The translations under genes and the position numbers were made by a program. A stretch of 64,000 nucleotides of DNA from Methanomassiliicoccales archaeon (GTDB lineage Archaea; Thermoplasmatota; Thermoplasmata; Methanomassiliicoccales; JAAEEP01). The DNA is taken from contig JAAEEP010000001.1 of assembly GCA_013415695.1 (NCBI GenBank), positions 1 to 64,000 of the forward strand. The letters are read 5' to 3'. The notes under the pieces are model-generated. The model did not search any database. It was not told the DNA's origin and worked only from the letters and a program-made list of their open reading frames with translations. Positions within the stretch are counted from its first letter, which is position 1. Each line of letters begins with the position of its first letter. Of the stretch, positions 1-64,000 are shown piece by piece.

Positions 1-9
1 GGAGGCCCG

Positions 10-168
10 ATGAACCCCTATCTCTTCTCCACTTCCACGGAAGAGTTCGAGTCCCGGGTCAACGAGGTCATTAGGAACGTACGCTTCAAGATAAGAAGCA
101 AGGCCGAGCTCCGAAGATGCGGCTGCCCCGTCTGCCAGGAAGCCCTCGAGAGGATGGTGGGCAAATGA
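10..168 (+). CDS. small CxCxxC protein of mobile module (52 aa)
   Basis: A 52-codon frame opens with ATG four bases after a GGAGG ribosome site at positions 1-5 and closes in an ATGA overlap with the next gene. The product is mostly charged and carries one CGCPVC cysteine motif near residues 37-42, which could bind zinc together with a partner or as a dimer. I do not recognise the family. The strong ribosome site, the overlap and the G/C-rich third positions shared with the following three genes argue that it is translated as part of an integrated-element cassette. Confidence 0.6.
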   Translation: MNPYLFSTSTEEFESRVNEVIRNVRFKIRSKAELRRCGCPVCQEALERMVGK

Positions 169-689
169 TCAACGACTCTCAAGCTCGAATCATGAAGAGG
201 ATCACCGACTTCAACGGCATCGGTCCCGTGGAGGCCTCCCGCATAGCCCTCGAGCTCAAGGATGACCCTACTATCGTAGAGGCTAGATGCAAGGCCATGG
301 CAGACCTCGGCCTCCTGGAGATCTCGCAGAGCAACGGACATCAGTACTTCTCCGCCACCAAGCATGGTAGGGAAGTCCTCGAAGATCTTCACCAATGCGT
401 CTGCGGCCGCTCCTTTGACAGCGAGCGCGGGCTCAACCGCCACAAGGCGTCCTGCCCCGAGCTCAAGGATGATCAAGACGAATCTCCACAGGAAGCGCCG
501 CTTCAAGTGGAACCGGATCCTGTCCTTGAGCGTCCTCTCGCCGAGGCCTCCGGAGATCACTCCCTCGTCCGCATCGGACACCTCCTGGAGATCGCGAAGG
601 AGCTCCATGAGGACCTGGGCTGCCGCATTGACCTGCACATCGACCTCCAGGACCTGAGCGTCTCCTATCTCAGGGAGGCCACCTCATGA
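165..689 (+). CDS. DNA-binding protein: winged helix plus zinc finger
   Basis: The 174-residue product starts at the ATG that overlaps the preceding stop. Residues 1-75 look like a winged-helix transcription-factor fold (segment reading MKRITDFNGIGPVEAS and a basic wing around HQYFSATKHG). Residues about 78-98 form a finger-like CxC-x12-H-x4-C motif. The acidic C-terminal half has no recognisable domain. The stop overlaps the next start as ATGA, so translation is probably coupled. Role as a regulator of the element is inferred from fold and context only. Confidence 0.65.
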   Translation: MINDSQARIMKRITDFNGIGPVEASRIALELKDDPTIVEARCKAMADLGLLEISQSNGHQYFSATKHGREVLEDLHQCVCGRSFDSERGLNRHKASCPELKDDQDESPQEAPLQVEPDPVLERPLAEASGDHSLVRIGHLLEIAKELHEDLGCRIDLHIDLQDLSVSYLREATS

Positions 690-1111
690 GGTTCGAGGAG
701 CTCATCGTCCGCGACAGGATCCTCCTACACCTCGGAAGGTTCTCCCATAAGCGGGACGAGTTCGTCGTCCCTGAGGATGTCACCCAGACTGGAATAGCCC
801 GCACCGTCGGGAAGTCAAGGGCCCACGCGGCCCTGATGATCAAGGAGCTCAGGTCCATGGGGCTAGTCATGGAGCGCATGGCCCATGTCAAGGGCGGTAA
901 GAGCCGCAGGAAGGCCTACTTCCCCACGATCAGGGGTGAGCAGCAGGTCAAGCTTCTCCAGGACAAGCTCACCGAGCCCGTCGAGTGGGGCATGATCTCC
1001 ACCGTGATCGTCGCAAAGGACATCCTCACCAGCCGTCAGAGGCTCGAGCAGGTGGAGGAGGAGCTCAGGATCCTCAAGAGAAAGATCGCGATTCTGGAGG
1101 CTAGCAGCTAG
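686..1111 (+). CDS. winged-helix (MarR/ArsR-like) regulator with C-terminal coiled coil
   Basis: The 141-residue protein has a helix-turn-helix region around residues 28-60 (VPEDVTQTGIARTVGKSRAH), a basic wing rich in Lys and Arg at residues 68-80, and a C-terminal heptad-like helix (QRLEQVEEELRILKRKIAIL) suited to dimerisation. It overlaps the upstream gene by ATGA. It is probably a transcription regulator of the mobile module; ligand and target are unknown. Confidence 0.65.
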   Translation: MRFEELIVRDRILLHLGRFSHKRDEFVVPEDVTQTGIARTVGKSRAHAALMIKELRSMGLVMERMAHVKGGKSRRKAYFPTIRGEQQVKLLQDKLTEPVEWGMISTVIVAKDILTSRQRLEQVEEELRILKRKIAILEASS

Positions 1112-1121
1112 AGGGGATGGG

Positions 1122-1178
1122 ATGCACAATGACGACAGATACTTCTACGACGGACATCCTATTCGGGGGTGCTCCTGA
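1122..1178 (+). CDS. possible 18-aa leader peptide before the integrase
   Basis: An 18-codon frame lies behind a GAGGGG site (1111-1116) and ends in TGATG, sharing its last base with the likely ATG of the recombinase. The peptide reads MHNDDRYFYDGHPIRGCS. The arrangement fits translational coupling of the recombinase to a short leader. Because it is so short, coding function rests only on the ribosome site and the overlap. Confidence 0.25.
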   Translation: MHNDDRYFYDGHPIRGCS

Positions 1179-2089
1179 TGGCCTACCACAATCAGTGGCA
1201 GAGGGCCATGGGCGGCTACCTGAACGAGATGGCGCCATTCATCGGGGCCGAGACCAGGAGGCGTTACCGCATCTGGCTGAGCCAGGCCGGGGACCTCGTG
1301 GGATGGGTGAACCCGAAGCAGCTAACCCTCACGGACATGCGGAGGATAGAGTCGGAGATCCCTGGCACGCACAACACCAAGTCGGTGCGCTGTCATGTGG
1401 CCCGCAAGTTCCTCCGGTGGGCCGGGAACCTCGAAGCCCAGAAATGGAGGATCCTCTCCAAGCAGATGGCCAAGATGGACGGGGTCTTCCTGACCGAGCA
1501 TCAGGTCGCCATGATCAGGGAGATCGCGAGAGGGTTGGGAACCCAGTTCGAGCTCATCTTCAGCCTGGGCGTGGACAACGGATTGAGGTCCGTGGACATG
1601 TCCCGTCTGAAGATCTCGAACGCCCAGCAGCTCCTCGCGAACGGATCCTCTATGATCATCGGGAAGGGGAGGAACGGCGGCAAACCGCGCCTCCTGACCC
1701 TGTCGGAGATGACATTCAGGCCCCTGACAGAATACATGAAGCACAGGGATCAGCTCCTGGACGCCTACCAGATGGAGTTCCAGGATCTCTTCTTGGACTT
1801 CAACCACATCACCAGGAGGGTCTACGCCCTGAAGCCGGAGAACATCCAGAGCAGGGTGATCATCATCTCCGAAGCCTCGGGGATCTACTTCAGGTCCCAC
1901 GATCAGAGGAAGACCTTCGGGAACCGTCATTGGCGCATCGGGACGCCCCTCGAGACCATCGCGAGGATGATGGGGCACGAGTCGGTCGATCAGACCTTCA
2001 AGGCCTACATCGGAGTGCAGATCTCGGACATGCTCGAGGCGCAGAGAAAGTTGGCGAATCTTGCACCTCCTCGACCCGTCCAGATGTAG
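1178..2089 (+). CDS. tyrosine recombinase / integrase
   Basis: This 303-residue phage-integrase-type recombinase would cut and join DNA through a 3'-phosphotyrosine. The catalytic set can be read directly: Arg137 (GLRSVDMSRLK), Lys163 (GKGRNG), His241 and Arg244 (HDQR), His267 (GHES) and the nucleophile Tyr277 (KAYIG). The N-terminal ~100 residues look like a core-binding domain. ATG at 1178 is preferred over an in-frame GTG at 1169 because a GGGGGTG ribosome site precedes it and the upstream micro-ORF ends there. All residues needed for activity are present, so it is probably functional or recently so. It ends the G+C-rich module, and a run of T follows. Confidence 0.85.
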   Translation: MAYHNQWQRAMGGYLNEMAPFIGAETRRRYRIWLSQAGDLVGWVNPKQLTLTDMRRIESEIPGTHNTKSVRCHVARKFLRWAGNLEAQKWRILSKQMAKMDGVFLTEHQVAMIREIARGLGTQFELIFSLGVDNGLRSVDMSRLKISNAQQLLANGSSMIIGKGRNGGKPRLLTLSEMTFRPLTEYMKHRDQLLDAYQMEFQDLFLDFNHITRRVYALKPENIQSRVIIISEASGIYFRSHDQRKTFGNRHWRIGTPLETIARMMGHESVDQTFKAYIGVQISDMLEAQRKLANLAPPRPVQM

Positions 2090-2100
2090 AGGATTGGGAA

Positions 2101-2113
2101 AAATCTTTTTCAT
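2101..2113 (+). terminator. T-run terminator after the integrase
   Basis: The bases AATCTTTTTCAT follow the integrase stop and resemble archaeal intrinsic T-tract termination signals. No stable hairpin is needed in archaea. Confidence 0.4.
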
Positions 2114-2186
2114 AATTTCTGAAAACGATCAAGTCATTGGCGTTGTAAACTGGAGGTAGCAACTGATCTTATCTCATTTTGAAACT

Positions 2187-2246
2187 AACTGTGAGAGAGA
2201 TGATACATAACAGTTTCAATCATCTCCCCACTGTATGTATTATATG
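2187..2246 (+). promoter_or_regulatory. radA promoter region with interleaved inverted repeats
   Basis: Two inverted repeats interlock: AACTGT at 2187-2192 pairs with ACAGTT at 2210-2215, and GAGATGAT at 2197-2204 pairs with ATCATCTC at 2219-2226. They lie directly upstream of a TATA-like TTATATG at 2240-2246. As DNA they could be protein-binding sites. As RNA they could only form a pseudoknot, but they lie upstream of the predicted transcript start. Confidence 0.35.
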
Positions 2247-2263
2247 GGTTTGGGAGATTTAGT

Positions 2264-3220
2264 ATGGAAGGTGCACAAATGGCAGAGGAGAATCTGGAGG
2301 ATCTGCCCGGTGTTGGGCCCGCGACCGCGGAGAAACTGAAGGAGGCTGGATATGATGACCTCATGGCACTTGCCGTGGAGTCTCCCAAGACCCTTGCCGA
2401 GGTCTGTGATATTGGTGAGAGTACAGCCGTCAAAATAATCGCCGCAGCGAAGAGGGCCGCGGATGTGGGCGGATTCGAGACCGGTGAGGAGATCATGGAG
2501 AGGAGGCAGAGCATCAATAAGCTCACCTCGGGTTCCAAGGCCTTTGACGAACTGATGGGAGGGGGATTCGAGACACAGTCCATCGTTGAGTTCTTCGGAG
2601 AGTTTGGCAGCGGAAAGACCCAGATATGCTTCCAGCTTGCTGTTAACGCCACCCTACCTGTGGAAAGGGGCGGGTTGGACGGTGAGGTCATTATAATCGA
2701 TACGGAAAACACCTTCAGACCTGAGAGAATAGTTCAAATGTCTAGAGCCTTGGACGTCGACCCCCTTGAGACCCTCCAGAAGATACATGTTGCCAGAGCT
2801 TTCAATTCACATCACCAAACGCTGCTTGTGGATAAGGCCACGGAGCTTGCCAAGGAGAAGAACGTCCGCCTCCTGGTGGTTGACTCCCTGACTGCACACT
2901 TCAGGGCAGAGTATGTGGGGAGGGGTGCATTGGCCGAAAGGCAACAGAGCCTAAATAAGCACATGCATGATCTCCTGCGGTTCTCAGATCTAAATAACGC
3001 GGTGATAGCGGTAACGAATCAGGTGTCGGCAAAACCTGACGCTTTCTTTGGGGATCCAACTCGACCCATCGGTGGGCACGTGGTCGGACACACAGCGACA
3101 TTCAGACTCTACCTTAGAAAGAGCAAGGCTGGCAAACGCATAGTCAGGCTCATCGACTCTCCTAACCTTCCAGAGGCTGAGGCAGTGATAACCGTTTTAG
3201 AAGATGGCGTGAGGGACTGA
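2264..3220 (+). CDS. radA: DNA repair and recombination protein RadA
   Basis: RadA is the archaeal RecA/Rad51 recombinase that forms ATP-dependent filaments on single-stranded DNA and catalyses strand exchange. An N-terminal helix-hairpin-helix domain ([18 protein letters not shown]) is followed by the ATPase core with Walker A GEFGSGKT at residues 112-119 and a Walker B-like LLVVDSL strand. The length of 318 residues is normal for the family, with no intein. A second ATG at 2279 has a better-placed AGGTG site and fits a TATA box at about 2240, so the true protein may start with MAEENLED. The recombinase upstream is unrelated in function. Confidence 0.97.
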
Positions 3221-3234
3221 GATCGATCGATACC

Positions 3235-4245
3235 ATGAGAAAGACCGTTTTCTTGTTTGAGTTGTCCGGTGAGCATCCTACACTGCCTACAGCTGAGGTG
3301 CTTGCCACAATAGGGACCGAGTGTAAGAAAAGTCGAAAAATATTGACTGCTCCAGGCCTGGTTGTCTCTGAATTCGACTCAGCTCGATTCCTCGATGTAT
3401 CTAACCGTCTGGGACTTTGTCACCGAGCAGGAAGGTATTTGGGCTCCTGCAAGCCTGGAGAGGCTATCGAGTTCGCCACCAAGCTCGTATTGCCTGAGGG
3501 CTCCATATCTGTCAGGGCAAGGAATTTTCAAGGCAACATGAAATCATTGAGTCCCTCTGAACTCTCAAGAAAGGTCGGTGCGGTGCTAGCGAAGGAAAGG
3601 AAGGTGGACCTAATCAACCCAGATGTGGGGGTGAGAATGATCATCTCCGATGGAATCCACTTCTTCATCGAAGATCATGTGATAGACAGAACCCAGTTCG
3701 AGAGAAGAAAAGTGGGGTTGCGCCCTTTCTTCTCCCCAATCTCACTACATCCAAAATTTGCTAGGGCTCTGGTCAATCTAACTGGAGTAAGAAGGGGTGA
3801 AAGACTTCTGGATCCTTTCTGTGGCACTGGCGGGATACTAATTGAGGCTTCCTTGATAGGGGTCCGGGCCATAGGTTCCGACATATCTGAGGATATGGTA
3901 AGGGGATGTCAGGAGAACATGAAACACTTCGGAGCCGAATTCGAACGACTGGAGAGAGGGGATGTGGGCGACATCCATGAGATATTTGGGGAGGTGAAGT
4001 TCATAGCAACTGATCCGCCCTATGGAAGATCGACAACGACCATGAAGGAGGACATCGAGGATCTTTACCTCAGGATGATGGGGGCCTTCACCGAAGCCAT
4101 GACACCATCTGGTGGATTGGGGCTGGTGCTTCCTAGAGCCTGCGTGGACCATCCTCCCGCACTCTTACTAGAGGAGAGTCACATGCAAAGGGTACATAGA
4201 TCGCTTACCCGGCATTACTGCGTATTCAAACGAGTACCTCAATAG
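3235..4245 (+). CDS. trmG10: tRNA (guanine-N2-)-methyltransferase, THUMP type (Trm-G10)
   Basis: This 336-residue enzyme probably methylates the exocyclic amine of guanosine 10 in tRNA using S-adenosylmethionine. The N-terminal ~150 residues have the THUMP RNA-binding character. The C-terminal Rossmann domain carries the SAM motif LLDPFCGTGGILIEA and the catalytic TDPPYGRST motif, diagnostic of N6/N2 amino methyltransferases. It follows radA by 14 bases and probably shares its transcript. Its last 20 bases overlap the converging protease gene. Confidence 0.88.
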   Translation: MRKTVFLFELSGEHPTLPTAEVLATIGTECKKSRKILTAPGLVVSEFDSARFLDVSNRLGLCHRAGRYLGSCKPGEAIEFATKLVLPEGSISVRARNFQGNMKSLSPSELSRKVGAVLAKERKVDLINPDVGVRMIISDGIHFFIEDHVIDRTQFERRKVGLRPFFSPISLHPKFARALVNLTGVRRGERLLDPFCGTGGILIEASLIGVRAIGSDISEDMVRGCQENMKHFGAEFERLERGDVGDIHEIFGEVKFIATDPPYGRSTTTMKEDIEDLYLRMMGAFTEAMTPSGGLGLVLPRACVDHPPALLLEESHMQRVHRSLTRHYCVFKRVPQ

Positions 4246-5668
4246 TGAAGAATTCTTGTTTAGATGTATCCTTAGTCTGGGATTCTAAAATGAGCGTGCG
4301 ATTCGAAGGTGTAGCGTCAATGGCCACGTCAATGCGTAAAGTCACATTGGTATTGCCTTTATAGGGAAGATTGAAGTTCAATGCATTCGTTGCATTCTCA
4401 GCGCTACCATTGCTAAGGTAGACCACCGCACCCCAACCTGAGGGAACCTGTACAACGCTCATTGTGACATTAACATTAGTGTTTCCCGTGTTATTCACGC
4501 CCATATAGAAATAGACGCTATCTCCGGGATAAGCAGTGGTATTGTTTGCACCTTGGACGGATATATCGACCTGATAGTTTGGGGTGATCGTGAACATTGG
4601 CACTGGTACGAAAGATGTTAGCAGAATCACCAGTGCTATTGCGCCCACCACCTGACGCTTTGGTCCGATTTTGGAGATATCATTCAGAGGCGGGGGATGC
4701 CTCAACCCCAGGAACAGTATGATTATGGCAAAGAAGAGCCAACCGGGGAAGATAAGGCCCATAAGGAACAGGGCTCCGATGGTAATATAGCTCAAGTACC
4801 TGGCGTTGTCACCCAGAAGTGCCCTGGCGATGTGTCCTCCATCCAGCTGCCCTGATGGTAGCAGATTTATTGCGGTCACCAGGAAGCCGACCCAGGCAGC
4901 GAAACCGGTTGGATGGAGCGCAACATTGTCCGGAACGTGAATAAGATAGGTGAAGACCTCGAACAGCGGAGGGACCGAGAGTCCAATAGCCCCTAGTTCC
5001 CCAACCCCACCTATTTGGACATCTCCTTGGGCGGTGAGATAGAGGCCGATAATGGTCACGGGTATGGTCACTACTAGACCGGCAAGCGGTCCTGCTACTC
5101 CAATATCCAGAAGAGCTTTCCTATTGGGCATTGGATCCCTCATGGATATGAATGCCCCAAACGTGCCCAGCGGTGGGACTGATGGAATGAAGAAGGGCAG
5201 GGATGCATCTACCCCATGACGCTTGGACATGAGGTAGTGGGCCAACTCGTGGACCCCTAGTATCGCAAGGAGCGGAAATGCGAAGAACAGGGCTCCCCAC
5301 GCAAAGGTTCCAGGATCGAAGAGCTCGACCTGCTGGTAATCAGACCACAGGAAAGCTCCGGCGAACACCGTAGAAGCGATCGTGGCGATCAACATTATCC
5401 AGTTCACCCATATGCTCCGGGTTCGCAATTCCGGGCGCTTTACTATCTGGATGACGTACTCCCCCGCAGTGCGATTCAGGACTGGGATGTACTTCTTCAC
5501 CCCAAGCTCTTTCCTCATCTTCTCGAAGTCGCTGTCGAGAGTCTCCAAGACCGGGGATACGTAGAGCGTCATAGAATCGAAGCTTACCTTGACATCGTAT
5601 ATGGGGAAGTACTTCCCAACGACGCTCTTGATCACCTCGATCTCCTGTATATCACCGGGCTGGGCCAT
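4226..5668 (-). CDS. site-2-protease family intramembrane zinc metalloprotease (M50)
   Basis: This 480-residue membrane protease has the zinc site HELAH at residues 140-144 in the transmembrane segment AILGVHELAHYLMSKRHG, and a second conserved segment LLPSGQLDGGHI near residue 275 that supplies the third ligand. About six to eight hydrophobic helices span residues 85-360. The N-terminal ~80 residues are cytosolic and resemble the EGY-type domain. The C-terminal ~115 residues form an Asn/Thr-rich beta domain (VDISVQGANNTTAYPGDSVYF) of the kind found in archaeal cell-surface proteins, probably outside the membrane. The substrate is unknown. Confidence 0.88.
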   Translation of the reverse strand: MAQPGDIQEIEVIKSVVGKYFPIYDVKVSFDSMTLYVSPVLETLDSDFEKMRKELGVKKYIPVLNRTAGEYVIQIVKRPELRTRSIWVNWIMLIATIASTVFAGAFLWSDYQQVELFDPGTFAWGALFFAFPLLAILGVHELAHYLMSKRHGVDASLPFFIPSVPPLGTFGAFISMRDPMPNRKALLDIGVAGPLAGLVVTIPVTIIGLYLTAQGDVQIGGVGELGAIGLSVPPLFEVFTYLIHVPDNVALHPTGFAAWVGFLVTAINLLPSGQLDGGHIARALLGDNARYLSYITIGALFLMGLIFPGWLFFAIIILFLGLRHPPPLNDISKIGPKRQVVGAIALVILLTSFVPVPMFTITPNYQVDISVQGANNTTAYPGDSVYFYMGVNNTGNTNVNVTMSVVQVPSGWGAVVYLSNGSAENATNALNFNLPYKGNTNVTLRIDVAIDATPSNRTLILESQTKDTSKQEFFTIEVLV

Positions 5669-5764
5669 GCACGCCCCTATTGACCGTCTGTATTCTTAAT
5701 GATTATGAATAAATTCTGGTCTTCCATGCGTAAAATGTAATAGGGAACATGTGAATCTGCGGGT

Positions 5765-6604
5765 GTGAATCCATACGTCCAGCTATTCCGCATCGGAAAT
5801 TGCATCATAGGGGTCGTAGGACTCATTCTTGGGGCCTTCATAGCTGAGGGGCCCCAGTTCGTTGATCACGCTACGGAACTGGTACTGGCATCGGTAGTGG
5901 TTTTCACATTTATAGTTGGAGGAAACTCTCTAAACGACTATACGGATAGAGAGGTTGACAAGAAAGCGCATCCCGATCGCCCGATTCCCTCTGGCCGGAT
6001 CTCTCCCCGAACCGCGCTGACGATTTCCGCTATCATGTTCACGATATCGTTCATATTCTCTCTTCCGCTGGACTGGATGTCCATATTGATTGTGTCATCA
6101 GCCATTGGGGTCATGATCCTGTACGAAACTTGGAGTAAGCGGGCGGGTCTTGCGGGGAATCTATCAATATCGTGGCTGACTGGCGCCCTCTTCTTGTTAG
6201 GAGGATCGGTCGTCGGAAGCCCTGAAAAGACCGTGATATTCGCCTCAATGGCCTTTCTAGCCACGCTGGGAAGGGAGATCGTCAAAGACATTGAGGATGT
6301 GGAAGCGGATTTCGACAGACGGACCCTACCCAAGCGGATCGGCAAGAAGTGGGCAGGGGCATTGGGCAGCCTGGCTTTCCTATTGGCGGTTGCCCTCAGC
6401 TTCGAACCTTTTATCTCGGGATATCTGAGCACTGGATATCTCACAATAGTTGTAATGGCAGATGCAATCTTTATATACTGCTCCATAGTTCATTTCCAGA
6501 ACCCAACCAAGGGGCAAATGTGGGCTAAGTATGGAATGCTTGTCGCCCTAATTGCATTCCTCATCGGTAAGCTACACGTGATCTTAAGCGAGGGATTCGC
6601 ATGA
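5765..6604 (+). CDS. digeranylgeranylglyceryl phosphate synthase (UbiA family)
   Basis: This integral membrane prenyltransferase probably adds the second geranylgeranyl chain to GGGP, making the archaeal diether core. Both Asp-rich motifs of the UbiA family are visible: NDYTDREVDKKAHPDRPIPSG near residue 60 and DIEDVEADFDRRTLPKRIG near residue 180. The rest is eight to nine hydrophobic helices. The start is GTG. Its stop overlaps the GGGP synthase start as ATGA, so the two consecutive lipid enzymes are translationally coupled, which supports DGGGP synthase over other UbiA members. Confidence 0.9.
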   Translation: MNPYVQLFRIGNCIIGVVGLILGAFIAEGPQFVDHATELVLASVVVFTFIVGGNSLNDYTDREVDKKAHPDRPIPSGRISPRTALTISAIMFTISFIFSLPLDWMSILIVSSAIGVMILYETWSKRAGLAGNLSISWLTGALFLLGGSVVGSPEKTVIFASMAFLATLGREIVKDIEDVEADFDRRTLPKRIGKKWAGALGSLAFLLAVALSFEPFISGYLSTGYLTIVVMADAIFIYCSIVHFQNPTKGQMWAKYGMLVALIAFLIGKLHVILSEGFA

Positions 6605-7335
6605 GAGTCAAGGAATACATCATGGACAGGATGGCCAAGGGTGCTCTGCATATGACGCTCATTGACCCCGCAAGCCAGCCACCAGAGAGATCAGGAGAAA
6701 TCGCTAGAATTGCTGAGGACGTGGGAACCGATGCCATCATGGTTGGGGGATCCACTGGTGTGACTCAAGAAAACCTGGACAAGACCATTTTGGCCATCAA
6801 GAAAAAAGTCTCCATACCTGTCATTTACTTCCCTTCGGGAGCACACGCTATCTCACCTTACGCAGATGCGATTTACTTCATGAGCATACTCAACAGTCGC
6901 AATGTCAGGAACGTGATAAGGGAGCAGGTGGTCGGCGCACCAATTGTCAAGAAACTTGGACTGGAACCGATCTCCATGGGTTACCTGATCATAGAACCAG
7001 GCATGAAAGTGGGTGAAGTTGGAGATGCAGAGCTCATTCAAAGGAATGATATCGAGTCAGCGGTCGCCTATGGGCTTGCGACGCAATACCTGGGAATGGA
7101 CCTGGTCTATCTGGAGGCGGGAAGCGGAGCTCCGGAGCCAGTCCCATTGGAGATGATTGCTGCATTGAAGGCTCAATTGTCAATCCCCTTGGTGGTCGGC
7201 GGAGGAATACGGCATCACACCACCGCTTCTGCGGTGAAGAAGGCTGGTGCGAATATTGTTGTCACAGGAACAGTCGTGGAGAACGGGGAGTTCAGGAAGT
7301 CCTTGGAGAAGATAGTGAAAGCTGTGAAGACCTGA
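6601..7335 (+). CDS. geranylgeranylglyceryl phosphate synthase
   Basis: This 244-residue TIM-barrel enzyme of the PcrB/GGGPS family joins sn-glycerol-1-phosphate to geranylgeranyl diphosphate, the step that fixes archaeal lipid stereochemistry. Supporting motifs are HMTLIDPASQ at the N-terminus, VGGSTGV after strand 2, YLEAGSGAPEPV and the phosphate-binding VVGGGIRHHTTA. Length is typical. It is coupled to the preceding prenyltransferase gene, giving two sequential lipid steps in one operon. Confidence 0.95.
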   Translation: MRVKEYIMDRMAKGALHMTLIDPASQPPERSGEIARIAEDVGTDAIMVGGSTGVTQENLDKTILAIKKKVSIPVIYFPSGAHAISPYADAIYFMSILNSRNVRNVIREQVVGAPIVKKLGLEPISMGYLIIEPGMKVGEVGDAELIQRNDIESAVAYGLATQYLGMDLVYLEAGSGAPEPVPLEMIAALKAQLSIPLVVGGGIRHHTTASAVKKAGANIVVTGTVVENGEFRKSLEKIVKAVKT

Positions 7336-7360
7336 GAACAATCCACATTTGTTCGATGAC

Positions 7361-7951
7361 TCATATCATCTTCACCAGCATCTCGTGGATCCTGGTGTCC
7401 GCACAGAGTTCAGGATGAAAAGATAGCGCTAGAAGATTTTCTTGCCGGGACATGACAATTTTTCCGTTGTAGAAAGAATATGGTTCACAGCAACCCCATA
7501 CACTCTCGATTGCTGGAGCCCTTATGAAGACAGCTGGGAAGGGGCTGTTCAGCCCCTTAACCTCCAGCATGGCCTCGAACGACTCTCTCTGCCGACCGAA
7601 GGCGTTCCTTGTGATCGACATATCCATCAGGCCAAGAAGCTGTGTACCGGTCTTTTCCACCAGTTCATCTCCTTTCCTCGAGAGAAGGACGCACCCAGCA
7701 CATGTGCCCATTATTGGCACACCGGATTCACCCATCTCCACCAGTTCGTGGAAGAGTTCAAAGCGCTTAAGCAACTTAGATATTGTTGTGCTCTCTCCCC
7801 CAGGGAGGACGATGCATTCCACACCATTCAGGTCCTCTCTCTTTCGAACGGTTATGGCTTCGCCTACCAAACCGAGAGCGCTGAAGGCTCGGTTTAAAGC
7901 ATCGACATGCTCCGGGAAAGCTCCCTGGACGGAGATGACTCCTGCCTTCAT
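7361..7951 (-). CDS. pdxT: pyridoxal 5'-phosphate synthase glutaminase subunit PdxT
   Basis: PdxT releases ammonia from glutamine and channels it to PdxS for vitamin B6 synthesis. The 196-residue protein has the family start GVISVQGAFPEH, the oxyanion motif LPGGESTT, the nucleophile in GTCAGC at about residue 85, and the His-Glu pair in SFHPEL near the C-terminus. The PdxS partner is not in this window. Transcription is opposite to the lipid operon. Confidence 0.94.
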   Translation of the reverse strand: MKAGVISVQGAFPEHVDALNRAFSALGLVGEAITVRKREDLNGVECIVLPGGESTTISKLLKRFELFHELVEMGESGVPIMGTCAGCVLLSRKGDELVEKTGTQLLGLMDMSITRNAFGRQRESFEAMLEVKGLNSPFPAVFIRAPAIESVWGCCEPYSFYNGKIVMSRQENLLALSFHPELCADTRIHEMLVKMI

Positions 7952-8014
7952 TGGACAACTGCAAAAGTGAACGCCATGAAGAACTTTTCGATGATATGGA
8001 GGAAAGGATAACTG

Positions 8015-9463
8015 TCAATCGTAGATTTCGCGCTTGTCCACGATCAGCTGTGATTTGGGCACATACTCCTCGCTACCAGGCTCGATCATCTCCACCACAG
8101 GCGCTTCAAGGAGATCATTCTCCAATCCAGATTGGATCTCATCCAAGGCCAAGATGGCCTCCTCAATCGAACGCTTTCCTTCCTCTAGGTCACCCAAGAA
8201 CTCAATCCTGAATGTCAGCCTGTCTCGGAAATCGGCCTTCTCTATTATTGTCTGGTATCCCACCACACCAGAGACGCTGAGAATGGCCTCGTCGAAGAGC
8301 AGTGGATATACCTTCTCCCCGAATCCGATCTTGGTCTGCATGTCCCTCCTGCCCTGGACCTTTCCAATCTTGGCGATGGTCTCGAAACCGCACTCGCATG
8401 ATGGTGGAATGAAACAGGAGATGTCATAGGTCCTGTAGCGTATGAGGGGAGTGGCTTGAGCATTGAGGCTGGTGAAGAGCAGTTCGCCCTCCTCTCGAGG
8501 AGCACAATGATCTCCTGTTTCTGGATCCACAATCTCGAAGAGGAGATCGGCCTCGTTCACGTGAAGACCGTCTTGGACGACGCATTCAATTGCGTTCGCT
8601 AAACCCATCTCAGTCATTCCATACTGGCTCAGCGCCTTGCATCCCCAGGCATGTTCGATCTCCCGCCTCATGCCCTCGGGTAGAGGCTCTGCCGATAGTA
8701 TGATGGATTTGATACCCAGGGAACGAAGGTCATGATTATCCTTTGCTAGCATGGTAATTCTATAGATGAAGGAAGTAAGGCCGATCAGCATGGTCGTACC
8801 GTTCTCCCTCATCGTACTCATTTGCTCGTCGACATCGACCATGCTTGCTATTACTGATTTGAAGCCTGCGATCTTACATGCGGAGTCCAGCATGTATCCT
8901 GGATCCCATGATGCGATGGTCGGGAACATGATCTGGAGAGTATCCCTCTCGGTCATCCCGAAGGTCTTGAGAGCAGCAGAGATGGCATCTATTATCCTCA
9001 GCAGATCGTCCCTGGAGAAGAAAATTCTCTTCCTCTGGCCGGTGGTCCCTGTCGTTGTGAAAGGCCTGGCTACCTTCCCCTGGGGTATGCATAGAAAGTA
9101 AAATGGCTGTTCGGCAAGATCCTTGGGCTCCGTCATTGGTATCTTCTTCAGGTCCTCGAAGGTCCTGATCTCCTGGGGATCGATGGCGGCCTCCTTGAGC
9201 GTACGACCATAGTGAAGACTGTTCTCCCTCACATACTCCAATTGCTTTCTCAACCTGTAGAGCTGGTACTGCTCCAAATCATCCCGGGTAACTTTGTCCA
9301 GCTTCTTCTTGCCCAGAACATTGCGGAACTCAGAGGAGGAATTGAACTCCTTGATAACCTGCTGATGTATCCAGGCTTCAAGTGGGTTCTCTGATTCGCC
9401 GATCTTGCGGGAATCGAGTTTTCTCCTCGCTACCGCAATCTTGAGCTTCTTGATAGGTTGCAA
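8015..9463 (-). CDS. phenylacetate-CoA ligase-like adenylate-forming enzyme
   Basis: The 482-residue protein belongs to the PaaK branch of the ANL superfamily, which activates carboxylic acids as acyl-adenylates and then thioesters. Visible motifs are the phosphate loop TTGTTGQRKRIFFSRDD near residue 137, QYGMTEMG near residue 285 and the RYRTYDI hinge region. A CxC pair in PPSCECGFE is common in PaaK proteins. The first ~75 residues are a predicted helical extension absent from the shorter PaaK enzymes. The substrate cannot be read from the sequence; phenylacetate or another aryl acid is one possibility. Confidence 0.8.
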   Translation of the reverse strand: MQPIKKLKIAVARRKLDSRKIGESENPLEAWIHQQVIKEFNSSSEFRNVLGKKKLDKVTRDDLEQYQLYRLRKQLEYVRENSLHYGRTLKEAAIDPQEIRTFEDLKKIPMTEPKDLAEQPFYFLCIPQGKVARPFTTTGTTGQRKRIFFSRDDLLRIIDAISAALKTFGMTERDTLQIMFPTIASWDPGYMLDSACKIAGFKSVIASMVDVDEQMSTMRENGTTMLIGLTSFIYRITMLAKDNHDLRSLGIKSIILSAEPLPEGMRREIEHAWGCKALSQYGMTEMGLANAIECVVQDGLHVNEADLLFEIVDPETGDHCAPREEGELLFTSLNAQATPLIRYRTYDISCFIPPSCECGFETIAKIGKVQGRRDMQTKIGFGEKVYPLLFDEAILSVSGVVGYQTIIEKADFRDRLTFRIEFLGDLEEGKRSIEEAILALDEIQSGLENDLLEAPVVEMIEPGSEEYVPKSQLIVDKREIYD

Positions 9464-9637
9464 CTCTTTTCCGAACGCTAATCTGCCCTTTATGCTTTAT
9501 TGAGAATCGATTAAACTCGGAAGAATTCTAGGATTTAAGCACCTTACCCATTTAAACAGACTAGAGTTCAATATGCATCGCAAGAGGAAGGTTCCTATTG
9601 CGAAGATTATTTCCCACGGTTTCGAATTCGGAGGATC

Positions 9638-10408
9638 ATGGCAGAAACGGATTGGAAGGAGGTCTCCAACATGTTGAGGGACGCGGTGAGGATGGCAGCA
9701 TGGCCCGTTGGAATAAAGATGCTCCCCGATGCGAAATCCCTGCATGATTTTCCCAATATCAAACTGCTCCAAAAGACTGCCCCCTGCCAGATGGCAGCCA
9801 GAGCCAGATATTATAGGGAGGATGGCATAGTTGCCGCTTCATCCAGAGCTATAAAATGTGTCTGGGGAGGTGCCTGCCTTGCACTCATCGATACACCAGA
9901 AAGGCTGAAGGATGGCCTACTATACCTCCCTTATGCCGATACCATGCAGGCTGCTCAGGAGCTTCATCGATCCATAGGCATGATGGGCGATGAGGGCAAG
10001 AAATACGGAAGCATGCTCATGGCTCCATTGGATCTCATGCCAGTCGATCCTGATGCCATAGTGATGTATATCACACCGGCACAGGCACTTCGTTTCATTG
10101 TGGCCTATCTCTACGAGACCGGGAAGGCGATAGAGCAGAAGATTACTGGGCAGGTTTCACTTTGCACCTCCATTGCGAAGGTCCTCAATGGATCAGAATT
10201 CTGTGTTGATATCCCTTGCATAGGAGACAGAGCCTACGGCGTCCTGCAGGAACAGGAGCTCGTCTTGACCATCTCTCCTCAGATAGTAGATCAATTGAAG
10301 ATAGGCTTACTTGGCACCAAAATGTTAGGATCATATCCATTCAAGCCGTTTCTCAATTGGTCAGTAATACTGAGGCCAGATATGGAGACCATGGAGTTTG
10401 ATTTCTAG
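9638..10408 (+). CDS. DUF169 family protein
   Basis: The 256-residue protein looks like the DUF169 family: WPVGIKMLPDAKSL near the N-terminus, a conserved Cys region (KTAPCQMAARARYYREDG; KCVWGGACLAL), and a late GDRAYGVLQEQELVLTISP block. No catalytic mechanism is established for the family; many members occur in anaerobes near redox or methyl-transfer genes. The final 11 bases overlap an unused upstream extension of the next frame. Start chosen at the ATG after GGAGG at 9631-9635. Confidence 0.75.
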   Translation: MAETDWKEVSNMLRDAVRMAAWPVGIKMLPDAKSLHDFPNIKLLQKTAPCQMAARARYYREDGIVAASSRAIKCVWGGACLALIDTPERLKDGLLYLPYADTMQAAQELHRSIGMMGDEGKKYGSMLMAPLDLMPVDPDAIVMYITPAQALRFIVAYLYETGKAIEQKITGQVSLCTSIAKVLNGSEFCVDIPCIGDRAYGVLQEQELVLTISPQIVDQLKIGLLGTKMLGSYPFKPFLNWSVILRPDMETMEFDF

Positions 10409-10444
10409 CTCCTTTCGAGACGGAATGTGCGGTCTACGCAAGGA

Positions 10445-10452
10445 TATAAATA
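10445..10452 (+). promoter_or_regulatory. TATA box for the small zinc-ribbon gene
   Basis: TATAAATA at 10445-10452 is a strong archaeal TATA element. A transcript starting about 25 bases downstream would exclude the earlier in-frame starts at 10398 and 10425 and leave ATG 10491 with its GGAAGGTAGGG ribosome region. Confidence 0.55.
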
Positions 10453-10490
10453 GGTTGGTGCTTCTCAACGAATGGCAGGAAGGTAGGGCA

Positions 10491-10796
10491 ATGGTATTGA
10501 CACCCCACATGAAACAGGTTGGCGTTTCGAACAAACTCCTCAAGACGACAAAGAGGCTCGAGTGCCCCCGATGTGGAAGGGAATTTAGCCTTTTCCAGTC
10601 AAGAGCAATCGCCTGCAAGGGTTGTAAGTTTGCCACCACAAGCTGCAAGTTCGCCCGCTGCCCTCACTGCGATTACGAGTTCCCTCTGTCATCCTTATGG
10701 GTTGACTCCAAGGATAAGGAGAAGGTGCTCGCTAATTACATGAACACCGTCATCAAGAACTACCATGACAGCGTGGGGCAGAAGCCCTCACGATGA
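10491..10796 (+). CDS. small zinc-ribbon protein (101 aa)
   Basis: The product carries eight cysteines arranged as CPRCGREF, CKGCKF, CKFARCPHCDYEF over residues about 24-62, consistent with one or two zinc-ribbon or rubredoxin-like knuckles, followed by a helical tail. The start is set by the TATA box at 10445 and the ribosome site just before 10491. I do not recognise a named family. The gene converges on the Tes-like radical SAM gene with a nine-base overlap. Possible roles are nucleic-acid binding or metal handling; neither is shown. Confidence 0.65.
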   Translation: MVLTPHMKQVGVSNKLLKTTKRLECPRCGREFSLFQSRAIACKGCKFATTSCKFARCPHCDYEFPLSSLWVDSKDKEKVLANYMNTVIKNYHDSVGQKPSR

Positions 10797-12158
10797 TTTC
10801 TTAGCATATTTCTGAAATATCTCGTGGCGGTATAGGGTGTTCCCATTCCTAGAATTTATGTTGAACAAGCAGAATGGGATGAGCCTGCCATCAGGCGTCA
10901 CGGTGTGTATACAGCACCTCTGAAGCCTCTCCGTTTCCACGTTCCAGACATCCTGGAAATGCATCATTGAGATAGTGAGATAATGAGTCTTAGCCCTCTT
11001 CAGGAAGCTCCCCCAGGAGTCGGGACCACCCTCGTCTCCCCCGCCGATTACCTCGTCCACGAACCTCCAGAGATCGGACATCTCCTCCCTTGTCTTTCGG
11101 GCGATCTTGTCAGTTGATGTTGGCGGGCCTAGAGCTTTACTTGTCATCGGGAATAGGGATCCGTCTTCCATCTGGAATGAGAGAGACTTTGAGTCACAGT
11201 GAACGTTGGCACATGAAGTTGGGATGAAGTTCTCTTTCCTGATCTCCCCTCCAGTCTGCTTCTCGATTTCCTCTACCAACTCGGGTATCAGGACATAGTC
11301 CTCGTCCCTTGGTGGGTGGGGATAACGCCCAAAGTAGCTGATGGGTTGGAAATGCACTCCCTTAATGGTTGGTATCCTTCCTTTTGCGAATTCGATGACT
11401 TCTCCAACCTTGTCGAGATTGAATTCGGGTGAGACCACTGTCACCAGGGTCACTCCCATATCCACCTTAGCGCAGTTGTCGAGGGCTTTTATCTTGATGT
11501 CCAGAAGGTCTTCGCCGCAAGTCTTCTGGTAAATCTCGGGGTCTAATCCATCGAACGAAAAGTAAAGGGCGTCTACTCCCGCGTCCTTTATCTCTTTCAG
11601 GAAATCGATATCATTTCCAATCCTCACCCCGTTGGTGTTGACCTCGATGTGATCGATCCCCATGTCCTTTGCCATTCGGACAATCTCAGGCAAATCATTC
11701 CTAATGGTAGGCTCTCCTCCACTTATCTGGATGCATATGGGATGATTCACTCGGTCAACGATTGTCTGACACATGCCCCTTATCTCATCCAAGGTTGGAT
11801 GATAACGGTATCCCTCATTGGAGCGGGCGAAGCAGATCGGGCAGTTGAGGTTACAAGTGTTTGTAACCTCCAGAACAACCAAGCAGGTGTGCTGTTTGTG
11901 CATTCGACAGAGACCACATATCTGGGGACAATCGCCCTCTGCATCCACCGATATGCTCATTGGCTTCGAGGGGGTTCCCTCATATCGATAAAGATCCTTG
12001 TACTCCTCTACCCCTCTCCAGATAATGATCTTGAAGGTTCCGTGGTCTGGACATGTCTTGACCAGATACACCTTATCATCTTCCGCTATCTTCTCCGCCG
12101 GAATCGTTCTCAGGCACTCTGGACAGAGGCTCTTAGTCTCTCCGATGATCTCACTCAT
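10788..12158 (-). CDS. COG1964-type radical SAM protein, tetraether-lipid-synthase-like
   Basis: The 456-residue enzyme has the radical SAM triad Cys102, Cys106 and Cys109 (CNLNCPIC) followed by QISGGEPT. An N-terminal CPEC motif (Cys12, Cys15), Cys77/81/84/92 and a C-terminal RCCIHTVTPDGRLIPFC segment suggest additional Fe-S clusters. This layout matches the family containing MJ0619 and the tetraether synthase Tes, which joins two diethers tail to tail. It is somewhat shorter than characterised Tes proteins, so a paralogue acting on a pterin or other substrate is an alternative. ATG 12158 is preferred over 12185 because GGGTGGG precedes it. Confidence 0.72.
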   Translation of the reverse strand: MSEIIGETKSLCPECLRTIPAEKIAEDDKVYLVKTCPDHGTFKIIIWRGVEEYKDLYRYEGTPSKPMSISVDAEGDCPQICGLCRMHKQHTCLVVLEVTNTCNLNCPICFARSNEGYRYHPTLDEIRGMCQTIVDRVNHPICIQISGGEPTIRNDLPEIVRMAKDMGIDHIEVNTNGVRIGNDIDFLKEIKDAGVDALYFSFDGLDPEIYQKTCGEDLLDIKIKALDNCAKVDMGVTLVTVVSPEFNLDKVGEVIEFAKGRIPTIKGVHFQPISYFGRYPHPPRDEDYVLIPELVEEIEKQTGGEIRKENFIPTSCANVHCDSKSLSFQMEDGSLFPMTSKALGPPTSTDKIARKTREEMSDLWRFVDEVIGGGDEGGPDSWGSFLKRAKTHYLTISMMHFQDVWNVETERLQRCCIHTVTPDGRLIPFCLFNINSRNGNTLYRHEIFQKYAKKSS

Positions 12159-12289
12159 TGAACCCACCCGGATTTTCCCAAACAATCGTGTAGATGTAAT
12201 TCAATGTTTCGCATGAACCATAGTTAGTAACGATGTATGATGACGCAATGAAAAAATTGGAGAAATGGCCGCTGAGCGGCCAAGTGTGT

Positions 12290-12739
12290 TTACGCCCTCT
12301 TCTTCTCGAATAGAGCCTCGACAACCGCCAAGGTGTTGGTGGCAAGGTACTCTTCAATAAAGACATCCTTACATTCTTTGCATATCAGCGCTGGTCCAAC
12401 CCTACGAACGCCCATGTAGAACATCTCACAGTGCCCGTTCCAAGCAGTCTCTTTGCACTTGGCGCACTTGAATTCAGATTCATCCATGGTGTTGACGATT
12501 TTACCCATGTCCAATCGGGTACCATAGGCAGCCTGAAGAGCAGCGGCCCCATTGGAGACGGTGTAGACGGCGTAGATCGTAGACTCCCCGATCTTCTTTC
12601 TGGCCACGTTAATGCCAGCGCTGTTGACGAGCTTGTCATTGGAAGCCTCTGCCGAGGTGATTACCTCTGCTATTTCAGCCTCCTTGATGCCCCTTTGACC
12701 GAGGACTTCCTTCACTTCAGGAGATATTGCTACGTCCAT
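12290..12739 (-). CDS. 149-aa zinc-knuckle protein paired with methyltransferase
   Basis: ATG 12739 follows a clear GAGGTGA ribosome site and begins 11 bases after the upstream methyltransferase stop. The N-terminal ~80 residues look like an alpha/beta sensor-type fold (KIGESTIYAVYTVSNGA). Residues about 91-123 carry two CxxC pairs (CAKCKE and CKECKD) plus another Cys in the loop, consistent with one zinc site. The family is unknown to me. Tight linkage suggests it works with the URO-D-type methyltransferase, perhaps as a subunit. Confidence 0.7.
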   Translation of the reverse strand: MDVAISPEVKEVLGQRGIKEAEIAEVITSAEASNDKLVNSAGINVARKKIGESTIYAVYTVSNGAAALQAAYGTRLDMGKIVNTMDESEFKCAKCKETAWNGHCEMFYMGVRRVGPALICKECKDVFIEEYLATNTLAVVEALFEKKRA

Positions 12740-12749
12740 CTTTTTCACC

Positions 12750-13868
12750 TCACCAGGTCCCGTAGGTTCCGTGGTCCCTCGCCGCCTGAACCATCGCATG
12801 CATGCACCCCGGTATTGTATATGGCGGACACTCGCAAGAATTGCCGAGTATGTATCCATTCGGGCTGTCACGCCCCTTTAGCAGTTGTGCCACTGATTGA
12901 TCGTATACCGCCCTTGGGTTCGGGTTGATCATCAATTTGGTGTCAACCGACCCCATGACCGTCGCCCTTGTCCCGAATGTGTCCATCAGCAGGTCGGATG
13001 GGAAAACATCCTTACCCTTGTAGCCGATATGAACCACGGTAAAGGGAGACCAGACCAGCTCATCAGGGAAGACCTTGTAATCGGTCTCGTGGTTACCGCA
13101 GAAGTGATAGAACAACTGCGGACCCGCGCCTCCCCTGAACGACTTGTCCACGTAGTACCTCATTGTCTTAGCGGAGTACTTCCTCACGGACTCATCATCA
13201 AAGATGTCGTTGTTTGCTAGCACCGATCCTACGGTCAACATGGCAAACCCATACCTCTCGGCCATGGCTATTGCGCCATTCACCGACGTGTCGGCATAGA
13301 TCTTGACCAGTTTCTCGGCCGCTTCGGGCTCGGTGAAGGTCCACATGATAAAGTTCTCCACACCACACAGTTCGCCAGGCGCTCCCACCATGTCGAACCC
13401 ATATGAGATTGGGACAAGGGTTAACGGCAAGTTCTTCTGAACATAATCGTATATCTCGAAGAACATCGGAAGGGTCCATCCGTTCTTCAGATCATTTATG
13501 TCAGGAACCTCGAGCTTGTCAATCTCGGAAGGGTCTTTGATGATGGGTCCTGTCGAAATGGGCGGCAGAGTGTCCTTGTACTCAAGAGTAAGACCTAGCT
13601 CGGTAACCCACGGTAATGAGAAGAACCAGTGAGTAACGGGGAGTAGGTCGTACATCTGCGAGGCATACTGGACACAGTGGATTCCTAGCGTTGGCTTTTC
13701 GTAGAAGTCCCTTATCGTGTATCCCATTGACACGGCAGCGTGCGCAAGGATGATCGAGTCGACCGATATCCTATCGTAAGGACTGTCGACAAAGGGACTT
13801 GCGAATTGCTTGTTGGCCTTGGCGTGCCAGGCCATATCCATTCCTGGAAACAAGTCCGGATAGCCCAT
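12750..13868 (-). CDS. URO-D superfamily methyltransferase (MtaA/MtbA-like)
   Basis: The 372-residue protein has the uroporphyrinogen-decarboxylase TIM-barrel fold used by zinc-dependent methylcobamide:thiol methyltransferases. Candidate zinc ligands are His255 and Cys257 (YHFCGNH) and Cys345 or Cys347 (NSCECPP), the His-x-Cys...Cys pattern of MtaA/MtbA. A true decarboxylase is unlikely because no haem genes are nearby and the zinc ligands are present. No corrinoid protein or substrate-specific methyltransferase lies next to it, so its methyl donor and acceptor remain open. It is first in a two-gene operon behind an A+T-rich leader. Confidence 0.78.
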   Translation of the reverse strand: MGYPDLFPGMDMAWHAKANKQFASPFVDSPYDRISVDSIILAHAAVSMGYTIRDFYEKPTLGIHCVQYASQMYDLLPVTHWFFSLPWVTELGLTLEYKDTLPPISTGPIIKDPSEIDKLEVPDINDLKNGWTLPMFFEIYDYVQKNLPLTLVPISYGFDMVGAPGELCGVENFIMWTFTEPEAAEKLVKIYADTSVNGAIAMAERYGFAMLTVGSVLANNDIFDDESVRKYSAKTMRYYVDKSFRGGAGPQLFYHFCGNHETDYKVFPDELVWSPFTVVHIGYKGKDVFPSDLLMDTFGTRATVMGSVDTKLMINPNPRAVYDQSVAQLLKGRDSPNGYILGNSCECPPYTIPGCMHAMVQAARDHGTYGTW

Positions 13869-14163
13869 TATTTATCCCCATGCCTTACTGTCGTTAAATG
13901 TATATTAATTTTATTATTAGCAATTCGCAACATTGTTTCATATTGTAACAATAATTAACTTTATAATGAAAAATAATTGCATATATTTTTAATTCATTGA
14001 ACAAAATAACTAAAAAATGTCAATTATAAATGTATAGCATATCCCTGTTAACTATAGTAAATATGGGTTATTTTCAGTAGTGTTAACATATGTTTAACAT
14101 CCTTAACATTAACAAATGTTAGATGAGTATGAAAAAAAGTGAAAATGAGTTTTGAATAAGTGG
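13869..14163. promoter_or_regulatory. A+T-rich intergenic region
   Basis: About 295 bases of strikingly A+T-rich DNA separate the URO-D operon from the MBL-rhodanese gene, which is transcribed toward it. Several TATA-like runs (TTTATAATG, ATATATTTTTAATTC) could serve the URO-D promoter on the minus strand. AACA/TGTT words recur at 14085-14120 (TTAACATATGTTTAACATCCTTAACATTAACAAATGTTAG). I see no open frame or RNA gene. Confidence 0.4.
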
Positions 14164-15534
14164 TCAATCCTCTGATATGGGGTAACCGGCAGCCTCCCAG
14201 GCCTTTGTTCCTCCAAGGACTACATAGACGTCGACGCAGCCACTCATCTTCAGAATACTGGCAGCGAGAGTGCTCCTATATCCTACACTGCAGATGATTG
14301 CTATTGGATGATCCAAAGGTAGCTCATCAGATCTATCATTCAAATGTCCACAGTACAGATTGATGGCGCCTGGCACATGGCCCCCGGTGAAATCCTCTTC
14401 CGATCGCACATCGAGGACCTTGATATCTTCCTCTCTTTCGAGTTTAAATTTCAACTCACTGACGGTCAGCAGTCCGAGATGCTCCGTGGGGAAAGCACCT
14501 TCTACCCAGTTCTCGATTCCTTCTCTTAGGTATCCCTCGATATTGTCGAACCCCATCCTTCTAAAATAATCGATCACTCTTTCCAGATCGGTCCTTTCTT
14601 CAAGCACGAGTAGCAATTTTCGATCATAGGGGAGTATACATCCAGCGAATGAGGGAATACCTTCCCTCCACATACTATAAGATCCTTTGATATAGACACC
14701 TGAGAAGCTGGGCGGGGACCTGGTGTCTATGACAATCGCACCTTTGTTCATCTGTTCAAGGAACTCGACAGGGGAGAGTGGAACTAGATCAGGGAGAACG
14801 CTTACCAGTGAAGGGCCCTCGATGTTCATCTTCTCCATCATTCTGAAGTATTTGGGGTATTCGTGCCTCTCGTTCATCTTCATTTCAACGAAGGATCTGC
14901 GGTCCATCTGTAGAATGGGGTTTGTAGCTTTCTCAATACCCAGTGTGCTTATCTCCCTGGCACTGATGTTGCCACCACAGACTGAACCTGCTCCATGGGC
15001 GGGCGCCAGTATCACCCCATCCCCCAGAGGCAGCAGGCGGTCAAATACTGATTCATATAGAAGTGAGGCCATCTTCTCATCGTTTTCCTTTCCGTAGAAG
15101 TCTGTCCTCCCAGTATCACCAACGAATAATGCATCCCCCGAGAATAGAATCAAGGATTGGTCATTAATCCGGGGGTCCTTCACAAGATAAGACATGTGTT
15201 CAAGCGTGTGGCCGGGAGTATGGATGGCTTCCATTCTCAATGCCCCTAGTTTGAATTCCTGACCATCGGAGATTGGTTCACCAAATTTGAAATTGAGTTT
15301 GTCTCCGTGCAGTATCCGGGCACCACACTTGCTCGCCAGTTCTAACGATCCAGATACATAATCCTCGTTCCTATGGGTCTCGAAGATATACCTAATTCTC
15401 ATCTCTTCCTTCTCGGAGATCTTGAGGTATGCATCGCAATCCCTTCTTGGATCAATGACCGCTGCTTCTCCTTTTGAGCCGATGAAATATGATAAGTGCG
15501 CTAATCCGTTGGATTTTATCTTTTCGAATATCAA
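14164..15534 (-). CDS. MBL-fold protein with two rhodanese domains, altered metal motif
   Basis: The 456-residue protein joins a metallo-beta-lactamase-fold domain (residues 1-~240) of the persulfide-dioxygenase group to two rhodanese-like domains. The usual HxHxDH metal motif reads H54-R-N-E-D58-Y, so two histidine ligands are replaced, while HTPGHTLEHMSY, the Asp in FSGDALFVGDTGR and PAHGAG are kept. The first rhodanese domain lacks a cysteine at the loop; the second has IICSVGYRS with a candidate active Cys. A role in sulfane-sulfur or persulfide transfer is likely. The start is TTG, preceded by GAGGG. Confidence 0.8.
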   Translation of the reverse strand: MIFEKIKSNGLAHLSYFIGSKGEAAVIDPRRDCDAYLKISEKEEMRIRYIFETHRNEDYVSGSLELASKCGARILHGDKLNFKFGEPISDGQEFKLGALRMEAIHTPGHTLEHMSYLVKDPRINDQSLILFSGDALFVGDTGRTDFYGKENDEKMASLLYESVFDRLLPLGDGVILAPAHGAGSVCGGNISAREISTLGIEKATNPILQMDRRSFVEMKMNERHEYPKYFRMMEKMNIEGPSLVSVLPDLVPLSPVEFLEQMNKGAIVIDTRSPPSFSGVYIKGSYSMWREGIPSFAGCILPYDRKLLLVLEERTDLERVIDYFRRMGFDNIEGYLREGIENWVEGAFPTEHLGLLTVSELKFKLEREEDIKVLDVRSEEDFTGGHVPGAINLYCGHLNDRSDELPLDHPIAIICSVGYRSTLAASILKMSGCVDVYVVLGGTKAWEAAGYPISED

Positions 15535-15608
15535 GGGTAACCCTCAGCTGATAAAAAATGTGAGAAAAATGAATAATAAGTTTTCGCGTATCTCAAGACT
15601 CCCTGGGG

Positions 15609-16379
15609 TCAAGAACCCTGGAGCGTCCCTCCCCAGATTATCCATGCTAATGCTGATTTTGAGACCAGGCTGAGTATGATGTACCCTCGTTCACCGTATA
15701 GATAGTCTTTCCACTTTCCGACCTTCTTGTATTGGAGTATCATATTGAGAGGGAAAGTGCACCAGAAGATGAGCAGGACGATGATAAGGACATAAACGAA
15801 GGTGGGTATAGTGTCCAGGTTGACTGATATCGCTCCGATGAAATACATGATCACAATGATCCAGGGAATTGCTCCTGCAAAAGTTCCAAAGTAGAACGAT
15901 GTCCAATCCGTCTTCTCTGTGGTCTGATTATGGAGTTCCATCAGTAGACCAAAGAGGTTCATGCTGGCATTAGCTGCTGCAATGGCAAGAAGGGCGGCAA
16001 TATCGAATATCCCAGTTAACATGGCCAGTATCACTATCATCAGAGATGAAGTGAAAGCATACTCGTACCATCTTGCTGGGTTGATCCCACTGCTGACCTT
16101 GCGAACGTACCACTTGTATCCATAGGTCGCCACGGACAGGTGAGCGAAAGCAGTGATGAACAGAAACAACGCTATGGCCGGCCCAACTGGAATATTGACG
16201 ATTGTCTCAGTTACCGGGGTTGCCCCCGTGAGTTCGTCAAATTTGAGAAAATTCGTCTGGATGGGCAAGGAGAAATCGTTGCTCAGAGCGAGCATCAACA
16301 CTCCTTGTATCGCATGGATCACTCCCATAACGCCGTTGAAGTTCCTCAACTTCTTGTATTTGCGATCTTCATAATCCAA
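15609..16379 (-). CDS. heliorhodopsin
   Basis: The 256-residue, seven-helix protein matches the heliorhodopsin family. The retinal lysine is Lys241 in LSLVSKSALAWIIWGGTL. The counter-ion glutamate is Glu106 in RWYEYAFTSSLMIV, and His23 and His80 are at the positions known from heliorhodopsin 48C12. The long extracellular loop after helix 1 (residues 35-62) and the cytosolic N-terminus fit the inverted heliorhodopsin topology. Family members bind all-trans retinal and are photosensory or regulatory rather than strong ion pumps. It starts with TTG behind AAGGTGAT. No retinal-producing dioxygenase is seen nearby. Confidence 0.9.
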   Translation of the reverse strand: MDYEDRKYKKLRNFNGVMGVIHAIQGVLMLALSNDFSLPIQTNFLKFDELTGATPVTETIVNIPVGPAIALFLFITAFAHLSVATYGYKWYVRKVSSGINPARWYEYAFTSSLMIVILAMLTGIFDIAALLAIAAANASMNLFGLLMELHNQTTEKTDWTSFYFGTFAGAIPWIIVIMYFIGAISVNLDTIPTFVYVLIIVLLIFWCTFPLNMILQYKKVGKWKDYLYGERGYIILSLVSKSALAWIIWGGTLQGS

Positions 16380-16642
16380 TTCCGTTCTATCACCTTGTAT
16401 TACTATATGGACCTTATTTGAGAGCTAATGGGACAAATATTTAACGCCCGGATTTTCTCAGTAATCATAGTAACATTTCTAAGAAAATATCTATTCTGGA
16501 TGACCGAAAGCTCTGAAGAAAAAGACGATTCTTGACATTTTCCTATTCAAAGAATATTATCTAGGCTGAAATTATTCTTCATTGACCCTCCAATACGGGT
16601 TTTAGAAGGGTTTATTTTCGTTAGGATCCATATTGGGATATC

Positions 16643-16969
16643 ATGTTCTTCTGGTACAAGGAAGCTGAAGAGGCAGAACCTGTGGCCGGGGTGAAAAGAA
16701 AGATGCTCTCATGTGGGGAGCGCGTCCAGATCATCGAATTCTTTCTCCCCAAAGGAGCGGCATTCCCCTTGCACACTCACCCTCATGAACAGACGGGATA
16801 CATAGCTAGCGGAAAGCTCCATGTGAGGATAGGAAATGAGGAGGCTGACTTGGGTCCTGGAGACGGGTACTTCGTACCTTCCAATATGGAACACGGCACC
16901 ATGGCAATAGAGAACTGCGTGAATATCGATGTGTTCTCTCCACCGCGTGATGAATATAGGGACAGGTAG
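16643..16969 (+). CDS. cupin-domain protein (108 aa)
   Basis: A single conserved beta-barrel cupin is visible. Metal-binding motif 1 reads GAAFPLHTHPHEQTGYIASG with His and Glu ligands, and motif 2 reads PGDGYFVPSNMEHGTMA with the final His. Such one-domain cupins bind a divalent metal and act as small isomerases, dioxygenases or sensors. No substrate can be assigned. It stands alone with about 260 bases of A+T-rich DNA upstream. Confidence 0.82.
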   Translation: MFFWYKEAEEAEPVAGVKRKMLSCGERVQIIEFFLPKGAAFPLHTHPHEQTGYIASGKLHVRIGNEEADLGPGDGYFVPSNMEHGTMAIENCVNIDVFSPPRDEYRDR

Positions 16970-17149
16970 TCTGTTTCAGGTCCATACGATCAAGGCCATC
17001 ATCAGGAGAATTGTATGTGGGTAGGAGCCTCATGAGAGTTGAAACCAATCCTTGACAATCATTATTATCTAGTAAGATACTTGAATAATGGAGATTCGCA
17101 AATAGTTTGGTCAGATCCACATATAGCGTGGGGGATATACTTGGAAAAG

Positions 17150-17500
17150 ATGGTCATAATAATCAATCATGCTGCTGACGACCCTGAGCAATGCATTCAT
17201 CCTCTGATGATGGCGGTCAACGCCAGTTCAGCGGGTCTGCATCCAGTCGTAATTCTGCAATCAAATGCAGTTTCTTTGGCCAAGAGAGGCTTTGCCTCCA
17301 CGATCGAAGAACCGGAATTCCCACCTGTGGATGCGCTGATGACCTCTTACATAACCAGCGGAGGCAGAATACTGGCATCAGGACCATCTCTGAAGAAGAG
17401 GAACATAATGACCGAGGAGCTTATTGATGGGGTCACGGTAACCAGCCCGGGAGCCATGGTCAGAGAAATTCAAGACGCCAAACATGTCCTGATATACTGA
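17150..17500 (+). CDS. DsrE-family protein (116 aa)
   Basis: Starting at ATG 17150 the product reads MVIIINHAADDPEQ, the typical first strand of the DsrE/DsrF/TusD alpha-beta fold. Longer in-frame extensions upstream have no ribosome site. The conserved cysteine used for sulfur transfer in DsrE proteins is not at its usual place: CIHPLMMAVN near residue 15 is the only Cys. It may be a peroxiredoxin-like or sulfur-relay accessory protein; function is unknown. Confidence 0.65.
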   Translation: MVIIINHAADDPEQCIHPLMMAVNASSAGLHPVVILQSNAVSLAKRGFASTIEEPEFPPVDALMTSYITSGGRILASGPSLKKRNIMTEELIDGVTVTSPGAMVREIQDAKHVLIY

Positions 17501-17574
17501 TTAGTTCATTCTCCTAATCCGTCACTGGAGTGGTTAACGGACATCTTTTTACTATTCAAAACACCATTTTATAA

Positions 17575-18000
17575 CTAATCCATTGGAGTCTTCCTCTTCA
17601 ACTTGTACCCTACACCCTGGAAGATGGCAACTACCTTGTTTTCATCGTACACGATCACCTGGTAGACTGAGGTTGTATTGTTCTCCTCGATCCTTCTAGC
17701 AACTGCCTCCAGGCGACCTCTGGCAGGTTTCATATAATTGATGCTCGCCGATATCGCTACTTCGGGTTCTCCCGTCCTGTTAGCTGCAAGGGCAAATGCC
17801 TGATCTGCCAGTGAGAACAATGCCCCACCATGAGCGCTGCCCAGGGCATTCCTGTTACTCTCGGTATCCATCGCTATGCGGACCTCATTGTCGTCAATTG
17901 AAATCACCTCCATGTCCATCTTCTTCATGAACTGGCAGTTTAACATGGCGTGGAGTCTTTTATCGGGGTCCTCTGAAAAATCCCTGACTGCTGACATCAT
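17575..18000 (-). CDS. PaaI-type hotdog thioesterase
   Basis: The 141-residue product has the hotdog core with the catalytic-loop motif NALGSAHGGALFSLADQAFALAAN, including the His-Gly-Gly and helix Asp of the PaaI group. These enzymes hydrolyse aryl- or acyl-CoA thioesters. ATG 18000 is chosen over TTG 18009 and GTG 18006 because GGTGA lies just before it. The phenylacetate-CoA-ligase-like gene at 8-9.5 kb might supply a substrate, but they are not linked. Confidence 0.82.
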   Translation of the reverse strand: MMSAVRDFSEDPDKRLHAMLNCQFMKKMDMEVISIDDNEVRIAMDTESNRNALGSAHGGALFSLADQAFALAANRTGEPEVAISASINYMKPARGRLEAVARRIEENNTTSVYQVIVYDENKVVAIFQGVGYKLKRKTPMD

Positions 18001-18143
18001 CTTCACCAAGCTGAGCTAGCTCTCATTAATCGGATAATATAAAGGATTTTCTCGAAAGAGGGTCGATTTAAATCTAAATGGCCTCCTAAGAATAGCGATT
18101 TAATTAAAAGATATGGATTCACTTCTGGAATGATCCCATTCCA

Positions 18144-18479
18144 TCACTCGCGGATCATGGTCAGCAACATCTTGAATTTGGAAATAGCCTTGAGAGCATG
18201 GGGCTCATTCGCTGGCATGATAACCATTTCACCTTTCTCAAGCCTCATGGGATTACCTGAGATTGTGATCTCGACCTCACCATCCAGGATCTCTACCAGA
18301 GCATCGTATGGGGCGGTATGCTCGCTCAACCCTTGGCCCTCGTCGAAGGCAAAAGCAGTCACAGTTCCCACCTTCTTGTCTATGAGGGTTCGACTCACAA
18401 CAGATGCTTTCTGGTACTCGACCAATTCCTCGAGAACCATCGCATTCCCCTTCATCTTCTCCTTTTCCTCATTCGCCAT
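18144..18479 (-). CDS. cupin-domain protein (111 aa)
   Basis: This is a small conserved-barrel cupin. The segment DEGQGLSEHTAPYDALVEILDG carries motif 1 with Glu and His ligands, and EKGEMVIMPANEPHALKA carries motif 2. It resembles the cupins that follow redox or sulfur genes in many anaerobes, but has no assigned reaction. It is unrelated in detail to the cupin at 16643. Confidence 0.8.
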   Translation of the reverse strand: MANEEKEKMKGNAMVLEELVEYQKASVVSRTLIDKKVGTVTAFAFDEGQGLSEHTAPYDALVEILDGEVEITISGNPMRLEKGEMVIMPANEPHALKAISKFKMLLTMIRE

Positions 18480-18684
18480 GTTGCATTCCTCATTGAATTG
18501 ACCTTGCCACTCCTTGCAATAAAGATGACCAGTACCTTAGGTCATGATCTGGGAAATCAGCAGGGACAGATGGGAGCCCGGTTGAGAGTCTCAGTCCCCC
18601 AATGGTGTCTTCTACTACCCTTTGGTAAAATGCAGGACCTTGGGATATAATACTTGGTTTCGATGAGTGGGAACACTGAAGATG

Positions 18685-18724
18685 GTTGTATATGCAACGT
18701 TTATATACTAGTTGTATATACAAC
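18685..18724 (+). promoter_or_regulatory. twin palindromic operator flanking a TATA box (MarR-MATE operon)
   Basis: GTTGTATATGCAAC (18685-18698) and the perfect palindrome GTTGTATATACAAC (18711-18724) lie 26 bases apart, centre to centre, with a TTTATATA promoter box between them at about 18700-18707. Repressor dimers at both sites would cover the TATA box and the transcript start of the MarR gene beginning at 18751. The layout predicts autoregulation. Confidence 0.72.
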
Positions 18725-18750
18725 TATTCAAACCCTGGGTCGGTGTACGA

Positions 18751-19179
18751 GTGCAAGATATCGAGCTGTTAGGTAAGTATTTCTCAAGAATCTATAGATA
18801 TTCTAAAAGCTACCAGGACAGGGAACTGCATCGCTTAGGAATAGGTAGCGGCCAGTTTGGTTTCATGATGGCCCTCCTACACACAGATGGAATCAGTCAG
18901 AGCAGGCTTTCGGTGATCTCTAAATTGGACAAGACCACCATAACAAGATCCATTAGGCCACTCATAGAAAATGGTTACGTGGTTAGGGAGAAGGACCCTG
19001 AGGACAGGAGGGGTTACAAGATCTTCCTTACGACGAAGGGCCGCTCAATTGCACCAGAGCTTATACAAATGCAATTGGATTTAGAAAGACAGTTGCTCAA
19101 GGACTTCACATCAGAGGATATTGAACTTCTTACTGGTTTCCTCAGAAGAATGAACGAGAATGCATTGATGCTCAAGTGA
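18751..19179 (+). CDS. MarR-family transcription regulator
   Basis: The 142-residue protein has the MarR winged-helix fold: a helix-turn-helix at GISQSRLSVISKLDKTTITRSIRPLIENGYV and the basic wing REKDPEDRRGYKIFLTTKG. I place the start at GTG 18751. The earlier in-frame TTG at 18712 lies inside the operator palindrome and probably upstream of the transcript start. The MATE exporter gene begins eight bases downstream, so this is most likely an effector-released repressor of the pump. Confidence 0.87.
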   Translation: MQDIELLGKYFSRIYRYSKSYQDRELHRLGIGSGQFGFMMALLHTDGISQSRLSVISKLDKTTITRSIRPLIENGYVVREKDPEDRRGYKIFLTTKGRSIAPELIQMQLDLERQLLKDFTSEDIELLTGFLRRMNENALMLK

Positions 19180-19186
19180 AAGAGGG

Positions 19187-20626
19187 ATGGGGATAGTGGT
19201 CGATCGGCGCAACGGCAAGGCTGATAAAGGGAATAACACCAAAGGTATAGAGACCCTTCTTGGAGATCCAAAAAAGGCAGTCATCAAGCTTTCGATTCCA
19301 ATGATCATTGCCATGTTGGTCCAGACCGCATACAACTTGGCCGACGCCATCTGGGTAGCAGGTTTGGGAGCCGATGCTCTAGCCGCAATCGGTTTTGTAT
19401 TCCCCATATACTTCATGGCTATGGGACTGGCCAATGGTCTGGGAGTGGGAGGCGGATCGGCAATCTCACGGCGAATAGGTGCGGGGGACAAGAAGGGGGC
19501 GGATTCCACCGCGACCCATACAATCTTGATGATGCTGATAATGGCGGTCGCATTCACGATTCTCATGTTGATATTCTCTGATGATATCTACATCGCTATT
19601 GGCGCTGGAAGAACGGCAGGAATGGCTACCGAATACTCCAAGATATTGTTCGGTGGGAGCATAATAATATTCTTCAGCATCGTGGCCATGGCCATTCTTA
19701 GAAGCGAGGGAGACGCAAAGCGTCCCATGTACGCCATGGTCCTAGGTTCTGTATTGAACATCGTCCTAGACCCCATATTCATTTATGGTCTTGACATGGG
19801 AGTGGCAGGTGCGGCCTGGGCATCGGTGATATCGTTCGGAATCGCCTCATTGCTGCTTTTCTACTGGCTGATGATGGAGAGATCCACATTCGTTTCTTTC
19901 AGATTCAAAGGCTTCAGGTTCAAGGGCTTGGTGGTCAGGGATATTCTAAGAGTGGGGCTTCCGGCATCGGTACAGCAACTTTCAATGTCCGTGACCAGCT
20001 TCATCATGAACATAATCATACTTACTATAGCCACAACTGATGGTGTGGCCATCTACTCAACTGGATGGCGCATATTCTCAGTCGCGGTGGTCCCACTGAT
20101 AGGTATCGCCTCCGCGGTCACTCCCATCAGTGGGGCGGCCTTCGGGGCCAAGACTTTCGAGAAGATCAGGACGACCCATATTTTCGCCACCAAGCTGGGC
20201 CTTCTAATCGAGGTGTGTACGGGAGCGATCATGTTCCTCTTCGCAGCTCAGATAGCCGCCGTCTTCACCCATTCTGAGAGCGCTGCTCATCTGGCACCGG
20301 ACCTAATATTATTCATCCAGATATTGGCAATTTCAAACCCAACGGTAGCGTTGGGGATGCTCTCATCATCGGTGTTCCAAGGAGTAGGTAAAGGCACTTC
20401 ATCACTGATCGCTACCGTGCTTCGCACTCTAATTCTAACGCTCCTGCTGGCATTCATTCTGGCGAATGTCCTTGGATTGGGACTGACGGGCATATGGCTT
20501 GGCATTGCTCTAGGTAACACCATCGGCTCGATCGTGGTGTTCACCTGGGTCCGCCATTACTACAACCACCTTATCAGGGATGGTGGCAAAGCTCGAGCTC
20601 TTGAAACGGCAGAGATATCTGACTAA
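19187..20626 (+). CDS. MATE-family multidrug/sodium antiporter
   Basis: The 479-residue membrane protein has about twelve hydrophobic helices in two related halves, with the MATE signatures LSIPMIIAMLVQTAYNLADAIWVAGLG at helix 1 and VGLPASVQQLSMSVTSF at the start of the second half. MATE proteins expel cationic or polyaromatic compounds in exchange for Na+ or H+. It is the second gene of the MarR operon and is probably induced by its own substrates. Confidence 0.9.
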   Translation: MGIVVDRRNGKADKGNNTKGIETLLGDPKKAVIKLSIPMIIAMLVQTAYNLADAIWVAGLGADALAAIGFVFPIYFMAMGLANGLGVGGGSAISRRIGAGDKKGADSTATHTILMMLIMAVAFTILMLIFSDDIYIAIGAGRTAGMATEYSKILFGGSIIIFFSIVAMAILRSEGDAKRPMYAMVLGSVLNIVLDPIFIYGLDMGVAGAAWASVISFGIASLLLFYWLMMERSTFVSFRFKGFRFKGLVVRDILRVGLPASVQQLSMSVTSFIMNIIILTIATTDGVAIYSTGWRIFSVAVVPLIGIASAVTPISGAAFGAKTFEKIRTTHIFATKLGLLIEVCTGAIMFLFAAQIAAVFTHSESAAHLAPDLILFIQILAISNPTVALGMLSSSVFQGVGKGTSSLIATVLRTLILTLLLAFILANVLGLGLTGIWLGIALGNTIGSIVVFTWVRHYYNHLIRDGGKARALETAEISD

Positions 20627-20675
20627 TGTATGAAGGGGGAACGTCGGGCAAACCCTATCTATCTAGGATTCGATA

Positions 20676-21038
20676 GTGGGGAGGATGATCACGATCAGGT
20701 ATCAGGCCATTTTTCATCTGAACGAGGATGATATCGGGAAAGTCAATATGACCCTGTCTAACATAGAGAATCTCATTGATGATCTCGGGAGAACCAATGT
20801 AGAGGTGATCCTGGTGGCAAATGGAAACGGGGTCAAGGCATTCGCAAGAGAACCAGCCATCGCCCAACGGGTTGAGAAATTGAGAAAGCTTGGAGTCACA
20901 TTCAAGGTCTGCGCGAACTCGTTAGCTGGCAGGGGGATGTCCAAGGATGATCTAATCGATCAGGTAGACATCGTCGGGTCTGGCATAGTGGAGATTGTCC
21001 GTAAACAGATAGAAGGTTGGGCGTACATCAAACCATGA
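20676..21038 (+). CDS. DsrE-family protein (120 aa)
   Basis: This is a small alpha/beta DsrE-like protein. The strand-helix beginning QAIFHLNEDDIGKVNMTLSNIENLIDDLG and the conserved VEVILVANGNGVKAF and GVTFKVCANSLAGRGM segments match the family. The Cys in KVCANS is at the place of the conserved cysteine of many DsrE/DsrF-type proteins. It may take part in sulfur relay. The start may be GTG 20676 or ATG 20685, with GGGGAGG lying between them. Confidence 0.75.
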   Translation: MGRMITIRYQAIFHLNEDDIGKVNMTLSNIENLIDDLGRTNVEVILVANGNGVKAFAREPAIAQRVEKLRKLGVTFKVCANSLAGRGMSKDDLIDQVDIVGSGIVEIVRKQIEGWAYIKP

Positions 21039-21054
21039 TGCGCTTCCATCGTGA

Positions 21055-22125
21055 CTACTCCAGACTAATTGCCTCAGGGTCCTTTAGCCCCGATCCCGTT
21101 ATCACTAACACCACTCTGTCATCAGCTCTCAGATTGATTTTTGGAAGCGCGGCGAGCGCGGCGGCCGATGATGGCTCGGCAAAAACACCCTCCTTACCCA
21201 GATCCTTCATGGCCTGGAGGATCTCATGATCATTAACCACGACGCCTCTTCCCTTTGAGGCCCTGATAGAATCTAGAGCAGTGTAGCCGTTGAAAGGAAC
21301 CTTGACCTGGATGGCTGATGCAATCGTTTCCGGGTTCTCCGCTGGCACGATTTCTGATTCATTCTTCCATGCGTCCACAATGGGCGAGCAGGTACGAGCC
21401 TGCACGGCCACCATCCTAGGGAGATTTCCAATGACGCCCAGTTCTTTGAGCTCCCTGAACGCCTTGAAAATCGCTGTGAGATGTCCCCCGGTACCAGTTG
21501 GAACCACGATCCAATTGGGTACTCCCACCTGCTCGAATATCTCGAACCCTGTGGTCTTGAGCCCCTCGATGAAGTAGGGGTTGAGACCAGTGGAGGCAAG
21601 ATAAGCTCCATTCTCCGTTTCCTCGATGGAACGATTGACTATATCCGAGAAATCACCCGGGATTCTGATAAGGTTCGCGTTGTACGCCTTCATCTGGAGT
21701 ATCTTCTCGTTTGGAACATCATCAGGGATGAATATCTTGGCCTCCAGATTTGCGTAGGCGCTGTAGGCGGCGACGCTTGCCCCCATGTTGCCTGTTGACG
21801 CCACCGTGACGCTGCTGAATCCGTGTTTCACTGCGTCAGAGAGAACCACGGTCGTTCCCCGGTCCTTGAATGAACCAGTGGGGTTGTCTCCCTCTAGCTT
21901 CATGTAGATTGATTCCCGAACATCCCTTCTCCGGACCATTGGGGTATTCCCCTCGCCCATCGATACTGAACGCTTCACGGGAATCATGGACTGATATCTC
22001 CAGACTCCGTTACCCTCGGGTTCCCAGCTCCTGTCCTCGTAATCCACTAGAACCACACTGTCGCACTTTTCGCATTTATAACGGAAATCCCTGAAGACCT
22101 CTTCGCACCTGGGACAGTAGAACAT
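21055..22125 (-). CDS. thrC: threonine synthase
   Basis: The 356-residue pyridoxal-phosphate enzyme converts O-phosphohomoserine to threonine. The N-terminal rubredoxin-like CPRCEEVFRDFRYKCEKC knuckle is typical of archaeal ThrC. The PLP lysine lies in NPTGSFKDRGTTV, and the phosphate loop in STGNMGASVAAY and PTGTGGHLTAI. The length fits the short archaeal class. Cysteate synthase of methanogens is a close relative and cannot be fully excluded. Confidence 0.88.
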   Translation of the reverse strand: MFYCPRCEEVFRDFRYKCEKCDSVVLVDYEDRSWEPEGNGVWRYQSMIPVKRSVSMGEGNTPMVRRRDVRESIYMKLEGDNPTGSFKDRGTTVVLSDAVKHGFSSVTVASTGNMGASVAAYSAYANLEAKIFIPDDVPNEKILQMKAYNANLIRIPGDFSDIVNRSIEETENGAYLASTGLNPYFIEGLKTTGFEIFEQVGVPNWIVVPTGTGGHLTAIFKAFRELKELGVIGNLPRMVAVQARTCSPIVDAWKNESEIVPAENPETIASAIQVKVPFNGYTALDSIRASKGRGVVVNDHEILQAMKDLGKEGVFAEPSSAAALAALPKINLRADDRVVLVITGSGLKDPEAISLE

Positions 22126-22341
22126 GAAATCATCTCCCGATTTGTCCTAATGACAAGAGAGTATTGATTCAGCCTTTCATTATTTTGACTGTGCGACCTC
22201 AACTCTCGAAGCGGCTTTCTAATTTCGCTGCAGATTGTGACCGCCTAGCTGAATGTATGATGGGTTGTCATTGGACCCCAATAGAATCAAGGGATGATTG
22301 TTCACTCTACATATTCGGATGACCTTCTCCGATGGCGAACC

Positions 22342-22707
22342 TCATCTAGCGCTCTCGTCGTTCTCCATAAGGCCGAACACGTTGCCTTCGGGGTCCTGAA
22401 ACATTGCTAACCATCCGACCCCGGGGATGGCCATCTTTGCCCGCAGTATCTTTCCCCCATTGGCCTCCACTCTCTCAATGAAGTCATCTATTCCAGGCAC
22501 CTCAATGGTCAAGTAGATAGGGGGAAACATTTCACTCTTTCTGGAAAGGCCACCATCAATTCCTGATTCTCCTTCTCCCGTGGAGAACATCCAATAATCC
22601 ATGGGTCCCTCCCACTTAACGAAGCTCCATCCGAATACCTTCTGGTAGAACTTTATGGCGCGATCAGGATCCTCAGCACTCATGTCGAAATGATTGACTC
22701 TTGCCAT
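22342..22707 (-). CDS. VOC-superfamily (glyoxalase-like) protein
   Basis: The 121-residue protein has paired beta-alpha-beta-beta-beta units of the vicinal-oxygen-chelate fold: VNHFDMSAEDPDRAIKFYQKVFGW, a central YLTIEVPGIDDFIERVEANGGK and the end FQDPEGNVFGLMEND. The His and Glu positions that bind metal are retained. It is probably a small hydrolyase, isomerase or resistance protein, with unknown substrate. Confidence 0.82.
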   Translation of the reverse strand: MARVNHFDMSAEDPDRAIKFYQKVFGWSFVKWEGPMDYWMFSTGEGESGIDGGLSRKSEMFPPIYLTIEVPGIDDFIERVEANGGKILRAKMAIPGVGWLAMFQDPEGNVFGLMENDESAR

Positions 22708-22776
22708 CTCGAACCCTCCAATTCTTCAATTCAAGACCAGGGGTAATAAGGATTATCACGGTCTGAGAATTGAACT

Positions 22777-23289
22777 TCACTTATCTTCTTGATCAATATT
22801 CTCGATGATTATTTCCGCAGTCCAGACGGCTGCTCTTCCCACGAGGACTGGGCATTTTTCCTTCTTATAGGCGATATCGTCAAAATCACAGTAGACCTCT
22901 CTGTCCCAAAGGTCATAATTCTTACCAAGGTGAGCTCTTTGAATCTCCCAGCAGACCACTGACCCATATTCTTCAACGAACCTTTCAGCAAGCTGCTTGC
23001 AGAGGCGGTAAGCGACCATCCTCTTTCTCCCTTTGTCCTTGAAATCACACCTTTCCCTACCAAAGAGCATCCCAATGGCCATTGAGCATCCGGTAAGAGC
23101 CCCGCAAGTACCCCAGGTGGTGAGACCAATCCCACCAGAAAGCCCACTAGCAGATCGAAAGGTAGCGTCATCCTTGATGTCAAAGACATCTTGAAGAGCC
23201 GCCAGAGTACTCTGTGCGCACCCTCTACATTCCTTCTCATATTCGAAAGCGAGCCGGTAAACTCTGTCCAAGATCTCGTCCTTTTCCAT
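22777..23289 (-). CDS. C_GCAxxG_C_C family redox protein
   Basis: The 170-residue protein shows the signature CRGCAQSTLAAL followed by the glycine-rich GLSGGIGLTTWGTCGALTGCSMAIGMLFG and later conserved Cys (VVCWEIQ; EVYCDF; EKCPVLVG). The family is common in strict anaerobes and is thought to bind a metal or cluster through the cysteines; its reaction is unknown. It is divergently placed from the alpha/beta hydrolase gene. Confidence 0.85.
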   Translation of the reverse strand: MEKDEILDRVYRLAFEYEKECRGCAQSTLAALQDVFDIKDDATFRSASGLSGGIGLTTWGTCGALTGCSMAIGMLFGRERCDFKDKGRKRMVAYRLCKQLAERFVEEYGSVVCWEIQRAHLGKNYDLWDREVYCDFDDIAYKKEKCPVLVGRAAVWTAEIIIENIDQEDK

Positions 23290-23414
23290 CAGTGGCCTTG
23301 AGTGCGAAACAGAAAGAAAAACCTATCGACCCTGCGAGATTTCCTGATTTATGAGATGTGATAATCGAGCGGAATGATATAATTAAAGATTCTTGCTTGG
23401 GTGAAATACCGGTG

Positions 23415-24251
23415 ATGAATTTGGATGATTTTGAGAAGCTACTCAACTTGCCAGACGGGCAAATCCTCGGGAGATCGGGCAATTATGCGAAAATCGATAA
23501 GGTCAGATTCTACTACGAGATTCATGGTAACGGCGAGCCGCTCGTTCTGATGCACGGTGCATGGGCTACCATCGAATCGCTTGCTTTCCAGGTGGGCCCC
23601 CTTTCCGAGCGGTTCAAAGTCATACTGGTCGAGAGGAGGGGTCACGGAAGGACTCCCGACACTCCGGGTAAGTTCACATACATGCAGGGCGCTGAGGACA
23701 TGAAGAGCGTCATGGAGCATCTAGGTGTCAGGCGCGCCCACATTGTTGGCTGGAGTGATGGAGGGGTGATAGGACTCCTTATGGCCCGTCATTACTCAAA
23801 GTGCGTGAGCAGATTTGTTTGTATAAGCGGCAGCTACCACTATAGAGGGTATACCCGAGCATTCGCCAGGAGTTTTGAAGACTCCACCTCAGAATCACTG
23901 GACCCAAGGATTGGCCAGGTCTACAGGTGGACGTCCCCCGATGGGCCGGAGCACTTTCCCATAGTGTTTGAGAAGATAAAGGGGATGTCGAGTTCGCATC
24001 CTCGGTACCCAAAGAGGGAACTGGAGACGATCCGGGTCCCCACTCTGATCATGTCAGGTGACGCTGATATTGTAAGTCTCGAGCACTCCGTGAATTTCTT
24101 CAAGGGGTTGCCTTGTGCTCAGCTTTCGATCGTGCCCGGCACAACACATATGCTTCCCATGGAGAGACCGGGTCTTGTCAATTCCCAGATCGCCCAGTTC
24201 TTGGAAGCTGAAAGCATTGAGAGGGCAAGTGGGGATATATTCATAAATTAA
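23415..24251 (+). CDS. alpha/beta hydrolase
   Basis: This is a 278-residue alpha/beta-hydrolase-fold enzyme. The oxyanion motif is LMHGAWATIES, the nucleophile elbow is VGWSDGG, the acid is in SGDADIVSLEHS and the general-base His is in PGTTHMLPME. ATG 23415 is preferred over GTG 23358 because a TATA-like TATAATTAA at about 23379-23387 would place transcription start near 23408. The substrate is unknown. Confidence 0.83.
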   Translation: MNLDDFEKLLNLPDGQILGRSGNYAKIDKVRFYYEIHGNGEPLVLMHGAWATIESLAFQVGPLSERFKVILVERRGHGRTPDTPGKFTYMQGAEDMKSVMEHLGVRRAHIVGWSDGGVIGLLMARHYSKCVSRFVCISGSYHYRGYTRAFARSFEDSTSESLDPRIGQVYRWTSPDGPEHFPIVFEKIKGMSSSHPRYPKRELETIRVPTLIMSGDADIVSLEHSVNFFKGLPCAQLSIVPGTTHMLPMERPGLVNSQIAQFLEAESIERASGDIFIN

Positions 24252-24288
24252 GATAAAAGGATGCGTTGGAGGTATCGGACTAGAACTT

Positions 24289-25095
24289 CTAATCGAGACC
24301 ACCATACGATCTGACATGCTCCCATGCACTCTTGAGCCGTGGGGGTGTTCTCTCATCTTTATATATCGCGGGGTCAGATCTTCCGAAAAACTCTCGATCT
24401 TCGCCGATTGGACAGACCTTTATGCAAATGCCACATGGTGATGTGGACTTCTTGTGAAGGGAGTCGCTCCAAGCTGTGCATCTATCCTTAATGGTGAGAG
24501 CTTGAGGATAATACCCCTCGATGAGAGCTTTGGTAGGACATGACTCCACACACCTCATGCATCTGATGCAGAGTTCCTTCTCCATAATTGGATCAGAGGG
24601 AAGCTCTGCCGAGGTCAACACCGAGACAAACCTCACCCTTGGTCCATATTCCTTCGTGAGCAACATGTTGTTGATACCGAAAGTCCCGAGTCCGGCTAGA
24701 AGTGCAGCATGACGATGGGAAAAGAAAGCAATAGGATTATGCTTGAGAACCTCCAGACTACCGTATCCATCCCTTGGTATCCAGATTGAAGGATGTCCCC
24801 TTTCATTCAACATGTTGGATAGAAGGTAACCCTGTTGGTCAAGAATGGAGTTGACCGTCCTGTAGAGCTCGTGATAGTGTATGGATGGAGTGGTCTCCAG
24901 GATCGGAAGCGTTATGGGCAATCCTAGAACGATCACGGATCGAGCCTCAGGTAAGATGGATTCTGGATAGAATTCCTCCGGCATCCAGGGCAAGAATGGT
25001 GGGTCCTCCCAGCGATCGACCGAGGCGACACCCATAATAGGAATATCTAATCTAACGCACCTGGCCTTGATTTCGCTCTTGAGATGAGAATCCAT
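24289..25095 (-). CDS. 4Fe-4S double-cluster protein, QueG-like
   Basis: The 268-residue protein has an N-terminal cobalamin-type reductase domain followed by two clustered Cys sets: CIRCMRCVESCPTKALI near residue 175 and SPCGICIKVCPIGED near residue 230. Epoxyqueuosine reductase QueG shares this order. However, it lacks the C-terminal HEAT-like domain of bacterial QueG and belongs to the short COG1600-type proteins of anaerobes. Corrinoid binding is possible but unproven. Confidence 0.75.
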   Translation of the reverse strand: MDSHLKSEIKARCVRLDIPIMGVASVDRWEDPPFLPWMPEEFYPESILPEARSVIVLGLPITLPILETTPSIHYHELYRTVNSILDQQGYLLSNMLNERGHPSIWIPRDGYGSLEVLKHNPIAFFSHRHAALLAGLGTFGINNMLLTKEYGPRVRFVSVLTSAELPSDPIMEKELCIRCMRCVESCPTKALIEGYYPQALTIKDRCTAWSDSLHKKSTSPCGICIKVCPIGEDREFFGRSDPAIYKDERTPPRLKSAWEHVRSYGGLD

Positions 25096-25260
25096 TGTAA
25101 TATGAGAATGTCACAGTGAATGATATATTTGTTGAGTTATGGATTCATGAATAACAGATCAGAACACTCAAGTCCTTGGCAATATTGATGATGTTGGAAT
25201 TGACTCAAATACTAGCTAGATTGAAGAAGTATGTAATTTTATCAAATGAATTAATGGAGG

Positions 25261-25369
25261 TGCGGGGGGAGGGATTCGAACCCACGGACTCCTATGAGAC
25301 AGGATGTCTCAGACGGAAAATGATCCGCTCTTAAGTCCTGCGCCTTTGGCCAAGCTTGGCTACCCCCGC
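25261..25369 (-). tRNA. trnL: tRNA-Leu (UAA) with 24-nt intron
   Basis: On the minus strand, acceptor strand GCGGGGG pairs with CCCCCGC. The D-arm is GCCAAGCTTGGCCAAAGGC. The anticodon stem CAGGA/TCCTG encloses loop CTTAAGA with anticodon TAA, a long variable arm (TCTCATAGGAGTCC) marks a class II tRNA, and the T-loop is TTCGAAT. The loop is interrupted after position 37 by an intron at about 25306-25329, the canonical archaeal site. The mature tRNA would be about 85 bases and CCA is not encoded. The T-stem GTGGG/CCCTC has one apparent U-U mismatch. Confidence 0.92.
25306..25329 (-). other. tRNA-Leu intron at 37/38
   Basis: Twenty-four bases between the anticodon-loop halves, reading AGCGGATC...TGAGAC on the minus strand, must be removed to form the loop CTTAAGA. 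The boundary is ambiguous by one base because an A borders both sides. The archaeal splicing endonuclease recognises a bulge-helix-bulge formed around such sites. Confidence 0.8.
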
Positions 25370-25414
25370 AGTTTGTGCGATGATTGAAGGCAGGATATTT
25401 CACCTTTTCCGAAA

Positions 25415-26761
25415 TCATTCTCTGCTACTACGCTTGGAAAGCAACTTATCTAGCCTCGAAGAGAGTACATCCTCTAGATTCGGGTGTCCAATCTCGCTGA
25501 GCTCGTACCTCACCCTGACAACGGGCTTGTTCACGTCGATCACCCTGCGGAGGTCAATAGGTGTTCCAGAGACCACCACATCACAATCGGCCCGGTTGAT
25601 GGTTTCCTCCAGATCCTTCACCTGGTCCCTACCATAGCCCATCGCGGGAAGAACCTTTTCCATATGAGGATACTTTCTGAATGCGTTGAGTATGGAATCG
25701 ACCGCGAAGGGACGAGGGTCGATTATCTCTGACGCACCGAAGTTCTCTGCCGCGAAGGTCCCCGCTCCATACTTCATCTCGCCATGGGTGACGGTCGGTC
25801 CGTCCTCTACAACGAGTACGCGCTTCCCCCGGATAAGCTCAGGTTCATCAACGTACATGGTGGATGCTGCCTCGATGACGATCGCAGAGGGATTCAAACT
25901 CTCGATGTTGTTCCAAACAGTCAGGATATTATGCCGGTCGGCTGTTTGGATCTTGTTGATTATGACCACATCGGCCATCCTGAGATTGGTCTCCCCTGGG
26001 TGATAATTCACCTCATGCCCTGGCCTGTGTGGGTCAGCCACCACGATGTGGAGATCTGATCTATAGAAGGGTGTGTCATTGTTCCCACCATCCCATATGA
26101 TGATGTCAGCCTCCTTCTCCGCTTCCCGGAGTATCCTTTCATAGTCCACTCCAGCATAAACGATGATGCCCTTGTCAATGAGCGGTTCGTACTCCTCTCT
26201 CTCCTCTATGGTGCATTCGTGATAATCGAGGTCTTCAGGGCTTGCAAACCTCTGAACTGCCTGCTTCACCAGATTTCCATATGGCATCGGGTGCCTTACG
26301 GCTACTACCTTGAGACCTCGTTTTCCCAGGATATCGCTTATCTTCCTGGAGGTCTGGCTCTTCCCGCTTCCGGTTCTGACAGCACAAACAGATATCACCG
26401 GGACGCTCGACTTCAGTACGATCTTTGTATTGCCCATCAGCCTGAAATCCGCTCCACTGCAGAGGATCCAGGAAGCCTTGTGCATGAGCTCCAAATGAGA
26501 AATGTCGCTGTATGCGAAAACGACCTGCTCAACACGATGCTCCCTGATGAGACCAGGGAGATACTCCTCTGGAAATATCGGGATTCCCTTTGGATAGAGC
26601 CTTCCAGCAAGCTCTGCCGGATAGCATCGGCCCTCAATATTCGGTATTTGGGATGCGGTGAAGGCCACAACCTCATAGATCTCATTGTCCCTGAAGTAGG
26701 TGTTGAAGTTGTGAAAGTCCCTTCCTGCCGCCCCCATGATGATGACCTTGATCCTTACCAT
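25415..26761 (-). CDS. cpgS: cyclic 2,3-diphosphoglycerate synthetase
   Basis: The 448-residue protein matches the cDPG synthetase family, which closes 2,3-diphosphoglycerate into its cyclic anhydride with ATP. A start like MGAAGRDFHNFNTYFRDN is followed by a P-loop-type VRTGSGKSQTSRKIS near residue 135 and the WDGGNNDTPF and RPGHEVNYHPGETNLRMADVVIINK blocks. The product is a thermoprotective and phosphate-storing solute first known from thermophilic methanogens. The ribosome site GAGGTGA fixes the start. Homologues in non-producers may have another role. Confidence 0.85.
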   Translation of the reverse strand: MVRIKVIIMGAAGRDFHNFNTYFRDNEIYEVVAFTASQIPNIEGRCYPAELAGRLYPKGIPIFPEEYLPGLIREHRVEQVVFAYSDISHLELMHKASWILCSGADFRLMGNTKIVLKSSVPVISVCAVRTGSGKSQTSRKISDILGKRGLKVVAVRHPMPYGNLVKQAVQRFASPEDLDYHECTIEEREEYEPLIDKGIIVYAGVDYERILREAEKEADIIIWDGGNNDTPFYRSDLHIVVADPHRPGHEVNYHPGETNLRMADVVIINKIQTADRHNILTVWNNIESLNPSAIVIEAASTMYVDEPELIRGKRVLVVEDGPTVTHGEMKYGAGTFAAENFGASEIIDPRPFAVDSILNAFRKYPHMEKVLPAMGYGRDQVKDLEETINRADCDVVVSGTPIDLRRVIDVNKPVVRVRYELSEIGHPNLEDVLSSRLDKLLSKRSSRE

Positions 26762-27016
26762 AGGTTCACCTCAATTCATTCGATGTCGATTTGGAGATTG
26801 AACTGTATTCTATTTCTCTTTTGGTACAGTCATGGGACTCGAATAGAACAATATTCTATTAAGGATGGATGACCATAGAATACGACTGACATCCGTGTCT
26901 ATCGGCGAGATCATAGCTATTGAGAAGCTTACCTAGGCAACTGAACAGAATATGGAATATTGTCGACCTTTTTCCTAAAACGGCAGGAAGATTTGTTTAC
27001 CCCGAAGACTATTCCC

Positions 27017-27460
27017 ATGCCTATGAGCTACCGCATCCCCTCCGAAGAAGTACTGGCTGATGCGATAAGTGCTGTCCTTCGAAAGCGCCCGATGGTGGGC
27101 TCGCAGCGAAAACTCACCCGCCTTGTTATCAGGGAGCTGAAAAGCATCGATGAAGATTATACGGCTAGCGAGGAGAGGATCAGGAGGGTGGCGATAGACA
27201 GCGGAGCTGCCAAGATAGATATCCACTGCAGAGAAGGCGAGGAGAAGAGCAGGTATAGCAGATGTCCAGTATGCGGTTCTAAAATGCGGCGGATCAGGAA
27301 CGAAACCATTTTCGGAGGGACGGTTACCCTTGGATACAAATGCACCCGATGCCCTTACTGGACGGGGCTGAAGCGCAGGGTTCCCGTGAGATATGTGTTC
27401 TATGGAGATGGTTACAAAAAGGTGGCGGAATACGAGAATACCGCCAAGATTGATGATTAA
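27017..27460 (+). CDS. hypothetical protein with zinc knuckle (147 aa)
   Basis: From ATG 27017 the product begins MPMSYRIPSEEVL. The N-terminal ~75 residues look helical (VLADAISAVLRKRPMVGSQRKLTRLVIREL), like a small winged-helix domain. Residues about 85-115 contain CPVCGSKMRR and CTRCPYWTG, a four-Cys zinc site. I do not recognise the family; the shape suits a nucleic-acid-binding protein. It sits between cpgS, which is divergent, and cooT. Confidence 0.65.
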   Translation: MPMSYRIPSEEVLADAISAVLRKRPMVGSQRKLTRLVIRELKSIDEDYTASEERIRRVAIDSGAAKIDIHCREGEEKSRYSRCPVCGSKMRRIRNETIFGGTVTLGYKCTRCPYWTGLKRRVPVRYVFYGDGYKKVAEYENTAKIDD

Positions 27461-27532
27461 AGCTATTTCGCCCTCAATGCACCTCTTTTAAGAAGACAAT
27501 CCCAGTTGTTAAATACAACGGCCAGGAATCTA

Positions 27533-27730
27533 ATGTGCATGTGTGAATCAACAGTCTACCTCGATGAGGAAGGGGAGGTGACCGAGGTGATGCAGGACGT
27601 CACCCGGATAGTGATGGAGGGTTCCTCGGTCAGACTTACCAACATCATCGGTGAGCAGATTGTTCTGGAGAACATTCGCTTTAAGGAGGCAAACCTCCTG
27701 AGCCATGGCCTCGTTTTCGAGCGTGTGTAG
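27533..27730 (+). CDS. cooT: CooT-family small nickel-binding protein
   Basis: The product has a Met-Cys start (MCMCESTVYLDEEGEV) and the CooT body ending VLENIRFKEANLLSHGLVFERV. In CooT of Rhodospirillum, Cys2 binds nickel and the protein helps load the CODH C-cluster. Here the start could be 27533 or the second MetCys at 27539; both leave Cys at position 2. It is followed directly by the cooC gene (27731), with no gap, which strongly supports the role. Confidence 0.85.
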   Translation: MCMCESTVYLDEEGEVTEVMQDVTRIVMEGSSVRLTNIIGEQIVLENIRFKEANLLSHGLVFERV

Positions 27731-28531
27731 ATGGCTCTCAAGATCGCGGTATCTGGAAAAGGTGGGGTGGGTAAGACCACCGTTGCAGGGATCCTGGCGA
27801 GACTCATCGGTCGAGAAGGGAAGGACATTCTGGTCCTGGATGCGGATCCAGCATCGAACCTGGCCAGTGCTATTGGCATTCCCAACAGCGTGAGCTCCCA
27901 AATCACTCCTCTCTCCAAGATGCTAGATATGATCGAGGAGAGAACGGGTGTAAAGCCAGGCTCTGGATATGGAGGGATGTTCAAGATGAACCCAAAGGTG
28001 GATGACCTCGCTGAGAAATTCGCAATCGAGGGCAAGGACGGGGTTCAACTCCTTGTGTTAGGAACCATAAAGACCGGTGGTGAGGGTTGTTTCTGCCCTG
28101 AGAGCGCCCTCCTCAAGAGCCTCTTGAAACACCTTGTCCTGGAGGAGAATCAATATCTCATAATGGATATGGAGGCAGGGCTGGAGCATCTTGGAAGGGG
28201 AAGCTCCAAACACATGGATGTAATGATAATCGTGGTGGAGCCCGGAATGCGATCAGTGGATATCGCGGTCACCATCAAAGGTCTTGCCAAGGAGATAGGC
28301 ATCAAGAATGTCCTGGCAGTCATCAATAAGGTTCACTCAAAGGAAGCATCAATCATAGTGAAGGAGCGACTCAGGGACAATGACATCCAGGTACTAGCAG
28401 TCATACCATTCAACACTGTGTTGGTGGAGGCTGATCTGAGAGGCATATCCCCCATGGATATCGAAGGAGCAGAGGATGTGGTCGCGGAGATATCGAAGAT
28501 GCGAGGGACATTGGAGTCCCTTGAGGATTAA
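27731..28531 (+). CDS. cooC: CooC-type nickel-insertion ATPase (copy 1)
   Basis: The 266-residue MinD/ParA-type P-loop ATPase has a deviant Walker A GKGGVGKT at residues 10-17 and the CooC-specific Cys120-x-Cys122 pair (GGEGCFCPES) that binds Ni or Zn at the dimer interface. MDMEAGLEHLGRGSSKHMD is another CooC hallmark. CooC uses ATP to insert nickel into CO dehydrogenase. It is coupled to cooT and lies about 3.5 kb upstream of the CODH/ACS gene. A second CooC lies at 38395. Confidence 0.9.
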   Translation: MALKIAVSGKGGVGKTTVAGILARLIGREGKDILVLDADPASNLASAIGIPNSVSSQITPLSKMLDMIEERTGVKPGSGYGGMFKMNPKVDDLAEKFAIEGKDGVQLLVLGTIKTGGEGCFCPESALLKSLLKHLVLEENQYLIMDMEAGLEHLGRGSSKHMDVMIIVVEPGMRSVDIAVTIKGLAKEIGIKNVLAVINKVHSKEASIIVKERLRDNDIQVLAVIPFNTVLVEADLRGISPMDIEGAEDVVAEISKMRGTLESLED

Positions 28532-28533
28532 GC

Positions 28534-29364
28534 CTACCTGTTCAGAACACGCCTAGCCAAGAACCATCCTAGTAGGAGAAATGCTCCAGCAAAGACAACC
28601 AATCCCAGGATATCTACGGGCAGATCGTAGATGGGTTGAGGATCCTCAAACACCAGTTGCCGAATTCCATCCGCAGCCCAAGTAATTGGGTTCAGATTTG
28701 CCACGCTCCTCAACCAGTCGGGCATGAACGAGGTCGGGAAAAGTGCGGCTGACGCGAACATGATGGGCAGGTTGAGTAGATTTATCACGCCGATCAGAGT
28801 CTCCTGATTCTCGATGGTTAGAGCGATCGTGGTGAAGATGGCGGCGAACCCCAATGCGAGCAGAGCCAGTATCACGACCATCAATAGCAGTTCGATGATT
28901 CCAAAGCCAGAACCAAGTTCGAGCCCCACCAAACCGGGTATGAATGCAAAAGCCAAGGCGATTATGAAGATGATTAGCGACTGAATGAGCGCTCTTGTCA
29001 CCGAAGACAGAACCCTTGACATTGGTATAATACCCCTCGGGATCGGGGCCACCTGAAGCTTGGTCAGGAAGCCGAACCTCCTATCCCATACCACAGACAT
29101 ACCGCTGAACATGCAGGTGAAGAGAACCATGACGCACAGCATGCCTATGGCCATGAACGAGAAGTAGTTGGGTGCGCCGGCAAAGAGATTCTGGACCATA
29201 TCGGGAGGGATGCCCGGCCCCATCGCCAGCTCCTCCAACCTAAACGCTTGTCCGAACAGACCTAACCATACCAGAGGCATCATCATCGTCATGAAGACCT
29301 GTACCTTGACCCGATACCAGTGCTTTAGCTCCCTGACCGTCAAGGCCATGGTTTCTCTGAGCAT
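28534..29364 (-). CDS. ABC-2 type transporter permease
   Basis: The 276-residue integral membrane protein has six hydrophobic helices and the ABC-2 pattern with MPLVWLGLFGQAF in helix 1 and LFPTSFMPDWLRSVANLNPITWAADGIRQLV near the end, as in daunorubicin-type exporters. ATG 29364 follows GGAGGAGGCGC and starts two bases after the ATPase stop, so longer upstream extensions are rejected. Together with the ATPase it forms an exporter for an unknown lipid or drug. Confidence 0.88.
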   Translation of the reverse strand: MLRETMALTVRELKHWYRVKVQVFMTMMMPLVWLGLFGQAFRLEELAMGPGIPPDMVQNLFAGAPNYFSFMAIGMLCVMVLFTCMFSGMSVVWDRRFGFLTKLQVAPIPRGIIPMSRVLSSVTRALIQSLIIFIIALAFAFIPGLVGLELGSGFGIIELLLMVVILALLALGFAAIFTTIALTIENQETLIGVINLLNLPIMFASAALFPTSFMPDWLRSVANLNPITWAADGIRQLVFEDPQPIYDLPVDILGLVVFAGAFLLLGWFLARRVLNR

Positions 29365-29365
29365 C

Positions 29366-30373
29366 TCAGCGCCTCCTCCGAGACTGCATAGCTCTGGCCA
29401 TTCTTTGACCGCGGTCCTGTACTGATGACTGCATGGCATCTCTTAGGGATCGGCCAGTGTACTCCATGAAGACCTGGTCCAGGTTGGGCTGGCTAATGTT
29501 CACGGACTTGACGGCCACTCCTTGATCCCATAGAATCTTGAGTACGCTGGGAGCCACGTTCTCTCCGCTTGTCACCTTTATCCTGTATTTCCCTTCCGAA
29601 AATTGGACCTCGATGACGCCCTCAAGACCAGAGATTGAGTCGGAGCCATCGACCTCGCTCTCGACACTGACCTCTATGACGTCACCACCCAGACTTGCCT
29701 TGAGTTGTCTAGGAGAATCCAGGGCCACGATCTTCCCGTGATCGATGATCGCTATCCGGTCGCAAAGGGAGTCCGCTTCCTCAAGATAGTGGGTGGTGAG
29801 GAAGATAGTCGTGTTGTGCTTTTTCTTTAGGTCCATGATGTGTTCCCACATAGCTGCTCGGGTCTGGACATCGAGCCCTAGTGTAGGTTCGTCCAGGAAG
29901 AGGACCTTGGGGTGATGTACCAATCCTTCTGCAAGTTCTAATCTCTTCCTCATCCCACCAGAGTAGGTCTTCACCATTCTATCCTCGGCGTCTGTAAGAC
30001 CCACCAGGTCAAGGAGGCCTTCAACCCTCTTGATGAGTTCCTCTTTGGGAACCTTATAGAGATCGCCCTGGAGGATCATGTTTTCCCTCCCAGTGAGATC
30101 GTCGTCAACGGTGAGGTCCTGAGGTACAAGACCGATCACATTGCGGACATCGTGGGCTTCCTTCACTATGTCATGCCCTACCACCTTTGCGTTGCCAGAA
30201 GTTGGTTTGATCAAGGTCGTAAGCATGGAGATTGTTGTGGTCTTGCCCGCCCCGTTGGGCCCCAGGAAACCGAATATCTCGCCCTCATTCACTTCGAAGG
30301 AGATGTCATCGACCGCCCTTACGGAGCCGTTGTAGACCTTCACAAGATTCTTCACCTGGACTATTGCGACCAT
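29366..30373 (-). CDS. ABC transporter ATP-binding protein (DrrA type)
   Basis: The 335-residue ATPase has Walker A GPNGAGKTTT at residues 38-47, signature YSGGMRKRLELA near 140, Walker B VLFLDEPTLGLD near 160 and the switch His in LTTHYLEEAD. The C-terminal ~100 residues form the DrrA-type accessory domain. It precedes its permease in a two-gene operon. Confidence 0.92.
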   Translation of the reverse strand: MVAIVQVKNLVKVYNGSVRAVDDISFEVNEGEIFGFLGPNGAGKTTTISMLTTLIKPTSGNAKVVGHDIVKEAHDVRNVIGLVPQDLTVDDDLTGRENMILQGDLYKVPKEELIKRVEGLLDLVGLTDAEDRMVKTYSGGMRKRLELAEGLVHHPKVLFLDEPTLGLDVQTRAAMWEHIMDLKKKHNTTIFLTTHYLEEADSLCDRIAIIDHGKIVALDSPRQLKASLGGDVIEVSVESEVDGSDSISGLEGVIEVQFSEGKYRIKVTSGENVAPSVLKILWDQGVAVKSVNISQPNLDQVFMEYTGRSLRDAMQSSVQDRGQRMARAMQSRRRR

Positions 30374-30524
30374 TTGACAATCTCCTTTAGGGGTGATGCG
30401 AAGGGAGAGTTTGCTTATAAGATTTTTCAGAGTGGGAATAAGCGAAAAGATAATTCCAATGAATGCTTAACGAAAACACACAAGCTTTATGGATGAGAAC
30501 ACCATTGAGCGAAAAGGTTGAAAC

Positions 30525-31457
30525 ATGAGGCTCTGGGACTTCGGTAGACTTCAGGGTAACAAGGTCAAGATCAGCGATAAGCTAGGGGGACCCCTGGGGC
30601 TGGTCGATGGAAGCCAGGTGTTCAGCACAGTTTTCAGGTACTCTTACAACGGATCGAAGAGTTATGAGATAGTATTATCCACATTCGGACCAGAGAACTA
30701 TCGAACGATCTGCCAGGCTACATTCTACATGCTGGACGCCCCTGGAGCATGTGCCTCCATATCAAGATTCCTTGGAGAAAGGAACATCGACATACTTAAC
30801 TCGGTATCGTTGAGCATGATCTCTGATGTCTGCATGGTATGGAAGATGCTTGTCGACCTCTCATATTACGGCGATGAGGAGGACCTCAAGGCCGAGTTCG
30901 AAAGATTGAAGGTGGAGGGCATTCCTCAACTCGAGAAGGTTGACGCCTTAGAGATAGAACCCTCTCGCATTTCTGACAGGTACACCAAGGGAGTCGCGCC
31001 TGCGAGCTCCTCAGTAAGAACGAAGGTGGTGCGCAAACTGACCAAGACCCCTTCGAGAATAAAGGACGGGTGGTACGAGATACCTCAAGACCATCTGGAG
31101 ATGTTCGATGACCTTCGTGAAAACCAACCCCTGATGATGGTGGGCGATACGGATTCGTGGGTACTTTCAATTACATTTCTCAAGCCAGAGACCGAACTTG
31201 TCGAGATCGGTTTCGTTATACCGGACAGGCCAGGAGCCATTAATGAGATCACTGAGGAGTTGGCCAGACTTAATATCAATCTGGTTTCGGTGTATACCAA
31301 GGTGCTGGTCTACTACGAAAGAATGACGCTAGTGGTCGTCTCTGACATTAGTCGATGCCCCATGGAACTAGAGGATCTGAAGTCTTCCCTAGAGAGCTAC
31401 ATCTCCTCCCTGAGGGGCAGTTATGAACTCTCCTCCTTCGCAAAGATCGACTTCTAA
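30525..31457 (+). CDS. ACT-domain regulatory protein
   Basis: The 310-residue protein has two ACT-like modules: YMLDAPGACASISRFLGERNIDI near residue 70 and VIPDRPGAINEITEELARLNINL near residue 235. A short beta hairpin at the N-terminus (GRLQGNKVKISDKLGGPLG) resembles an AbrB/SpoVT swapped hairpin and could bind DNA. Paired ACT domains usually bind amino acids or other small ligands. Lying just upstream of the CODH/ACS locus on the same strand, it could sense a metabolite of that pathway, but a 345-base gap with its own promoter separates them. Confidence 0.7.
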   Translation: MRLWDFGRLQGNKVKISDKLGGPLGLVDGSQVFSTVFRYSYNGSKSYEIVLSTFGPENYRTICQATFYMLDAPGACASISRFLGERNIDILNSVSLSMISDVCMVWKMLVDLSYYGDEEDLKAEFERLKVEGIPQLEKVDALEIEPSRISDRYTKGVAPASSSVRTKVVRKLTKTPSRIKDGWYEIPQDHLEMFDDLRENQPLMMVGDTDSWVLSITFLKPETELVEIGFVIPDRPGAINEITEELARLNINLVSVYTKVLVYYERMTLVVVSDISRCPMELEDLKSSLESYISSLRGSYELSSFAKIDF

Positions 31458-31802
31458 TATGAACTTCATAGACGATACTTCGCCATGTTAATTATTATTT
31501 ATCGTCAAATGACGATTCCTGTTCTGTCAATTAGCACACCTGAAAATGTAAAAGTCATGCCTGGCAGGTTGAAATAAACCCTATGGGTAGGCCAGCTTTC
31601 AAGTTATTGGGCAGTTCATAGTATAATTCATACGAAGTTTCTATTAAATTTTCATGTTGCTTGAACAAGCATAATAATTCGAATACCTTTTTCGGAACCT
31701 ACCAATCTTCGACAAAGAACGAGAGAGTTTAAGTATTACTCGCTCGATAGTCCTAAACGTGTTAAGTATTAACACACGTAAACATATTGCAGGCGAATCC
31801 CC
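31458..31802 (+). promoter_or_regulatory. CODH/ACS upstream regulatory region
   Basis: About 345 bases hold several palindromes and no long open frame. ATCGTC-AAAT-GACGAT (31501-31516) could be part of the end of the ACT gene transcript. TGCTTG-AA-CAAGCA (31658-31671) and GTGTTAA-GTA-TTAACAC (31759-31775) are perfect inverted repeats. A TATA-like TTTAAGTA at 31728-31735 precedes the second by about 25 bases, so the latter would lie at the transcript start. This suits control of the following operon by a dimeric repressor. Confidence 0.55.
31759..31775 (+). promoter_or_regulatory. 17-bp operator-like palindrome before CODH/ACS
   Basis: GTGTTAA-GTA-TTAACAC is a perfect seven-base inverted repeat with a three-base spacer, just downstream of the TATA-like box TTTAAGTA at 31728. 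The position over the predicted +1 is typical of archaeal repressor sites. The cognate regulator is unknown; the ACT protein immediately upstream is one candidate. Confidence 0.5.
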
Positions 31803-31973
31803 ATGAATGACGATGCCCCTGCCCCCGTTGATGAAGCACCCTTGCGAGAAGATCGGGTTTATTGGATTGATCCAGCTTACGGTAGGCAATCATGGTGTTT
31901 CGCCATTATAGATGGTGTCTTAGGGCCATTTGCTCATGTTTCCGATCGTGAAGTGTATATTTGGTGTGTATGA
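31803..31973 (+). CDS. 56-aa small ORF directly upstream of CODH/ACS
   Basis: A 56-codon frame starts at ATG 31803 and ends at TGA 31971-31973, nine bases before the CODH/ACS start; its stop is part of the TGAGGT ribosome site of that gene. The peptide is acidic at the N-terminus (MNDDAPAPVDEAPLRED) and aromatic later (VYWIDPAYGRQSWCF). I recognise no family. Its place between promoter and enzyme gene makes it either a leader peptide or a small partner of the complex. Its own ribosome site is weak. Confidence 0.45.
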   Translation: MNDDAPAPVDEAPLREDRVYWIDPAYGRQSWCFAIIDGVLGPFAHVSDREVYIWCV

Positions 31974-31982
31974 GGTATTCCC

Positions 31983-34900
31983 ATGGAGGCTGAAGAGAAA
32001 GTTCGAACGAAGGATTTGGTGGGTAAAACCTGCGAGGAGAAGAGCTGTGATGAAGCGACCCAATCCGGATTGGCCATAGCCAAAGAGAAGGCCATAGAGA
32101 CGGCATGGGACAGATTCGAGGAGATGCTCCCTCAGTGTGGTTTTGGGGAGCTTGGTATTTGTTGCCGCAACTGCCTGCAGGGTCCTTGCAGAATAGACCC
32201 CTTCGGAGGAAAGCCAGATAAAGGTATCTGCGGGGCGAGGGATTACACCATCGTTGCCAGGAATGTCATAAGGATGATTGCGGGGGGTGCAGCCGCTCAC
32301 TCTGGTCACGGAAAGCACATAGCGGAGACCGTGGTCAAGATGCTGGAAGGAAGGGCACCAGCCTATAAGATCAAGGATGAGGAGAAGCTGATCAAGGTTG
32401 CCAAGAGGCTGGGAGTCGATACCGAAGGTAAGGATATCAACGATCTGGCATGGAAAGTGGTGGATCTTGCCCTTGAGGACTTTGGCCGGTACAAGCATGA
32501 GTACACCAAGTACACAATTTCAACTATCACAGAGGAAAGGATCAACCTTTGGAAGAGGTTGGGGGTAATGCCTGTGAATATTGAGCAGGCAATCAGCGAC
32601 GTCATGCACCGCACGACCATGGGTTGCGATGCGGATCCCGTCCCAGTGCTTTTCGGGGGGATAAGGTGTGCGATAGCCGACCTGACAGGCGAGCAAATCT
32701 CAACGGACCTTTCAGACATTCTGTTCGGTACTCCCAGATTGGTGAAGACCTATGCAAATCTCGGTTGTTTAGACGCCAAGAAGATCAACATAGCCATCCA
32801 TGGACACAACCCCGTTCTCAGCGATGTTCTCGTGGACGTCGCCAGAGAAATGGAAGATGAGGCAGTCAAATCTGGAGCCGAGGGGATCAACATAGTGGGG
32901 ATCTGCTGCACTGGTAACGAGACCTTGATGAGAAAGGGAGTCCCCATGGCCTCCAACTTCGCTTCCCAGGAGCTGGTCCTTGCCACTGGAGTCGTCGATC
33001 TTATCGTTGCGGATTATCAGTGCATCATGCCATCATTATCGGAAATATGCTCCTGCATGCCCACCAGCGTGGTTACCACCATGTCCAACGTTCGCCTCCC
33101 TTACGACACGCACGTCCAGTTCCGGGAGGAGGATGCGGAGGTCAGCGCAAAGGCCATCATTAGACAGGCGATTAAAGCCTTCAAGGGAAGGGATCACAAA
33201 CAGGTCAGCATACCGGATACAAAGAACGAGGTCATTGCCGGATTCAGCCTGGAGCAGATTGAAGAGCTATGCGGGAAATTCGATGAGGACGACCCACTGA
33301 TGCACATCGTGGGCAAGATTAAAGATGGTACGATCAGAGGCATATGCCTGATGGCAGGATGCAACAACCAGACCGTGCAGCATGACTTTAACCATATCAC
33401 AATCGCTGAGGAGCTTCTCAAGAACGATGTGTTGCTGATCGCCACCGGTTGTTCGGCCTCGGCATTCGCCAAGCGTGGACTGATGTCCTCTGATGCAACG
33501 GAAAGATACGCTGGTGAGGGGTTGAAATCCTTCATCAAGGAGCTTGGCGGGGCCAATGGAGTGGACCTTCCCCCAATCTGGCACATGGGATCCTGCGTTG
33601 ACAACAGCAGAGCAGCAAATTTCGCAACCCAGCTGGCAAAGAGGCTTGGGGTGGACGTCCACGAGATCCCCTTCTCAGCATCCGCTCCTGAGGCTAACCA
33701 CGAGAAGGCTGTGGCTATCGGTACATGGGCCGTGGCCATGGGATTGCCCGTTCATGTCGGGACCATCAATTACATCTACGGCTCATCGCTGGTCACCGAG
33801 GTTCTTGAGAACACCGCAAGGGATGTCTACGGAGGGTATTTCATCTTCGAGAGGAACCCCAAGAAAGCAGCGAAGAAGCTGCTCAACGTCCTCGAGTACA
33901 GAAGATGGATACTGGGCTTGGAGAACCACTACGTGAGGGAGACGAGACCCAAGATATCTCAGGAAAGGTTGTACGAGATGGCAATCGAGGGCGCCATCAT
34001 TGCCGCGGGATATGCAGACCAACTGCTTGGCACGGCCATCGAGAAGTACGGTTACGATCAGGTCATCGAATACCCGGCCACCGGGTACGAGCTTCCTTCA
34101 ATATATGCATGGGATGGAAGGGATGTTGGCACCCTGGGGGATCTGCCCGGAGCTCTAGGAGACGTTCGCAGCAAGGTGAAGAATGAGCCGTCATTCGAGA
34201 ATGCGCTCATTGCTGGTGAGGTCACCATGATCTCTGCCGAGATCGTCGAGGCGCTCAAGTATATCGAGTCTGCCAATCCCTACGAGGGAACGCCATATTG
34301 CGGCTTCGTACCTGATCGCGTTCTCAGGGAGCTGGGAATAGCCTTTGTGGATGATACAATCCCGGGAGCTGCCGTGCTGGTAGGGACTGCCGAGGACCCA
34401 AAGGAACTGGTGAAAGTAGTTAGGGATTGTCAAAACAAGGGAATGCTGATAATCGCGACCTTCGACATCATCAGGCAGCTGAGGGACGAGAATATCCAGA
34501 TGGGACTGGACATAATGCTTTACCCCGTTGGAGAGTTCACTCAGGCCATACACGGATTGAACTTCGCTATTAGGGCGGCACTATCCTTCGGCGGAGTGCA
34601 AAGAGGCGACAGAGAGAGGCTATATAAATACCTGTCAAAGAGGCCAAAGGTATTCGTGCTCCAGATGGGTCCCATGGACCACATCAAAGTTGCGGCGGAG
34701 TTCGCGGTGCTATTCAATGGTTCTCCCACTATCACCGACCAGGACATCGAGGAGATACCCGATAAGTTCGTGGTCGAAAAGGACTATGGGAAGCTCATCC
34801 AGAAGGCCATAGAGGTCAGAGACATTAAGGTCAAACTGTCCCCTGTTGACATTCCCGTAGCCTATGGACCTGCCTTCGAAGGCGAGACCGTTCGCCGACC

Positions 34901-36086
34901 CCAGACATATGTGGAGGCCGGAGGAGCGGCCAAGACATTGGCTTTCGAGCTGCTCAAGCTCCGCCCAGAAAGTGATGTGGAGGATGGACGAATCACCGTG
35001 ATTGGGAAGGATGTCGATGAGATGGAAGAGGGATCCTCTACTCCGCTAGGCATTTTCGTGGAAGTCTACGGAAAGAAGATGCAGGAGGATTTCGAGTCAG
35101 TACTCGAGAGAAGGATCCATCAGTTCATCAATTTCGGAGAGGGTTGCTGGCACACGGGCCAGCGTAATATACTCTGGATAAGATTGAGCAAGAGTTCGGT
35201 GGCAGCTGGACTGAGGTTCAAGCATTTTGGTGATATCCTTATCACAAAGATCAAGGAGGATTTCGGTAACATCGTCTCCAGGGTGCAGGTGACCATAATC
35301 ACCGAAGAGGAAGAGCTCAAGAAGAGACTCCCAGAGGCCTTGGAGACCTTCGAAGCTAGAGATGCCAGGATAGCGGGGCTTGTCGACGAATCGGTGGACA
35401 TATTCTACACTTGCACGCTTTGTCAGAGCTTCGCTCCAGATCACGTCTGTGTGGTGACCCCTGAGAGGTTAGGATTATGCGGAGCCATAAACTGGATGGA
35501 CGCCAAGGCCAGCAATGAGATCACTCCGACAGGGCCCAATCAGCCTATCATCAAGGGAGAGGTCATCGATGCGGAAAGGGGTCAGTGGAAGGGGGTCAAC
35601 GATGCAGTGTTCGAGTTCTCCCACCACAAGCTCTCGGTGTTCAACGCCTACACCATGATGGAAGAGCCCATGACCTCCTGTGGTTGTTTCGAGTGCATAG
35701 TGGGCATGACGGCCGATATGCAGGGAGTCATAATCGTCAATAGGGAGTTCCCCGGAATGACCCCCATCGGAATGAAGTTCTCCACCCTCGCAGGTTCTGT
35801 TGGTGGAGGCAAGCAGACCCCAGGATTCATAGGGGTTGGAAGGAAATATATTACGAGCAAGAAGTTCATACCCGCGGATGGAGGCTTCTTCAGGATAGCC
35901 TGGATGCCCAAGGAACTCAAGGAGTCCCTCTTGAACGAACTCAAGGCCAGGGCGGAGGAGCTGGGAGCCCCAGACTTCGTAGACAAGATCGCGGACGAGA
36001 CAATCTGTACGGATGCCGAGGGGCTCATGGAGTGGATGATGAAGGTAGATCACCCAGCACTCCAGATGCTTCCCCTCATCTCCTGA
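31983..36086 (+). CDS. acsA-acsB: fused CO dehydrogenase / acetyl-CoA synthase (single polypeptide)
   Basis: Residues 1-~645 are a CooS/AcsA-type Ni-CO dehydrogenase. D-cluster Cys52 and Cys60, and B-cluster Cys61, Cys64, Cys69 and Cys83 have exactly the known spacing; the C-cluster region includes HGHNP (273-277), VGICCTG and DYQCIMP (Cys347). Residues ~660-1367 are bacterial-length acetyl-CoA synthase, starting YEMAIEGAIIAAGYADQLL. A-cluster ligands Cys1144, Cys1147, Cys1156 and Cys1166 and the Cys1233-Gly-Cys1235 nickel site match Moorella AcsB spacing exactly. The protein would reduce CO2 to CO and condense it with a methyl group and CoA. No stop or frameshift separates the halves. The usual archaeal CdhA/CdhB/CdhC form is absent. 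Confidence 0.95.
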   Translation: MEAEEKVRTKDLVGKTCEEKSCDEATQSGLAIAKEKAIETAWDRFEEMLPQCGFGELGICCRNCLQGPCRIDPFGGKPDKGICGARDYTIVARNVIRMIAGGAAAHSGHGKHIAETVVKMLEGRAPAYKIKDEEKLIKVAKRLGVDTEGKDINDLAWKVVDLALEDFGRYKHEYTKYTISTITEERINLWKRLGVMPVNIEQAISDVMHRTTMGCDADPVPVLFGGIRCAIADLTGEQISTDLSDILFGTPRLVKTYANLGCLDAKKINIAIHGHNPVLSDVLVDVAREMEDEAVKSGAEGINIVGICCTGNETLMRKGVPMASNFASQELVLATGVVDLIVADYQCIMPSLSEICSCMPTSVVTTMSNVRLPYDTHVQFREEDAEVSAKAIIRQAIKAFKGRDHKQVSIPDTKNEVIAGFSLEQIEELCGKFDEDDPLMHIVGKIKDGTIRGICLMAGCNNQTVQHDFNHITIAEELLKNDVLLIATGCSASAFAKRGLMSSDATERYAGEGLKSFIKELGGANGVDLPPIWHMGSCVDNSRAANFATQLAKRLGVDVHEIPFSASAPEANHEKAVAIGTWAVAMGLPVHVGTINYIYGSSLVTEVLENTARDVYGGYFIFERNPKKAAKKLLNVLEYRRWILGLENHYVRETRPKISQERLYEMAIEGAIIAAGYADQLLGTAIEKYGYDQVIEYPATGYELPSIYAWDGRDVGTLGDLPGALGDVRSKVKNEPSFENALIAGEVTMISAEIVEALKYIESANPYEGTPYCGFVPDRVLRELGIAFVDDTIPGAAVLVGTAEDPKELVKVVRDCQNKGMLIIATFDIIRQLRDENIQMGLDIMLYPVGEFTQAIHGLNFAIRAALSFGGVQRGDRERLYKYLSKRPKVFVLQMGPMDHIKVAAEFAVLFNGSPTITDQDIEEIPDKFVVEKDYGKLIQKAIEVRDIKVKLSPVDIPVAYGPAFEGETVRRPQTYVEAGGAAKTLAFELLKLRPESDVEDGRITVIGKDVDEMEEGSSTPLGIFVEVYGKKMQEDFESVLERRIHQFINFGEGCWHTGQRNILWIRLSKSSVAAGLRFKHFGDILITKIKEDFGNIVSRVQVTIITEEEELKKRLPEALETFEARDARIAGLVDESVDIFYTCTLCQSFAPDHVCVVTPERLGLCGAINWMDAKASNEITPTGPNQPIIKGEVIDAERGQWKGVNDAVFEFSHHKLSVFNAYTMMEEPMTSCGCFECIVGMTADMQGVIIVNREFPGMTPIGMKFSTLAGSVGGGKQTPGFIGVGRKYITSKKFIPADGGFFRIAWMPKELKESLLNELKARAEELGAPDFVDKIADETICTDAEGLMEWMMKVDHPALQMLPLIS

Positions 36087-36107
36087 AAATCCTAAGGAGG
36101 ATAGTTG

Positions 36108-37061
36108 ATGGTAGTGCCCATACCCAAAGAGAAATGGTCAGGTAAAATCGGTGAGGTCAGGCTAGGCGCCACCGCCGAAGACGGAGGAAATAGGGAAAAG
36201 AACGCCATAGTGGGAGGGCAGACAGGGATGCCCTTCCTATCGTATGAGAATGAATATCCGAACCGCCCTGCTCTTGCAGGGGAGGTCGTCGACTCTCTCG
36301 AGCAATTCCCAGAGCTGGCGGTACAGGAGTTCGGAGATGCCGCGAAAGATCCAGTGGAGTGGGCAAAGAGATGGGTCGAGGAATACGGTGTGGACCTGAT
36401 CTGTCTTCGACTTATCTCTACGAACCCCGAGGAAGAAGATACTTCGTCGGAGGAGGCGGCTCAACTCGTCAAGAGGATGCTTGAATCAGTACCGGTTCCT
36501 CTAGTAATCTATGGATGCGGCCATGAGGAGAAGGACGCCAAGACCATGGAATTGGTGAGCAACATCGGTGCTGGAGAGAGGTTGCTGTTGGGGCACGCCG
36601 AGGAGGATGCTTACAAATCCATATCCGCTGCGAGCATGGCCAATGGACACTCTATCATTGGCTTCTCGAATCTTGACATCAATCTGGCAAAGCAAATCAA
36701 TATTCTACTCACTGATTTCGGCGTGAAGCTGGATGATATCGTAGCCGATCCATTGATGGCCGCACTGGGCATGGGTCTGGAGTATTCTTACTCCGTTAAT
36801 GAGAGGATCCGATTGGCAGCCCTCATGGGCGATAACATGCTTCAGATCCCGATGATATGCGACGCCTCAGTGGCTTGGGAGGCAAGGGAAGCCACGGACG
36901 ATAACCCAGCGTACGGGGATGTCAATGAAAGAGCGCTCTGGTGGGAGATCACCACTGGATTGGCAGCACTCATATCAGGCGCGGATATCCTCATATTGCG
37001 AAATCCAAGAGCGGTGGGGGTTATCAACGAACTGGTCGCCGATCTCATGGGAGGTGACTGA
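36108..37061 (+). CDS. acsD: corrinoid iron-sulfur protein small subunit
   Basis: This 317-residue TIM-barrel subunit caps the corrinoid of the large subunit in the methyl-carrying CFeSP. Supporting segments are the N-terminal KEKWSGKIGEVRLGAT, PLVIYGCGHEEKDAKTMELV, LGHAEEDAYKSISAASMANGH and the C-terminal WWEITTGLAALISGADILILRNPRAV. ATG 36108 follows AAGGAGGATAG and is preferred over TTG 36105. It comes 21 bases after the CODH/ACS gene in the same operon. Bacterial (AcsD) and archaeal (CdhD) versions are related. Confidence 0.93.
   Translation: MVVPIPKEKWSGKIGEVRLGATAEDGGNREKNAIVGGQTGMPFLSYENEYPNRPALAGEVVDSLEQFPELAVQEFGDAAKDPVEWAKRWVEEYGVDLICLRLISTNPEEEDTSSEEAAQLVKRMLESVPVPLVIYGCGHEEKDAKTMELVSNIGAGERLLLGHAEEDAYKSISAASMANGHSIIGFSNLDINLAKQINILLTDFGVKLDDIVADPLMAALGMGLEYSYSVNERIRLAALMGDNMLQIPMICDASVAWEAREATDDNPAYGDVNERALWWEITTGLAALISGADILILRNPRAVGVINELVADLMGGD
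37050..37057 (+). promoter_or_regulatory. full-length ribosome site fixing the TTG start of acsC
   Basis: GGAGGTGA, the complete complement of the 16S rRNA tail, lies inside the last codons of acsD and five bases before TTG 37063. An in-frame GTG at 37054 is within this site and therefore unlikely as a start. Confidence 0.65.
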
Positions 37062-37062
37062 A

Positions 37063-38388
37063 TTGCCGACGGCTATAGAGATATTCAAGCTGTTGCCCAA
37101 GACCAATTGTGGCGAATGTGGGTTCCCCACTTGCCTCGCCTTCGCCATGCAACTTGCAAACCAGAAGGTGAAGCTGGATGAATGCCCATATGTCTCAGAT
37201 AACGCCAAAGCTTCCCTGGAGGCATCGGCGGCCCCCCCTATCAGATTGATCAAGATCGGAACAGGGGATGGTACCGTAGAGATCGGGGACGAGACCGAGC
37301 TGTTCAGGCACGAGAAGAAGTTCTTCCACCCTGTGGCCTATGCGCTCTCGGTTTCAGACTCACTCTCCGAGGATGATGTCAAGGCCAAGGTCGAGAAGGC
37401 CAATGCTCTGCAGTTCGAGAGGGTTGGCCAGATGATGATCATGGACATGGTGGCAATCAGAAATGACTCCGGAGATGCGGCCAAATTCGCTTCGGCAGTG
37501 GAGATTGCCTCATCTGCGACAGAGAAGCCGCTAATTCTGCTCTCCAATGATGCTGGAGCCATGAGTGATGCCGCCTCGAAGGTGGCTTCCAGGAAGCCGT
37601 TGCTCCACTGCGCGACTCATGAGAACGCTGAGGATATGGCCGCGGTGGCCAAGGAACTTACATGCCCCCTTGTGGTGAAGAGTGAGAACGGTCTGGATGG
37701 CCTTGCAGATCTTGTAGTAACTGTCAAAGGCTGCGGTGTGGAGGACATGGTACTGGACTTTTCCCCCAAATCGCTGAAAGATCTGCTTGAGAAGAACACC
37801 ATCATCAGGAAGCACTCGGTCAAGAAGACGTTCAGAGGGTTGGGTTATCCCACGATGGTGGACACCTCAGGAAGCGATAAGGCACTGGCTATGGGGCTCA
37901 TCGCCACCATGAAGTATGGGAGCATCGTGGTCTTCGACGAGCTTGCTCCGGAGCATGCTCTACCTCTGTACGTACTGAGGCAGAATATATTCACGGATCC
38001 GCAAGTACCAATTCAGGTGAAGCCAGATATCTACCCCATAAACAACCCGGGTGAGGACGCCCCGCTGATGTTCACCACGAACTTCTCACTGACATACTTC
38101 ACTGTGATGGGCGACATAGAGAAGAGTAAGGTTCCAGTGTGGCTACAGGTCGTAGATACCGAAGGACTCTCGGTGATGACAGCCTTTGCGGCAGGCAAGC
38201 TCACTCCTGAGACCGTGGCTAAGGCATTGAGCGATTCGGACGCATATCAGAAATCCAAGAACGGAAAGATCATCATACCTGGAATGGTCACCAGAATGAG
38301 CGGGAAGCTTGAGGAGCTCACAGATCTCAAGGTGGTTGTTGGTCCGAGGGAGTCGAGCGGAATTCCCAAGCTGTTGAAATCGCTTTGA
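37063..38388 (+). CDS. acsC: corrinoid iron-sulfur protein large subunit
   Basis: This 441-residue large CFeSP subunit carries methylcobamide between AcsE and acetyl-CoA synthase. The N-terminal [4Fe-4S] domain has Cys16, Cys19, Cys24 and Cys41 (NCGECGFPTC...DEC). A TIM barrel follows, then a C-terminal corrinoid-binding region (LSVMTAFAAGKLTPETVAKAL). The TTG start is placed by a perfect GGAGGTGA site; an open extension to 36919 lies inside acsD and is an artefact. The stop is followed within seven bases by the converging cooC stop. Confidence 0.93.
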   Translation: MPTAIEIFKLLPKTNCGECGFPTCLAFAMQLANQKVKLDECPYVSDNAKASLEASAAPPIRLIKIGTGDGTVEIGDETELFRHEKKFFHPVAYALSVSDSLSEDDVKAKVEKANALQFERVGQMMIMDMVAIRNDSGDAAKFASAVEIASSATEKPLILLSNDAGAMSDAASKVASRKPLLHCATHENAEDMAAVAKELTCPLVVKSENGLDGLADLVVTVKGCGVEDMVLDFSPKSLKDLLEKNTIIRKHSVKKTFRGLGYPTMVDTSGSDKALAMGLIATMKYGSIVVFDELAPEHALPLYVLRQNIFTDPQVPIQVKPDIYPINNPGEDAPLMFTTNFSLTYFTVMGDIEKSKVPVWLQVVDTEGLSVMTAFAAGKLTPETVAKALSDSDAYQKSKNGKIIIPGMVTRMSGKLEELTDLKVVVGPRESSGIPKLLKSL

Positions 38389-38394
38389 TCCGGA

Positions 38395-39147
38395 TCAGCG
38401 AAGCAGCAGTGCGAGTTCCCTAACGGCTCGCAGAGCCTTGCTGGTGCTATCGAGTGAGGTGAGGGGCTCACCTACAATGGTGAGTTCCTCCACCTGCCTA
38501 TCGATAGGGATGTAGATAACATCACTGAAGCCCGCGGATCCGATGGCCTCCTTCAACGCCGGGGGGATATCCTTTGGAGCCCTGTTGACAATGAGGATAT
38601 TCTTCCTTATCTCAATGTCCATGTTGGATGCCAGATCCCTGAGTCTCGCCGCTGTTTCGATGCCGATCTTTGTTGCGTCAGAGATCAACACCAGGGCATC
38701 CATTCTCCTCGTCGTTCTCCGTGAGAGATGTTCCATTCCAGCCTCGTTGTCGATGACCACGAGGCTGTAATCCTCCATCAGCTCATCCATGAATGTCCGA
38801 AGGATATTGTTGATATAGCAGTAGCAGCCAGGACCCTCAGAACGGCCCATGGTCAGAAGGTCGAAGCTATCTCCTTCTTGAAGAGCAAGCCCAATGTGAT
38901 AGCGCACGTATTCCTGCTTGCTCATGCTGGCTGGAATCTCATCGGCGTTCTCCAACATCTTCTCGCGAAGGCCACCGATGGTGGTCCCAACATCTACCCC
39001 CAGCTTCTGTCCGAGGTTGGAATTAGGATCCGCATCCACCGCAAGGATCACCTCTCCAGAACGCTCATGGAGAACTCTCACCAACAAGGAAGATATGGTG
39101 GACTTTCCAACACCGCCCTTTCCCGCAATAGCGATGACGTAAGACAC
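38395..39147 (-). CDS. cooC: CooC/AcsF-type nickel-insertion ATPase (copy 2)
   Basis: The 250-residue P-loop ATPase has Walker A GKGGVGKS at residues 10-17, the Cys108-x-Cys110 metal pair (GPGCYCYINN) and DNEAGMEHLSRRTTRRMD, all CooC/AcsF features. It probably loads nickel into the CODH C-cluster or the ACS A-cluster. It is distinct in sequence from the CooC at 27731, so the fused enzyme may use one ATPase per active site. It overlaps the upstream methyltransferase gene by one base. Confidence 0.92.
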   Translation of the reverse strand: MSYVIAIAGKGGVGKSTISSLLVRVLHERSGEVILAVDADPNSNLGQKLGVDVGTTIGGLREKMLENADEIPASMSKQEYVRYHIGLALQEGDSFDLLTMGRSEGPGCYCYINNILRTFMDELMEDYSLVVIDNEAGMEHLSRRTTRRMDALVLISDATKIGIETAARLRDLASNMDIEIRKNILIVNRAPKDIPPALKEAIGSAGFSDVIYIPIDRQVEELTIVGEPLTSLDSTSKALRAVRELALLLR

Positions 39148-40187
39148 TACTGGCCCTCCAGTTTGAAGTGTTCCCTGAGGCGCTCAGAGACTTCGACCAG
39201 AGTGTGGAGCACCTTTTCTGATGTGTGCTCGTCCATTCCTCCCAACCCGCACTGTGGGGTAATCATCGAGCGGGTAACTAGAAGATCCTCGTCAATCCCT
39301 TTGTTCACAAGCGATTGAATGCACTGGATTCCAATTTGTGTGAGTGAATCTACCGTTTCCTCCAAGAAGGCCTCTTCCAGATTAGGAATCAACCCCCATG
39401 CCAATGCGCCTCCGCTGCTGAGAAATGAATCCACCTCCTTGGGGTAAAGAGATATTGTGTACCCGTACTCGTAGGCGTCAAGAGAGAGGATATCAACCTC
39501 TGTAGACATGATCGTTGGCCAGTCGGTGTTACCGCAGCAGTGGGTGGCCACTGTTCCTCTCAAGCCTTCGGCGACCTCGTCTATCCATCGTATGGCATCT
39601 TCTGGCTTGATGCTTGCGAAAGGGGTGCCCATGAGCGAGAGGGAGGGCTCATCTATGAAGATGATGGTCCTTTCACACTTCTCCCGAAGTTTCTCCTCCT
39701 GCCACCTGGCCATCATGTTCAAGCCTTTCCTAATGATCTCACAGTATGCGTCATCATAAAGTGCTGAGCGACCATCCTGATCGAATATCTGGAGTCCAGT
39801 GCTCACGGGTCCAGTCACCTGGCCTTTCAATGCCATTACGCCATCGGGGAGGTCCCTTGATAGGAGTTCAAAGAATCCAGCGAAGTAATCCCTGTTGTAT
39901 GTGAATGCTTCGACGTTCTCGTTGATAACGTCTATGTAGAATGATTCGGGGTCATATTCTCTGAGATCAACAACGACCTTCTTCCGCTCGGAATCCACAT
40001 TTACCCCTGGCAATGGATAGGCGTATTGGGCGTACATGTTCTCTTTGAATCCCCTTGCCGGTAGCTGAGGCCAGAAAGGAACTGCCCTTATCTCCTTGAG
40101 AATCAGGTCTACTGCCCTGGCTGGGTCAGAATGCGGTAATGAGCCTATACAGGTAGGAGTGAAATTCCAGGTCACGAGCTGCAACAT
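39147..40187 (-). CDS. MetE/URO-D-like zinc methyltransferase
   Basis: The 346-residue TIM-barrel protein resembles the catalytic half of cobalamin-independent methionine synthase. The zinc ligands appear as His216 and Cys218 (THCCGNTDWP) and Cys313 (TPQCGLGG), with a conserved IDEPSLS near residue 180. Archaeal short MetE proteins take methyl groups from methylcobamide rather than folate. ATG 40187 is preferred over the longer start at 40235, based on a GGACGAG site. It shares an operon with cooC and could move methyl groups from the corrinoid Fe-S protein to homocysteine or another thiol. Confidence 0.75.
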   Translation of the reverse strand: MLQLVTWNFTPTCIGSLPHSDPARAVDLILKEIRAVPFWPQLPARGFKENMYAQYAYPLPGVNVDSERKKVVVDLREYDPESFYIDVINENVEAFTYNRDYFAGFFELLSRDLPDGVMALKGQVTGPVSTGLQIFDQDGRSALYDDAYCEIIRKGLNMMARWQEEKLREKCERTIIFIDEPSLSLMGTPFASIKPEDAIRWIDEVAEGLRGTVATHCCGNTDWPTIMSTEVDILSLDAYEYGYTISLYPKEVDSFLSSGGALAWGLIPNLEEAFLEETVDSLTQIGIQCIQSLVNKGIDEDLLVTRSMITPQCGLGGMDEHTSEKVLHTLVEVSERLREHFKLEGQ

Positions 40188-40323
40188 CCGAATCTCGTCC
40201 TTTAAACCTTTTTGGAACTTTTGAAGACGATACATCGTACCAAAACGATGACTGATGGAAAAGTATTAATTCTCTATAACACGAGCGATTCTCTACTTAA
40301 GAGGGGGATAGAGGGGAAAGGAA

Positions 40324-40521
40324 ATGCCTAGGTGCCCGTTCTGTGGGACCTTCATCTTCAAGGATGATTGGTCCGGCAGATGTCCGTGTGGGGAAGAACT
40401 TCCCGACAACATAAGCGAATATACGAGGGAGCGTTGCCCATTTTGGGCAACGTTCCCTTACCCAGTCAGTCCATCGGACTCGATTAACCTCGAAGAATGG
40501 GTCAGTACAAATATACATTGA
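40324..40521 (+). CDS. small zinc-ribbon protein A (65 aa)
   Basis: The 65-residue product starts MPRCPFCGTFIF and has CPCGEELPD and RERCPFWATFPY; the two CxxC/CxC pairs at residues 4-7 and about 20-22 make a zinc ribbon. A GAGGGGAAAGGAA ribosome site and a TATA-like TCTATAACA 50 bases upstream support expression. It is a clear paralogue of the protein encoded at 40665 and both belong to no family I know. Confidence 0.65.
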   Translation: MPRCPFCGTFIFKDDWSGRCPCGEELPDNISEYTRERCPFWATFPYPVSPSDSINLEEWVSTNIH

Positions 40522-40540
40522 ATTCATCGATTGGCTGGGT

Positions 40541-40547
40541 CTTTTTC
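40541..40547 (+). terminator. T-tract after small zinc protein A
   Basis: CTTTTTC about 20 bases after the stop codon resembles an archaeal T-tract terminator between the two small paralogues. Confidence 0.35.
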
Positions 40548-40664
40548 TAAATTGTTCGGATCATTATGATGGATAAACAAGTTATTATCGTCAATTGCCG
40601 TGTAACCTCGTCGATAGTCGTACGATAATTATTTAATCGATGCGGAACAGAAAGTCAGGTTTGT

Positions 40665-40850
40665 ATGCCGAGATGTCCATTCTGCAAGGAATTCTCATAC
40701 GGTGAAACCGGACCGTATATCTGCGGTTGTGGAGAGGCCCTCCCGGAGATGGTGTATAACTACCGGAGGGAGCGCTGTATCTGTGGAAAAACCGTCGAGT
40801 TCCAACCGATGGAGTTCAATCTCAACCAGATGTTTCCAGCATCTTTCTGA
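40665..40850 (+). CDS. small zinc-ribbon protein B (61 aa)
   Basis: The 61-residue paralogue of protein A starts MPRCPFCKEFSYG and carries ICGCGEALPEMVYNYRRERCICGK, so it keeps CxxC, CxC and an additional CxC where protein A has lost one Cys (CPFW). A TATA-like ATTATTTAATCG about 30 bases upstream suggests a near-leaderless transcript. Its last 29 bases overlap the converging AcsV-like gene. Confidence 0.65.
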   Translation: MPRCPFCKEFSYGETGPYICGCGEALPEMVYNYRRERCICGKTVEFQPMEFNLNQMFPASF

Positions 40851-42723
40851 CATTCGGAAACTTGCTGATGTCAGTGTGGGGAAGGAACAGCGAGGATGAG
40901 AACTCATCGAAGAAAGCTTGTGTCGTGCTCAGCTCGAAGTAGGTCATCCTCTCGTGTACCATGCTGGCTTCCCTCCTCTTCGTCTCTGAAAGAAGGGTAA
41001 GCCTGGCCCCAGCGAGGGCTCCATTACCCAGGAACACGAACTTGTCTTCTGGGAGATCGGGGAGCAATCCTATCACAGTTGCCTTCCCGATGTCCAAGTA
41101 ATTTCCAAACCCACCGGCCACGAAGACCTGGCTAAGATCCTCGAAGGCAAGATCAACGCTCTTGAGGAGAACGCTGGCTGCGGCATAGACCGCGGCCTTG
41201 GTTCGGATGATGTTCTGAATGTCGTTGTCGGTGATTATGATGTCTCCTCTTCTTCCATCTGGGCAATCCGGGCTTCCGCCGTCAACCGCGGTCTCTTCTG
41301 CCCAGGCCACCACGAACTCAGAGCCTTCATCCCCCATTCGAACTCGAGGATTGTTCAGGTCCTGTATGCGTCCCTTCTTGTCAACCACTCTGTTCTTGAA
41401 CATCTCAGCGATCAGGTCGATAAGCCCCGACCCGCAGATGCCGATAGGCTTTCCGCCTCCGATAGTGGTGTACTCAATTTCGCCTTGTTTGAGCTGAATG
41501 GAATCGATGGCTCCCATCATAGCTCTCATCCCATGAGCTACTTCTCCGCCTTCGAAAGCAGGCCCTGCGCTGCAGGAGCAGGCGACCATCCAATCTCTGT
41601 TTCCAAGAACGATCTCACCATTAGTACCCACGTCTATGAGCAAAGAGGTCTCCAGTGAAGTATGAAGTTCAGAAGCCAGAACGTCAGCTATTATGTCCCC
41701 TCCCACATAACTAGCCCTTCCGGGTACGAAGTAAACTGGGGCTTGAGGGAGTATCTCGATTCCAACATCGCCAGCTCGCAAGATCGGTGGAAGGTTGGTC
41801 AAAGGTACGTAGGGATCGTAGCGGATTCCTCGAGGGTCCAAACCAAGGAGTAGGTGGATCATTGTGGTATTCCCCGCCACAGAAATTGAGGAAATATCGT
41901 CCCCGGTCAGGTTGCATTCTTCTCGAGCTTTGATATCAACCTGGATCTTACTTATGAGTGCGTTTATTGTGTCCAGCACAAGGCGTTGGGGCCTTTCCAC
42001 ACTGCGATCTTCGCAGAAAGCGATTCGAGAAAGCACGTCCTCTCCGCAGACGATCTGCTTGTTGTAATCTGACGCCTGAGACAGAACCTCGCCATTGCGC
42101 ATATCGATCAGAGCTGCCACGACTGTGGTGGTTCCTACGTCCACCGCAAGACCAAGTTCTCTCAGGCACTCACCGGGTCTGATGTCAATGAGATTGTGCT
42201 CCCCTTCTAGAACAACGGAGACATTCCAATCGGAGGACCTTATCACGTCTGGCAGCTTTCTCAGTACCTTCAGCTGGGCATCCAGTTCTCCATGGGCCAG
42301 CCCTAAAGATCGCTCGATTCTCTCCAGATCTCCAAGGTTGTCATCGAGAGTCGGACGAGGCAGATCTAGGTACTTCCAGCTCACTAGAGGAGAGAGGTCT
42401 GAAAGCTCGGCCACATGGAATGTTGTAAGAATCTTATGCTCCCCTACCTGGGCTTCATGGGGTACGAACACTATCAGATCACTCCTCACCTTGCTCTGGC
42501 AGGCGAGGCGGTAGCCGTTCTCCCAATCAAGGGGATTGATTAAGGAGGTGTCAGGGGAATCCACCGCTCCTTCAACGATGACCCGACATCTGCCACACTT
42601 TCCCTCGCCTCCGCAGACTGCGTTTATTGAAACCCCAGCCTTAACGGCCGAATCTAGCAATGTGGTCCCCTCCTCTACCTCGACCGTGGAGTTCTTGGGG
42701 AAGAAAGTAACTGAGTATAACAT
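40822..42723 (-). CDS. acsV: reductive activator of corrinoid proteins (AcsV/RamA-like)
   Basis: The 633-residue protein starts with a plant-type [2Fe-2S] domain (Cys37, Cys43, Cys46, Cys75; CGGEGKCGRC). A linker and an ASKHA-fold ATPase (DUF4445) follow, with AVDVGTTTVVAALID near residue 185, SVAGNTTMIHLLLG, LLIDVGTNGEIVLG and VFVAGGFGNYLDI. Such proteins use ATP to restore the Co(I) state of inactive corrinoid proteins. The corrinoid Fe-S protein encoded 2.5-4 kb away is the obvious client. Unlike RamA it lacks C-terminal ferredoxin clusters, agreeing with AcsV-type activators. Confidence 0.9.
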   Translation of the reverse strand: MLYSVTFFPKNSTVEVEEGTTLLDSAVKAGVSINAVCGGEGKCGRCRVIVEGAVDSPDTSLINPLDWENGYRLACQSKVRSDLIVFVPHEAQVGEHKILTTFHVAELSDLSPLVSWKYLDLPRPTLDDNLGDLERIERSLGLAHGELDAQLKVLRKLPDVIRSSDWNVSVVLEGEHNLIDIRPGECLRELGLAVDVGTTTVVAALIDMRNGEVLSQASDYNKQIVCGEDVLSRIAFCEDRSVERPQRLVLDTINALISKIQVDIKAREECNLTGDDISSISVAGNTTMIHLLLGLDPRGIRYDPYVPLTNLPPILRAGDVGIEILPQAPVYFVPGRASYVGGDIIADVLASELHTSLETSLLIDVGTNGEIVLGNRDWMVACSCSAGPAFEGGEVAHGMRAMMGAIDSIQLKQGEIEYTTIGGGKPIGICGSGLIDLIAEMFKNRVVDKKGRIQDLNNPRVRMGDEGSEFVVAWAEETAVDGGSPDCPDGRRGDIIITDNDIQNIIRTKAAVYAAASVLLKSVDLAFEDLSQVFVAGGFGNYLDIGKATVIGLLPDLPEDKFVFLGNGALAGARLTLLSETKRREASMVHERMTYFELSTTQAFFDEFSSSLFLPHTDISKFPNVRKMLETSG

Positions 42724-43038
42724 CCGGTTAAAATATGGATTCCTGAATATTGAATGTTGCCATTCAATTGACCGCTATTGAACGAACTGATTGAGGAGAC
42801 TATTTATTCTAATTTAGTGAGAAGAACTCATGAGATTGGTCTTTCGATTTCGCAGACTTGGTCAGATCCTTCTCTTCCCTCATCTTCTTTTTTAGCTCAA
42901 ATTTATTATCAAAGTGGTAAATGACAGGAGAGTAACAAACATTAAGAGATATGCAATCTCAAAGCCAGTATGATATGTGGGTCAAGTGGACTTGAGCTAT
43001 GGATTGAGAAAGACTGACACGATTTGGAGGGCAGATGT
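42724..43038. promoter_or_regulatory. divergent intergenic region
   Basis: About 315 bases separate the AcsV-like gene from the pyruvyl-transferase operon. TATA-like runs occur at about 42800 (TATTTATT) and 42902 (TTTATTAT), either of which could serve the rightward operon. I see no open frame, RNA gene or long repeat. Confidence 0.35.
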
Positions 43039-44262
43039 GTGAAGGTGCTCCTGGTAGGATACAATGGTGCCAATAACACTGGTTCAGAAGCAAGACTCCT
43101 TGAGATAATCAAGGATGTGCAGGAAATCATGGGTCAAGATGTTCACATCACGGTCCCCACCCTGAACGAGGTGAACCTGAGAAGGTACTTGGAGGAAAAA
43201 CCCGGCCTCAGTATCGAACCAGTGTCTCCAATTTACTTCTTCGATCTAAGAAGATTGGTCAAAGAGAATGATCTCATCATGCTGGTTGAGGGTAGCTGTT
43301 ACATGGATACCTGGACATCTGTCTTGCTATGGGCATTCCTCTCAGCGTCCAAGTATGCCCACTCGTACGGAAAACCCTCGATGGCATATGCAGTTGATGC
43401 CGGAGAGTTATCAAAGGGAAACGAGAAAAGGGTAAAGAGGGATGCTAGCAAGACCTCGATGATAATAACCCGAACCAATGCGGCCGCACAGAGATTGCGG
43501 GATTGGGGGGTTACGGCCCCCATCGAGGCGACGGCCGATACTGCATTCTCTTTTCTTGTCGACGAGACCCCAAAGGATTATATCCCCTCGATCTGGCCGG
43601 AGGGAGAGACCGGAGCTGTAGGCATGTCCGTGGTTAATTTCTATCTCTGGCCAGTGGTGCTAAGACCGTACGGAAGGCGCCGTTTATGCTATCGCTGGCC
43701 GTATTACTACTCATACTCAAGAAAAAGACAGGAATCCACTGAAGCGCTGGCCAAAGGTTTCGCCAAGGAGGCAGACAGGGTCGTGGAGAGGTACGACAAA
43801 TCGATAGCGCTAATAGCCATGGAGGCTCTGGACGAGCCACTGGCATTGGATGTTCATCGAAAAATGAAGAACCCAAAGCGGGCAAGGGTGTTCTCCTCTA
43901 ACGGGTATGATTCATCAGAAATGACCTTTCTCCTCCGCAACCTCGACATGCTCATAACCTCCAGGTATCACGCGAGCGTGCTCTCATTGGCTTCCGGCGT
44001 TCCTCAGATCGCGGTTGGGCACGACCTAAGACTTTGGGACCTTTTCGGAGATCTGGGCATAAGGGAAAAGAGGTTTATTGGGAAGGATTCACCCAATCTC
44101 TGGCAATGGGTTTCAGAGAACGTTGATCATCTGATCTCCGACCCAGAAGAGGATGTCAGGGTTCTCCTATCTGGGAACAGGGAGCACCTGGAGAGGGCTA
44201 GAAAGAACAAGGAATTGCTCAGGGAATTCGCCATGAAGCATGGAATGGCGGTAAAATCATGA
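43039..44262 (+). CDS. polysaccharide pyruvyl transferase family protein
   Basis: The 407-residue protein has the GT-B-like pattern of the CsaB/WcaK family: YNGANNTGSEARLLEIIKDV at the N-terminus and SSEMTFLLRNLDMLITSRYHASVLSLASGVPQIAVGHD toward the end. Members add ketal-linked pyruvate to cell-envelope sugars. GTG 43039 follows GGAGGG at 43025-43030. Its stop overlaps the next start as ATGA, so it is the first of four coupled genes. A lone pyruvyl transferase with lipid-type enzymes is unusual. Confidence 0.8.
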   Translation: MKVLLVGYNGANNTGSEARLLEIIKDVQEIMGQDVHITVPTLNEVNLRRYLEEKPGLSIEPVSPIYFFDLRRLVKENDLIMLVEGSCYMDTWTSVLLWAFLSASKYAHSYGKPSMAYAVDAGELSKGNEKRVKRDASKTSMIITRTNAAAQRLRDWGVTAPIEATADTAFSFLVDETPKDYIPSIWPEGETGAVGMSVVNFYLWPVVLRPYGRRRLCYRWPYYYSYSRKRQESTEALAKGFAKEADRVVERYDKSIALIAMEALDEPLALDVHRKMKNPKRARVFSSNGYDSSEMTFLLRNLDMLITSRYHASVLSLASGVPQIAVGHDLRLWDLFGDLGIREKRFIGKDSPNLWQWVSENVDHLISDPEEDVRVLLSGNREHLERARKNKELLREFAMKHGMAVKS

Positions 44263-46985
44263 GTACAATCCTTCTGACCGGAGCATCCGGTTTCGTTGGA
44301 ACCTGGATCACACGTTGGATCCTAGAGAACACTGACCATGACTTGATCGTACCGATAAGAGGAGAAGATCAGGGCCAAGCAACCGCCAGGCTTCGAAGGG
44401 CATGGTGGGATTGGCCGAATCTGAGAGAACGGCTGGCATCGAGGATCGAGATCATTCCTGGCGACATAACCAAGCGGGATCTCGGACTCTCCCCTCAGTA
44501 TCTTACTCGCGCGAAGGAAGCGGATCGAGTGATTCACTGTGCGGCGACTGTTTGGTTCGATTGTCCTAGGGAAGAGATGGAAAGCACCAATGTATTGGGG
44601 ACAAGAAATGTCATCGATCTGGCTAGAAAGATCCACTCAAAAGGAGGTCTGGAAAGATTCTCCCATGTTTCCACGGCTTACGTCGCCGGTAAGAGGATGG
44701 GTGATATTCTTGAAAAGGATCTCGACGATTCCCTGGGATTCAACAATGACTACGAGTGGAGCAAATTCCGAGCTGAGCAGATGGTGCATGACATCAGAGA
44801 GGAATTCCCAGTCACCATATTCCGTCCAGGAATGATTGTTGGCGATACGAAGAAGGGGATGATCAAGAACTTCAACACATTGTACATACCACTCAGACTT
44901 TATCTCAGTGGAAAGTTGAGGATACTGCCCGTTCGCAAGGGGCTGAGGGTCAACATGGTACCCGTCGACTACGTGGCAGATTCCATCGCCAGGATGACCT
45001 TCGATGCCGGGGCAGAGGGGGAGACCCTGCACCTCACACCCCCCACAAGTTCAATGCCCACTGCCCTGGAGTTCATAGAGGCGGTCCGGGAATGGGGAGA
45101 AGAGACCATCCATGAAAAGATGCCCGAGCCTGTTTTCCTCCGCATTCCCATGATCGGATGGAGCAGAGCGATGGGTACCTATCGATCACTCACGCCCTAC
45201 CTGAACGAGAGAAGATCCTTCTTGAGGGACACGGCAGACCGATTGCTTGGGGGATACGATATCGAATGGAGGCCACTCCTGGAAAGGATGTTGGAGTACG
45301 CTACCTACTACGGATTCTTCCACCGCTCCGAGAGAACGGTGCACGAGCAGATCGTTTTCAGGATTGGCAGCCAATCAAGACCGGTGAGTTACCAGGACAT
45401 AGAGAAAGGCAAGCCTATCCCCCGGGATACCATGCATCTCCGTTCCGATATCTTCAGGTGTGCTTCCGCAATCCGCTCATTGGGGATCGCTCCCGGCGAT
45501 AAAGTGGCAATGGTCGGACTCAACAGCACTAGATTCCTGGTAGTAGATGCCGGAGTAGGCCTTACAGGAGCGGTCAGTGTTCCCTTGTACTATACTTCCC
45601 CAGCATCTGAGATCCAGGAGTTGCTTGAAGATAGTGGTGCGAAAATGATATTCGTTGGGGCGCCTCACCTCCTGAAGCAGGTGAAGGACTATGCTGGAGA
45701 ACGGGATGTAATTAGTTTCGATGAGAGCCAACCGCCTATTGGTGTGAAGCCCTGGGATGATTTTCTAGCCCTAGGTTCCGAAGATTCAGTATCCTGTTTC
45801 GCGGGTCCAGACGATATTGCCACCCTTCGCTATACATCTAGCACAACAGGGAGGCCAAAAGGAGTGGAATTCACCCACTCTCAGCTCAGGTGGATGGCGG
45901 AGGCTGTGGTGTCCCTTTACTCATACCGAGACAGGATCAAACCTCTTTCCTATCTCTCATTCCTACCCATGAACCATGTCGTAGAGGGTGTATTGGGAAA
46001 CTACTCTCCGTACTATGTACCCGCCCCATTGGAAATCTCGTTCCTGAGAGATTTCCACGACATTTCGAAAGCGCTTCCCATGGTCAGGCCCAGGATTTTC
46101 TTCTCAGTGCCAAGATTCTACGAGAAGGTCTTGGAGAGATTCGAGGAAAGCCCTCACGCCAGCAAATTCGCAGCTTCCAAAGGAATAATCAGGCGAATCA
46201 GAAAGAGGATGATCAGGCGAGCGCTCCTGCAAAGGGCGGGACTCGACCGAAGCGAACATCTGATAGTGGGGTCGGCTCCCACGAGCCGGGAGATGCTTAT
46301 GAATTTCAGGGATCTAGGAATCGAAGTTCACGATGCCTACGGTCTAACCGAGGCGCCATTGATCACCATAAACAGAGAGGGGGCTAACAAGATTGGAACG
46401 GTAGGGCAGCCCATGCCCGAAACAGAGTTGAGGATCTCAGATGAAGGAGAGATCCAAGTTAAAGGACCACAGGTCATGGCGGGCTACCACGGGGAAGCCA
46501 AGAACCCGTTCATTGATGGATGGCTCAGGACTGGAGATCAGGGTTCAATTGACGAGGAGGGATATCTGAGGGTGACAGGAAGGCTGAAGGAGATCATGGT
46601 CACTTCTTACGGAAAGAACATCCAGCCACTGAAGGTAGAGACTATGCTGAAGTCGGTCTCTGGGGTTCGGGAAGCCCTTGTCATCGCCGATTCTAGACCG
46701 TTCTGCACTGCCCTTCTCTTTGTTGAGAATGCACCCGATGAGAAACTGAACTCGGAGATCGATGATCAGGTCAGAAGTATCAATACGAACCTCTCGCATC
46801 CTGAGAAGATCGTCAGATGGTCGATCCTGCCTTTCGACCTGTCTATAGACAACGGGGAGCTGACTGCCAATCTAAAGATGAAGAGGTCGGTCGTCGAGGA
46901 GAAATACAAGAACATCGTGAACTCCCTCTATTCTGGTGAGCCTGTTGGGAACATCCATGTGGGAGAAGCAGGTGGGATTGGATGA
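44259..46985 (+). CDS. fusion of NAD(P)-dependent acyl reductase and acyl-CoA ligase
   Basis: The 908-residue protein has an N-terminal extended-SDR domain of the thioester/fatty-acyl-reductase type (TGASGFVGTWITRW at residues 7-20; catalytic Tyr165 and Lys169 in YEWSK; residues to about 350). An AMP-forming ligase follows: phosphate loop LRYTSSTTGRPKGVEF near 523, DAYGLTEAP near 690, GWLRTGDQG near 755 and the catalytic Lys region ELTANLKMKR near the end. No phosphopantetheine carrier domain separates them. Carboxylate reductases have the opposite order (ligase, carrier, reductase). It may activate an acid and reduce the resulting thioester to an aldehyde or alcohol. Confidence 0.85.
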   Translation: MSTILLTGASGFVGTWITRWILENTDHDLIVPIRGEDQGQATARLRRAWWDWPNLRERLASRIEIIPGDITKRDLGLSPQYLTRAKEADRVIHCAATVWFDCPREEMESTNVLGTRNVIDLARKIHSKGGLERFSHVSTAYVAGKRMGDILEKDLDDSLGFNNDYEWSKFRAEQMVHDIREEFPVTIFRPGMIVGDTKKGMIKNFNTLYIPLRLYLSGKLRILPVRKGLRVNMVPVDYVADSIARMTFDAGAEGETLHLTPPTSSMPTALEFIEAVREWGEETIHEKMPEPVFLRIPMIGWSRAMGTYRSLTPYLNERRSFLRDTADRLLGGYDIEWRPLLERMLEYATYYGFFHRSERTVHEQIVFRIGSQSRPVSYQDIEKGKPIPRDTMHLRSDIFRCASAIRSLGIAPGDKVAMVGLNSTRFLVVDAGVGLTGAVSVPLYYTSPASEIQELLEDSGAKMIFVGAPHLLKQVKDYAGERDVISFDESQPPIGVKPWDDFLALGSEDSVSCFAGPDDIATLRYTSSTTGRPKGVEFTHSQLRWMAEAVVSLYSYRDRIKPLSYLSFLPMNHVVEGVLGNYSPYYVPAPLEISFLRDFHDISKALPMVRPRIFFSVPRFYEKVLERFEESPHASKFAASKGIIRRIRKRMIRRALLQRAGLDRSEHLIVGSAPTSREMLMNFRDLGIEVHDAYGLTEAPLITINREGANKIGTVGQPMPETELRISDEGEIQVKGPQVMAGYHGEAKNPFIDGWLRTGDQGSIDEEGYLRVTGRLKEIMVTSYGKNIQPLKVETMLKSVSGVREALVIADSRPFCTALLFVENAPDEKLNSEIDDQVRSINTNLSHPEKIVRWSILPFDLSIDNGELTANLKMKRSVVEEKYKNIVNSLYSGEPVGNIHVGEAGGIG

Positions 46986-47575
46986 TGCTGAGGTTGCTCT
47001 CCCTCTACGCTCCCAAACGAATTCTGTTGAGAGAGCTTAGGAAGGTGAGTGAGGCGACCTTAGGGGCTCTTGATTCCCTTGTCAAGGAAAATTGCCCTAA
47101 TACGGCGGTCGAAGATCTTGAGACTTCGGGGATAGGACTCGAGTCCTTGAGAGAACAGATGGCGATCTTGCACGAGCAAAGGGTGAGCGAACTTTGCCAC
47201 TGCATTGGGGAAGATGAGGGGGTGGCTCTTGGCAGGAGAGCCCTTTATCAGGTAGGGATTGGCCTTGGCGAAAAGGCGAGAAAACGACTTGGAGTGGGAG
47301 ACTCTCTGAAAGACACTCTGCTAGCGGCAAGAATCATGTACAAGGTACTAGGCATAGAGTTCACCTTCAGACCCGAGGGGGATGGAGGTACCCTTTTTGT
47401 CAAGAGATGCGCACTATCGGACCATTACTCGGGACGCACTTGCCGTGTGCTAAGCGCAGCTGATGAGGGCGTGCTGAGAGGACTGAACCCACTATTGACC
47501 ATGAGGTTTATGGAGACCATTCCAGATGGTGCAGAGGGATGCAAGGCAAAGATTATTATCGATGACTTGAGGTAA
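46982..47575 (+). CDS. V4R-like small protein (197 aa)
   Basis: The first ~90 residues are helical. The C-terminal half (FTFRPEGDGGTLFVKRCALSDHY and MRFMETIPDGAEGCKAKIII) looks like the 4-vinyl-reductase or ATC-hydrolase-type ligand domain, with a conserved Cys. Function is unknown. It overlaps the fusion gene by ATGA and is ten bases ahead of the GMC oxidoreductase, so it is probably a subunit or accessory protein of that pair. Confidence 0.65.
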   Translation: MMLRLLSLYAPKRILLRELRKVSEATLGALDSLVKENCPNTAVEDLETSGIGLESLREQMAILHEQRVSELCHCIGEDEGVALGRRALYQVGIGLGEKARKRLGVGDSLKDTLLAARIMYKVLGIEFTFRPEGDGGTLFVKRCALSDHYSGRTCRVLSAADEGVLRGLNPLLTMRFMETIPDGAEGCKAKIIIDDLR

Positions 47576-47585
47576 TTGTGTCGAT

Positions 47586-48884
47586 ATGAGGGCAGTGGTT
47601 GTAGGCTCCGGCGCTGGAGGCGCTACGGCCGCCAGTGAACTAGCCAAAAATGGCATTGAGGTCGTTCTGCTAGAGGCAGGGAAACCATTCAAGCCCTTCA
47701 CCAGAAAGGTCGGATGGTTCGACTCCATTAGGAGGGCGGGTCTTCTGGGCGGGGAGAGGTCATTTTCTAAATTGTTCCGATCTATGAACACCCAGAGGAC
47801 CGAGAATGATATCCTCCTAGTCAGGGGGGTCACGCTGGGGGGATGCACCACCCTGTCGTGCGGCTGCATGGCAAGGGCAGAGAGGGGGCTGAAGGAGATC
47901 GGCCTGGACCTGACCCCAGAGTTCGAAGAGCTGGAATCAACGATGAATGTTACCACAATTCCTAGGGAGAGATGGAGTCCTGTCACTGGAGCGATGTACG
48001 ATTCAGCAATGGACATGGGATTGGAACCGAACCTCACCCCGAAGGTGGTTGACCTGGGTAAGTGCGTGGCATGTGGGCTCTGCGAGATAGGATGTGCCTC
48101 GGGTGCTAAGTGGGATTCCCGTCGATTCCTGGAGGACATCGAGTCCAGAGGGGGAAGGATAATGACCGACATGCCCGTGAAGCGGTTGGTGATGGAGAAT
48201 GAACGGGTCACAGGAGTGGAGGCGGGAAAGGGAAGATCCCAGTCTATTGTGAAGGGGGATGTGATCGTGCTGGCCGCTGGTGGAATAGGCACTGCACAGA
48301 TCCTGGAGGCCTCCGGAATCCCCACCGAGGATAACCTATGGGTCGACTACGTGCTCACCCTTGGCGGGGTGCTGAAGAACGCCAATCAAATTAAGGAACA
48401 ACCTATGGCCTGGTATCTTCAGAGGGACCGGTACATCTTGTCTCCTTACATGGACCTACTTTCACATTTCTACTATAAGTTGTGGAGACCGGTGCCCATA
48501 AGTGACAGGGTGGGCCTAATGATGAAGTTCGCAGACACCCCGGGAGGAAAGGTGCTCGCCGATGGTACGGTGCTGAAGGAGGTCATTGAGGAGGACAAGC
48601 TCATGATGGAAAGTGGAGTGGAGGAAGCCAGGGAAATCATGGAAAAGGCCGGGGTTTCGGGACCTTTCGTGGAAGGTCTTCTCAATGCTGGACACCTGGG
48701 AGGTACCGTTCCCCTGAGAAGGGATGATATCGATTTAATGAGACCTGGTCTTCTACCCGATGGGTTATGGATATCCGATCTATCTCTGGTCCCATCATCA
48801 CAGGGCTTTCCAACAATGCTTACCACGGCGGCGATCTCCCTGAGGGTATCCAGGAAGATCCTGGCTCAGACGCTTCCTCGTTAG
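47586..48884 (+). CDS. GMC-type FAD oxidoreductase with ferredoxin-like Cys cluster
   Basis: The 432-residue protein has the dinucleotide fold VVVGSGAGGATAASELAKNG, a GGCTTLSCG flavin-contact region and the C-terminal GMC His region LWISDLSLVPSSQGFPTMLTTAAISLR. Residues 160-170 read CVACGLCEIGC, a C-x2-C-x2-C-x3-C set that could hold a [4Fe-4S] cluster, not usual in GMC oxidases. That fits an anaerobic electron-transferring dehydrogenase or reductase. It is last in the four-gene operon. Confidence 0.8.
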   Translation: MRAVVVGSGAGGATAASELAKNGIEVVLLEAGKPFKPFTRKVGWFDSIRRAGLLGGERSFSKLFRSMNTQRTENDILLVRGVTLGGCTTLSCGCMARAERGLKEIGLDLTPEFEELESTMNVTTIPRERWSPVTGAMYDSAMDMGLEPNLTPKVVDLGKCVACGLCEIGCASGAKWDSRRFLEDIESRGGRIMTDMPVKRLVMENERVTGVEAGKGRSQSIVKGDVIVLAAGGIGTAQILEASGIPTEDNLWVDYVLTLGGVLKNANQIKEQPMAWYLQRDRYILSPYMDLLSHFYYKLWRPVPISDRVGLMMKFADTPGGKVLADGTVLKEVIEEDKLMMESGVEEAREIMEKAGVSGPFVEGLLNAGHLGGTVPLRRDDIDLMRPGLLPDGLWISDLSLVPSSQGFPTMLTTAAISLRVSRKILAQTLPR

Positions 48885-48895
48885 ATCGGATGATC

Positions 48896-50371
48896 TCAGC
48901 CCAAGAATCTCCTGATACGTGCTGCGTCCAATACGCCCTCAGCGATACCTGATAGACTCCCAGCATTCAGCGAATCGAGGACCTTGCTGGTGATCATGGC
49001 GTGCTCATGGTCTACTGAGAATCTGTCCAACAACTCCCTCACTCTTGCTTGGAGATCTTCCGGGAGAATGTGGAGTGTGTTTGGATTGGCATAGCGCAAC
49101 GCGTCCCCCAGGTCCTCATCGAAATGTACCCATGTATCATGAAGGAAATCCATGTCCTGTTGATTCAAAGCGTTGAGACCGAGTATTTCGGGAGGAATCC
49201 CTATGGAATAGAGGGCTGCGGTGAAGCGGATAGCTCTGGGAAGGGAGATTCCTCCGACGCTTCGGGAGTAACCGAATAGTCCGATGTGGAGCTTTCTTTT
49301 TCTCCGGCTTGGAATGAACTTGGCTACTTCATTGATAATGGGTGCCAACTGGATAATCTGCCTCTTGTACTCTTCTGAATACCTTTCTATGATGTTCAAA
49401 CTTCTCTCTTCATCGATATCTGGCATTGGTCTTGTCCGGTGGTCAAGTATCTTGTCCACCGAACGCCGCACTTCTTCATGAGGATTGTCGTACTTGAATG
49501 CGGACTGCACGGTGAAGGTGTGGACGTAGGCGTACTCCTCCATGAGCCTGTCAACGGTCGAAGGGCGGAAGTTGCCTCTGAAAGGCGCCGACCCTATACC
49601 GATTATCGGAAGAATCTCTATTCCGGTCTCAAGGGACATCCTCTCCAGGCGCTTCAATGATATCCAATTCAGGAGAACGGCGCTGACCAGACCGTAATTC
49701 AGAGCCGGATCCGATCTTGCCAGGAACACGCGCTGATAATCGACATCCTTATCCTCCAGATATTTACGGGTGATCTCATGGGCGTTGAGCATGTTCTTCA
49801 TGTCCTCGAAGAGCGGTATGACATTGATCTCCCCAGGACCGAATTTGCCTATCCACTCTGCGATAGTCATGCCACTGGGTTCGAATGATTTTGACTGCTT
49901 TCCTACCACGAAGTCGCGATAGTACTTGTAAACCCTGTCAATGCTCGGGGCAGAAGAGGCCATGGGCAGGATGACTTCGAATATAGGAGGCTCATCATCA
50001 CCGTAAAAAGGCCGGGCAGTGTCGAAAGATCTTGGGATGCTCTCCAGTGTTTCAAGGAGGATCTTAGCCTCCCCCTTCTCCACCTCTGGATTTGGCACCC
50101 TTAGGGTGATGAAGACTTCCTTTCCGATCCTGTGCTCGGCGAAGAAATGTCCATACTTCGTGAGCAGCTTCTTTACCACGAAGTTGTCAACTTCCTTCCC
50201 TTCGCAATCCCACATCTGCTCGTCACAACCCAGATGGGAAAATGCATAGTAGGCTTCCTGGATCTCATCCTCCCCACCCAACTCCTGGCTCTCGGCGAAG
50301 AAAGGGGGTGCGACGTTATCCGGATGCTGTGTGCTCATGCATTTTGGAACCTTGCTCGTTTCAATGAACAT
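48896..50371 (-). CDS. ppcA: phosphoenolpyruvate carboxylase, archaeal type
   Basis: The 491-residue enzyme carboxylates PEP to oxaloacetate. It has the archaeal-type PEPC start KVPKCMSTQHPDNVAPPFF, LFGYSRSVGGISLPRAIRFTAALYSIGIPPEILGLN and the short length that separates this class from the ~900-residue bacterial enzymes. In an autotroph it would carry carbon from acetyl-CoA-derived PEP into the TCA intermediates. It converges on the GMC gene with an 11-base gap. Confidence 0.95.
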   Translation of the reverse strand: MFIETSKVPKCMSTQHPDNVAPPFFAESQELGGEDEIQEAYYAFSHLGCDEQMWDCEGKEVDNFVVKKLLTKYGHFFAEHRIGKEVFITLRVPNPEVEKGEAKILLETLESIPRSFDTARPFYGDDEPPIFEVILPMASSAPSIDRVYKYYRDFVVGKQSKSFEPSGMTIAEWIGKFGPGEINVIPLFEDMKNMLNAHEITRKYLEDKDVDYQRVFLARSDPALNYGLVSAVLLNWISLKRLERMSLETGIEILPIIGIGSAPFRGNFRPSTVDRLMEEYAYVHTFTVQSAFKYDNPHEEVRRSVDKILDHRTRPMPDIDEERSLNIIERYSEEYKRQIIQLAPIINEVAKFIPSRRKRKLHIGLFGYSRSVGGISLPRAIRFTAALYSIGIPPEILGLNALNQQDMDFLHDTWVHFDEDLGDALRYANPNTLHILPEDLQARVRELLDRFSVDHEHAMITSKVLDSLNAGSLSGIAEGVLDAARIRRFLG

Positions 50372-50488
50372 CTGACCTCTCCTTCAAGATCAATTTTCAT
50401 GATTCGTGAGATATACTATGAGAAATGATAAAGAAAAGGGTTTCTGAATCTGAACCCATCTCAATAGATTCGGAATTCAGATATTTGA

Positions 50489-52042
50489 CTAGTGTCTGAA
50501 CACCCTTGAACCGGTGAAGACCATTGCCATGCCGTGCTCGTTGGCGGCCTCTATGACCTCCTCGTCCCTTATGGATCCGCCAGGTTGGATGATGGCTGTG
50601 ACACCAGCTTTGGCTGCCTCGTCAACTCCATCCCGGAAGGGGAAGAAGGCATCAGAAGCCATTACACTGCCTTTCGCCTCCCCTTTGGACTTGATTCCCG
50701 CAATCATGGATGAGTCCACTCGGCTCATCTGGCCCGCACCGATGCCCACCGCCCTCTCATCCTTGCAGAACACGATGGCGTTGGACCAGACGTGCTTGAC
50801 GACCTTCCAGGCGAACAACATGGCCTTGATCTCTTCTTCAGTCGGCTTCCTATTGGTAACTACCTTCAGATTTTCCGGGGTGAGGTCCACATAGGATTTG
50901 GTCTGCATCAGCAGCCCTCCCTTCACACCCTTCATGGCAATGCCCGCAGAAGCCTCCTTGGCAATGGGAGCCATTGTCCGAAGCAAGCGTATGTTCTTCT
51001 TCTTGGTAAGTATCTCGAGAGCTTCATCCTCGTAGTTGGGGGCGACGACTGCCTCCACGAAATACTTAGAGATCTCCTTGGCCGTGGCAACATCTATGTC
51101 ACGGTTGGTGCTGATCACACAACCGAAGGCTGCAACCGGGTCCACAGCGTAGGCGGTGACGAATGCATCGCTGATCTTGTCAGAGCTGGCGACGCCGCAC
51201 GGATTGGTATGTTTCATGACCACCGCGGTGGGGCGGTCGAACTCCCGGGCGATGTCCATTGCTGCGTCCAAGTCGAGAATGTTGTTGTATGATAGTTCCT
51301 TTCCATGCAGTTTCTCCGCCCTGGAAACGCAGGTTCCAGAGCAGAATGGATCGGCATAGAAGGCCGCTTGTTGGTTGGGATTCTCTCCATACCTAAGTTC
51401 CTGGACCTTCTCGAAACCCAGTGAAATTGTGGAAGGAAATATCTGATCCGAGAAGTTCCTTTGCAGATACGTGGTTATCATCGCGTCGTAAAAGGCAGTT
51501 GTCTGGAACGCCTCCAGGAGCAGAGCCTGATGAGTCTCATTGCTGAGAGCCCCTCCAGATCTCTTCATCTCGTCCAAGATAGCTTCGTATTTTGATGGGT
51601 TGGTGACGACAGCCACTGATTGATAGTTCTTGGCGGCTGACCGTATCATGGTCGGCCCTCCGATATCTATGTTCTCGATGATGTCCTCAAAGGTGCTCCC
51701 TTCCTTCAGGACTGTCTCCTTGAAAGGGTAGAGGTTGATCACCACCATGTCTATGGTCTTTATATCCATAACAGCCAGAGCCTGCATGTGATCCGGAACA
51801 TCCCTCCTGGCAAGCAGGCCTGCATGGACCTTCGGGTGCAGAGTCTTGACCCTTCCATCGAGCATCTCCGGAAATCCAGTGACCTCCGAGATTCCAATTG
51901 TACCAATCCCGCTCTGGTTGAGGAGCCTTGCTGTTCCCCCCGTGGAGATGATCTCCACTCCAAGCTCGTCCAAACCCTTAGCAAATTCGACTATTCCAAA
52001 TTTGTCTGACACACTGATCAAGGCACGTTCAATTTTGCCCAC
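50489..52042 (-). CDS. purH: bifunctional AICAR transformylase / IMP cyclohydrolase
   Basis: The 517-residue enzyme performs the last two purine steps, using 10-formyl-THF. The N-terminal IMP cyclohydrolase has LISVSDKFGIVEFAKGL and STGGTARLL. The C-terminal transformylase has LRYGENPNQQAAFY, the Lys-His motif VMKHTNPCGV and SDAFFPFRDGVDEAAKAG. Many archaea use ATP/formate-dependent PurP and a separate PurO instead, so PurH here agrees with a functional THF one-carbon pool. Confidence 0.96.
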   Translation of the reverse strand: MGKIERALISVSDKFGIVEFAKGLDELGVEIISTGGTARLLNQSGIGTIGISEVTGFPEMLDGRVKTLHPKVHAGLLARRDVPDHMQALAVMDIKTIDMVVINLYPFKETVLKEGSTFEDIIENIDIGGPTMIRSAAKNYQSVAVVTNPSKYEAILDEMKRSGGALSNETHQALLLEAFQTTAFYDAMITTYLQRNFSDQIFPSTISLGFEKVQELRYGENPNQQAAFYADPFCSGTCVSRAEKLHGKELSYNNILDLDAAMDIAREFDRPTAVVMKHTNPCGVASSDKISDAFVTAYAVDPVAAFGCVISTNRDIDVATAKEISKYFVEAVVAPNYEDEALEILTKKKNIRLLRTMAPIAKEASAGIAMKGVKGGLLMQTKSYVDLTPENLKVVTNRKPTEEEIKAMLFAWKVVKHVWSNAIVFCKDERAVGIGAGQMSRVDSSMIAGIKSKGEAKGSVMASDAFFPFRDGVDEAAKAGVTAIIQPGGSIRDEEVIEAANEHGMAMVFTGSRVFRH

Positions 52043-52281
52043 AAACTTTCCCCCGAAATATTTGAAGAGGCATACAGATTAGAACAGTATACCGGTGCTA
52101 TATGGGATAGCTGCAAATAAAGCTAATTGATTTTTTGGACATGGTTTCCATACCAATCCTGCGTCATTCAAGAAGAGAGCTTCGATATTCGGCATTTGTC
52201 GTTTACAATCGGTAATCAAGACATCTGGGAAGTGCAACAACCTTTTATTCGAGTTGGTTCCTTTCAGAGTTCAGGGAGATT

Positions 52282-53067
52282 ATGCTTATCGTGAGCGAGA
52301 GGATTAACGGGCAGTTCGCCTCGGTGGGCCAGGCCATTGATCGAAGGGATGCGAAGATAATACAGGACCTTGCCCTCAAGCAGGTTGAGTGCGGGGCAAA
52401 CTACCTCGACATCAACACGGGTCCTGGGAGGGACGATGCACCAGCCTGCATGGAATGGCTGGTGAAGACGGTCCAAGAGGTGGTGGACACACCTCTCTGC
52501 CTCGATTCCCCCGGTCCAAAGACAATGGAAGCTGGCCTCAAGGCCTGCGAGGGAAAGCCCATCATGAACAGCACCACTGCTGAAGTGAAGAAGATGGAGA
52601 GATTCTTCCCCCTGGCGGTTGAGTACGATGCTGATATTGTCTGTCTTACAATCAGTGAGAAGGGCATACCGAATGATTCTGACTCCAGGACCGAGCTGGC
52701 AATGCTGTTGATGACCACCGCAATGGAATATGGAGTGATGCCGGAGAAGATATTCCTCGATCCAGTCATACTACCGGTAGGCGCTGCTCAGGATCAGGGC
52801 AAGGTCGTCATCAGATCCATCCAGCAATTCCAGATTCTAAACGACCCCGCCCCCAGGACCATTGTGGGATTAAGCAACATCTCAAATATGGCGAAGGAGA
52901 GAAGTCTTCTCAACCGGAGCTTCCTTGCCATGCTTATGGGGACCGGATTGACTGCAGCCATAATGGACCCAGAGGACCGGGAACTGATGAAAATAGTCAA
53001 GGCGGGAGAGATCCTGCTGAATGAGAAGCTATACTGCGACGATTTCCTGATGAATCTGAGGGATTGA
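52282..53067 (+). CDS. acsE: methyl-THF:corrinoid iron-sulfur protein methyltransferase
   Basis: The 261-residue TIM-barrel protein of the pterin-binding family moves the methyl group of 5-methyl-THF to Co(I) of the corrinoid Fe-S protein. It has [12 protein letters not shown], the pterin-binding [26 protein letters not shown] and the asparagine motif [21 protein letters not shown], and length equal to Moorella AcsE. The archaeal counterpart MtrH uses tetrahydromethanopterin and is different in sequence, so this supports THF use. It is followed by a DUF6485 gene. Confidence 0.93.
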
Positions 53068-53068
53068 G

Positions 53069-53266
53069 ATGGTTGAGTGTCCCAATGTGGATATAAATAT
53101 GGGACAGTGCAACTGCAGCTATCCCTACTGCGACAGAAAGGGAAAGTGCTGCGAGTGCATCAGGTACCACCGCTCTCGCGGGGAGCTACCCGGATGCTAC
53201 TTTCCGGATGATGTGGAGAGAACCTACGACAGGTCTATTGAGAGGTTCATAGAGTTGAATTCATGA
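53069..53266 (+). CDS. DUF6485 cysteine-rich small protein
   Basis: The 65-residue protein has seven to nine cysteines in [20 protein letters not shown] and [20 protein letters not shown], as in the DUF6485 family. It begins one base after the acsE stop, in the same operon. Its function is unknown; a metal- or cluster-binding accessory for the methyl branch is an inference from position. Confidence 0.8.
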
Positions 53267-53277
53267 TCATTCGAGGA

Positions 53278-54195
53278 TTACAACACGGGTCTGGGAAGCA
53301 GTCCCGCCCTTTCCACAATCTCCGGTAGCTTCTTCTCCCAAGCCACGGGCATGATGTGTACGCCGTGTACCCCCTCGATGGTCAGAAGATGATGTATCTG
53401 CTCCACACAGATACTTATGCCCTCCTCCTTGGGATCCTCGGCGCCCTTCATCCGATCGATCAGCTGGTCAGGGACGATCATTCCTGAGACTTTATTCTTC
53501 ATGTAACGGGCAGCTCCCAGGGATTTCAGTGGGACCACTCCGGCCATGATGTGCACCTCTTCATGAAGCCCCCTGGACCTTGCCTCCTTCATATAGCGCT
53601 CGAACCGTTCCATATCAAATATGGCTTGAGTCTGTATGAAGTCAGCACCGGCCTTGACCTTCTTTGCGAGCCTGGTCACTCGGAATTCGAAAGGATCGGC
53701 AAAGGGATTGGCGGCGGCCCCTAGATACACCCTTGGAGCCTCTTTGATATCGGTATCGCCCCAGACCTTTGATTCATCCCTCATCCTTCTAAGCATCATC
53801 AATTGTTGGATTGAGTCCAGATCGTAAACGTTCTTTGATTCCGCCTGATTCCCGAATGTCTGATGATCCCCACTCAAACACAGCAGGTTTCGAACACCCA
53901 GTGCCGAAGCGCCCAATAGATCTGATTGCATGGCAATTCTATTGCGATCTCTGCATGTCATCTGCATAATGGGTTCCACACCTTCCTGAAGGCAGATCAC
54001 GGATGATGCGAGAGAGCTCATTCGAACGATTGCGGTCTGGTTGTCAGTCAGATTAAAGGCATCGGCGAATCCCTTCAGGTGTCGGGCGTGCTCCTGAATG
54101 GAAGACGGGTTGCTGGACATGGGGGGGCCTATCTCTCCAGTCACCACGAACTCCCCTTTGTCGAAGAGCCTCTCGATGTTGCTTCCCGCCTTCAT
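53278..54195 (-). CDS. metF: methylenetetrahydrofolate reductase, catalytic subunit
   Basis: The 305-residue FAD-containing TIM barrel reduces 5,10-methylene-THF to 5-methyl-THF. It has VTGEIGPPMSSNPSSIQEHA near the start, the flavin/folate region LLCLSGDHQTFGN and GADFIQTQAIFDMERFERYM. It overlaps the metV stop as ATGA and ends an operon with metV, mvhD and two HdrA-like genes, the setting known for the MetFV complexes of acetogens. Confidence 0.93.
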   Translation of the reverse strand: MKAGSNIERLFDKGEFVVTGEIGPPMSSNPSSIQEHARHLKGFADAFNLTDNQTAIVRMSSLASSVICLQEGVEPIMQMTCRDRNRIAMQSDLLGASALGVRNLLCLSGDHQTFGNQAESKNVYDLDSIQQLMMLRRMRDESKVWGDTDIKEAPRVYLGAAANPFADPFEFRVTRLAKKVKAGADFIQTQAIFDMERFERYMKEARSRGLHEEVHIMAGVVPLKSLGAARYMKNKVSGMIVPDQLIDRMKGAEDPKEEGISICVEQIHHLLTIEGVHGVHIMPVAWEKKLPEIVERAGLLPRPVL

Positions 54196-54896
54196 TCCAG
54201 ACCCTCCTTCGCCCGCTTCTCATCTTCCGTAAGTAGAGCGTCCTCCCTCATGATCCGCCTTGGACCGCCGCTGCGACTGGGTATCCAGCTCTTGGGCGGT
54301 ATGACATCCTCCATTAGCTTCAAACGATCCAGCCTCTTCAGGCTCTGATAAATCTGATCCCAGGCACAGGGTGTATCGGGATCCACCTCGCATCGGCCCT
54401 CTTGAGAACCTCCGCAAGGTCCATTCAGAAGGCTCTTGGCACATCTGGCAATGGGGCACACCCCGCCCGTGAGATGCAGGACACAGTCACCACAACCGCC
54501 GCATTTCTCGTTCCAGAGACCCTGTTCCTCTGGAGCTCCCATATTCGATGTGTTCAGCCCGGGAACGACCCTGGTATCCGGAAAGAGTTCCTGGACCGTC
54601 TGAGCGCCCACACCGCAGGCGAGTGAAAGAACGCAGTCCACTTCAGCAACAAGGGGTGCTATCTCCCTTACCCATTCCTTCTCGCACTGTCTCTCCAGGG
54701 TGACCTCGCCCACGGTCCAATTCAGCCCCTCGAGATCGGAGTGGATGCGGAGCGCCTCGCTCAGCACGCCGACTTCTTTCTCCCCTCCTGCCAGACAGAT
54801 TGCCACGCAGGACCTGCAGCCAGCGACCAGTATTGAGCCATGTCCAGATAGGTTGTCCATTATCTCCTTCAGAGTCTTCTGTTCACCGATTATCAT
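54192..54896 (-). CDS. metV: methylenetetrahydrofolate reductase zinc/Fe-S subunit MetV
   Basis: The 234-residue MetV-type subunit has an N-terminal CRSCVAICLAGGEKEV and a C-terminal Cys-rich CGGCGDCVLHLTGGVCPIARCAKSLLNGPCGG that binds clusters or zinc and links MetF to its electron donor. ATG 54896 follows GGTGAGAT and is preferred over GTG 54905. Overlaps with mvhD upstream and metF downstream argue for one complex. Confidence 0.9.
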   Translation of the reverse strand: MIIGEQKTLKEIMDNLSGHGSILVAGCRSCVAICLAGGEKEVGVLSEALRIHSDLEGLNWTVGEVTLERQCEKEWVREIAPLVAEVDCVLSLACGVGAQTVQELFPDTRVVPGLNTSNMGAPEEQGLWNEKCGGCGDCVLHLTGGVCPIARCAKSLLNGPCGGSQEGRCEVDPDTPCAWDQIYQSLKRLDRLKLMEDVIPPKSWIPSRSGGPRRIMREDALLTEDEKRAKEGLE

Positions 54897-55305
54897 TGAT
54901 CTCACCTTTCAGAGGGTTTGGTCCTAGTTCATTCACGCGTGCCGTCATCTCCTCCACGATGCGGGGGAATCGCCATCCTTGGTTTGAGGCGATGTTGAAC
55001 ATCTCAACCCTTCGTCCTTCAAGACCAAGAGCATCAAGAATATCCTTTGCCTGCTTCACCCGCTTGCGAGCCTCGTGGTTGCCGTTCACGAAGTTGCAGT
55101 TTCCCTCGAGGCATCCTGCCACGAAAACCGCGTCGGCTCCCTGTCTGAATGCTCTCAATATGTGCAGGACGTCGATCCTGCCTGAGCAGGGCAACCTTAT
55201 GATCATCACTTGCGGCGAATAGCTTCTCCCTTGTCTTCCTGCTAGATCGGCCGAGGCATAGCCACAGTAGGAGCAGCAGAAGCCGACTATCCTGGCTTCT
55301 ATCAC
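54883..55305 (-). CDS. mvhD: MvhD/HdrD-like iron-sulfur electron-transfer subunit
   Basis: The 140-residue protein is of the methyl-viologen-hydrogenase delta-subunit family. It has GFCCSYCGYASAD and MIIRLPCSGRIDVLHILRAFRQGADAVFVAGCLEGNCNF, whose cysteines bind a [2Fe-2S] cluster. MvhD joins HdrA to partner enzymes; here the partner is MetFV. It overlaps the HdrA-like gene and metV. Confidence 0.92.
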   Translation of the reverse strand: MIEARIVGFCCSYCGYASADLAGRQGRSYSPQVMIIRLPCSGRIDVLHILRAFRQGADAVFVAGCLEGNCNFVNGNHEARKRVKQAKDILDALGLEGRRVEMFNIASNQGWRFPRIVEEMTARVNELGPNPLKGEINDNR

Positions 55306-57008
55306 CTTATCGCCCCCCCAGCCAGCACCTTTGTCTGGGAGGATAGTTGATCATCGGTGAAGCAGAAGAGCTGAATGGCCTTGCTGGGGCAAATGGCTAC
55401 GCAGATTCCGCATCCTTGGCACTTGGGAACATCCACCTCTGCCTTGCCCGATTCGCCAATGAACGGGGCCGTATAAGGGCAGCTCCTGACGCAAGTAAGG
55501 CAGGCTGAGCATTTCTCTGGATCGATATCTGCTACTTCCCCCCCTCTCTGGATCCAATTGGACAACATGGCCACCGCACGGGACGCGGCGCTCCTGGCTT
55601 CAAGAACAACCTCCGATGGGAGCTTGTTGGAGATGCCCGAGCCACAAAGGAAGACCCCTTCCCTTATGCTGGCAGCCGGCTTCAGCTTGACCTGGGTGGG
55701 GATGAAGAACCCCTCTTGGTCAACGGGAGTACCGAACACCTTGGCTATCCTCGGAGTGGCCAATGGCCGGGTCACGGTATTGACGACTACCACATCCGCC
55801 TCCAGCGAGATTTTATCACCAAGATGCATGTCGTACACGGTGACCTTGCCAGGTCTATCTGGATCTACAAGTGGTTGATCATCTGTCCTGACGAACCTTA
55901 CCCCCGCGGCCTGAGCTTTGATATAATCCAATTCCAAGAATCCAAAGGCAAGGATATCCCTTGCGATGATGGTGATCTCCGCTTCTGGCATGGCTTCCTT
56001 GATCTTTAAGGCGTTCTGGATGGCCTCTTTGTGAGTTATCCTTCCGGAGCTGGGTTTCTTGCCCTCATCCAAGGTGATCATTATGGTTCTCTCCGGGATG
56101 ACACCTCGGTCCAAGAAGGTCTCTAGATCCCCCTGTGTGATCAATACATACCCGTTGACGATCGATGGAGGCTCCTCGTTGGCCTCCCACGCAATTATCG
56201 CCGCACCAAAGGAGATCTCCTCCATACCCTCAGGAGATCTGATTAGGGCACGGAATTCGCCAGGACTGCCCTGAAAAGCCTCTACTGATGCCTGAGGGTG
56301 AATGTTAACTAGTTGGCTTTCAAGGATCTTGTTCCTCATATCCTCCAGGCGGAATGGGTTGATCCCGTGGTAATTGAATGTGAGCCTCTCTGGTGGAAAG
56401 GGTGAGATGAAATGGATCCTGATACCCTCAGATATCAATTCGTCCGTCGCGACTATCGCGGACATGCCGTTTCCATACACCAATATCTCTTTACTCGGCG
56501 CCTTGATCCTCTCGTAAGGCGCTGGCACAAGGAGCGAACACTTGGCCACCGCTGCCTCGACCAGTTTGGCGGCTTTTTCTGTGGCCTCATCGTATCCATG
56601 TACCAAAGAGCATTGCTCCCTGATGTTGGCAATCTCCACCATATAGGGATTTATCCCCGCCCCCATGGCGATCGCCCTGAAGTGGTCCTCGACGACCTTG
56701 GGGCTGCAACCCGCGATGACGAACCTGTCAAGGTCCGCCTCGATGATCGTTCTTGAAATCGATTCATGACCTTCCCTTGAACACGAGAATTTCAGCGTCT
56801 GGCATTTTTCCACGGATGCAAGGCTGGATGTTCTTTTCTCGATCGATTCGATATCCAGCCTTCCTTGTATGGATCCTCCGCAGTGGCAGAGGAACACTCC
56901 CATCCTCCCTGTGGGCTCCTTCTCCTTCTTGGAGCGAGCCGATCTTGTCCTGGCCGATCTCCCGCTGCTAGACAATGTCACCAGCTCAAGGCTCGAATTG
57001 GAGGTCAT
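55302..57008 (-). CDS. hdrA: HdrA-like flavoprotein/ferredoxin (second subunit)
   Basis: The 568-residue protein begins with the HdrA N-terminal cluster domain (MGVFLCHCGGSIQG; FVIAGCSPK). A Rossmann FAD-type domain follows, with altered dinucleotide loop VYGNGMSAIVA and the end LCGSGISNKLPSEVVLEARSAASRA. Two C-terminal [4Fe-4S] sets come last (CSACLTCVRSCPY; CQGCGICVAICPS). ATG 57008 follows GGAGGGATTGAA and overlaps the previous stop as ATGA. The altered glycine loop suggests that its flavin site may be degenerate. Confidence 0.85.
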   Translation of the reverse strand: MTSNSSLELVTLSSSGRSARTRSARSKKEKEPTGRMGVFLCHCGGSIQGRLDIESIEKRTSSLASVEKCQTLKFSCSREGHESISRTIIEADLDRFVIAGCSPKVVEDHFRAIAMGAGINPYMVEIANIREQCSLVHGYDEATEKAAKLVEAAVAKCSLLVPAPYERIKAPSKEILVYGNGMSAIVATDELISEGIRIHFISPFPPERLTFNYHGINPFRLEDMRNKILESQLVNIHPQASVEAFQGSPGEFRALIRSPEGMEEISFGAAIIAWEANEEPPSIVNGYVLITQGDLETFLDRGVIPERTIMITLDEGKKPSSGRITHKEAIQNALKIKEAMPEAEITIIARDILAFGFLELDYIKAQAAGVRFVRTDDQPLVDPDRPGKVTVYDMHLGDKISLEADVVVVNTVTRPLATPRIAKVFGTPVDQEGFFIPTQVKLKPAASIREGVFLCGSGISNKLPSEVVLEARSAASRAVAMLSNWIQRGGEVADIDPEKCSACLTCVRSCPYTAPFIGESGKAEVDVPKCQGCGICVAICPSKAIQLFCFTDDQLSSQTKVLAGGAIR

Positions 57009-58369
57009 TTCAATCCCTCCAGGAAGCTTGCCGCTTCCCCAGCGGCGGCCGTCCCCTCCATAGCGCTTTCCTCGATGTCCTTGGGTCCAGTGCAGCATCC
57101 TGAAGCGAAGATACCTAGCCTTGAGGTGAGGGATGGCCTCTCGCTGGAAGTCCAAAGGAAACCCGTGGGGGTTATGTCCAGGCCTAGCAATCCCGCCATT
57201 CTGTCAAGGCCATATGGAGGCCTTATGCCGATCGAGAGTATCACCAGGTCGAACTCCTCCTCTATCATATTCTCCGAGGGAAAAACGTACCTCACCTGGG
57301 GCTTGGCAGAATCTGATGAAATGATCTCTGCAGGCCTGGCCCTTACGACCCTCACCTTTTCGTCAATGGCCTCCCATGCAAAAATATCGTCCTCAACCAG
57401 CTCATAGGGCCGCCAGTCCATGATGAAGAAGGTGATCTCAGCCTGAGGATCGATCTCCCGGAGATTGGCGGCAATTCCTCTACTGTACTTGCAGCAGACC
57501 TTGGAGCAGTATTCAGCACCCAACCTCTGATCCCTGGAACCAACGCACTGGATGAAAGCCACTGTCCTCGGATTCTCACCATCAGCTGAAGGCAGCTTCC
57601 CCTCGAGGTTCATAAGCCTCTCCGCATCGAGGGATGTGATCACACCCGGCAGTTCGTCATATCTGTAGCGGGGTTCAAGGATTGGATCGAACGGTTCAAA
57701 TCCCGTTGCAACAATAATTGTGCCCACTTCCATTCGTTTGGTCGATGGTTTCATACTGAGGTCGACTGCCCCATTTGAACAGGCGTCGAAGCATGCTGAG
57801 CAATCCTGATCGTTAAGACTCAGACAACGAGTGGGATCTATCATGTAGGTAAGCGGTACGCCCATGTCAGGGGGGCGTATCGCACTGCCATCCACCGGAC
57901 AGCTTCCTATGCAGGCTCCGCAAGCGGTGCATTTGGCCTCGTCGATATATCTTGGCCTTCTATCGATGGTCACCCTGAACCGCCCTGGTTCGCCCGAGAC
58001 ATTCTTCAGGGTGGAATTTGGAAAAATCCTTATCCTCTGAGATTTGCCGACATTGTAGAGACTGTCAGTAACGAGGCAAACATCGCATCGGACGCATTTG
58101 TCGACGCCCTTGCAGGCCAGTTCTCTAGCCCTTCCACCAATTGCACCTTCACTATCGATGATGTTAACGAATATTCCTCTATCAGCAAGGCTTAGGGCTG
58201 CAGAAATGCCCGCAATCCCCGCTCCAATTACCAGAGCCTGTCTCAGTAGTAGTCTCCCCCCTCTTCCCGTCCATTGCCGCCTTAGAGTTCCCTGAGAGGT
58301 TAGAGATTGACAGGCGGTCAGGCGGGATACCTCAGGAGTATTAAATTCAATATCCAGCTCAGTATACAA
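57005..58369 (-). CDS. hdrA: HdrA-like FAD protein (first gene of MetFV operon)
   Basis: The 454-residue protein has an intact FAD loop VIGAGIAGISAALSLADRG and three cysteine groups (CVRCDVC; CTACGACIGSCPV; CSACFDAC). It also has the HdrA hallmark FIQCVGSRDQRLGAEYCSKVCCKYS. It lacks the N-terminal CxC cluster domain present in the downstream paralogue, so the two together resemble a split and duplicated HdrA. The start is uncertain: TTG 58369 is the only listed-type start upstream of the FAD loop, and a CTG behind GGGGGAG at about 58243 is a less likely option. Confidence 0.85.
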   Translation of the reverse strand: MYTELDIEFNTPEVSRLTACQSLTSQGTLRRQWTGRGGRLLLRQALVIGAGIAGISAALSLADRGIFVNIIDSEGAIGGRARELACKGVDKCVRCDVCLVTDSLYNVGKSQRIRIFPNSTLKNVSGEPGRFRVTIDRRPRYIDEAKCTACGACIGSCPVDGSAIRPPDMGVPLTYMIDPTRCLSLNDQDCSACFDACSNGAVDLSMKPSTKRMEVGTIIVATGFEPFDPILEPRYRYDELPGVITSLDAERLMNLEGKLPSADGENPRTVAFIQCVGSRDQRLGAEYCSKVCCKYSRGIAANLREIDPQAEITFFIMDWRPYELVEDDIFAWEAIDEKVRVVRARPAEIISSDSAKPQVRYVFPSENMIEEEFDLVILSIGIRPPYGLDRMAGLLGLDITPTGFLWTSSERPSLTSRLGIFASGCCTGPKDIEESAMEGTAAAGEAASFLEGLK

Positions 58370-58448
58370 ATAGCTTATGAGAATCCAGGTCCGATATTTT
58401 GACTTCTTGTCTCAAGTGAAGCCGTTAATGGTTTAATGTCCTTTGTCC

Positions 58449-59297
58449 ATGAATGGTTCAATGACCTATGTCGCCTTCACCGTGGATGTCGACCGGGATG
58501 CCAACATACCCTTACAAGGTAAGTTTGGGGGCGTCTCGAGACCGATCGGGGGAGATCACACCCCCAGGTTCTCGTCGTCAGCACGAGGTCTTGAACTCCT
58601 TGTCGATCTGTTGGACGAGATAGGGGTACGAGGGACGTTCTTCCTTGAGGCGAAGGCGGCATCCGAGATCTCCAAGGAGTTATCAATCAGGGATCTGCTG
58701 GCCAAACACGAGATTGCCTGCCATGGATTCGAGCATGAGGATCTTACGGGGAAGGATACGGGAATACCACTATCCAAGGATGATATCTATTTCATTTTGG
58801 AGAACGCGAACGACACCTTGGAGCAACTGACCGGTAGGAAGCCCATTGGGTTCAGAGCCCCATACCTGAATGTGGGTGAGGATGTCCTTGATGTGGTTCA
58901 TGAGGTCGGATTCGAATACGACTCCTCCCTCACCAAGGATCTCTCGGATCATCCGGTCTCGCCTTGGCTTCTACCTAACGAACTGATTGAGGTGCCACTT
59001 GCCATCGGCAAGGATGTGCAAGGGAAGCGCATCTACTCATACCTCTGGGCCATGCACGAGGAAAAGAGGGTTCCGGGCGACTATATACGAATGATGGAGA
59101 GAGCTGGAGGAGGTTTTCTTGTCCTGGCAACCCACTCCTGGCATCTGGTGGAGACCTTCTTGAGAGGAAAGTTGGACTCCGAGCAGGTGAAGAGAGCCCT
59201 TGTTTCAGTCCGATCCGTGCTGGAAGGGGCTTTGGACCTAGAGTTGGAGTTCCTTTCGATTGAGGATTTCCTGATACGGCATATGGGGAGGGATTGA
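58449..59297 (+). CDS. polysaccharide deacetylase (NodB family)
   Basis: The 282-residue protein has the NodB metal site: the first Asp in FTVDVDRDAN and the His pair in CHGFEHEDLTG, followed by FRAPYLNVGEDVLDV and the closing FLVLATHSWHLVE. Such enzymes remove acetyl or formyl groups from N-acyl sugars. ATG 58449 is chosen over TTG 58443. It starts a rightward pair with the DUF3786 gene, two bases apart. Confidence 0.85.
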   Translation: MNGSMTYVAFTVDVDRDANIPLQGKFGGVSRPIGGDHTPRFSSSARGLELLVDLLDEIGVRGTFFLEAKAASEISKELSIRDLLAKHEIACHGFEHEDLTGKDTGIPLSKDDIYFILENANDTLEQLTGRKPIGFRAPYLNVGEDVLDVVHEVGFEYDSSLTKDLSDHPVSPWLLPNELIEVPLAIGKDVQGKRIYSYLWAMHEEKRVPGDYIRMMERAGGGFLVLATHSWHLVETFLRGKLDSEQVKRALVSVRSVLEGALDLELEFLSIEDFLIRHMGRD

Positions 59298-59298
59298 T

Positions 59299-59964
59299 TT
59301 GACCGCCAAGAGAGGACTGACACCTATAAGTTACGGGACAGCTCTGAAAAAAGCGTGGGATAACATATGCCATCGCGATCCTTCCTTGATCTCGGAGATG
59401 GCGGATGCACCTCTTATCAAAGAAGACATTATCGTCCCTTTCCTCGGCAATAATTATCTCGTAAACTTGAAGAAAAGGAGAATAAACAGGGAGGGGAAAC
59501 CGGTTCCACCATTCATCGCCGTGCTCATTCTGCACTATCTGGTAAGTTGTGGACCACAGACGCCTTCCGGGGAGTTCCTCACATTCAGGGAGATCCCCGG
59601 AGGTGAATTGTACTACCCAGCCTTCAAGAAAAGGGCAATCGATAGGATAACCGAGACATTCGGCAGCGAACCCCAAGAATTGTTGAAGGCCGGTGTGATC
59701 CTGGATGCCAGAAGACTGAGAATGGGGGATGCCTCCATTGAGGTTCGCGCCTTCCCAAAGATCTCGATCGCCATCGTGGTCTGGGAAGGTGATGAGGAGG
59801 TGTCATCCTCCGCCAACATTCTGTTCGACTCGATCGCTCTGGACATTCTACCTATGGAGGACCTGTCAGTGGTGGGAAATCTGGTCGCATCAATACTAGT
59901 GAAACAAATAGAAAGGGGTGAGACCCCTCCTGATGAGAGACCTGAGGTCCAGGGGAGGGGTTGA
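59299..59964 (+). CDS. DUF3786 family protein
   Basis: The 221-residue protein looks like DUF3786: FLGNNYLVNLKKRRIN and PPFIAVLILHYLVSCG near the middle, FREIPGGELYYPAFKKRAIDRI and a C-terminal ISIAIVVWEGDEEVSSSANILFDS. The family is common in acetogens and other anaerobes with Wood-Ljungdahl genes, and its function is unknown. The start is TTG, directly after the deacetylase stop. Confidence 0.8.
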   Translation: MTAKRGLTPISYGTALKKAWDNICHRDPSLISEMADAPLIKEDIIVPFLGNNYLVNLKKRRINREGKPVPPFIAVLILHYLVSCGPQTPSGEFLTFREIPGGELYYPAFKKRAIDRITETFGSEPQELLKAGVILDARRLRMGDASIEVRAFPKISIAIVVWEGDEEVSSSANILFDSIALDILPMEDLSVVGNLVASILVKQIERGETPPDERPEVQGRG

Positions 59965-59989
59965 AAGATGGCCCCTGTGGGGAAGATGT

Positions 59990-61747
59990 TTAGAAGAGCC
60001 CCGTTATGTTGCCATTCTCATCGATGTCGATGTTCATGAAGGCGGGCTTTGTAGCTAGTCCAGGCATTGTGCTCATCTTGCCCAGCAAGGGATAGATGAA
60101 TCCCGCTCCCACACTGGCCCGCACCTCTCTTATGGGCACGGTGAATCCCTTGGGCACTCCCTTCAGGTCAGGGTCATGACTTAGGCTTAGATGGGTCTTG
60201 GCCATGCACATGGGAAGTTTCCCGAACCCTGCCTTCTCGTAGGCGGAAATCTGCTTCTCGGCGAGCGGTTCGTAAGTCACCCCATCCGCCCCGTAGATCT
60301 CCGTGACTATGGTCTCTATCTTCTCCTTGATGGACAGATCCAATGGATACAGGAATTCGAAGTTGGAGGGCTTCTCGCACGCTTCGACCACTTTCTCCGC
60401 AAGGGCTCTAGCGCCCTTCCCCCCATCGGCCCAATGGGAGCTCTTAACAGCGTCCTCAGCCCCTTGTGATTGGGCGTATTTCCTGACCAGTTCCAGTTCT
60501 GCGTCGGTATCCGTCGCGAAGGCGTTGACTGCCACGACCACGGGAACGCCGAACTTCAGCGCATTGCGAATGTGGACTCCAAGGTTGCCCAGTCCCTTCT
60601 CCAGGAGATCCAGGTCCTCCTCGATATAGGCCTTGTCCAGGGGCATTCCTGGTTTGACCTGTGGACCGCCTCCGTGCATCTTCAATGCCCTCACGGTCGC
60701 AACCAGAACCACGCAGTTGGGAATGAGTCCAGAGTAGCGACACTTGATGTCAAAGAACTTCTCCATGCCGATGTCAGCACCGAACCCGCTCTCGGTGACG
60801 ACGTAGTCACCCATCTTAAGCGCGATCTGGTCGGCAACGATGCTGCTGTTTCCATGTGCAATATTTGCGAATGGTCCAGCGTGAACGAAGGCTGGCTGTC
60901 CCTCCAGTGTCTGCATGAGGTTGGGCTTTATTGCATCTCTCAGTAGAACGGTCACCGCTCCGGCAACACCGATCCTCTCCAAGTTCACTGGATTGCCCTG
61001 CTTGTCCATTCCGATGACCACCCTGCCGATGCGCTGCCTCATGTCCTGAAGGCCAGTGGTAAGGGCTAGGATGGCCATTAGCTCACTGGCCACGGAGATG
61101 TCGAATCCGGTCTTCCTTGGGAAGACAGGGCTTGGCGAGCCGTCCTTGAGCTTGTCATCATTGAAGCCGACCTTGATCTCCCTTAGGCTTCGATCACAGA
61201 CATCGACCACCCTGTTCCAAGTGATGGTGTCGACATCGATGTCTATGCGGTCCAATCCCCTCTTCTTGAGCTGCTCATCGGTCTGCCGGCTCTCATGAAA
61301 GAGTCGGGTGTCGATTGCAGCTGCAACAAGATTATGAGCCACGGTAATGGCGTGTATGTCGCCGGTCAGGTGGAGATTGAAGTCCTCCATTGATATTACC
61401 TGGCTGTATCCTCCTCCAGCGGCGCCTCCTTTGATATTGAAGGTTGGACCCATGCTGGGCTGCCTTATGCATAAGATCACATTCTTGCCCAGTTCGCTGC
61501 CCATGGCCTGCACCAGCCCGCAGGCTGTGGTGGTCTTCCCTTCGCCGAGCGGCGTGGGGGTGATCGCCGTAACGTCAATGTACTTGCCTTGAGGCCTGTC
61601 AGAGAATTTCTTCAGGACCTCCAGGGGCACCTTGGCCTTGTACCTCCCATAGTACTCCAGATCGTCCTCGGTCAGTCCTATCTTCTCAGCAATCTCAATT
61701 ATTGGTCTAAGGTCCGCCTCTTGGGCTATCTCGAGATCCGATTTCAT
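59990..61747 (-). CDS. fhs: formate-tetrahydrofolate ligase
   Basis: The 585-residue enzyme makes 10-formyl-THF from formate, THF and ATP, the entry step of the methyl branch. It has the ATP loop [12 protein letters not shown] at residues 64-75, [24 protein letters not shown] and the [16 protein letters not shown] region, with normal family length. It is essentially a bacterial-pathway enzyme in an archaeal setting. Its promoter lies in the divergent gap with folD. Confidence 0.97.
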
Positions 61748-62072
61748 TGAAACCCCTTACCTGTTTGGACTCGACGAAAATGGACCTGCCAACCGGCCCG
61801 AGAGAATTGGTACCGGCTTTGGCCGCATCTTCAAATGGAATAACCTTTTCGTCCGTCCCTTGAGGGTGTTTAGAATACCCCGACCTATAAAATCATTATG
61901 CAATACAAATGCCACTCTGAATGCTGGAAAAAACGAAAAACATCCTCACAGCATCGAAGTCATTATTCTTAGTTACGAACCCTATCGATTTCCGCTTTAA
62001 ATGGGTGAGAATACACCGATATCGGCAAAGGGTTAATAAAGGCGTGTTAATTATTGGCAATCTGGTGAATTG
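61748..62072. promoter_or_regulatory. divergent fhs-folD promoter region
   Basis: About 325 bases without a gene. On the plus strand TTAATAAA at about 62032-62039 is a good TATA box for folD. On the minus strand TTTTATAG (complement of 61886-61893) could serve fhs, leaving a leader of about 110 bases. I see no shared palindrome or RNA fold. Confidence 0.5.
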
Positions 62073-62957
62073 ATGGTTGCGGAAATCATCAGTGGAAAGG
62101 ATGTTTCCAGTGAGATCAAAGAGGAACTCAAGGGGCGAATAGCCTCTCTCAAGGAAAAAGGAGTCACCCCGGGACTAGTCGTGATCCTGGTAGGTGAGGA
62201 TCCAGCTTCCCAGGTCTATGTGAGGATGAAGGGAAAGGCCTGTGAGGAGTTGGGCCTGTACTCAGACACCAAGCGGTTCCCGGAGGATCTGCCCGAGGAT
62301 GAACTTCTAAAGCTCATTGACGAGTTGAACGAGGACCCAAGGGTACATGGAATCCTAGTGCAGCTTCCCCTTCCAAAGCATATCGACGAGAACAAGGTTC
62401 TTTTGAGGATCAAACCTGAGAAGGATGTGGACGGTTTCCATCCGGTGAATGTTGGAAAGATGCTCATAGGCGAGCCAGGCTTCCTTCCATGCACGCCCCA
62501 TGGTGTGCAGGAACTTCTTACGCGAAGCGGGAATGATCCTGAGGGAAAACATGTGGTCATCGTGGGAAGAAGCAACATAGTTGGCAAGCCGGTTGCAGCC
62601 ATTCTCATGCAGAAGAAGAAGGGAGCCAACGCTACCATCACTGTATGCCACTCCCGGACCAAGGACCTGCCAGCCATGTGCAGGCAGGCTGATATCCTGA
62701 TTGCGGCCATGGGAGTTCCAAAGTTCATAAAGGAGAATATGGTCAAGGAAGGCGCAGTCGTCATCGATGTCGGCGTGAACCGTGTCGATGACCCTGAGGC
62801 AAAGAGGGGTTATCGACTTGTGGGTGACGTGGACTTCGAGCCCGTGGCAGCGAAGGCTTCTGCCATCACTCCTGTTCCAGGGGGTGTCGGTCCAATGACC
62901 ATCGTGATGCTGATGATGAACACCATCATCTCAGCGGAGAACACTCTATCAGCCTGA
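62073..62957 (+). CDS. folD: methylene-THF dehydrogenase / methenyl-THF cyclohydrolase
   Basis: The 294-residue bifunctional enzyme converts 10-formyl-THF to 5,10-methylene-THF with NAD(P)H. It has the Lys-containing [14 protein letters not shown], the [10 protein letters not shown] motif, [14 protein letters not shown] and [11 protein letters not shown] for the nucleotide, and ends with [17 protein letters not shown] 62073 is preferred over TTG 62070. It is followed by a formate transporter gene, and together with Fhs and MetFV completes the THF methyl branch. Confidence 0.96.
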
Positions 62958-62999
62958 TATTGAAGGGATTCAGGAAGAGCTCTCGTGAGTGATTAAGGA

Positions 63000-63962
63000 G
63001 TGGTAACTATAACCAATAAACCATGTGATATAGTAGACCTTGCTGGTAAGGCCGGAGTGTACAAGTCGAAGCTAGGTCCAGGTAACTTGCTCCTCAGAGG
63101 TTTCATGGCTGGCCTATACATAGCAGTGGGCGGAGCTTTGGCCACGATTTGCTCTACAGGGGTTGCGGATTACCTTGGCCCGGGCATGGCAAAGGTCATC
63201 GCCGGTGCTGTCTTCCCCGTAGGGCTTATCGCCATCGTCCTCACTGGAATGGAATTGTTCACGGGTGACGCCATGCTGGTGCCCATGGCGGCCATGATGA
63301 AGAAAGTGAGCTGGAAGAAGGTTGGCTACATCTGGGGAATCGTATACGTGGGCAACTTCGTAGGATCCTTGTTCTGGGCCCTTATAATGGTCGTGGGTCC
63401 CCTACAAACCGGAACACTGCCCGAGGTGAGCGGGGCTGCGGTTTCCGACAGCGGCTTCGTTCTGAACGCCTTCGGCGTGAATGCGGTGAACATTGCGGCA
63501 GCAAAGACGCTCACCTACAAGGCTGCAGGTGGCATCATGGGGATGTCCTCCGTGCTCTTCGCGGCCATAGCCTGTAATCTGCTAGTGAACGTGGCCATAT
63601 TGCTGGCCTTCTCCGCCAAGAACATGATCGGAAAGTTCTTTGGCATATGGTTTCCCATATTCGCATTCGTCGCCAGCGGATTCGAACACTGCGTCGCCAA
63701 CATGTACTTCATACCAACTGGCATGATGGCACTGGGCCTTCATCCAGAGTACGTTCCACCTGCAGGTTCCCTGCTGGCCTATTACGGAGGCATCACGATG
63801 AGCGATTTCCTGGTGTGGAATCTGATACCAGTTACAATAGGGAACATCATAGGGGGACTGATCTTTGTAGGCGTGATCTACTTCTACTCGTTCAAAGGGG
63901 AACTGCCGACAACTTGCCCGGACGATTTACCGGGAGGTCCACCTGCCAACGGGAGCATCTGA
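63000..63962 (+). CDS. fdhC: formate/nitrite-family transporter, probably formate
   Basis: The 320-residue FNT channel has six transmembrane helices with the FNT signatures FMAGLYIAVGGALATICSTG, LTGMELFTGDAM and NLLVNVAILLAFSAKNMIGKFFGIWFPIFAFVASGFEHCVANMYFIP. Its neighbour FolD and the nearby Fhs make formate the likely substrate. The start is GTG, overlapping an AAGGAG site, so the ribosome spacing is odd; no better start exists downstream. Confidence 0.92.
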   Translation: MVTITNKPCDIVDLAGKAGVYKSKLGPGNLLLRGFMAGLYIAVGGALATICSTGVADYLGPGMAKVIAGAVFPVGLIAIVLTGMELFTGDAMLVPMAAMMKKVSWKKVGYIWGIVYVGNFVGSLFWALIMVVGPLQTGTLPEVSGAAVSDSGFVLNAFGVNAVNIAAAKTLTYKAAGGIMGMSSVLFAAIACNLLVNVAILLAFSAKNMIGKFFGIWFPIFAFVASGFEHCVANMYFIPTGMMALGLHPEYVPPAGSLLAYYGGITMSDFLVWNLIPVTIGNIIGGLIFVGVIYFYSFKGELPTTCPDDLPGGPPANGSI

Positions 63963-64000
63963 ATGGCTCAAGTCTCCTACCTTGCGATATTCACGGCGAT
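63963..64000 (+). CDS. start of a downstream gene, cut by the window end
   Basis: ATG 63963 directly follows the fdhC stop and opens the frame MAQVSYLAIFTA, still open at the window edge. A hydrophobic start suggests a membrane protein or signal sequence. It would belong to the folD-fdhC transcript. Confidence 0.4.
   Translation, partial: MAQVSYLAIFTA

Follow-up and report, generated by a model that had tools for sequence, protein, structure and literature searches.

CODH/ACS, one of the most ancient enzymes of carbon fixation, is the textbook case of a gas channelled from one subunit to another, and the locus described here raises the question whether an archaeon makes both halves of it as one working chain. 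In the 64,000 nucleotides analysed (the window), a single open reading frame of 1367 codons runs from ATG to stop without an internal stop, and it stays in frame through the junction of the carbon monoxide dehydrogenase (CODH) and acetyl-CoA synthase (ACS) halves (about residues 647-667). Taken as a whole, the best explanation, and one that we regard as highly probable, is a functional, tunnelled single-chain CODH/ACS which was fused within Thermoplasmatota and whose CODH half later decayed in several Methanomassiliicoccales. The gene and its parts are:

31983..36086, + strand: fused CODH-ACS gene, 1367 aa (open reading frame and translation; both halves above cut-off in NCBIfam and Pfam)
32043..33920, + strand: CODH half, residues 21-646, with D-, B- and C-cluster ligands, His106 and Lys575 (TIGR01702; residue-by-residue alignment to CooSII)
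33921..33983, + strand: junction or linker, residues 647-667, ENHYVRETRPKISQERLYEMA (gap between the model matches; alignment with fused and separate relatives)
33984..36080, + strand: ACS half, residues 668-1366, with A-cluster Cys1144/1147/1156/1166/1233/1235 and the tunnel positions Ala752, Ala862 and Ala905 (NF040764)

The sequence-only reading had described a single 1367-residue frame of CODH and ACS. This was confirmed, as both halves passed curated NCBIfam models: TIGR01702 (CODH catalytic subunit, CooS type) matched residues 21-646 with 703 bits against a cut-off of 478, and NF040764 (bacterial-type ACS alpha/beta) matched residues 668-1365 with 965 bits against 800. The Pfam domains followed in the order Prismane (59-627), CODH_A_N (681-761), CdhC (957-1111) and ACS_CODH_B_C (1123-1366). 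A stop or frameshift near residues 645-660, for which that reading had allowed, was absent from the window gene and was seen only in relatives with naturally separate genes. A PDB search returned no chain spanning both halves; each chain matched one half or the other. The B-, D- and A-cluster cysteines lay where they had been expected. In the alignment to CooSII of Carboxydothermus hydrogenoformans, the reference for the CODH ligands, Cys52/60/61/64/69/83 aligned with D/B-cluster Cys39/47/48/51/56/70, and the C-cluster (His275, Cys309/347/460/490/538) and the acid-base residues His106 and Lys575, which the earlier list did not include, were present as well. The CODH half therefore held 14 of 14 tested cluster and catalytic residues and the ACS half 6 of 6 A-cluster cysteines. 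Of four pairs compared for the intact CODH half, two were saturated; the other two, for which dS was finite, gave a low dN/dS of 0.05-0.08.

The two enzymes had been taken to be normally separate; here they are fused, and the host is an archaeon with bacterial-type enzymes, not those of the archaeal CdhA/CdhC type. Its genome (Methanomassiliicoccales) carries mcrA and gave no PF02552 match for CdhB, and the window holds AcsC/D/E/V together with H4folate genes. The host is therefore a methanogenic archaeon with an essentially bacterial H4folate Wood-Ljungdahl gene set, which comprises:

36105..37061, + strand: AcsD/CdhD, corrinoid iron-sulfur protein small subunit, 18 bp 3' of the fused gene (NF003376, 363 bits, cut-off 280)
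36919..38388, + strand: AcsC/CdhE, corrinoid iron-sulfur protein large subunit, true start probably near 37069 (NF003195, 557 bits, cut-off 306)
38395..39147, - strand: CooC/MinD-like ATPase, probable nickel-insertion factor, a role suggested by its position (AAA_31, CbiA)
40822..42723, - strand: AcsV/RACo corrinoid reactivation protein (three RACo Pfam domains; NF040756, 613 bits, below the cut-off of 800)
52282..53067, + strand: AcsE, methyl-H4folate:corrinoid/iron-sulfur protein methyltransferase (NF005719, 307 bits, cut-off 259)
53278..54195, - strand: MetF-like methylene-H4folate reductase (NF006396 match, 9e-65, below cut-off)
54192..54905, - strand: MetV-like protein, methylene-H4folate reductase C-terminal domain, DUF5981 (PF12225, 123 bits)
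59990..61747, - strand: formate-H4folate ligase, FTHFS (NF010031, 807 bits, cut-off 800; PF01268)
62070..62957, + strand: FolD, methylene-H4folate dehydrogenase/cyclohydrolase (NF010783, 357 bits, cut-off 333)

Two overlapping HdrA-like frames (55302-57155 and 57005-58369) occupy 55302-58369 on the - strand and are possibly a frameshifted gene or two HdrA copies. A VhuD/MvhD-like frame (54883-55305) adjoins them and the MetV-like and MetF genes, forming a MetFV-Hdr-Mvh-like cluster. Elsewhere in the window, 44259-46985 (+ strand) encodes a 908-aa protein with thioester-reductase and AMP-binding domains, which resembles part of a carboxylic acid reductase.

Within Thermoplasmatota the fusion has a wide distribution. 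Our survey of the window's phylum drew on two overlapping samples, one of 400 genomes from the class and one of 293 from the phylum, and an intact fused frame of 1362-1446 aa was found in 23 genomes, the window's included, from eight families; several of these genomes are single contigs. The protein search for other single-chain CODH/ACS proposed earlier thus yielded 22 further independent genomes with the same in-frame junction, at roughly 58-78% overall identity. The named relatives are Methanomassiliicoccales MAGs, and public MAGs with the fusion include Methanomassiliicoccales PtaU1.Bin124. Every tested ligand was kept in the 23 intact fusions, save for Lys575, which is Arg in L008. In families f19, f23 and f56, acsA and acsB are separate and overlap by ATGA or nearly so, and in one genome (G419) a single TGA separates the two frames, which are in register. 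A neighbouring, translationally coupled acsA-acsB pair within Thermoplasmatota is the most likely source of the fusion. The linkers of fused forms in f20/f58/f63 (e.g. DDPERIYWDGTTPQDER) resemble the CODH tail of separate forms (EDKETIYWSGETKEDVF...), which is consistent with fusion via loss of the CODH end. Repeated fusion from the overlapping pair is possible, though we lean away from it: linker length varies between the clades of fused forms, and the trees place some separate-gene lineages between fused ones, so that fission or repeated fusion may have occurred; however, a tree with all fused forms together was not rejected (p-AU 0.37), which leaves room for a single origin. Large inserts in two relatives were considered as duplications and rejected, since they are inteins. 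One (L069, G419:C36, ORF 1400-4069, - strand) has a mini-intein of ~135-155 aa in ACS, where it separates PMTS from CGCFE right at the A-cluster Cys-Gly-Cys, with an Intein_splicing domain above cut-off. The other (L085, G028:C3, ORF 1408-5010, - strand) has a ~500-aa intein with a LAGLIDADG_3 domain at the ACS A-cluster Cys equivalent to window Cys1147, and its ACS frame also breaks further downstream.

What is new here is that other Methanomassiliicoccales carry degenerate CODH halves attached to an intact ACS. In G045 the fusion is full-length, but its CODH half lacks all six B/D cysteines and, in the C-cluster, the His and two of the Cys; G060, of the same genus, additionally lacks residues about 256-415. 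In genus g3 and family f4, ACS proteins of ~1000 aa bear an N-terminal extension of 200-300 residues ending in a recognisable CODH tail (in g3, RDLFGG...ERRRWxxGLPHRY). The g3 remnant matched CODH in hhalign with an E of 4e-9 and the reversed control was negative; a junction-spanning query (residues 604-723) run against 147 genomes of the order also matched most g3 remnant genomes, at 29-38% identity. For the f2/g21 extensions the profile comparison was weak (E 0.01, control 0.21), so that motifs and position are what suggest a CODH remnant in g21 (family f2). The dN/dS of the degenerate CODH part was 0.22-0.28, indicating selection that appears relaxed yet still constraining. Other relatives have ACS alone, without a fused CODH part; both these lone forms and the remnant forms nest among fused Methanomassiliicoccales in the ACS tree. 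An intact fusion and a lone ACS occur within one genus in g11 (G054 and G015) and g20 (G051 and G042), pointing to recent loss or gene transfer. A separate CooS (38-43% identity), its active sites mostly complete, was present in many but not all of the decayed genomes. No CODH match was found in the lone-ACS genomes G015, G005, G009, G031, G001 and G059, where the fate of CO may be tied to acetyl-CoA cleavage.

The decay series, which provides natural tunnel variants, also bears on the CO tunnel. We take window Ala752, Ala862 and Ala905 to correspond to Ala110, Ala222 and Ala265 of Moorella ACS, which the Lindahl laboratory reportedly mutated to Cys, Leu and Met to block CO flow. Ala occupied these positions in 23/23, 23/23 and 22/23 of the fused forms and in 9/9 adjacent-gene forms each, whereas it was kept in only 5/13, 5/13 and 1/13 of the remnant-bearing ACSs. 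There the replacements were mostly Cys/Val/Leu (752), Val/Leu/Ile (862) and Leu/Met (905); some of these proteins have Leu or Met where the engineered Moorella substitutions are said to block CO flow. Of 173 otherwise conserved columns, the three positions fell within the twelve that were kept least often, with a chance of ~3 in 10,000 if columns are treated as independent draws and shared ancestry is ignored. Alanine in the fused and adjacent forms and bulkier residues in the remnants support a tunnel that is functional in the fusion and was closed once the CODH half had decayed. This pattern is our best evidence that the fusion would use a tunnel; an AlphaFold2 model of residues 16-1116 built with 11 sequences was of low confidence (pLDDT 65, pTM 0.47), too poor for a tunnel to be seen.

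It is unlikely that the continuous frame yields two proteins, whether through a second translation start near Met666 or through cleavage of the linker by a protease. A AGGAAAGG stretch does lie 5' of the in-frame ATG of residue 666; however, this residue is Lys in L046, L037, L038 and L007, so there is no conserved internal start. In addition, the linkers vary in length and sequence without an obvious common cleavage motif, and the degenerate CODH halves remain in frame and under some constraint. That the CODH half is a structural pseudoenzyme beside a working ACS holds for the related L009, a full-length fused form which has lost its B, D and half of its C-cluster ligands. For the window protein we rejected this as very improbable, given its complete residue set and a genome in which the fused gene was the sole match to the query at E 1e-3, no second CODH being found. 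A merging of adjacent genes by sequencing or assembly error (a stop lost or a frame shifted) is scarcely credible, even for a 41-contig assembly, and was rejected because independent genomes carry the same junction, 22 others in frame (several single-contig), and because, within the order, the 120-residue junction query was matched over its whole length in the genomes with an intact fusion.

For the functional single-chain enzyme we propose that the N-terminal Ni-Fe CODH half would convert CO2 to CO, or the reverse, and that CO would reach the A-cluster by an internal tunnel; the attached ACS half would then join it to CoA and to a methyl group supplied by the neighbouring corrinoid protein (AcsC/AcsD). 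The fused chain probably works as a homodimer, with an architecture like the bacterial alpha2beta2 CODH/ACS. A fixed 1:1 stoichiometry had been put forward as a gain from the covalent joint; it is no new property, because the bacterial complex, being alpha2beta2, is already 1:1. In several Methanomassiliicoccales the CODH half would later have been stripped of its clusters and worn down, with ACS persisting, and the ACS of these decayed forms presumably exchanges CO with the solution because its tunnel is no longer preserved. We further suggest, tentatively and as something that may well prove otherwise, that fusion opened an evolutionary route which is not known for separate subunits: a joined CODH half can lose its activity where it stands and persist as a structural cap, and ACS closes its tunnel and uses free CO, which may come from a separate CooS or from release in acetyl-CoA cleavage. 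If this is true, Thermoplasmatota hold a natural series from a channelled to a non-channelled acetyl-CoA synthase. The single-chain form also makes tunnel mechanics and assembly testable from one gene.

None of the open-access papers searched describes the fusion, in line with the earlier remark that none had been seen, although it may have been noticed elsewhere. Methanomassiliicoccales 'MALP', in which an H4folate pathway with ACS/CODH was reported (Speth and Orphan 2018, PMC6147122), belongs to the same order as the window host, and the text of that paper does not mention a fusion. The archaeal acetyl-CoA decarbonylase/synthase (CdhABCDE, Methanosarcina) performs the same reaction, also in methanogens; however, its CdhA model TIGR00314 matched the window protein weakly (56 bits, cut-off 781) and CdhB is absent. 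Archaeal CdhC is without the N-terminal ACS domain, whereas the bacterial-type window ACS has it (CODH_A_N). The bacterial CODH/ACS (AcsA/AcsB; Moorella thermoacetica 1OAO/1MJG, Carboxydothermus hydrogenoformans 7ZKJ) shares with the fusion both halves, the ligands, the A-cluster spacing, the Ala at the tunnel positions and the accompanying AcsC/D/E/V, but consists of two genes and two chains, against one gene and one chain in an archaeal host. Dehalococcoides mccartyi, which we understand to have ACS without a CODH gene, parallels the relatives that keep ACS without a fused CODH; in contrast, these relatives descend from fused forms according to the ACS tree, and some retain an attached CODH remnant.
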